DNA of 22,631 nucleotides from a virus: positions 1 to 22,631 of IMG/VR virus record IMGVR_UViG_3300027752_000122; one strand, written 5' to 3'. The notes under the pieces were generated by a model that was not told the DNA's origin, searched no databases, and saw only the letters and a program-made list of their open reading frames with translations. Position 1 is the stretch's first letter. Each line of letters starts with the position of its first letter. The translations under genes were made by a program, and so were the position numbers. Positions 1 to 22,631 of the stretch are shown one piece after another.

Positions 1-174
1 AGCTTTGATACCTGTAACCTCTGTAAAAGCCGTTACAATGTCTCCTAGTCCTTCTTTTCCTGCTTCTCCTAGAATGTCTAGTACTACAGCTTTTTTAATT
101 CTAAGCTTCTGAGCTATCTTACCTGCTTTGAAACCTTCAGAATGTAATTCAAATACTTTCTCGTTAATATCCAT
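1..174 (-). CDS. Partial small helix-turn-helix protein (5' part only)
   Basis: An ATG at 174 opens a frame that stays open for 58 codons to the window edge, so the gene continues outside. Residues about 8-34 (FELHSEGFKAGKIAQKL and following) read like a helix-turn-helix of the kind that uses 'G-x-I-A-x-K-L' for its first helices. The next segment, GLGDIVTAFTEVTGIK, resembles from memory a short 'GLGD...TGIK' stretch in small Bacteroidetes phage proteins that often end in a cysteine-rich tail; that tail, if present, is off the window. It has the best-looking leader here: a TATATTTG promoter at 202-209 and an exact copy of the AATTAAACCCTTAA element. A regulator or a small terminase-like DNA-binding role is possible, but neither can be shown from this fragment. 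Confidence 0.75.
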   Translation of the reverse strand, partial: MDINEKVFELHSEGFKAGKIAQKLRIKKAVVLDILGEAGKEGLGDIVTAFTEVTGIKA

Positions 175-177
175 TTT

Positions 178-191
178 TTAAGGGTTTAATT
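178..191 (-). promoter_or_regulatory. Leader element AATTAAACCCTTAA, copy a (exact)
   Basis: Minus-strand AATTAAACCCTTAA lies three bases upstream of the ATG at 174 and about ten bases downstream of the -7 box at 202-209, so it should lie at or just after the transcription start. The identical 14-mer occurs at 3129, 3585 and 3881. Confidence 0.6.
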
Positions 192-201
192 ATTAATACT
201 G

Positions 202-233
202 CAAATATATGTAAAACAATTAACATACACAAG
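202..233 (-). promoter_or_regulatory. Bacteroidetes-type promoter for the gene at 1-174
   Basis: On the minus strand an A-tract and CTTG (230-233) are followed after 20 bases by TATATTTG (202-209). This matches the Bacteroidetes -33 TTG / -7 TAnnTTTG pattern. Transcription should start near 195, inside or beside the AATTAAACCC element, leaving a leader of about 20 bases. Confidence 0.75.
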
Positions 234-249
234 CTTTTTGTTACTTATT

Positions 250-831
250 TTAGATTAGGTCATAATCTCCATTCACATAGTCTTGGTAGTCTTCAAATAA
301 CTTCTCAGCTATAATCATCTTAGACCGCTTAATACTAAGGTAAATAGTTCTAATTCCTATCTTAGACTCTTCTGCTATAGTTCTAAAACTCTTACCTGTT
401 GTTAAGTAGGTTTTAAATAGTTCATAATCAAACCATTTTGCCTCTTCTTTTAACACTTGGTACATCTTAGTTTCTAGAGCTTCTACTCCTAGCTTTTCTT
501 TATCTAGGCCTTCGTCTATGTGGTTGTACTTCTCTTCAAAGTCGTATTGACTACCTAAGTAATTATACTTAAGATTAGACTTCTTTTTAATAGTGTTTAT
601 AACTATTGAGCGCAAGCAAAAGAACATATATCCTTTAGAAACCCTCCCTTTGGTATCTACTACTTTGTCAAATAAATCCTCGTATCTCGCAAGCCTTAAG
701 TAAGCCTCCTGTACAAAGTCTTCTGCGTAGTTGAATACTTCGTTGTTGTTTCCTGCTATTGCCTTAGCCATCTTAATGTACTCCGTGTGGTGCACAGCTA
801 ACATCTCTAGGGCCTTGTTTTTATCATTCAT
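250..831 (-). CDS. Sigma-70-like RNA polymerase sigma factor
   Basis: A 193-residue protein with the two-domain layout of small sigma-70/ECF factors. Residues 36-50 (AEDFVQEAYLRLARY) match the region 2 helix that binds core polymerase, and residues 67-84, with FFCLRSIVINTIKKK, fit the region 2.3/2.4 helix contacting the -10 element. Residues about 148-178 (SFRTIAEESKIGIRTIYLSI and on) form a region 4 helix-turn-helix. It starts at 831, a base or two after the helicase stop at 833, so the two are probably translationally coupled. Phage sigma factors redirect host polymerase to phage promoters; the repeated 15-mer of the structural region is a candidate target, which is inference. Residues 85-130 between the domains are lysine- and glutamate-rich. 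A non-sigma DNA-binding role remains possible. Confidence 0.8.
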   Translation of the reverse strand: MNDKNKALEMLAVHHTEYIKMAKAIAGNNNEVFNYAEDFVQEAYLRLARYEDLFDKVVDTKGRVSKGYMFFCLRSIVINTIKKKSNLKYNYLGSQYDFEEKYNHIDEGLDKEKLGVEALETKMYQVLKEEAKWFDYELFKTYLTTGKSFRTIAEESKIGIRTIYLSIKRSKMIIAEKLFEDYQDYVNGDYDLI

Positions 832-832
832 A

Positions 833-1768
833 TTAAAAAGCTAATTTAGGGTTTATATTAGGTACTTTCATTGTTGCTACTTTGCTGTGGTCTATAACGT
901 CTTTACCTGCTACTGTAAAGGCTACATTACCTGCTTGCATTCGTAAGCTTATTGGTGTGTCCATTCCTGTTGGCCGTCCGCCCGTCTCAGTCTCTTTGAC
1001 CTTTACTACGTGAATATCCGAAACCATCCATCGTGTTGGGTGCTGTGTATATCTGTGTATTGATATAACGTCATCAGCTCTGTTACCCCATTTACCACCT
1101 CCTTCAACGTCTGCCATTCCGCACGGTTGAGGTAATCCTGCAAATTCGTGGTCGTTAGTATGCTTACGTCTTAGGGCCTCAGTAACAGCGTGAGCGTTTA
1201 GCCAAATTGTTACATTGTTATTTTTACAAAACAATCTCATTTCGCTTGCTACTTGATAATCGTATTCGTGCCCTCCTACTGACTTAAGTAACGCAGGGTC
1301 TTTAATTAGTGAGTTATAAGGGTCTATAAGTAAACCATCGTAATGCCAAACATCTAATATTTGTTTAGCTTCTGCCATTAGGCTACGGGCGCTATAGAGT
1401 TTATCTACTTTCACTAGTTTGAAGTGGTCGTTAATCCATTCCATCTCAGTCTCAATTTGAGAGTCAGGTATCTTCTGTATTGGTGTACCTGTTTTAAATT
1501 CTAATAGTTTTCTAGCTATGCTGTAATCACTATTCTCAGAACTAAAGATTAACCATTTTAGGTCGTGCTTTAAAGAGTAGGCCATTTGTAAGTACAATAT
1601 CACTGTAGTCTTTCCTGTGTTGGCGTGTCCTACGCAAATGTTGAAAGCTCCTTTTTTGTATCTTAAGTATTGGTCTACTTCGTCTATATCTAAACCTAAG
1701 CCTTGCTCAATTCTGTCATACTTTACATCATATAACTTTTCTTTAAGTATTTTGAAATCTGTTAACAT
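833..1768 (-). CDS. DnaB/RecA-fold replicative helicase-like ATPase
   Basis: A 311-residue protein that is essentially one RecA-fold motor domain. The Walker A motif GHANTGKTT is at 47-55, a catalytic-type glutamate in FSSENS near 78, and Walker B DGLLIDP at 144-150. NAHA at 191-194 sits where DnaB-type helicases have the sensor strand, and the KVKETETGGRPTG stretch near 256-268 resembles the C-terminal arginine-finger region. There is no primase or DnaB N-terminal domain, so it is shorter than DnaB or T7 gp4, like the stand-alone helicases of several phages. It probably unwinds DNA at the phage fork. It follows an SSB-tail protein and precedes the sigma factor. A terminator-like hairpin lies upstream (1795-1828), so expression may depend on readthrough, since I found no promoter between hairpin and gene. 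Confidence 0.85.
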   Translation of the reverse strand: MLTDFKILKEKLYDVKYDRIEQGLGLDIDEVDQYLRYKKGAFNICVGHANTGKTTVILYLQMAYSLKHDLKWLIFSSENSDYSIARKLLEFKTGTPIQKIPDSQIETEMEWINDHFKLVKVDKLYSARSLMAEAKQILDVWHYDGLLIDPYNSLIKDPALLKSVGGHEYDYQVASEMRLFCKNNNVTIWLNAHAVTEALRRKHTNDHEFAGLPQPCGMADVEGGGKWGNRADDVISIHRYTQHPTRWMVSDIHVVKVKETETGGRPTGMDTPISLRMQAGNVAFTVAGKDVIDHSKVATMKVPNINPKLAF

Positions 1769-1770
1769 TC

Positions 1771-1784
1771 TTAGGGGTTTAATT
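1771..1784 (-). promoter_or_regulatory. Leader element, variant copy b (AATTAAACCCCTAA)
   Basis: A one-base variant of the shared leader element lies two bases upstream of the helicase ATG at 1768. No TAnnTTTG promoter stands in front of it, so here the element is separated from a recognisable promoter. Confidence 0.5.
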
Positions 1785-1794
1785 GGTTAGTACT

Positions 1795-1828
1795 ATAAAA
1801 AAATAAAGGGAGGCTTTTACACCTCCCC
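1795..1828 (-). terminator. Rho-independent terminator after the SSB-tail protein gene
   Basis: Minus-strand GGGAGG (1822-1827) and CCTCCC (1808-1813) form a six-pair stem with loop TGTAAAAG, followed by TTTATTTTTTT. It stands directly after the stop codon at 1838. The same eight-base loop occurs in the hairpin at 3957-3974. Confidence 0.8.
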
Positions 1829-1837
1829 ACTATAATA

Positions 1838-2134
1838 CTAGAATGGTAAATCAGGTGTTTCTCTACCTGCTAAAGATTGCTCAGAAGCTTCTGTTTGCTT
1901 CTCTACTCTGTCAGCCGCTTGGATGTTTCCATCTGTCCAAACTACTTTACCGTTACCGATATAGGCCTTAGCTTCTTTAGCTTCTCTTTGCTCTTTAGAT
2001 TGCTCCATAGCTGCTGAGGCATTTTGCCCGTATGCGTTGGTTTCGTCATTTACAAAGATAGTGACATTTGCCCATCCTTGCTCGTTGAATTGAATTTTAC
2101 TTTTGTTAATTCCTACTGAAATAATACTTGACAT
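1838..2134 (-). CDS. Small protein with SSB-like acidic tail, possible ssDNA-binding protein
   Basis: A 98-residue protein. The N-terminal half (ISVGINKSKIQFNEQGWANV, then a TIFVNDETNAYGQNAS stretch) looks like a small beta-rich domain and resembles, from memory, a family found in Bacteroidetes phage replication regions. The C-terminus PDLPF is the strongest clue: bacterial and phage single-strand-binding proteins end in an acidic D-D/I-L/I-P-F tip that recruits partner proteins. Its place between the ERF annealing protein and the helicase supports a role at single-stranded DNA. The middle (residues 43-57) is alanine- and glutamate-rich. I do not see a clear OB-fold signature, so ssDNA binding is inference. 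Its leader element overlaps the stop codon of the upstream nuclease gene. Confidence 0.65.
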   Translation of the reverse strand: MSSIISVGINKSKIQFNEQGWANVTIFVNDETNAYGQNASAAMEQSKEQREAKEAKAYIGNGKVVWTDGNIQAADRVEKQTEASEQSLAGRETPDLPF

Positions 2135-2145
2135 AATTTTTAGTT

Positions 2146-2159
2146 TTAAGGGTTATTTT
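2146..2159 (-). promoter_or_regulatory. Leader element, variant copy c
   Basis: Minus-strand AAAATAACCCTTAA lies 11 bases upstream of the ATG at 2134. The stop codon of the GIY-YIG gene (2153-2155) lies inside it, so the nuclease gene ends exactly where the native leader of this gene begins. Confidence 0.45.
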
Positions 2160-2482
2160 ATAATATTAATTAAGTTTTGTAGTCCTATAGTTTCAATAAT
2201 AAGCTCTTCTAACTCTCTCGCTTCTTGTTTAGTTTCCATCTTAGCTAGTACTCTTATTGTAGTATCTTTCTTTGTAAATACTGCCTTATGGTGTTTTAGC
2301 CTGTTTGCGAAAGAATTAGGTCTTTTACCGTTACCCATTCCTACATAAAGTTTACCGTCCTTCGACGTATGAGTGTACACGACATATCCTTTAGAGGCCT
2401 TGAGATATGCTTTTCGTTTATTTGCTAAGACTTTATCTCTGTTTTTAGCTCTCCAATCTCTATAGTACTGCGTTCTACTCAT
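2153..2482 (-). CDS. Free-standing GIY-YIG family endonuclease
   Basis: A 109-residue protein. Residues 1-30 are basic, with YYRDWRAKNRDKVLANKRKA, like the N-terminal DNA-contacting arms of phage homing nucleases. From about residue 33, GYVVYTHT...KLYVGMGNGKRP is a GIY-YIG core: VVY stands for GIY and YVG for YIG. Downstream R (in RLKHHKAVF) and E (in EARELEELIIETIG) sit where the family has its catalytic arginine helix and metal-binding glutamate. The family cuts DNA and often acts as a homing nuclease. It lies between the ERF and SSB-tail genes, has its own host-type promoter, lacks the leader element of its neighbours, and its stop codon falls inside the next gene's leader, all consistent with an inserted cassette. 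Its cut site cannot be inferred here. Confidence 0.8.
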   Translation of the reverse strand: MSRTQYYRDWRAKNRDKVLANKRKAYLKASKGYVVYTHTSKDGKLYVGMGNGKRPNSFANRLKHHKAVFTKKDTTIRVLAKMETKQEARELEELIIETIGLQNLINIIK

Positions 2483-2499
2483 AGTTTATTATCTTTGTG

Positions 2500-2531
2500 C
2501 AAACATACAACTTTTATTTAATATATGCAAG
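2500..2531 (-). promoter_or_regulatory. Bacteroidetes-type promoter for the GIY-YIG gene
   Basis: Minus-strand A/T-tract and CTTG (2528-2531), a 20-base spacer, then TATGTTTG (2500-2507). The expected start near 2493 leaves a leader of about ten bases before the ATG at 2482. Confidence 0.7.
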
Positions 2532-2548
2532 CTTTTTTTGATTTATTT

Positions 2549-3118
2549 TTACTCTGATTTACTAGCTTTTAAAAGACTACCTAATACTACTGTATCTAAG
2601 TCATATTTAGCCTTTACTTGTGCAATAGTTACTTGCTTATTAGTTACAGCTTGTATAGCTTTTAAGTATGCCTCTGAGTTAATCTTTAATTGAGGTTTAG
2701 CTACAGGAGCAGATACAGCCTTCTGTGGCCCCTTACCGTGCGTGTTAGTTGCGTCAGCGTCTTTGGTGTCATCTAATAAGAATAAACCTCCTAGAGCGTA
2801 TTTACGTGCATATGAGCTAGAAGCTCCACTTGCCTGAGCCTTGTCCATTCCTTTGCGGTTTAAATCTAGACCCGCCTGAGCTTTTACTGAGAATGTATTT
2901 TCTCCGTCTGTTATAGATGCTGTTGACTCTACAAATAGAGCGCCACCTACTTCAATTACTTCGTCAGATATGCTAAGGAACAGCCCGTGTTGAAAAGCTA
3001 AGGGTTTAGCAGCTTCAAATATATCTTCTGCGTTTCTGTAGCTATACTTACCAAAAGAGTTGTATTGGCTCTTAGGCGCTTTAAGCTCGTTTTGAATCTT
3101 TACTAATTTGTCAATCAT
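2549..3118 (-). CDS. ERF family single-strand annealing protein
   Basis: A 189-residue ERF-superfamily recombinase, the phage counterpart of RecT/Red-beta that coats single-stranded DNA and anneals complementary strands. The family pattern runs throughout: LVKIQNELKAPKSQYNSFGK at 6-25, YSYRNAEDIFEAAKPL at 25-40, a beta-rich core, and the hallmark ASGASSSYARKYALGGLFLL near 96-115 followed by DDTKDADATN. Residues 130-189 form an A/K/P-rich linker and a short helical tail, the usual variable end that may bind a partner such as an SSB. It sits upstream of the SSB-tail protein and helicase and downstream of NinG, as expected for a phage recombination module. It has its own promoter and leader element; I chose the ATG at 3118 because the family match begins immediately. 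Confidence 0.92.
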   Translation of the reverse strand: MIDKLVKIQNELKAPKSQYNSFGKYSYRNAEDIFEAAKPLAFQHGLFLSISDEVIEVGGALFVESTASITDGENTFSVKAQAGLDLNRKGMDKAQASGASSSYARKYALGGLFLLDDTKDADATNTHGKGPQKAVSAPVAKPQLKINSEAYLKAIQAVTNKQVTIAQVKAKYDLDTVVLGSLLKASKSE

Positions 3119-3128
3119 ATTTATGTAT

Positions 3129-3142
3129 TTAAGGGTTTAATT
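3129..3142 (-). promoter_or_regulatory. Leader element AATTAAACCCTTAA, copy d (exact)
   Basis: An exact 14-mer ten bases upstream of the ERF ATG and seven bases downstream of the -7 box at 3150-3157, so it lies at the expected transcription start. Confidence 0.6.
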
Positions 3143-3149
3143 ATTTATG

Positions 3150-3181
3150 CAAATATACGTAAAATTTATATACTGTGCAAG
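3150..3181 (-). promoter_or_regulatory. Bacteroidetes-type promoter for the ERF gene
   Basis: Minus-strand AAAAACTTG ending at 3178, a 20-base spacer, then TATATTTG (3150-3157). The layout matches the promoter at 202-233, including the following AATTAAACCC element. Confidence 0.75.
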
Positions 3182-3184
3182 TTT

Positions 3185-3574
3185 TTAGCGTGTTAATTTA
3201 TAAGTTATTTCAAAGTCTCCTGTAAGTAGTGTAAGTGTTAAGTTCCCGTCTGCGTCTTCTGTGTAATGATACTCAATTAATACTATCTCAGTATTTGTGT
3301 ATTGTGCAATAAATAACGTTTCATTGTCAAAGGTGTAACCTGAAGTCCAAGAGCCACTATCGCAATCTGTAATATTTACTGATGTACTAGCAAAACTCCA
3401 AGTCTTGTTACAAGTGTCAGATACCTCTCCATTAATTAAGGTTTCATTGTTTGCATACTCTCCTACAAAGATAGGCATTACGCTAAAGCTTAGGTCTTGT
3501 GTCTCAGTCATTTCTTCTTTTGAACAGCTCATTAATGTTAATACTGCTGCGATTGTAATTAGTACTTTTTTCAT
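3185..3574 (-). CDS. Surface-type lipoprotein, possible superinfection-exclusion factor
   Basis: A 129-residue protein with a lipoprotein signal peptide: MKK, a hydrophobic stretch to residue 14, and lipobox LMSC with cysteine 17 as the lipidated residue. After the cysteine comes SKEE; a K followed by two acidic residues is the reported Bacteroidetes lipoprotein export signal that sends lipoproteins to the cell surface. The mature part is small, beta-rich and threonine-rich, with two further cysteines near 55 and 71 that could pair. I recognise no enzyme domain; the overall form resembles small secreted Bacteroidetes host proteins. Phage-encoded lipoproteins (for example T5 Llp) can block receptors against superinfecting phages; that role here is inference. 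It lies last in a short early unit with two tiny ORFs upstream. Confidence 0.8.
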   Translation of the reverse strand: MKKVLITIAAVLTLMSCSKEEMTETQDLSFSVMPIFVGEYANNETLINGEVSDTCNKTWSFASTSVNITDCDSGSWTSGYTFDNETLFIAQYTNTEIVLIEYHYTEDADGNLTLTLLTGDFEITYKLTR

Positions 3575-3584
3575 AATTTTAGTT

Positions 3585-3598
3585 TTAAGGGTTTAATT
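3585..3598 (-). promoter_or_regulatory. Leader element AATTAAACCCTTAA, copy e (exact)
   Basis: An exact copy ten bases upstream of the lipoprotein ATG at 3574. No TAnnTTTG promoter stands directly upstream; the 33-codon ORF ends at 3604. The element is therefore not only a promoter appendage. Confidence 0.55.
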
Positions 3599-3603
3599 TA
3601 TTT

Positions 3604-3705
3604 TTAGTTTCTTAGAGCGTGACCTGCACCTGCTCCTAAATTGGTTATTGTCTTGTTAATAGTTCTTAATGTCTTTCTTACTTTTACTTGTTTTCTCTTG
3701 TTCAT
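3604..3705 (-). CDS. 33-residue basic peptide, unknown
   Basis: An ATG at 3705 opens a 33-codon frame ending with TAA at 3604. The peptide is strongly basic (MNKRKQVKVRKTLRTINK and on) and ends in GAGAGHALRN. It fills a gap of nearly 400 bases between larger genes and is preceded by an A/T-rich stretch like other starts here. I recognise no family. A short nucleic-acid-binding peptide is conceivable, but only its charge supports that. Confidence 0.55.
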   Translation of the reverse strand: MNKRKQVKVRKTLRTINKTITNLGAGAGHALRN

Positions 3706-3733
3706 AGTTTTAAATTTAATTGTTAATTTTTAG

Positions 3734-3868
3734 TTATGCGATTTGTAATAATAATTCTAATCTGTCTATTTCTTTTTGTACTAACAAGGCAACTTGTTTA
3801 GGCATAAATGTGTTTTGTAATTGGTCTGTTAAAGTTGCGATGAATTTAGTTGTAAGTTCGTAAGTCAT
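3734..3868 (-). CDS. 44-residue early protein, unknown
   Basis: An ATG at 3868 opens a 44-codon frame to TAA at 3734. Its upstream region has an exact leader element (3881-3894) and a promoter-like pair at 3904-3935, the same arrangement as two confidently predicted genes, which makes it a likely real gene despite its size. The C-terminal part (KQVALLVQKEIDRLELLLQIA) looks like a single amphipathic helix. Function unknown; it is first in a unit that continues into the basic peptide and the lipoprotein. Confidence 0.65.
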   Translation of the reverse strand: MTYELTTKFIATLTDQLQNTFMPKQVALLVQKEIDRLELLLQIA

Positions 3869-3880
3869 AATGTTTTGTTT

Positions 3881-3894
3881 TTAAGGGTTTAATT
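3881..3894 (-). promoter_or_regulatory. Leader element AATTAAACCCTTAA, copy f (exact)
   Basis: An exact copy 12 bases upstream of the ATG at 3868 and nine bases downstream of the -7-like box at 3904-3911. Confidence 0.6.
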
Positions 3895-3903
3895 TGTTTT
3901 TTG

Positions 3904-3935
3904 TAAAGGTACAAACTCTTTTTAGTTTATACAAG
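3904..3935 (-). promoter_or_regulatory. Probable promoter of the lipoprotein unit
   Basis: Minus-strand A-tract and CTTG (3932-3935), a 20-base spacer, then TACCTTTA (3904-3911), which differs from TAnnTTTG only in the last base. It should drive the 44-residue, 33-residue and lipoprotein genes. Confidence 0.6.
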
Positions 3936-3956
3936 GTTTTTTTAATTTATTTTTTT

Positions 3957-3974
3957 GGGGGCTTTTACACCCCC
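3957..3974. terminator. G/C-rich hairpin after the gene ending at 3982
   Basis: A five-pair GGGGG/CCCCC stem with minus-strand loop TGTAAAAG, identical to the loop of the 1795-1828 terminator. On the minus strand it is followed by A rather than T residues, so it is not a textbook terminator in the gene direction; it may still terminate, or protect the 3' end of the transcript. Confidence 0.45.
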
Positions 3975-3981
3975 GTTATTT

Positions 3982-4176
3982 TTAGTTGTATTGATTAGTA
4001 TAGAAATCTAAATGCTCTTCTGTTTCTTCTATTGTGTTAGGGGAGCTTAAGTAGTATCTTAATCCGTCCTCAAATTTACTTACCATATACCCTAGTACTT
4101 TATTGTCTTTTATAGAAGATATTTGGTCTAGTCTTAATTCTACGTTTCCTAATGTGATTGTTTTTAAAGTTGTCAT
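3982..4176 (-). CDS. 64-residue early protein, unknown; start reassigned to 4176
   Basis: The frame can be read from an ATG at 4218 (78 residues), but that ATG lies inside the -7 box of a strong promoter (4216-4223), so no transcript from it would contain that codon. The ATG at 4176, preceded by an A-rich stretch, gives 64 residues beginning MTTLKTITLGNVELRLDQIS. The protein looks like a small alpha/beta domain with an acidic tail (IEETEEHLDFYTNQYN). I recognise no family. It is the only gene of its transcription unit if the hairpin at 3957 ends the transcript. Confidence 0.65.
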   Translation of the reverse strand: MTTLKTITLGNVELRLDQISSIKDNKVLGYMVSKFEDGLRYYLSSPNTIEETEEHLDFYTNQYN

Positions 4177-4215
4177 AATATTTTGTTTTAATGTTATAAG
4201 CGTTATTGCTTGGTA

Positions 4216-4248
4216 CAAAGATACAACCCTTTCTTTGTTTCTACCAAA
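4216..4248 (-). promoter_or_regulatory. Bacteroidetes-type promoter for the gene at 3982-4176
   Basis: Minus-strand TTTG (4245-4248), a 21-base spacer, TATCTTTG (4216-4223), with an A/T-rich stretch of some 60 bases upstream. It lacks the AATTAAACCC element and fixes the gene start at 4176. Confidence 0.75.
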
Positions 4249-4307
4249 CTTTTTTACAACTTTTTTTAAAATAATTTCAAAATAATTTATAACTTACTAG
4301 AACGCAG

Positions 4308-4448
4308 TTACTTAGAGGGCAAAGTTTTTTTAATCTTTTTTGCTTTAATTAGTATTTCTTTACATTTAGAACATATTAGCTCCCCTGTATGTCTATAATA
4401 TATAGTAAAAGCTCTCTTATGTTTTGGGCAATGGTCTTTAGGCTTCAT
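4308..4448 (-). CDS. 46-residue zinc-ribbon-like protein
   Basis: An ATG at 4448 opens a 46-codon frame ending with TAA at 4308. CPKH at residues 7-10 and CSKC at 28-31 give a C-x2-H ... C-x2-C set spaced like a small zinc knuckle, and the C-terminus is lysine-rich (KAKKIKKTLPSK). The start is four bases before the end of the upstream 73-residue gene at 4452, typical of a coupled operon. A role in binding nucleic acid or a host protein is inferred only from the metal-site pattern. Confidence 0.65.
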   Translation of the reverse strand: MKPKDHCPKHKRAFTIYYRHTGELICSKCKEILIKAKKIKKTLPSK

Positions 4449-4451
4449 ATA

Positions 4452-4673
4452 TTAATCATTAAACGTTAAGCGGTGGTTAATATAATGCAATACCTGTAGC
4501 TCCTTCTCTTGGCTATCAATCATATTACAGATAGTTTCTTGAGATACTCCATAGTCTAGTATACCGTCTTGTACCATCTTATATTCTTGTAGTTTCTTGG
4601 TTGCAAAGAATATCTTAGCCTCTAGCTTATTGTCTGCTCTGTCTTGTAATTGTGTAAGTGTTAGTTTATTCAT
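4452..4673 (-). CDS. 73-residue helical protein, unknown
   Basis: A 73-residue protein, mostly helical by composition, with heptad-like spacing in KLEAKIFFATKKLQEYKMV and again in SQEKELQVLHYINHRL, so two helices forming a coiled-coil hairpin are plausible. Its ATG overlaps the stop of the gene upstream in a TAATG junction at 4673, indicating translational coupling. I recognise no family. It belongs to the four-gene unit 5336-4308 of small early proteins that follows the tandem-repeat leader. Confidence 0.65.
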   Translation of the reverse strand: MNKLTLTQLQDRADNKLEAKIFFATKKLQEYKMVQDGILDYGVSQETICNMIDSQEKELQVLHYINHRLTFND

Positions 4674-4975
4674 TATATTAGGTTTTTGTATTTAGTGTAT
4701 ATTTTATTTAGTATAAGTCTTTGAGAGTTGCTTAGGGTTTTTCTTTTTATACAGGAGTCTATAAACCTAGCATCATATCCTTTATTGGCTACTTTCAATA
4801 TAGCGTGTAGCATTTCTCTCTGTTTAGGTGTTTGTAAACTTGTGCTTATTTTACTTATTGACTCCTTAATAGATATTTCGGAATTAACCCTATTTATAGA
4901 CTTAGCTTTTTTCTTGTCTTGTACCTCCTTTTCTTTTGCGTCATTATACGCTTTACGTTCTTTTATAGTCCACAT
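4673..4975 (-). CDS. 100-residue lysine-rich protein, unknown
   Basis: A 100-residue basic protein. Residues 1-30 are charged (KERKAYNDAKEKEVQDKKKA), residues 45-90 are a helical domain with TPKQREMLHAILKVANKGYD and a basic helix SNSQRLILNKIYTKYKNL. The start at 4975 is a few bases from the preceding stop at 4980 and its own stop overlaps the next start, so it sits inside a tight operon. The positively charged composition would suit a nucleic-acid-binding or host-takeover protein, but I see no diagnostic motif. Confidence 0.65.
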   Translation of the reverse strand: MWTIKERKAYNDAKEKEVQDKKKAKSINRVNSEISIKESISKISTSLQTPKQREMLHAILKVANKGYDARFIDSCIKRKTLSNSQRLILNKIYTKYKNLI

Positions 4976-4979
4976 AGTT

Positions 4980-5336
4980 CTAGTCTTTAGTGTTAGTTCT
5001 TAATCTAGTTAAGGGTAATCTTCTTATCCTGCTTATTCTAGCACCTGCGTTCATATTATTGCTAACTATATAAGCTTTGATTGTTGCTTGCATTTCTATA
5101 ATAGCTTCATAGTCTTTTAAGTCCGCAGGGAAACCATCTAATGACTTAGTAAGTATTGCATTTAGTCTCTTTAATTGATAGCCTTTTAGAAAAGCCTTAT
5201 TTTTAGATACTTCTACTACACTACTAACGAATTTTACAGGAGTCATACTTCTTAGTAATTTACTTCTTTTGATTTCTATATCCAAAGTCTTACCTTCTTT
5301 TATAGTTACTCTTTCTAGTGGTTTCTTTTCTTGCAT
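4980..5336 (-). CDS. 118-residue basic protein, unknown, first gene after the repeat leader
   Basis: A 118-residue protein with a charged N-terminus (EKKPLERVTIKEGKTLDIEI), a helical middle (LKGYQLKRLNAILTKSLDG, then YEAIIEMQATIKAYIV) and an arginine-rich tail with the repeated feel of RISRIRRLPLTRLRT near 101-115. It opens the small-gene unit and follows a leader of about 150 bases that holds three tandem 16-base repeats and a variant leader element. I recognise no family. The arginine-rich tail suggests RNA or DNA contact; autoregulation through the repeats would be an attractive but untested idea. Confidence 0.7.
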   Translation of the reverse strand: MQEKKPLERVTIKEGKTLDIEIKRSKLLRSMTPVKFVSSVVEVSKNKAFLKGYQLKRLNAILTKSLDGFPADLKDYEAIIEMQATIKAYIVSNNMNAGARISRIRRLPLTRLRTNTKD

Positions 5337-5348
5337 AATTAATTTACT

Positions 5349-5360
5349 TTAAGGTTTATA
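5349..5360 (-). promoter_or_regulatory. Leader element, degenerate copy h
   Basis: Minus-strand TATAAACCTTAA lies 12 bases upstream of the ATG at 5336. It has one C fewer than the consensus AATTAAACCCTTAA and directly abuts the tandem repeats. Confidence 0.35.
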
Positions 5361-5408
5361 TTTTAGTGGGTATTGCTTTTAGTGGGTGTTGTTTTTAGTG
5401 GGTGTTGT
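5361..5408 (-). repeat. Three tandem 16-bp repeats, unit ACAACACCCACTAAAA
   Basis: Three contiguous 16-base units: 5393-5408 and 5377-5392 are identical, 5361-5376 differs at two positions. On the minus strand each contains CACCCACTAAAA. They lie in the leader between the promoter at 5492-5523 and the gene at 5336. Head-to-tail spacing of 16 bases could place bound proteins along DNA (operator or iteron) or act in the RNA. Confidence 0.85.
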
Positions 5409-5473
5409 TATTGATAGCTATATGATACAGGGTTTCCGTTGACTTTATCTAAAAAGCCGTTTTTATAGCCCAT
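5408..5473 (-). CDS. Possible 21-residue leader peptide
   Basis: An ATG at 5473, 19 bases after the -7 box at 5492-5499, opens a 21-codon frame (MGYKNGFLDKVNGNPVSYSYQ) ending at 5408, exactly where the tandem repeats begin. It is the first ATG on the predicted transcript. The composition is protein-like rather than random A/T, but the size allows chance. It could be an upstream regulatory ORF or a remnant. Confidence 0.35.
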   Translation of the reverse strand: MGYKNGFLDKVNGNPVSYSYQ

Positions 5474-5491
5474 AATTAAATGAGCACAATG

Positions 5492-5523
5492 CAAACATAC
5501 ACAAAAGAAGCGTATATGCCAAA
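5492..5523 (-). promoter_or_regulatory. Bacteroidetes-type promoter for the 5336-4308 unit
   Basis: Minus-strand TTTG (5520-5523), a 20-base spacer, then TATGTTTG (5492-5499), a full match to the pattern. The expected start is near 5485, giving a leader of about 150 bases with the 21-codon ORF, tandem repeats and element copy h. Confidence 0.75.
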
Positions 5524-5553
5524 TATAAAATGTTAAAATTATGTTAAAGTATA

Positions 5554-5961
5554 TTAAAAGCTCTGTAAGTCTTTGAGCTCCTGTAATTTAGCCTTATATA
5601 AATCGAAGAGTTCTTGATATTCAAACTCCATTCTCTTCATAGGTTGCCTAGATAGTTGTAATAATTCGTCAGATAACTCAGGGCCTAAGAATAAACTGTA
5701 TTCGTATTGTAAGCCATATAAAAAGCGGTTGTCTTTTCTACACTGTATGTGTACATTCCTTTCGTCCCATCTAGTAGATAGATGTTGTCTACCCATAAAG
5801 TGGCCTGAATCTAGCTCTGAAAAATGAAATGTTTTATTACAGGTAACACACTTACCTAAGCCTGTGTGATTGTCTACCTCTTTACGGCGTACGTACTCGT
5901 GAAAGACAGGGTCTATTTTCGTCTTCCATTGCTTTATAGTACGTTTCTTTTTCTTTGCCAT
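5554..5961 (-). CDS. ninG: NinG-like recombination protein (HNH-type zinc domain)
   Basis: A 135-residue protein matching the lambda NinG/Rap family, linked in lambda to Red recombination and branched-DNA cleavage. A lysine-rich start (MAKKKKRTIKQWKTKIDPVF) leads to a zinc-finger nuclease-like core: CVTC at 38-41, DSGHFMGRQHLSTRW at 51-65, N69 and QC at 73-74, then DNRFLYG. The CxxC...H...N...C order is the NinG/HNH arrangement. The C-terminal part is helical (EYQELFDLYKAKLQELKDL). It probably partners with the ERF protein at 2549-3118. The gene is preceded by a copy of the structural-region 15-mer at 6037 and a strong leader hairpin, so it may be expressed separately from the early genes beyond it. 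It is shorter than lambda NinG. Confidence 0.82.
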   Translation of the reverse strand: MAKKKKRTIKQWKTKIDPVFHEYVRRKEVDNHTGLGKCVTCNKTFHFSELDSGHFMGRQHLSTRWDERNVHIQCRKDNRFLYGLQYEYSLFLGPELSDELLQLSRQPMKRMEFEYQELFDLYKAKLQELKDLQSF

Positions 5962-5968
5962 AGTGAAG

Positions 5969-6016
5969 AGAAGGACGCAGGAAAAACCCTACATAAAACC
6001 TGCGTTATATCCTTCT
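5969..6016 (-). repeat. Long inverted repeat in the ninG leader
   Basis: AGAAGGA/TCCTTCT (7 pairs) and CGCAGG/CCTGCG (6 pairs) form a 13-pair stem with a five-base TTATA bulge on one side and a loop of about 17 bases. It lies between the 15-mer at 6037-6051 and the ninG ATG, ending seven bases from that ATG. No T-run follows, so it looks more like a leader structure or protein site than a terminator. Confidence 0.7.
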
Positions 6017-6036
6017 AATTTTTTAAGTATATAGGT

Positions 6037-6051
6037 CTTTATTTAAAAACA
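6037..6051 (-). promoter_or_regulatory. 15-mer TGTTTTTAAATAAAG, copy 5 (before ninG)
   Basis: An exact copy. Upstream context GATTAAAG is the same as at 10604. It lies directly after the holin stop codon and 75 bases before the ninG ATG, too far to be a translation signal for it, which favours a transcription or RNA-processing role. Confidence 0.6.
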
Positions 6052-6053
6052 CT

Positions 6054-6542
6054 TTAATCACGTTTCATAGTTTTCATAACCTTCTCAATACCTCTAGAGC
6101 CAAAGTAAAATATAGTCATAGTACCGAATAAAGACTGAATCACAGGAACGTAAGCTTTATCTATTGTAAACTCCCCTAGGTTACCATCAAAGAATACACA
6201 GGCTAAGAACATTAAAAACATAGCTCCGTAAGTCACAGGCCTAACTAGACGTGTAACGGTGTGCTCGTTATCCATACCTAGACGCTTAGTAACCTCTACC
6301 ATTTCAATCATATCATTCTCCATTTCTTGGAGTAGTAAAGTCTTGTCCGCTTCAGGTAAATTCTTATCGCCTCTTATAGCGTCTCCTAAGGTACTCAATT
6401 GTTTTATACCCGTGATATTACCTGCTAGAGTTAAAAGTTCAGGAGAAACGCTCTTACCTTGCTTCACAAGCCATCTAAGTGCATTACCTACGTTAGTTCC
6501 TTCTCCTCCGTTTTTTCTTAATTTCGGTTTGCTATTATCCAT
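6054..6542 (-). CDS. Holin-like membrane protein
   Basis: A 162-residue protein with a long soluble N-terminal half and two clear membrane segments at about 102-118 (PVTYGAMFLMFLACVFF) and 130-149 (AYVPVIQSLFGTMTIFYFGS), ending in a basic tail KVMKTMKRD. The layout resembles 3TM phage holins of the gene-transfer-agent type, which often have the R-P before the first segment as here (R101 P102). A holin would make the membrane lesion that lets the neighbouring amidase reach peptidoglycan. Position after the amidase supports this. The unusual part is the N-terminal 90 residues (LPEADKTLLLQEMENDMIEM is helical), longer than in small holins. Another inner-membrane role cannot be excluded. Confidence 0.7.
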   Translation of the reverse strand: MDNSKPKLRKNGGEGTNVGNALRWLVKQGKSVSPELLTLAGNITGIKQLSTLGDAIRGDKNLPEADKTLLLQEMENDMIEMVEVTKRLGMDNEHTVTRLVRPVTYGAMFLMFLACVFFDGNLGEFTIDKAYVPVIQSLFGTMTIFYFGSRGIEKVMKTMKRD

Positions 6543-6670
6543 AGTGTTAGTGTTATAGTTAAAAGTCTGTTTATAAGCATAAGAGTTTTAGGATACTTAG
6601 TAGAGTCCTCTCTAATTGTAGCACCTCCAATAAATGAAAGTATTATAAAAATCTCTCTTAGCTTACTCAC
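6518..6670 (-). CDS. Possible 50-residue hydrophobic protein overlapping amidase and holin genes
   Basis: A GTG at 6670 (overlapping the amidase end at 6663) opens a 50-codon frame that runs through the 120-base gap and ends at 6518, inside the holin gene. It has two hydrophobic stretches (IFIILSFIGGATI near 7-19 and LLTITLTLWIIA near 36-47) and a charged centre. Lysis regions often contain small overlapping membrane proteins, and the gap would otherwise be unexplained. Against it are the GTG start and lack of any recognised family. Confidence 0.35.
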   Translation of the reverse strand: MSKLREIFIILSFIGGATIREDSTKYPKTLMLINRLLTITLTLWIIANRN

Positions 6671-7094
6671 AATCTTTAAAGTAGTTTATTATATCTATAT
6701 ATTCTTTTTGTACGTCAAAACTAGGGCAAGCCTTAGAGCTAAATTCGTTGTGTCCGTGTAGTGTACTATTTGGGTACATATCCATTAAATCCATTATAAG
6801 AGCTTCTAGGCGTCCCTTTTGATTTTCTGTCCTTGTGTCCTTAGGTTTCATATTAGAGTCAACACCGCCGACGTATGTGATTCCTATAGAGCCTTTGTTA
6901 TATCCTCTTACGTGTGCACCTTGTCTTTCAACGGGCCTGCCTTCGTGTAGGTTTCCTTTAAGGTCTATTATATAGTGATATCCTATATCGCTCCAACCCC
7001 TATCTAAGTGCCATTGTCTTATAGTGTCCACAGATACATCTCTACCCTCGGGAGTAGCTGTGCAATGTATTATTAGTTTACTTATAGCCCTCAT
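6663..7094 (-). CDS. N-acetylmuramoyl-L-alanine amidase (endolysin)
   Basis: A 143-residue amidase-2/PGRP-fold enzyme that cleaves the bond between N-acetylmuramic acid and L-alanine in peptidoglycan. It is essentially all catalytic domain, like T7 lysozyme. Zinc and active-site residues are visible: H10 in LIIHCTAT, Y39 in DIGYHY, H115 in LHGHNEF, K121 and C123 in SKACPSFD; the spacing of the last three matches T7 lysozyme's H122, K128 and C130. The conserved GRPVERQGAHVRGYNKGSIG follows the first third. No signal peptide or wall-binding domain is present, so it needs a holin, which lies just downstream. T7 lysozyme also inhibits T7 RNA polymerase; nothing here suggests that. The start at 7094 is a few bases after the preceding stop. 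Confidence 0.93.
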   Translation of the reverse strand: MRAISKLIIHCTATPEGRDVSVDTIRQWHLDRGWSDIGYHYIIDLKGNLHEGRPVERQGAHVRGYNKGSIGITYVGGVDSNMKPKDTRTENQKGRLEALIMDLMDMYPNSTLHGHNEFSSKACPSFDVQKEYIDIINYFKDCE

Positions 7095-7096
7095 AT

Positions 7097-7789
7097 TTAC
7101 CTGTAATCTATATCTTTGAATTTACCGTTAAGCGTTTCAAAGGTTATCTTCATATCATTAGGTAGTAAGTCAATACCCATAGCCCACATATCAAATACAG
7201 CTAAAATTCTTTCAACGTTATTCGGGTGAAAGCTACTGCCAAATATAGCAGAGATTCTATGTTCAAAGGAGCGTATCACAGGAAACCTAAAGCCTTCAAA
7301 TAATGAAACAACGTGGTCTACACTGCTAGGAGCTATTCCTTTACTAAGCCACAAACTGCGTATCTCTTTTACGTAATCAACGTGCATCTCTGTCTGCTTT
7401 TCAAGTATTAACTTCTTTAGCTTGTCTGTATTCATTTCACATATACCGTCAGTAAAGATTATTTCTTTCATCAATATCTGACAGCTTATAGCTTTTTGAA
7501 CAGTAAACTCGTAGCACATTATAGACTTAGTCTTGTCGTATTCATTGCTAGTATAAAACCTCATATTATGCACCTCATTAACTACTCTCGAAAACGTGCT
7601 AAAAATATCGTGGTCTATAAGAGCCGACACCTTTATACCTTTTTTTACTCCTATATAATAGGTAATTTTCTTAATTGCTTTTTGTATATCCTTTTTAAAT
7701 ATAACAGATATTAGTGTTATTATTATAGTGATAAAAATCAAATATTGGTTATCCACTTTACGGACTAGGGTGTTCAATAAATCAAGCAT
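7097..7789 (-). CDS. Membrane-anchored protein of unknown function upstream of the endolysin
   Basis: A 230-residue protein with one membrane segment near residues 15-31 (NQYLIFITIIITLISVIFKK) followed by a positive patch (KKDIQKAIKKITYY), predicting an N-terminal anchor with a cytoplasmic body. The rest is a helical soluble domain with charged residues and several aromatic motifs (FEGFRFPVIRSFEHRISAIF near 163-182; MWAMGIDLLPNDMKITF near 201-217). I recognise no family. It lies between the head-tail connector and the amidase and runs into the amidase gene, so it may belong to lysis, to virion assembly at the membrane, or to protection of the infected cell against other phages. No catalytic motif is visible. 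Confidence 0.7.
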   Translation of the reverse strand: MLDLLNTLVRKVDNQYLIFITIIITLISVIFKKDIQKAIKKITYYIGVKKGIKVSALIDHDIFSTFSRVVNEVHNMRFYTSNEYDKTKSIMCYEFTVQKAISCQILMKEIIFTDGICEMNTDKLKKLILEKQTEMHVDYVKEIRSLWLSKGIAPSSVDHVVSLFEGFRFPVIRSFEHRISAIFGSSFHPNNVERILAVFDMWAMGIDLLPNDMKITFETLNGKFKDIDYR

Positions 7790-7832
7790 TGCTGTTGTTT
7801 TGCGGGGGTAGTTAATAAATAGTTAGTGTGTC

Positions 7833-8330
7833 TTAAATTTCCCAACCTCCAAAGTTGGTGTCTCTACTAGGGCTCAGTTCGTCATTAGAGTTAGTTAAGT
7901 ACTCAGGGTATAAAGAAGGATAGCTACATAAGTGGTCTACCATTCTATTTGCGTAATGCTGTGCCGTATCTCTCGTAGCCTCTACCATCATATTAAGGTC
8001 AGATTTAGTTAACGTCTCAGCGGCTTCACTAGTGTGTTTAAATACACCTTTGTTGTTGATACTGAATTGACTAAATGGTAAGAACTCTAGTAGTGCATAC
8101 TGAGCCAATATAGGCTTAATGTGTGTAGTCATTAAAGTCTCATAGTTTCCTGTAAGTGTGTTAGCTAAGATATCTGCCTGTAGTTTCTTATACAAGTTAC
8201 TTCCTAGTAATTCGTGTACGTGAATGTCTTGAGCTATCTCAATATATTGTACTACTCTGTCAAAATCTAGGTTTCCCGATATTGGTGTATATCTTACTAG
8301 GTCATCTCTACTAATAAATAAAGCTTTCAT
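7833..8330 (-). CDS. Head-tail connector-like protein (DUF6712-like)
   Basis: A 165-residue protein, mainly helical, resembling from memory the Bacteroidetes phage family that sits next to portal genes and is taken as a head-completion or connector protein. Features that fit: an N-terminal strand and turn (ALFISRDDLVRYTPISGNLD), the 'I-x-x-A-Q-D-I-H-V-H-E-L-L-G-S-N-L-Y-K-K-L' helix near 32-50, which resembles the 'ELLG..LY..L' pattern of connectors, then a long helical body and a C-terminal NFGGWEI. It starts just after the minor head protein stop at 8332. It would form a ring under the portal. The name is a family-level guess; position and the ELLGSNLY motif carry most of the weight. Confidence 0.65.
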   Translation of the reverse strand: MKALFISRDDLVRYTPISGNLDFDRVVQYIEIAQDIHVHELLGSNLYKKLQADILANTLTGNYETLMTTHIKPILAQYALLEFLPFSQFSINNKGVFKHTSEAAETLTKSDLNMMVEATRDTAQHYANRMVDHLCSYPSLYPEYLTNSNDELSPSRDTNFGGWEI

Positions 8331-8331
8331 A

Positions 8332-9000
8332 TTATTTCTTTTTTCCTTTTGGTTTATAACTTGGATGGTGGCCTTTGTCTGCTCTGTCTATTTGAGCCTC
8401 AGCTACCCTCCTATCATTTCTATAGCGTCCACTTTTAGGGTTAAAATGTTTTTTCTTAGCTTGTGCTATTGTACTCTTTTTTACTCCGTTCATTGCACCA
8501 CCTCCCCAAGGTGTACCATCATTTTTAGTCTTCTTTATATATATGCGTCTTTCAAATTTATGGTGGCAGTTAACCCCTCCTTTGTGTTTCCAAATGCTAT
8601 AAGCGTTTTTGTTGTGGCCTAGCACCGAATTAACACCGTCTGCTTGCATTTTAATAATATCTTCTTTTCTATATAACCTAGAGGCCGACTCCATAGCTCT
8701 ACAGAAGGGACGCATCTTTTTACCGTTGTTACTTTTGCCGTGCTTCTTTGCACCTTGTACGTAAGCGTAACGAACTTTCACAAACTTGTTATCTTGTTTG
8801 CTATCCTTTGCTCTATTATCTGCAGGTGCGAAACTAAGGGCCACGTTTAAGGTAGCGTTTAACATAGTTTCAAAGTCTTCGTCTTCTGTCTCCCCTTCGT
8901 CTATACGTGCATCAATACATACCCAATCTTCAGGCATAACTTCGCCTACCTTATTTAGGTATAGCAAAGTCTCGGCTTGTTGCTCTTCAAACGTACACAT
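8332..9000 (-). CDS. gpF-like minor head protein
   Basis: A 222-residue protein immediately downstream of the portal gene, with which it shares a TAATG junction. Residues about 72-155 carry a recognisable pattern: VRYAYVQGAK, RPFCRAMESASRLYRKEDI, and NAYSIWKHKGGVNCHHKFER, which resembles from memory the C-terminal region of Bacteroidetes phage minor head/protease proteins (a C, then D/E-I, then W-K-x-K-G-G-x-N-C-x-H). Cysteines and the CHH could bind metal. Residues 1-65 are acidic and the last 70 are strongly basic (KGHHPSYKPKGKKK at the end), suggesting DNA or capsid contact. It is shorter than full gpF-type proteins and lacks their protease part, which here is a separate gene at 19479. Function as a minor head protein is inference. 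Confidence 0.55.
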   Translation of the reverse strand: MCTFEEQQAETLLYLNKVGEVMPEDWVCIDARIDEGETEDEDFETMLNATLNVALSFAPADNRAKDSKQDNKFVKVRYAYVQGAKKHGKSNNGKKMRPFCRAMESASRLYRKEDIIKMQADGVNSVLGHNKNAYSIWKHKGGVNCHHKFERRIYIKKTKNDGTPWGGGAMNGVKKSTIAQAKKKHFNPKSGRYRNDRRVAEAQIDRADKGHHPSYKPKGKKK

Positions 9001-10235
9001 TAATCTCTAGTCTTTAGGTAAGCACTCATAGCTACTTCAATAGCTGAGCTTAAGTTTTGGTCTACTTTATTCTCCTTCTTATCCTTATCCTCTACCTTAG
9101 CTACTTTTTTGTCTTCTACTTCTTCTGTCTCTTCCTCTTGGTTTTCATTAGTAAACTCAATAGGTTGCGATGTAATAAAGTATAATTCAGGCACTTCTCC
9201 GTTAAGCTCTAAGACCTCTTCTAAGGCATCTAAAATCTCATCCTGAAAGTTACGTATAACCGTAGAGTTAAATAGCTGAGAAGCTACCATAATCTCATCT
9301 GAGTTGCTTGCAAGGCCATTACCTCCGTCTTTAATTCCTAGTAGCATAGGGCTAGTAACCCTGTGCCCTACTAAAATTTTGTGCATAGCTTCATTCGCTA
9401 GATACTCATAATGAGCAGGTGCATCATTTAAAGAGATATCTTCTACTGTTGCCTTGCTGTCTGCGTTCTCATTAAAGGCTACAATTACTTTTTGACCTTT
9501 AGAGCCTGTAAGCTTCTGCTTAACGTCGTTAGAGATAGCTGAACGCTCTGTAGCTGAAGGCACTCCGTTGTTGAAGTTAATAACCTTTGTACCGCTAAAA
9601 GAGTTCTTAGCCTCATTAAGTAAGTAGTCTGAGATTTCATTCTCTAGCTCACAATAAGGTAAAGCACCGCTATATCCTACAGGGCTGAAATATGAGTAAC
9701 CTGAAATGTATGGTTTTAATATAAACAATTCAATAGCCTCTTTTGAGTTACCAAATGTAGGTATCTTTTTAAGTGTATCCGTAGGTCTTTTGTCTACCCA
9801 ATTAGGATGGTAGTAATAATTCTCTATAACACCTTCAGCGTTCATTTTTTCAGGTCTTAAAGTATGTATAGGAAAATGCTTTATACCTACTACTTTTCTA
9901 TTGTTTCCTGTTTTACTATATATAACCTGCATAGCTGCCATTCCTAACATCTTACGCTCTAGTATAACCTTCTTTAAGTCTCTGTGATTGATTAGTTTTC
10001 TTAGCTCCTTAACTTGTGCGCTATCCTTCTCTAGACCATCGATACAAAGGCCCTGTCCGTAGATTAAATCTGAAATAGACTTTATAGCTGCGTTGTTAGT
10101 TGCACTCTGTAGGTATTGCTGTATTAAAAAACTGAAGTAGTCGTTATCTTCTCCGTAAGCCACGTAGTCCTTTAGCTTGTCCTCGATAGCCTTAGGCATT
10201 TCGTAAGCACTTAAATTGGTTATAGTATAGTTCAT
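9000..10235 (-). CDS. Portal protein
   Basis: A 411-residue portal, the dodecameric ring at the capsid vertex through which DNA enters and leaves. Visible features: helical N-terminal wing with DNDYFSFLIQQYLQSATNNA near 30-49, the clip/stem region with FGNSKEAIELFILKPYISGY near 161-181, and the crown helix with NEAMHKILVGHRVTSPMLLG near 281-300. The last 75 residues are highly acidic with EEETEEVEDKK, probably a flexible tail. The size is at the low end for portals but normal for Bacteroidetes phages. Both junctions are TAATG overlaps (10235 and 9000), so the 119-residue protein, portal and minor head protein are one coupled set. No terminase gene is in the window. Confidence 0.85.
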   Translation of the reverse strand: MNYTITNLSAYEMPKAIEDKLKDYVAYGEDNDYFSFLIQQYLQSATNNAAIKSISDLIYGQGLCIDGLEKDSAQVKELRKLINHRDLKKVILERKMLGMAAMQVIYSKTGNNRKVVGIKHFPIHTLRPEKMNAEGVIENYYYHPNWVDKRPTDTLKKIPTFGNSKEAIELFILKPYISGYSYFSPVGYSGALPYCELENEISDYLLNEAKNSFSGTKVINFNNGVPSATERSAISNDVKQKLTGSKGQKVIVAFNENADSKATVEDISLNDAPAHYEYLANEAMHKILVGHRVTSPMLLGIKDGGNGLASNSDEIMVASQLFNSTVIRNFQDEILDALEEVLELNGEVPELYFITSQPIEFTNENQEEETEEVEDKKVAKVEDKDKKENKVDQNLSSAIEVAMSAYLKTRD

Positions 10236-10594
10236 TAGTCTAGTATTGTGTAGTTAGTTGCTGTGGTTTTTTTAATATATTGTCCTTCGTTAATAGATAG
10301 GTTATTTATGTCTTTACTTGTTGTTTGAAATTTACCTCTGTATATTACCTTATTATTTACTGTGTCTACTAGTTCTATACTATATTGAGTCTCATCTTTT
10401 AAAACAACTAAAACCTCTTCGTCAAAATCTATAGAGCTATAGTAGTTGTGATACGTTATGTCTGAACTATGTTGAATGATTAAAGTATCCGAGCCGTCCT
10501 TGTAAATGCTAAAGTCAGCGTCCCCTACATTACTATCTGAGTTTGTGTTTATGTCTAGAGTTTGACTGCTCTGTGTTATATCAATGTAATTCAT
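10235..10594 (-). CDS. 119-residue virion-region protein, unknown
   Basis: A 119-residue acidic, beta-rich protein with alternating polar/hydrophobic strands (LIIQHSSDITYHNYYSSI; EEVLVVLKDETQYSIELVD; KVIYRGKFQTT). Such small all-beta proteins next to portals often belong to capsid decoration or tail completion, but I recognise no family. It opens the portal operon: a strong terminator (10639-10668) precedes it and a 15-mer copy lies at 10604-10618, nine bases before the ATG. Its stop overlaps the portal start. Confidence 0.65.
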   Translation of the reverse strand: MNYIDITQSSQTLDINTNSDSNVGDADFSIYKDGSDTLIIQHSSDITYHNYYSSIDFDEEVLVVLKDETQYSIELVDTVNNKVIYRGKFQTTSKDINNLSINEGQYIKKTTATNYTILD

Positions 10595-10603
10595 TTGTAA
10601 AGC

Positions 10604-10618
10604 CTTTATTTAAAAACA
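10604..10618 (-). promoter_or_regulatory. 15-mer TGTTTTTAAATAAAG, copy 4 (before the portal operon)
   Basis: An exact copy directly after a T-tract terminator (10639-10668) and nine bases before the ATG at 10594. Terminator followed by this element followed by a new operon is the clearest argument that it helps start transcription. Confidence 0.6.
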
Positions 10619-10638
10619 CTTTAATCTAGATAATGACA

Positions 10639-10668
10639 CAAAAAAAGAGCCACCGATTAAGGTAGCTC
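10639..10668 (-). terminator. Rho-independent terminator after the tail-tube gene
   Basis: Minus-strand GAGCTACC (10661-10668) and GGTGGCTC (10647-10654) form an eight-pair stem with one G-U pair and loop TTAATC, followed by seven T. It stands 25 bases after the stop codon at 10693 and ends the capsid/tail-tube unit. Confidence 0.9.
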
Positions 10669-10692
10669 TCTTATAGTATTCAAATGTAGTTA

Positions 10693-11208
10693 TTAGATAC
10701 CTACAGTTACTGCGAAATCTGTTGCGATTACACCTGTGTACTGCTTAGCGAAACCCTTCTCCATTGCTGCGAAAGTAAGCTCATATCCTGATTTGTCCCC
10801 TAAACTAGCTCCCGTAGAAACTGTAGCGTTCATTTCAGAACCAAACTCTTCACCCATTAGCCATACAGTACCGTTGTTGTCCTCAATAAGGATTTGTGGT
10901 CTTCCGTAAGCTAATAGCTTTACTTCTTTGTGAGTAGTTGCGTCTTGCTTCTTTAAAGAAACTGTAAGCGTCTGCTCAGCGAAAGTAGTTCCGTTGTCTC
11001 TACTAGATGTTAGTGATTGGTCAAAGGTAGATGTACCTCTTAGGTCGTATTTGAAAGCGTCAGGTGTAGTTGCTGCGATTCCTGTAACCGTTTCGTCAGA
11101 AATAGTTAAGTCTCCCATAGCACCGAAGTTTACGAAATAGATAGCGTTCAAGCCACCTACTGCGTCCTTACATCCTTCTAAACGTCCTGCTGTTATATTG
11201 CAAGCCAT
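10693..11208 (-). CDS. Tail-tube-like major tail protein
   Basis: A 171-residue protein matching, from memory, a Bacteroidetes phage structural family with the start MACNITAGRLEGCKDAVGGL and the central 'KYDLRGTSTFDQSLTSSRDNGTTF' / 'KLLAYGRPQILIEDNNGTVW' segments. The pattern of beta strands with G/T-rich turns and its size fit tail-tube subunits, which stack into the hollow tube of siphoviruses or myoviruses. It follows the capsid gene and ends at a strong terminator, consistent with high expression. Three cysteine residues near the N-terminus (C3, C13) and none elsewhere are unusual but may be structural. The assignment as tail tube rather than head completion is likely, not certain. Confidence 0.7.
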   Translation of the reverse strand: MACNITAGRLEGCKDAVGGLNAIYFVNFGAMGDLTISDETVTGIAATTPDAFKYDLRGTSTFDQSLTSSRDNGTTFAEQTLTVSLKKQDATTHKEVKLLAYGRPQILIEDNNGTVWLMGEEFGSEMNATVSTGASLGDKSGYELTFAAMEKGFAKQYTGVIATDFAVTVGI

Positions 11209-11250
11209 AATTTTTGTGTATTTAAGTTATTGATATTGAGTTAATTAAGA

Positions 11251-11268
11251 GCCCCTAATTAAAGAGGC
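11251..11268 (-). terminator. Weak hairpin between capsid and tail-tube genes
   Basis: A five-pair stem with loop TTTAATTA on the minus strand, followed by TCTTAATTAA rather than a full T-run. It resembles the hairpin at 14939-14958 in stem and loop. It may act as an attenuator setting the capsid-to-tube ratio. Confidence 0.4.
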
Positions 11269-11290
11269 CCTTTAGATAATTAGTCTGTTA

Positions 11291-12190
11291 TTAAGACTGA
11301 GTTGTAAGAACAAGCTCTGCTCCGATAGCGTATTGTACCGCCGCAGAATAACGCATTACGATTCTCACATTTTGAGACCCGTCGATATCTGCTAAGTCAA
11401 TAAGCTTAACTAAGTTTTGGTCATTTTGCAAACCGCAACCGAACATTAAGTTATCCTTTTCTCCTGCTACCATTTGTCCACTTGAAAGTCCGTTAGCTAC
11501 GAATAATTTAACTCCTTCAAAGTCCATTGCAGTCTGTCCTACGTGGTAAAGGTCTTTGTAACCTAAAGCTGCTTGAGCTCTTACGTAAGAACGTGCATCT
11601 GCTTGAGAGATATAAATTGCTAGTCCTTCGTTACCGTATACAGTCTCAGGAATTGCGTCTACTACTTCTCCTAAACGAGAGATAATGTTTCCTGCGTTTG
11701 TTACTCCTGTGAAAGCTACATCGTTAACGTCAGCGTCAGCCGTCATTAAGTTTACTAAGCCGTCAAATTTACCTGCTCCTGTTCCGTTCCAAATGTTGTT
11801 CTCTACGTTAGCTGCTACTTTACCTGCTACGTGTCCGATTAGGTAGTTAGCGAAAGACTTAGGTAGTTCGTCAAAAGAAGAAAAACCTTGCTCAATTGAA
11901 AGCCAATCCGATTCAAAATCTTTTTTACAAAGTTCCAAATTTACTTGGAAATCTTTTACTTCTAAATAACGCTCAGTAAGTGTTACACTTGAAGTTGCTG
12001 TGAAGTCACAAGAAGCGTCTGCTACTATGTCTCCTACTGCAAGCTTTTGCATTACTTGTTTGAATTTGATGTTCGGCTTTACTGTAATTCCGCCTTTGTC
12101 GATAGTTGGCGCTGATAATAAAGCTGCTGCGATAAATCCTGAAGCTTTTTCTCCTGCGTAACTTGTTGTGATACTAGTTGTTGTTGCCAT
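11291..12190 (-). CDS. Major capsid protein (HK97-like)
   Basis: A 299-residue protein with the layout of Bacteroidetes HK97-fold capsids: a threonine-rich N-terminal arm (MATTTSITTSYAGEKASGFI), a spine-like region (VMQKLAVGDIVADASCDFTA), a helix (FDELPKSFANYLIGHVAGKVAANVENNIWNG), and a C-terminal A-domain part (ADARSYVRAQAALGYKDLYHV; LMFGCGLQNDQNLV). No separate large delta domain precedes the arm, consistent with a separate scaffold just upstream (12218-12673). It probably forms the T-number lattice of the head. No own promoter is visible; it likely follows the scaffold gene from the control site at 12695. The codons look similar to neighbours. Confidence 0.87.
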   Translation of the reverse strand: MATTTSITTSYAGEKASGFIAAALLSAPTIDKGGITVKPNIKFKQVMQKLAVGDIVADASCDFTATSSVTLTERYLEVKDFQVNLELCKKDFESDWLSIEQGFSSFDELPKSFANYLIGHVAGKVAANVENNIWNGTGAGKFDGLVNLMTADADVNDVAFTGVTNAGNIISRLGEVVDAIPETVYGNEGLAIYISQADARSYVRAQAALGYKDLYHVGQTAMDFEGVKLFVANGLSSGQMVAGEKDNLMFGCGLQNDQNLVKLIDLADIDGSQNVRIVMRYSAAVQYAIGAELVLTTQS

Positions 12191-12217
12191 TGTTTAAATG
12201 AATTTTAATTGTTAATT

Positions 12218-12673
12218 TTAGTTATTATTAATGTACTTGAATACTCGTTCTTGAATTGTAGTTCCTTTTCTACCTACTCCTTTAGCGGTTGTTTTAACCT
12301 CAGCTTCAGGGCTGTGAGTTAGGGCCTTAGTCTCAGGCTCAGGTACTACAGGTGTCTCTACCTCTTCTACTTTCATAGCGTCTGCTAGAATCTTTTTAAG
12401 GTCGGCTAATTGACTCTCTAGAGCTTCCACTCTGTCGTCTTTTACCTCTTCTTTTGGCTCTGCCTCGGTCTCAATCTGTGGCTCTGCCTTTGGCTCTTCT
12501 ACTTCTGTTTTAACCTCTTCTACTACCTCAGCAATTGGCTCTTCTATTAGTTCTTTTGTTGGCTCTACTGCTTCAGGTTGTGGAGTTGGTTGTACTTCAG
12601 TTGTTTCTTGTGGCTGTGCTGCTATGTTTAGAGCTTCAGCGATTTTCTGTAACGTGTCTTTTGCGTTTAACAT
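12218..12673 (-). CDS. Scaffold-like acidic protein upstream of the capsid gene
   Basis: A 151-residue protein rich in E, P and V, with a long disordered region of EEP/VEE repeats (residues 20-80) and a coiled coil DDRVEALESQLADLKKILADAMK near 78-100. The C-terminus is basic (VGRKGTTIQERVFKYIN). An acidic coiled-coil protein with a basic C-terminal end directly before the capsid gene is the standard layout of a phage scaffolding protein, whose C-terminus binds capsid subunits and which is removed on maturation, here probably by the XkdF-like protease at 19479. The gene carries both the 15-mer and a leader element upstream. The scaffold name comes from position and composition, not from sequence identity. 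Confidence 0.7.
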   Translation of the reverse strand: MLNAKDTLQKIAEALNIAAQPQETTEVQPTPQPEAVEPTKELIEEPIAEVVEEVKTEVEEPKAEPQIETEAEPKEEVKDDRVEALESQLADLKKILADAMKVEEVETPVVPEPETKALTHSPEAEVKTTAKGVGRKGTTIQERVFKYINNN

Positions 12674-12681
12674 AATGTGAT

Positions 12682-12695
12682 TTAAGGGTTTATAC
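12682..12695 (-). promoter_or_regulatory. Leader element, variant copy g (only copy in the structural region)
   Basis: Minus-strand GTATAAACCCTTAA lies eight bases upstream of the scaffold ATG and abuts the 15-mer at 12695. This is the only place where the two repeated elements meet. Confidence 0.45.
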
Positions 12696-12709
12696 TTTAT
12701 TTAAAAACA
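12695..12709 (-). promoter_or_regulatory. 15-mer TGTTTTTAAATAAAG, copy 3 (before scaffold and capsid)
   Basis: An exact copy 21 bases before the scaffold ATG, likely controlling the scaffold, capsid and tail-tube unit. Upstream bases are TAAAAAG. Confidence 0.6.
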
Positions 12710-12736
12710 CTTTTTATGCTAATTTGATTTTTAGGA

Positions 12737-13003
12737 CTACAAAAGCTTATGTTTTGGGTTACTAGGCTCTACTTCGTAGCTTTTCCAACCATAAGGCGAA
12801 GCATCTAAGTCTCTCCAAAGCACGTCTAAAGCATACCCTTCAGATAAAATAGGAGCTGTTAATTCAACTCCTTCGTTATCGTATACACCTTCAGTTAGAA
12901 TAAACTTATTAAGCTTTATAAATGTTGCGTTAACACCTTCTTGAGATAGTATCTTACTTTCAGCTTGTTCCTTATCGTTAAATTCGTATCTAATATATAT
13001 CAT
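12737..13003 (-). CDS. 88-residue fibre-associated protein, unknown
   Basis: An 88-residue protein beginning MIYIRYEFNDKEQAESKILS and ending SYEVEPSNPKHKLL. It resembles, from memory, short proteins that follow fibre genes in Bacteroidetes phages, sharing a 'DVLW' core and a C-terminal 'W-x-x-Y-E-V-x-P-x-x-P-x-H' motif. Its ATG overlaps the fibre stop in a TAATG junction at 13003, indicating coupled translation and perhaps a dedicated chaperone or fibre-tip partner. That role is inference from position alone. Confidence 0.65.
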   Translation of the reverse strand: MIYIRYEFNDKEQAESKILSQEGVNATFIKLNKFILTEGVYDNEGVELTAPILSEGYALDVLWRDLDASPYGWKSYEVEPSNPKHKLL

Positions 13004-14574
13004 TATATTGTAGTTAAGGTTAATAATTCTGCATCCGTAAGAGCTGTATTGTATGTTCTCAAGTCTTTTACTTTTCCTTCAAAGGTGTCACCTCCTGTAG
13101 GGCTAGTAAAACTTACTCTATCTAAACCAACAGGTAAATTATTTATTGACGAAGACGCAGCAAGTGAGCCATTTATATACATTTTTAAATTTGTATTATC
13201 CCAAGACACAGCTATCTTATTGTTATCTGTTTGGATAATACCACTCTTTAATGCTGAAGTATATGAGCCTGCACCACCTCTAGCAAAACATCTAAATCTG
13301 CTTGCTGTGCTATCAATTCTAATATACACTAGATTGTCGTTAGTTCCATCTGAAAGTGAGATAATTCTATTAGAACCACCATTGCTTAAAGCAGTTCCTT
13401 CAAAGTATAATACTCCTTCAGTCGAATTGAATGTACTTGCATCTCCTGCTCCTGTTACTGAATCTGCTAACCTTGTGGCAATAACTCCTGTAGTTGGAAT
13501 ATAGCTAGTAGCGTATGATAGTTCTTCAATTTGAATCCCCCAATAAGCAGCGGTAACGTTAGCACCTCTATTTACCTGTAGTTGTTGGTTAGTAATAGTT
13601 GCTCCCGTAGTAAAAGTGAATCCTACTCTATACCAACCATTGCCATAATTTTCAACAAACAAATCTGTAGAATTACCTGATACATTTGTTAACACCTCTG
13701 TGTCAAAGGCAAAGGTTGCTATGTTGTTTGATAGCTCAGAATGACCCCACCTTAAGTATGCAGTATTGAAGCCACCTACTTGCTTTACGAATGCACTCAT
13801 TGTATGCTGTGTATTTACCGCAGTAAGTGTTGTTATAAAAGATAGTCTGTCTGACGCTCCTGCACCACTTAATACACTATAAGCTGAATTATCCCCACTT
13901 GGAGATGTTAACCCATTTGTCAATGTACTTGCGCTATTTGCCCAATTTGTTAAATCCTCTGAATAAGGTAATGAATTAGTACTCTGTGGTTCTACCAATA
14001 AAACAGGGCTACCACTTGTGTAGTCTATTCTAGGCTCATTACTAGAAACCTCTTCAATTAGTCCTAAAGAGTTTACTCTAGTAGCACTACTGCCTCTAAC
14101 TACGTCAAAGTCTCCTGTACCATCTTCAGGCAATACACTATATAATGTACCATCCTTATAGGCATTAGGGAGCATTGTAAGAGATGATGTATCGTCAAAG
14201 TTATCGGTATCTAGGCCTACTTCGTTATCTAAAGTACCGCCGTCTGTCGATACTCTTGTTTTGAAGGCTTCGAATAAAGCTATCAGTAAGTTACCCGCTA
14301 AGTTAATTATGTTGGAAATTGTGTTATTAGGAAACATAGGGTCGGATTCGTTAACTCCTGAGATAGGCCTTTCAACTATACCCGTATTGTTAACTACTGA
14401 ATCAGATTCTGTAGGTCTCCAAAATGGAGTTTCTGAGGTGTTTACACCCACTACAGAACGCTCTACTATACCCGTGTTATTTACTACACTAGTTGCTTCA
14501 CTGTCTAAGAATAAGTCAGATTCGTTAACTCCTGTTATTACTCTCTCTACTATTCCTGTATTTGTTATTGCCAT
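13003..14574 (-). CDS. Fibre/head-spike protein with triplicated N-terminus and laminin-G-like end
   Basis: A 523-residue adhesin-like structural protein. The first 90 residues hold three repeats of about 29 residues, each NTGIVER-x-x-x-GVN; the third ends in an acidic MFPNN, and the same GVN/F-P-N/D-N motif opens the 224-residue protein at 18788. Residues 136-207 contain the 'DGTLYSVLPEDGTGDF ... RGSSATRVNSLGLIEEV ... RIDYT' segment common in Bacteroidetes phage fibres. From about 360 to the end (STEGVLYFEGTALSN, KIAVSWDNTNLKMYINGSLA) is a laminin-G/concanavalin-like beta sandwich, likely glycan-binding. It probably contacts host surface polysaccharide. Coupled to the 88-residue gene; a few bases from the 107-residue gene upstream. 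Confidence 0.8.
   Translation of the reverse strand: MAITNTGIVERVITGVNESDLFLDSEATSVVNNTGIVERSVVGVNTSETPFWRPTESDSVVNNTGIVERPISGVNESDPMFPNNTISNIINLAGNLLIALFEAFKTRVSTDGGTLDNEVGLDTDNFDDTSSLTMLPNAYKDGTLYSVLPEDGTGDFDVVRGSSATRVNSLGLIEEVSSNEPRIDYTSGSPVLLVEPQSTNSLPYSEDLTNWANSASTLTNGLTSPSGDNSAYSVLSGAGASDRLSFITTLTAVNTQHTMSAFVKQVGGFNTAYLRWGHSELSNNIATFAFDTEVLTNVSGNSTDLFVENYGNGWYRVGFTFTTGATITNQQLQVNRGANVTAAYWGIQIEELSYATSYIPTTGVIATRLADSVTGAGDASTFNSTEGVLYFEGTALSNGGSNRIISLSDGTNDNLVYIRIDSTASRFRCFARGGAGSYTSALKSGIIQTDNNKIAVSWDNTNLKMYINGSLAASSSINNLPVGLDRVSFTSPTGGDTFEGKVKDLRTYNTALTDAELLTLTTI
14305..14565 (-). repeat. Three-fold repeat encoding the N-terminus of the 523-residue fibre
   Basis: Residues 4-31, 32-61 and 62-90 of the protein align on N-N-T-G-I-V-E-R and G-V-N-x-S. 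Two linker stretches end with S-V-V. The repeats suggest duplication of a docking element by unequal exchange or slippage. Confidence 0.75.
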
Positions 14575-14577
14575 TGT

Positions 14578-14901
14578 TTAATCTTCTTTTAGCCAATCTG
14601 ACTCGTTAATAAATTCTAAAGCCCTCTCAGCGTTAATTTCTGTTATGTTTAAAGTAGAATTGTTGATTAAAAAAACAGATTCATTTGTAAATACAAGCTC
14701 GTTTCCGTTGTTAGTATTGGTGTATATAGATACGATGTTACCTTCAAACATCTGACTAGTTGATAATCTGCTAGTTAGGTTACTAGACGCATTGTTAGTT
14801 ACGTCACTCATTTGATTGCCTCCGTACAAGCTACCAAAACCTTGGACACCCTGCCTATACCATTCTCTACCTACTTTTGGATATTTTGCTTTTATGTACA
14901 T
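14578..14901 (-). CDS. 107-residue virion-region protein, unknown
   Basis: A 107-residue protein with a basic, aromatic N-terminus (MYIKAKYPKVGREWYRQGVQ) followed by a low-complexity N/S/T-rich segment and a C-terminal strand region ending INESDWLKED. The final NESDWL recalls the VNESDLF of the fibre repeats encoded next, so the two may share a docking interface; this is a weak similarity. The start at 14901 lies only three bases after the 15-mer at 14905, so either the leader is nearly absent or a later ATG (codon 31, MSDVTNN) is used. I recognise no family. Confidence 0.6.
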   Translation of the reverse strand: MYIKAKYPKVGREWYRQGVQGFGSLYGGNQMSDVTNNASSNLTSRLSTSQMFEGNIVSIYTNTNNGNELVFTNESVFLINNSTLNITEINAERALEFINESDWLKED

Positions 14902-14904
14902 ACT

Positions 14905-14919
14905 CTTTATTTAAAAACA
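14905..14919 (-). promoter_or_regulatory. 15-mer TGTTTTTAAATAAAG, copy 2 (between fibre genes)
   Basis: An exact copy between the terminator-like hairpin at 14939 and the ATG at 14901. Upstream bases are AAAATAA. Confidence 0.6.
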
Positions 14920-14934
14920 TTATTTTGCTCTACT

Positions 14935-14958
14935 AAAACCCCCCTAGTTAAAGAGGGG
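14935..14958 (-). terminator. Probable terminator after the 1268-residue fibre gene
   Basis: Minus-strand CCCCTC/GGGGGG stem of six pairs (one G-U) with loop TTTAACTA, followed by TTTTAG. It stands ten bases after the fibre stop codon and just before the 15-mer. Confidence 0.65.
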
Positions 14959-14968
14959 CTGTAAGTAA

Positions 14969-17900
14969 TTAAGGTGTGTCAGTTACTAAGTCAACATTAT
15001 TGAAATTAAACCCTGTTAAATCTGCTGAACCAATTAAATCAGGTATAGTAGTTACGCTAGTTTCAATCTCATAGTAATGAACAGGAGCCGAACTTAATAA
15101 GCTCAAATCTTGTGTTGCACCGCTATTGTAGATAGTTGCTATATTAGCTGACTCGTCAGTGTTAAATATTGCTATTTGATTAACGACACCGTCACTTAAG
15201 TATTGACTAGTTGTAGCTCCTAGAAGTCTACCTATTCTATACTTGTCTGCGGGAATGTTAGCACTGAATCCACCACCTGTCTGCTGTAGCTGACTAGTTC
15301 CGTTTACTCCATTAATAAACATTGAAAACGCAGTTGCACCACCATTAGCAATAAGAGTATCTGCACCACTATAAGTAACTAGTACGTGATTCCATTGCCC
15401 TGTTGTGAAGTTACCTACACCTATATAGTTTAGATTATTGGCATTGTTACCGTATCTAAATAATAAGTTACTCCCACTAAATTGAGTTATATCGATTCTA
15501 CCTTCATTTGTCAAATCATCTCCACCGAAGTAGAATAGTGTTTGACTATTTGTAATAGTAGATGGTTTTACCCACATTGAAATACTCCAAGCATCACTTG
15601 CTCCACTTCCGTTACCTGTTCTCTGTAAGGAAGTTACTAGTGCGTGATTACCGTTTAAGTATGCGTTAGAAGAGCTAGGAAACTTTAAAGACTTATTGTT
15701 AGTGTAAGCTACCTGTGTAACCGTTACCGTAATAGTGAACTCAATAGCACCTCCAATAGCATTACCTGCCTTACAATTAACTACAATAGTATCTGCAGCC
15801 GTTCCTAAGTGTGCAGGGGCCGTACCGCTAAGTACACCACTATTTTGATTTAAAGTCATCCAACTAGGAGCATCTGACTCTACAAATTGATTAACGATAT
15901 TGTCAGAGCTTATAATCTGAAAGTTTAATACATCCCCTTCTGTAACTGAAGCTGTTTGATTAGCTACTGTAGGTACAAAATCAATATTGGGTTGTGAGCC
16001 TCCGTTTATAGATTGCTTAGATATTACAGGAATAGAGTAATAAGCTCTGTTACCTCTTACGCCATAGTGCAAATGTACTGAGCTACCTATTGTCGGGTCT
16101 GCTTTAGCTGTTGCTACCTTCTCTCCGTTATCCTCAGAGTATATGGTAAGCTTTCCGTCATCATTAAATCTCATTGAAAACATTCCCTGAATCGTGCTAG
16201 CTCCTCCTTTTCTATATCCTACTATACCTGCTCCGTTATCAAAGTAATATGTAGCGTTGGTGTTTACATTCCAATCTGAAGTACCACCAAATTCAAAGCT
16301 TAAAGCTTCGTTAGTTGCATAAGAAAACTCATTATCTAATTGGTCTTCTGCTGTAGATACTCCACTTGCAGCTCCTGTATAGTTAGTACCGAAGTAATCG
16401 CCTTGTCCAACTTCGTCAAACATAAACATTAGTTTTTCTCCCTTCTCAATAGAAATAGCACTCTTTAGAACTGTGTGGTCTAAAATACCATTAATGATAC
16501 CCGCTTCAGTGTTTGCGAAATCGTGTACAATGTCCCAAATGTAATCAACATTGTTGATAATACCATTAGGTAAAACTCCACCCGTCCAAGTATGCATCTG
16601 CATATTGAAAGATGTAACCGCTAAAGGTATTGTAGTTTTAGCTACAGCTACTTCATTAGCACCGCTTAAGTCAACTAGTGTTAAGTGTCCGTCATTACCA
16701 AATCTTATGCCCATAGCGTCTCCGTTAGAAACAACGTATTTAGAGCCTGAGTTGGTAGTTAGTAAAGCACTATTTGACCCTGCTGTGAAGCCACCTGCGT
16801 ATATAAACATTGTACCCCAATTAGAAGGTGTTATACTACCGCCATTATAAGCTGTAGCTACTTCTGCTCCGTCCCAAATACCCATTATTAGGTTAGCTCC
16901 TCCATTTGATTGAAAGTTCCATTTAAACTCAGCTCCTTGCTCTAAAGCTTGGCCAAAGTAAAAAGGTAATTGTTGATTAATTGTAGAGTCATTAGTTCCC
17001 GTTCCTACAGCATCATTTGCATTAGCTCCATAAGAGATATACCATCCGTTATTACTAGCTAGTCCACTAGAGCCATTAATCATATTAGTAGCGTCTATAG
17101 TTATCTGTGTAGCGTCATCTAAAACAAGCACTAAATTAGTACCTACAACTGAGCCACTTACTACAGGATTACCTGAGCCACTTGAGCCACCTAAAGTGGA
17201 AGCGTCAACAGTAACTGTAGAGCCGTCACTCATTGTTAAGATTATATCTGTGCCACTTACAGCTCCACTTGAAACAGTGGTATTTTCGTCAAGTCCTAAA
17301 GAAGTAACGTCTATAGTAACTGTACTTGCATCTGCCATTGTAAGCGTCAAATCTGAGCCACTTAATGAGCCACTAGATATGAAGTTATTTTCGTCTACTC
17401 CTAAAGTAGTTACATCAACTGTATAGGATACTCCGTCATTTAACCCCAATGTTAAATCATTACCGCTTAATGTAAAGGAATTTACAAAAGTATCTGTATC
17501 TACAAACGAAGCCGTATTTGTAAAGATAGCGTTTAATTGTACTACAGCCTGATTAAGTACTGAGTTTACAAAAGTTCCGTTAATACTCACAGCGTTAACA
17601 GGTAGACTTTCAGAAATTACCTTAGCACCGCCTTTAGCTTTAATTTTAATAGTAGTACCGTTAGCAATCGCTTCTAAGGTGTTTACTGCGTGTGGTTGTA
17701 ACAAACTGTCAGCTCCTAAGCTTAAGTCTCTTAAAAGGATTGTGGAGCCTGTTGAGTCAAGTCCAAAGTCCATAGCCTGATAATGTACATAAGGACTAAT
17801 GAGTTCTAAGTCTCTGTCTTCAAAGAATCTGTTTAAAACCGTTGTAGCGTATCTAGTTGGGGACGAACTACCTTCACATACTTGAAGCACACCATCGTTA

Positions 17901-18775
17901 ACCTCTTGATTATCTACTGTAGATACCTTGTAAATTGTAGCTTTTAATGTAGTACCCGCCTCAATATCTAGAGGGTGGTCAAAGTACCACGTAATGTCAT
18001 CATTTACAGCGTATGCGCCGTTATTTAAGTACTGAATATAAACAGATATGCCGTTTATAATAATTTCATACTTAAGCTGTTGGTCTGCCGTTACTACTTC
18101 AGCCGTTCTAGTTGTGATACCCACACCTGAGATATTGAATGGAAAAAAGTTGTCTCCGTCATAAGATATAGATGTGTCATTTACAGGGCTACCACCTAAA
18201 GGGATTTCTTGATAGTCTCCGAACACTCTCATTTTTGGTGTAGACGTTCCTGCTCCTGCAACTTGATTCTCAGGTAATGATTGGTCAAATACTTCTCCCA
18301 TTACAGGATATTGATTACCTTTAGTGGCTAAATCTTCATAGTAAAGGTTACTATTACCTGAGGCCATTTTGTACTTACCACCGATATAGAAACCGTGTTT
18401 CTTTACTTCAATATTTTTATTAGCTTCTAGCCTGTCTGTGATAGGATTGTACTCAAAGTACTCTGTAACTATAGGCTTTTTAATTTGTGCCTCTACGTAA
18501 GCTATAACAGCGTCTCTGTCCATTCCTAAGTCAGCCACTAAGTCTTGGCCCGCTTTGTTCTGAATACGACTGATATTTAACTTACCAAAGAATACTCTGT
18601 AATTAGTATCACTACCTCTCTTGAATACCGTATTTGATTTAATGCGTATTCTATTAGATATACTAGGGTGTGCTTCTACCTCTAGAGAGCCTATCTCTTT
18701 ATTACGAACTCTTGAGCCATCAAATTGAACTTTACCACTCTTAAGGTCAGAATATATTTTTACTTTATTTGCCAT
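14969..18775 (-). CDS. Large tail fibre/adhesin with beta repeats, cadherin-like and laminin-G-like domains
   Basis: A 1268-residue protein, the largest in the window. The N-terminal part (1-200) begins MANKVKIYSDLKSGKVQFDG, resembling virion-docking regions of Bacteroidetes phage fibres. Residues about 428-565 carry four repeats of about 36 residues with the pattern SG-x-x-SG-x-D/N-L-x-L-x-x-x-D-x-x-x-x-T-x-D-x-x-x-L-G, typical of an elongated beta shaft. Residues about 930-1022 (VPTVANQTASVTEGDVLNFQ ... SWMTLNQNSGVLSGTAP) match a cadherin-like/putative Ig domain. Residues about 1025-1268 (SLKFPSSSNAYLNG ... WSISMWVKPS ... WNHVLVTYSG) form a concanavalin/laminin-G sandwich. It is most likely the host-binding fibre, with the LamG head at the tip. 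A coherent adhesin reading frame with no break. Confidence 0.85.
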   Translation of the reverse strand: MANKVKIYSDLKSGKVQFDGSRVRNKEIGSLEVEAHPSISNRIRIKSNTVFKRGSDTNYRVFFGKLNISRIQNKAGQDLVADLGMDRDAVIAYVEAQIKKPIVTEYFEYNPITDRLEANKNIEVKKHGFYIGGKYKMASGNSNLYYEDLATKGNQYPVMGEVFDQSLPENQVAGAGTSTPKMRVFGDYQEIPLGGSPVNDTSISYDGDNFFPFNISGVGITTRTAEVVTADQQLKYEIIINGISVYIQYLNNGAYAVNDDITWYFDHPLDIEAGTTLKATIYKVSTVDNQEVNDGVLQVCEGSSSPTRYATTVLNRFFEDRDLELISPYVHYQAMDFGLDSTGSTILLRDLSLGADSLLQPHAVNTLEAIANGTTIKIKAKGGAKVISESLPVNAVSINGTFVNSVLNQAVVQLNAIFTNTASFVDTDTFVNSFTLSGNDLTLGLNDGVSYTVDVTTLGVDENNFISSGSLSGSDLTLTMADASTVTIDVTSLGLDENTTVSSGAVSGTDIILTMSDGSTVTVDASTLGGSSGSGNPVVSGSVVGTNLVLVLDDATQITIDATNMINGSSGLASNNGWYISYGANANDAVGTGTNDSTINQQLPFYFGQALEQGAEFKWNFQSNGGANLIMGIWDGAEVATAYNGGSITPSNWGTMFIYAGGFTAGSNSALLTTNSGSKYVVSNGDAMGIRFGNDGHLTLVDLSGANEVAVAKTTIPLAVTSFNMQMHTWTGGVLPNGIINNVDYIWDIVHDFANTEAGIINGILDHTVLKSAISIEKGEKLMFMFDEVGQGDYFGTNYTGAASGVSTAEDQLDNEFSYATNEALSFEFGGTSDWNVNTNATYYFDNGAGIVGYRKGGASTIQGMFSMRFNDDGKLTIYSEDNGEKVATAKADPTIGSSVHLHYGVRGNRAYYSIPVISKQSINGGSQPNIDFVPTVANQTASVTEGDVLNFQIISSDNIVNQFVESDAPSWMTLNQNSGVLSGTAPAHLGTAADTIVVNCKAGNAIGGAIEFTITVTVTQVAYTNNKSLKFPSSSNAYLNGNHALVTSLQRTGNGSGASDAWSISMWVKPSTITNSQTLFYFGGDDLTNEGRIDITQFSGSNLLFRYGNNANNLNYIGVGNFTTGQWNHVLVTYSGADTLIANGGATAFSMFINGVNGTSQLQQTGGGFSANIPADKYRIGRLLGATTSQYLSDGVVNQIAIFNTDESANIATIYNSGATQDLSLLSSAPVHYYEIETSVTTIPDLIGSADLTGFNFNNVDLVTDTP
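17085..17500 (-). repeat. Four-fold 36-residue repeat in the large fibre gene
   Basis: Four units ending in TTLGVDE, TSLGLDE, STLGG and ATNMI align over S-G-x-L/V-x-G-x-x-L-x-L-x-x-x-D. The second and third units are most alike. Units of this form are predicted to stack as beta structure in a fibre shaft. Confidence 0.75.
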
Positions 18776-18787
18776 TTTTTTTTGTTT

Positions 18788-19462
18788 TTAGTATTGAATA
18801 AATAATGCCATCTCATTCATTAAGATAGTTCCCGTTACATCTGACTTTACTTGAAATCTAATTTTCCCCGCGTCTCCTACTCCGTTAGTATTAATAGTGT
18901 CTCCTATAAAAAATTGAACACTCACAAGGTGCGGGTACTCTTCGTCTGCTCCTGACTCCATTGCTAGTCCTGCCGCGTTAATTGGAAAATCTTCTGAAGG
19001 TGTAGCCCCTGAGTGTCTTTCTAAAAAGATTCTAGAGTCTAAACGTCCACCATCTTCGTCAGGTATGAATGTCAAAGAAGTTCTAAGCGTTGCTGCTGAC
19101 TCCTCAACTAAACCTTCTAATAAGAAAACTATAGGGTCTCCTACAGCTCCTGTTCCTGAAAAGCCGTTAGGTGTTGCTTCTTTCTGCGCATCTACTCTCT
19201 TGTCAGATACTCCGTTAGGGTGTATAGTCATTACAACCTCTTGCCAAACATCTACGTCTTCTATTAGTACCTCGTTAGACGTTGCTGCTCCGTCAAAATA
19301 AACAGCCGATAAAAGGCCTATATATCCTTGTATCCTATCCGTTATAACCTCACTTGAAGTAAAGTTAGTTGTTGCTGAGTTATTGTTATTTGATGTTGAC
19401 TCCGTGTTATCGGGAAACAAATGTGACCCGTCATTTACTCCTGTAATCTCTCTAATTGGCAT
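18788..19462 (-). CDS. 224-residue structural protein with GVN/FPDN N-terminus
   Basis: A 224-residue protein that starts MPIREITGVNDGSHLFPDN, matching the repeat ERPISGVNESDPMFPNN in the 523-residue fibre. The body is a beta-rich domain (VLIEDVDVWQEVVMTIHPNG; KIRFQVKSDVTGTILMNEMALFIQY) compatible with a fibre-attachment or baseplate part. It lies between the protease and the large fibre, about a dozen bases upstream of the latter. The shared N-terminal motif suggests that both proteins dock on the same virion partner. Function is inferred from this and from context; I recognise no named family. Confidence 0.65.
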   Translation of the reverse strand: MPIREITGVNDGSHLFPDNTESTSNNNNSATTNFTSSEVITDRIQGYIGLLSAVYFDGAATSNEVLIEDVDVWQEVVMTIHPNGVSDKRVDAQKEATPNGFSGTGAVGDPIVFLLEGLVEESAATLRTSLTFIPDEDGGRLDSRIFLERHSGATPSEDFPINAAGLAMESGADEEYPHLVSVQFFIGDTINTNGVGDAGKIRFQVKSDVTGTILMNEMALFIQY

Positions 19463-19478
19463 ATTGTTGTTTTATATA

Positions 19479-20084
19479 TTAATAATTTTCTTTTACAAAT
19501 TCACGTATCATATCCAAAGTCTTGTCTAAAACTTGGTCGCTGAAGTCCATATCTGAGCTTTCTTTTCTTAGTACATTTGCGAATTTACCCTCAATACTAA
19601 AGCCAAAAACTTTGTTATCTTTTACGTAGTTATCCCATACGTCTTTGTCATCAACTTTCATCGACACCATCCACGTACCTGCGGGTACTTCAAGGCCGTA
19701 CTTTTTAGACTTGTCAAACTCAGGGTCTTCTACTATCCACGATTCAAATACAGTCATATTATCTAAGACCTCAGCGTGCTCTAGAGTAGCGTTGTTTTGA
19801 TTGTTATTTCTGAAAAAAGCCTCAGCCGTTTTAGCTATAGTCTCCTTTGAAAAATACACATAGTACTCTTCGTCTCCGTCTTTTCTGTAGATAGGCTTGT
19901 CAGGAATTAAAGCAGCACCCATAAGTATCTGCTTATCCTTGCTAACTTCTGCCAATAAGACAGGTTTTTGGTCTCCCAAAGCAATGAAATCTGACTGTAT
20001 GGCAGGATTCTCCACTATTGAAAGAGCGTGTACCCCTGAAAGTAACAGGTCATTTTCGTCTATTAGTAATTCGTATAATTTCAT
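19479..20084 (-). CDS. XkdF-like prohead protease (S78-2 family)
   Basis: A 201-residue protein matching the XkdF family of phage serine proteases that mature procapsids by removing scaffold and capsid arms. The family's features run in order: MKLYELLIDEND with ALSIVENPAIQSDFIAL near 20-36, the core LLAEVSKDKQILMGAALIPD, IYRKDGDEEYYVYFSKETI near 65-83, ATLEHAEVLDNMTVFESWIV near 98-117 (H102 is the likely catalytic histidine), and GTWMVSMKVDDKDVWDNYVK near 136-155, with KVFGFSIEGKF (S in GFSIEG is the candidate nucleophile) near 158-168. In many Bacteroidetes phages this gene lies by the portal or scaffold; here it follows the tape measure gene, about 7 kb from the scaffold. The ATG lies seven bases after a 15-mer. 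Confidence 0.85.
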   Translation of the reverse strand: MKLYELLIDENDLLLSGVHALSIVENPAIQSDFIALGDQKPVLLAEVSKDKQILMGAALIPDKPIYRKDGDEEYYVYFSKETIAKTAEAFFRNNNQNNATLEHAEVLDNMTVFESWIVEDPEFDKSKKYGLEVPAGTWMVSMKVDDKDVWDNYVKDNKVFGFSIEGKFANVLRKESSDMDFSDQVLDKTLDMIREFVKENY

Positions 20085-20091
20085 AATTTAC

Positions 20092-20106
20092 CTTTATTTA
20101 AAAACA
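20092..20106 (-). promoter_or_regulatory. 15-mer TGTTTTTAAATAAAG, copy 1 (before the protease)
   Basis: An exact copy in the 27-base gap between the tape measure stop and the protease ATG at 20084. Upstream bases are AAAATAT. Confidence 0.6.
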
Positions 20107-20111
20107 ATATT

Positions 20112-22631
20112 TTATCCAATACTTGCAATAGTTTCTGTGTTGCGTGATAACTCCTGTGAGCTAGTTACGTCTTTATCTACTACAAAGGCTCTAATTGGTC
20201 TGCTGTTAGCTCCCTGAATAGTATCCGCTATCATATTGTCTCCTGCGCTAGTCTGTCCTATAACATTAAAGTTAGGGGCTTGTGGAGCTGTTCCACCGCC
20301 TATACTACCACCGCTAAAACGACCCGTTATCTTCTTCATCTCCTTCTTGCTCTTCATCATATTCTTAATCATAAGAGCTGATTGAATAGCCATGATAGCC
20401 ATTGGTATAGCGTTAAAAGGAGGCCCTAGTTTTGCTGAGTTAGCCATACCCTCAGACAATGCACCTGTTTGGTTTACAGCGTCCATAGATAGCTTACCTT
20501 CAGCCTTTTGAGCATTCATTTTCATCTCTACCATATAAGTACGCATCTGCATAGCCATCTCTGCCAAAGCCATCATTTGCTTAATTTTAAATAATGCTTG
20601 TCCTATCTTAGACTCTTGGCCACTAGCTTCAATAGCTAAGTCTAAACCTTGTGATATAAGCATCCTTTTAGTCTCTAAGTCTGCTAAGTCTTGCTCTTGC
20701 TTTAAAACCCTGTCATCAGCCTTTAAAACAGCCTCTTCGTTGTCATAAAAAGCATTTATAGCCTTAACCGCTTCTTTCTTTTCCGTCTCATCTAATTTAA
20801 GCTGTTCTAACTCCAATAAATGGGCCTCTCTTTGCTGTGCTAACTTATCTGAAGGGTCTTCAGCTTCAATGTTAAATTGCTTAGTAAAGTCATCAAATGC
20901 CTTCTTTCTTTTCTCGTTATTTAGGTCAATCTGTGCGTCTCTTTGTTGGTCGTACATCGCATCAATAGTCTTAACCGCTTCAGCTCTATCCACTGCGTTC
21001 ATCTTAATAGTCTTAAGCTCATCTAAGTGACGCTCTCTTTTACGTTGTATTTTCTCTAGAGCTGTTTTATCGTCTGTGTCTTGGTCTAGTTTTTTAAGTT
21101 TAGCTAAGAACTCTTTTTTTGCATCTAAAGCCTCTTGCTCTTCTTTAGTTAGCTTTTTCTTTTTCTTGTCTAATATTATCTCGTCTTCTGCTTCAATAGC
21201 CTCCTCTTCTTTTCTGTAGTCCTTTAGTCTTCTGCCTAATCTATACTCTACGTTCTTTTGATTCCTTAGCTTTTCGTTTTCAAATTGTTGTATAGAAAAA
21301 TCATTTATAGCCTTGTTAGCAACCTCTAGCTCCCCTGTAAGTTCTTTTCTTTTAGCTATTAACGCATCTTCATCTGCTAGGCCTCCTATAATCGGAACGT
21401 CACTCATTGCCATCATAGCATCTACGGCAAATATAGCCATCTCCTTACCTAGCACAGTAAACTCCGCTCCCATCTTACGCATAGTGATTTCTCCATACTC
21501 AAATCCTAACATTAAAGAATCCCAAGACGTTCCTAGTTTAAAAGATTGTGTTTGAAGGAATCCAATAGCTTCAGTAAGTAGCTTAACTGAGCCCCTAGCC
21601 ATCTTATTTAAAAGACCCTGACCATCTTCTAAACCTAATACAAGACCCTCCCACGCACTAGCTAGCTTTGTAGTGTCTCCTGCTAGGTTATCTAGCTTAA
21701 TATCTGCCATCTTCTTAGCAGCTCCTTCAGCGTCCTTAAAAGATTGCTCTAGTCCTGCTATATCTTCTTGACCACCTGCCAAGGTTAAAAATGACTTAGC
21801 AGCTACAACACCTACCATTTCAATGGCCGTGTTAAGGTCTCCCCCTGAAGCGTTTAACTTGTCTAGCCCTTGCTCTAAGGTCATACCTTGCTTACTAAGC
21901 ATAATAAAGGTCTTAGCTAGTCCCGTTCCTGCTATAGACCCCTTTAGTCCCCTATCTGCTAAAACAGCTAGTAAAGCCGTGGTCTTCTCTACAGATACAC
22001 CTACAGCCTTTGATACAGGAGCTACCAACTTCATTGACTCCCTTAAAGACTCAAAGTTTAACGCTGAGCTACTAGTAGATAGTGCCATTACGTCTACAAT
22101 TTGCTGAGTATCCTTAGTAGTTAGTCCAAAAGAACGCACTACACTACCTGAGAACTCGGCTGCTTCTGCCAAGTCAACATCTAAGGAGGCTGCTAGGTCT
22201 AATATAGAGCCTGTAGCGTTGCTAATATCATCAGTTTTAAAACCTAATTTAGCTAATTCAGTCTGTAACTCTAATACTTGTGAAGCTGTAAAAGCTGTAG
22301 TACTACCTAATTTTTTTGCTAGGTCTGAAAGTTGCTGTATCTCTTCTTTACTAGAGCCTGTTACCGCCTCTAAAGTAGATAGTGCCTTCTCGAATTCCTT
22401 ACTCTTAGATATAACACCACCTATACCACCTGCTAGTGCGCCTAGAGCTACTACAAAGACACCTACACCACTAGATATAAGCGCCATAGTCATAGCACGT
22501 ATACCTCCTGTAGCTAAGTTAGCTGAAGCACCCACCCCTTTAAGTGAGCCTGATAGTCCTTTAGCGGCTACAGTACCCTTGTTTAAATCCTTTGAAGCAT
22601 TACTAGTTACACTAATATGAACTTTTCTAGT
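20112..22631 (-). CDS. Tape measure protein, TP901 type, 5' end outside the window
   Basis: The frame is open to the window edge, giving at least 839 visible residues; a GTG at 22535 is an internal codon, not a start. The first visible part contains a membrane-like stretch (MALISSGVGVFVVALGALAG) and then the TP901/PhageMin_Tail core: KALSTLEAVTGSSKEEIQQL, LAKKLGSTTAFTASQVLELQ, FEGSV-type helices and ADRGLKGSIAGTGLAKTFIM. A central charged coiled coil (about 430-660 from that GTG, with KKKKKLTKEEQEALDAKKE and repeated 'QREAHLLELEQL / RERHLDELKTI' units) sets the length. The end is glycine-rich. It fixes tail length and is injected during entry. The long coiled coil implies a real tail tube. 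Confidence 0.9.
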   Translation of the reverse strand, partial: TRKVHISVTSNASKDLNKGTVAAKGLSGSLKGVGASANLATGGIRAMTMALISSGVGVFVVALGALAGGIGGVISKSKEFEKALSTLEAVTGSSKEEIQQLSDLAKKLGSTTAFTASQVLELQTELAKLGFKTDDISNATGSILDLAASLDVDLAEAAEFSGSVVRSFGLTTKDTQQIVDVMALSTSSSALNFESLRESMKLVAPVSKAVGVSVEKTTALLAVLADRGLKGSIAGTGLAKTFIMLSKQGMTLEQGLDKLNASGGDLNTAIEMVGVVAAKSFLTLAGGQEDIAGLEQSFKDAEGAAKKMADIKLDNLAGDTTKLASAWEGLVLGLEDGQGLLNKMARGSVKLLTEAIGFLQTQSFKLGTSWDSLMLGFEYGEITMRKMGAEFTVLGKEMAIFAVDAMMAMSDVPIIGGLADEDALIAKRKELTGELEVANKAINDFSIQQFENEKLRNQKNVEYRLGRRLKDYRKEEEAIEAEDEIILDKKKKKLTKEEQEALDAKKEFLAKLKKLDQDTDDKTALEKIQRKRERHLDELKTIKMNAVDRAEAVKTIDAMYDQQRDAQIDLNNEKRKKAFDDFTKQFNIEAEDPSDKLAQQREAHLLELEQLKLDETEKKEAVKAINAFYDNEEAVLKADDRVLKQEQDLADLETKRMLISQGLDLAIEASGQESKIGQALFKIKQMMALAEMAMQMRTYMVEMKMNAQKAEGKLSMDAVNQTGALSEGMANSAKLGPPFNAIPMAIMAIQSALMIKNMMKSKKEMKKITGRFSGGSIGGGTAPQAPNFNVIGQTSAGDNMIADTIQGANSRPIRAFVVDKDVTSSQELSRNTETIASIG

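Follow-up and report, generated by a model that had tools for sequence, protein, structure and literature searches.

A 15-bp element heading the late operons of a tailed phage is probably the -10 region of promoters recognised by an ECF-like sigma factor that the phage encodes

Background

What is the role of a 15-bp sequence that stands, letter for letter, in five gaps between the genes of a virus? The question is raised by a 22,631-nt stretch of viral DNA (hereafter the window, by which we mean the whole stretch), for which the original prediction had proposed either a phage-specific promoter or an RNA-processing site. The promoter half of that proposal turns out to be well supported, by an AAC at fixed spacing, by terminators, by placement before late genes only, by the presence of a sigma factor and by a concerted change in one relative, whereas RNA processing is disfavoured. 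On sequence grounds, the 15-mer probably serves as the -10 region of a phage late promoter, in the form of an extended -10 that is unusually long and hardly varies, and its reader is probably the ECF-like sigma factor that the phage itself encodes at 250-831.

The genes of the window include those for a portal, a tape measure protein, a capsid homologue, an amidase, a holin, NinG, ERF and a helicase, and by this content it is a tailed phage. Among annotated phages, Nonlabens phage P12024S/L comes nearest to it (portal 37%, capsid 33%), so the host is likely to be of Flavobacteriia type; a scan of a genome collection with a capsid profile found zero relatives, and hence gave no host call from integrated copies.

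Occurrence and conservation of the element

The 15-mer, TGTTTTTAAATAAAG, has five exact copies in the window, all on the minus strand, all between ORFs and all at the positions originally given, while an exact search of the plus strand found zero; an order-2 Markov model leads one to expect 0.0002 copies in the sense and 0.0005 in the antisense orientation. Copy 1 (20092..20106) lies 7 nt before the ATG of a protease-like gene on the minus strand (19479-20084, MKLYEL...) that comes after the tape measure gene, and copy 2 (14905..14919) lies 3 nt before the ATG of 14578-14901, whose product begins MYIKAKYP. Copy 3 (12695..12709) is 21 nt from the ATG of a scaffold-like gene (12218-12673) with the capsid gene (11291-12190) downstream, copy 4 (10604..10618) is 9 nt from the ATG of 10235-10594 with the portal gene (9000-10235) downstream, and copy 5 (6037..6051) directly follows the holin gene and is separated by 75 nt from the NinG endonuclease gene (5554-5961). 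All five distances agree with those originally stated. Sites equivalent to copy 1 are found in three long related contigs (G001-G003, 33-36 kb), and sites equivalent to copy 5 are found in relatives as well.

Across 80 loci obtained by a capsid-based scan of IMG/VR, the exact 15-mer occurs 172 times in the sense orientation, i.e. that of the capsid gene, and not once in antisense. As a count of exact copies is a circular measure, conservation was rescored at orthologous positions: the exact 14-bp core is present at 65 of 68 positions for the scaffold operon and at 70 of 75 for the portal operon, base 15 being G or, less often, C. The antisense control at orthologous sites gave best matches mostly with 3-4 mismatches. 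Among relatives with capsid identity below 71% no orthologous site has the exact core, and the 15-mer is absent both from relatives with 54-67% capsid identity and from P12024S. The original prediction had named absence of the 15-mer from relatives that keep the operons as evidence against itself; within the clade the 15-mer is conserved, but distant relatives do lack it and have another element at the equivalent places (see below).

One phage of the clade, L077, has TGTTTTTAA[TCG]AAAA at four sites, a concerted change at indices 9-10 of the element that is best explained by a single trans-acting reader. The same change argues against the view that the element is a short homologous joint for recombination between modules of related phages. 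The copies do sit at module boundaries in mosaic phages, as such joints would; yet their orientation is fixed, sister clades have other elements at equivalent places, an upstream element is conserved together with the 15-mer, and 15 bp is short for recombination, so that we consider this explanation extremely improbable.

Genomic context

In all three long contigs the element precedes the terminase region, the genes before and after the tape measure gene, and the scaffold/capsid and portal operons; it also precedes the tail operon in two of the three and the MYIKAKYP gene in one. Its copy before the NinG gene marks the border between late and early genes in each of them, and none was seen before ERF, helicase, sigma or other early genes.

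The host-type TAnnTTTG box is distributed the other way, with 23 occurrences in 4,936 nt of early intergenic DNA versus 3 in 5,365 nt of late intergenic DNA (window plus the three long relatives). As originally noted, no such box accompanies any copy, the nearest upstream one (10681-10688) lying beyond a terminator-like hairpin at 10643-10672. A Bacteroidetes host sigma-A promoter with this -7 box was rejected at the copies, since the box is absent beside five of five and occurs mostly in early gaps. Matches to the E. coli sigma-70 consensus, which are fewer in the window than in shuffled sequence, were disregarded.

Two copies had been said to follow terminators, and this is what we find: the minus-strand hairpin at 10643-10672 precedes copy 4, separating it from the upstream transcript, and another at 14939-14957, also on the minus strand, precedes copy 2. 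Among dereplicated portal-operon copies of the clade, 18 of 20 have a terminator-like hairpin within 110 nt upstream, versus 27 of 2000 random windows (1.35%).

Promoter architecture and start codons

Promoters of ECF sigma factors have the layout AAC-N16-CGT, with the -35 element some 16-17 nt from a CGT-type -10. The window clade shows a comparable geometry, AAC-N16-TGT, at a minority of its sites: of 99 dereplicated sites, 18 have an AAC whose last base lies exactly 16 nt upstream of the TGT, compared with 2.5 per position, and AAACAA is found at one spacing only within the spacings listed. More generally, upstream sequences across the clade tend to have a C at -17 with an A-rich stretch after it, a weak -35-like signal whose C is present in 46 of the 99 sites. 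Within the window it is clear in two of the five copies, 3 and 4; the TCAAA of copy 3 (12723..12727, minus strand), with its C at about position -17 relative to the TGT, matches the C and following AAA of the clade. Sister clades have AAC-N15-17-CGTTA. One point against the promoter reading is that the AAATAAA half of the element, placed between a CGT-type -10 and the transcription start, is invariant, which known ECF promoters do not require. The sigma-L factor of the tuberculosis bacterium uses CG at -14/-13 and tolerates a spacer of 4-6 nt from the -10 element to +1 (PMC6372665). Taken together, this spacing and the ECF geometry would place the transcription start in about the last bases of the 15-mer, presumably near its last G.

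An alternative that takes the element to act in RNA, as an endonucleolytic cleavage site for the processing of late mRNAs at operon junctions, would fit the position of the copies at transcript junctions, their restriction to the sense strand and their invariant sequence. It does not, however, predict an AAC at a fixed distance outside the element, terminators just upstream of many copies, or CGT-type elements with the same upstream AAC in sister clades, and we regard it as very unlikely.

If the copies are indeed promoters, many of the leaders would be very short. The distance between the end of the core and the start codon ranges from a minimum of 4 nt up to 97 nt, and at about half of the 92 dereplicated sites it is 4-11 nt. 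The 3-base gap at 14905 had been considered the main difficulty, as it would need a leaderless start or a later start codon. An annotation error is not the explanation: the close start codon is real because relatives keep both the MYIKAKYP N-terminus and the spacing, with ATG or GTG 4-6 nt after the core. This gene would have a leader of about 4 nt, should transcription start near the last G of the 15-mer. The scaffold/capsid operon (window 12674-12709) has a longer leader in the window clade, mostly about 18-27 nt and often TATAAACCCTTAAA, and scaffold genes of sister clades also tend toward a longer leader.

A special case is the leader between the 6037 promoter and NinG, which is 64-97 nt long in the window, L093, L049, L061, L069, L100, L157 and others, and in the window occupies 5962..6037 on the minus strand, including the last base of copy 5. 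It contains a hairpin with a covarying stem, in which five pairs have both partners changed in each of two subclades, and with an invariant GGGTTT in the loop; one subclade has a U-run after the hairpin, as in an intrinsic terminator. An Rfam search gave no match for this leader, which might act as an attenuator or give rise to a small RNA of the late phase. Its predicted 5' end (GACCCUA, GAACCC; first 10 nt) can pair with the loop in 10 of 18 leaders, compared with a mean of 3.0 and a maximum of 8 in shuffles, and a pseudoknot is therefore possible.

Candidate readers of the element

The original prediction also called the protein of 250-831 (minus strand) sigma-like, and several comparisons identify it more closely as an ECF-type sigma factor. 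It matches phrog_1740 (E 4e-8); TIGR02937 (sigma70-ECF) matches 12 of 12 homologues, the window protein itself scoring below the curated cut-off of that family; and the top Foldseek matches are ECF sigmas, the best being M. tuberculosis sigma-L (E 3.7e-4, with a model of moderate quality, pLDDT 70). A search of PDB sequences with the sigma profile returned chance matches only, to an unrelated viral protein.

The sigma gene follows the helicase gene and was found in 7 of 25 relatives' contigs and in two further clade members, with about 50-80% identity; these comprise all three long contigs and six others from the clade. Because the contigs are mostly fragments, absence of the gene can be scored only where the early block is reached, and clade members that clearly reach it do have an ECF-type sigma. 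Contig G007 extends about 5.5 kb past the NinG site with no sigma match, and since the sigma of the window lies 5.2-5.8 kb past that site, this absence may reflect truncation. Sister clades have distant sigma homologues instead (22-37% identity in a table covering loci other than L092), paired with different elements. The pairing of sigma and element is an association, suggested by co-occurrence and geometry.

In G001-G003 the gene after sigma (e.g. G001 28095-28559, MNERVFELHDEGLTAGKIAQKLKIK) encodes a small conserved protein, perhaps with a helix-turn-helix at its N-terminus, which could be a partner of the sigma factor or an alternative reader.

One may also consider a late promoter with some other reader, either an ECF sigma of the host or the host's RNA polymerase acting with another phage-encoded factor. 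Flavobacteriia hosts have ECF sigmas of their own that use CGT-box promoters (PMC9723704), the phage sigma is proposed as the reader by co-occurrence and geometry rather than by binding, and the invariant AAATAAA could need an extra contact. Nevertheless, the element shifts in concert within L077 and differs by clade, as a phage-borne reader predicts and a shared host factor does not, and the sigma gene is present in those members of the clade whose sequence clearly extends into the early block. We therefore judge another reader to be unlikely.

Divergence of the element in sister clades

Exact k-mer searches in distant clades found no long repeat, and the elements of these clades were recognised only by reading the sequence upstream of their operons. 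At places equivalent to those of the 15-mer one finds CGTTATATAGAT-ATG, CAGTTAYTTATAT-ATG, GCGTTATAATACT-ATG and CGATATATAATT-ATG, and in P12024S TTTYCGTTAATATA-NN-ATG. Over 197 dereplicated upstream regions, GTTA stands 11 nt before the ATG 17 times, and no other distance has more than 7; a lesser peak, scaffold genes among it, lies at 26-28 nt. At many sister-clade sites CGTT begins exactly 12 nt before the ATG. AAC-N15-17 precedes 19 of 29 sister-clade CGTTA elements, which indicates that the geometry has been retained while the sequence of the element changed.

P12024S (L103) has a late element of its own, TTTYCGTTAATATANN-ATG with AAAACAAA upstream, at 179, 3031, 5412, 23961, 25201 and 26802. 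Shortly before its terminase it encodes P12024S_33, a protein annotated as sigma-70 region 2; being a cultured phage, it is a potential test system. In L158, L160 and their kin (capsid 54-55%) a terminator-like run, CCCTTTTTTTATG, abuts the called start of the portal-operon gene and leaves no space for a promoter at that place.

The rigid 12-nt spacing between CGTT and ATG in many sister-clade sites could also be expected of a translation enhancer or ribosome-loading sequence, an idea that is helped by the short distance to the ATG in about half of the dereplicated window-clade sites and by the finding that A-rich stretches upstream of the ATG aid initiation in Flavobacterium (PMC6847099). Such a sequence would hardly tolerate core-to-start distances as varied as 4 to 97 nt, would not be expected to head late operons while sparing internal genes, and leaves the fixed-spacing AAC still further upstream unexplained; we hold it to be highly improbable.

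Returning to the promoter reading, strict ECF geometry (C at -14) poses a difficulty for the other clades: transcription would start as far as 2 nt into the ATG, except with a -10 to +1 spacer of 4 nt, which is at the lower limit of the lengths tested (PMC6372665). Tentatively, these phages may share a lineage-specific late promoter code, in which sigma and promoter co-diverge while AAC-N15-17-CGT is kept; with the ATG about 12 nt from the CGT in sister clades, their late regulon would be largely leaderless, even though leaderless mRNA is rare in the hosts.

Discussion

Infection could proceed as follows. Host RNA polymerase with a host sigma factor would transcribe the early genes from TAnnTTTG promoters; the phage ECF-like sigma (250-831) would then be made and would redirect the polymerase to the late promoters, where transcription would begin close to the final G of the 15-mer. 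The 5' ends of most late mRNAs would then lie about 4-12 nt upstream of the AUG, something a host without Shine-Dalgarno sequences could tolerate, while the leader would be about 20 nt long in the scaffold/capsid message and structured, with about 65-97 nt, in the NinG message.

A literature search, with most subscription journals outside its reach, found no account of late transcription or promoters in these phages. What appears to be new is the Bacteroidetes-type setting, the invariant core, the putative near-leaderless late mRNAs and the possible clade-specific promoter code. The element lets late operons be called directly from metagenomic sequence. The series of sigma-promoter combinations (the window clade versus CGTTATA, CAGTTAYTTATAT, CCGTTAATATA and others) could teach how ECF sigmas choose their -10, and such pairs could supply orthogonal promoters for Flavobacterium. 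Should the late mRNAs indeed be leaderless, one would also have to ask how they are translated in a phylum that lacks Shine-Dalgarno sequences.

Flavobacterium sigma-ECF promoters are likewise marked by CGT boxes (motif SM6; PMC9723704), but they serve a host regulon, that of the T9SS genes; leaderless mRNAs make up only 5.5% of the mRNAs of the host there, whereas many sister-clade phage late genes would be leaderless or nearly so. The early promoters of AR9 resemble ours in being a long, AT-rich and highly conserved phage element (AAATATATATTAT-N6-G; PMC5312081), which there serves early genes and is attributed to a virion multisubunit polymerase in a giant phage.

The classical late sigma is gp55 of T4 (PMC2988020). 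T4 late promoters (gp55/gp33/gp45) share with the present ones an AT-rich -10-type late box, a small divergent sigma and an AT-rich downstream segment (PMC2988020). They differ in consisting of an 8-bp TATA box with no upstream element, where we find TGTTTTTAAATAAA and an AAC 16 nt upstream, and our sigma resembles ECF sigmas. A gp55-type promoter, i.e. a TATA box alone, was accordingly rejected, the element being TGTTTTTAAATAAA with a positioned AAC.

There is a close likeness in kind to phiEco32 and 7-11 (C3 podophages), known for phage-encoded ECF sigmas with extended -10 promoters (PMC4331800, PMC7881722, PMC5333181). As in those phages, where phage-specific promoters stand before middle and late genes, we find a phage-encoded ECF-type sigma, a conserved phage-specific motif, here only before late operons, and an extended -10 of 14 nearly invariant bases combined with a weak -35 (the C at -17). 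Their extended -10 has no recognisable -35, whereas here a weak positioned AAC is detectable and the element has another sequence; and the present system is set apart by its Bacteroidetes-type setting, with TAnnTTTG early promoters and with start codons only a few nucleotides from the element.
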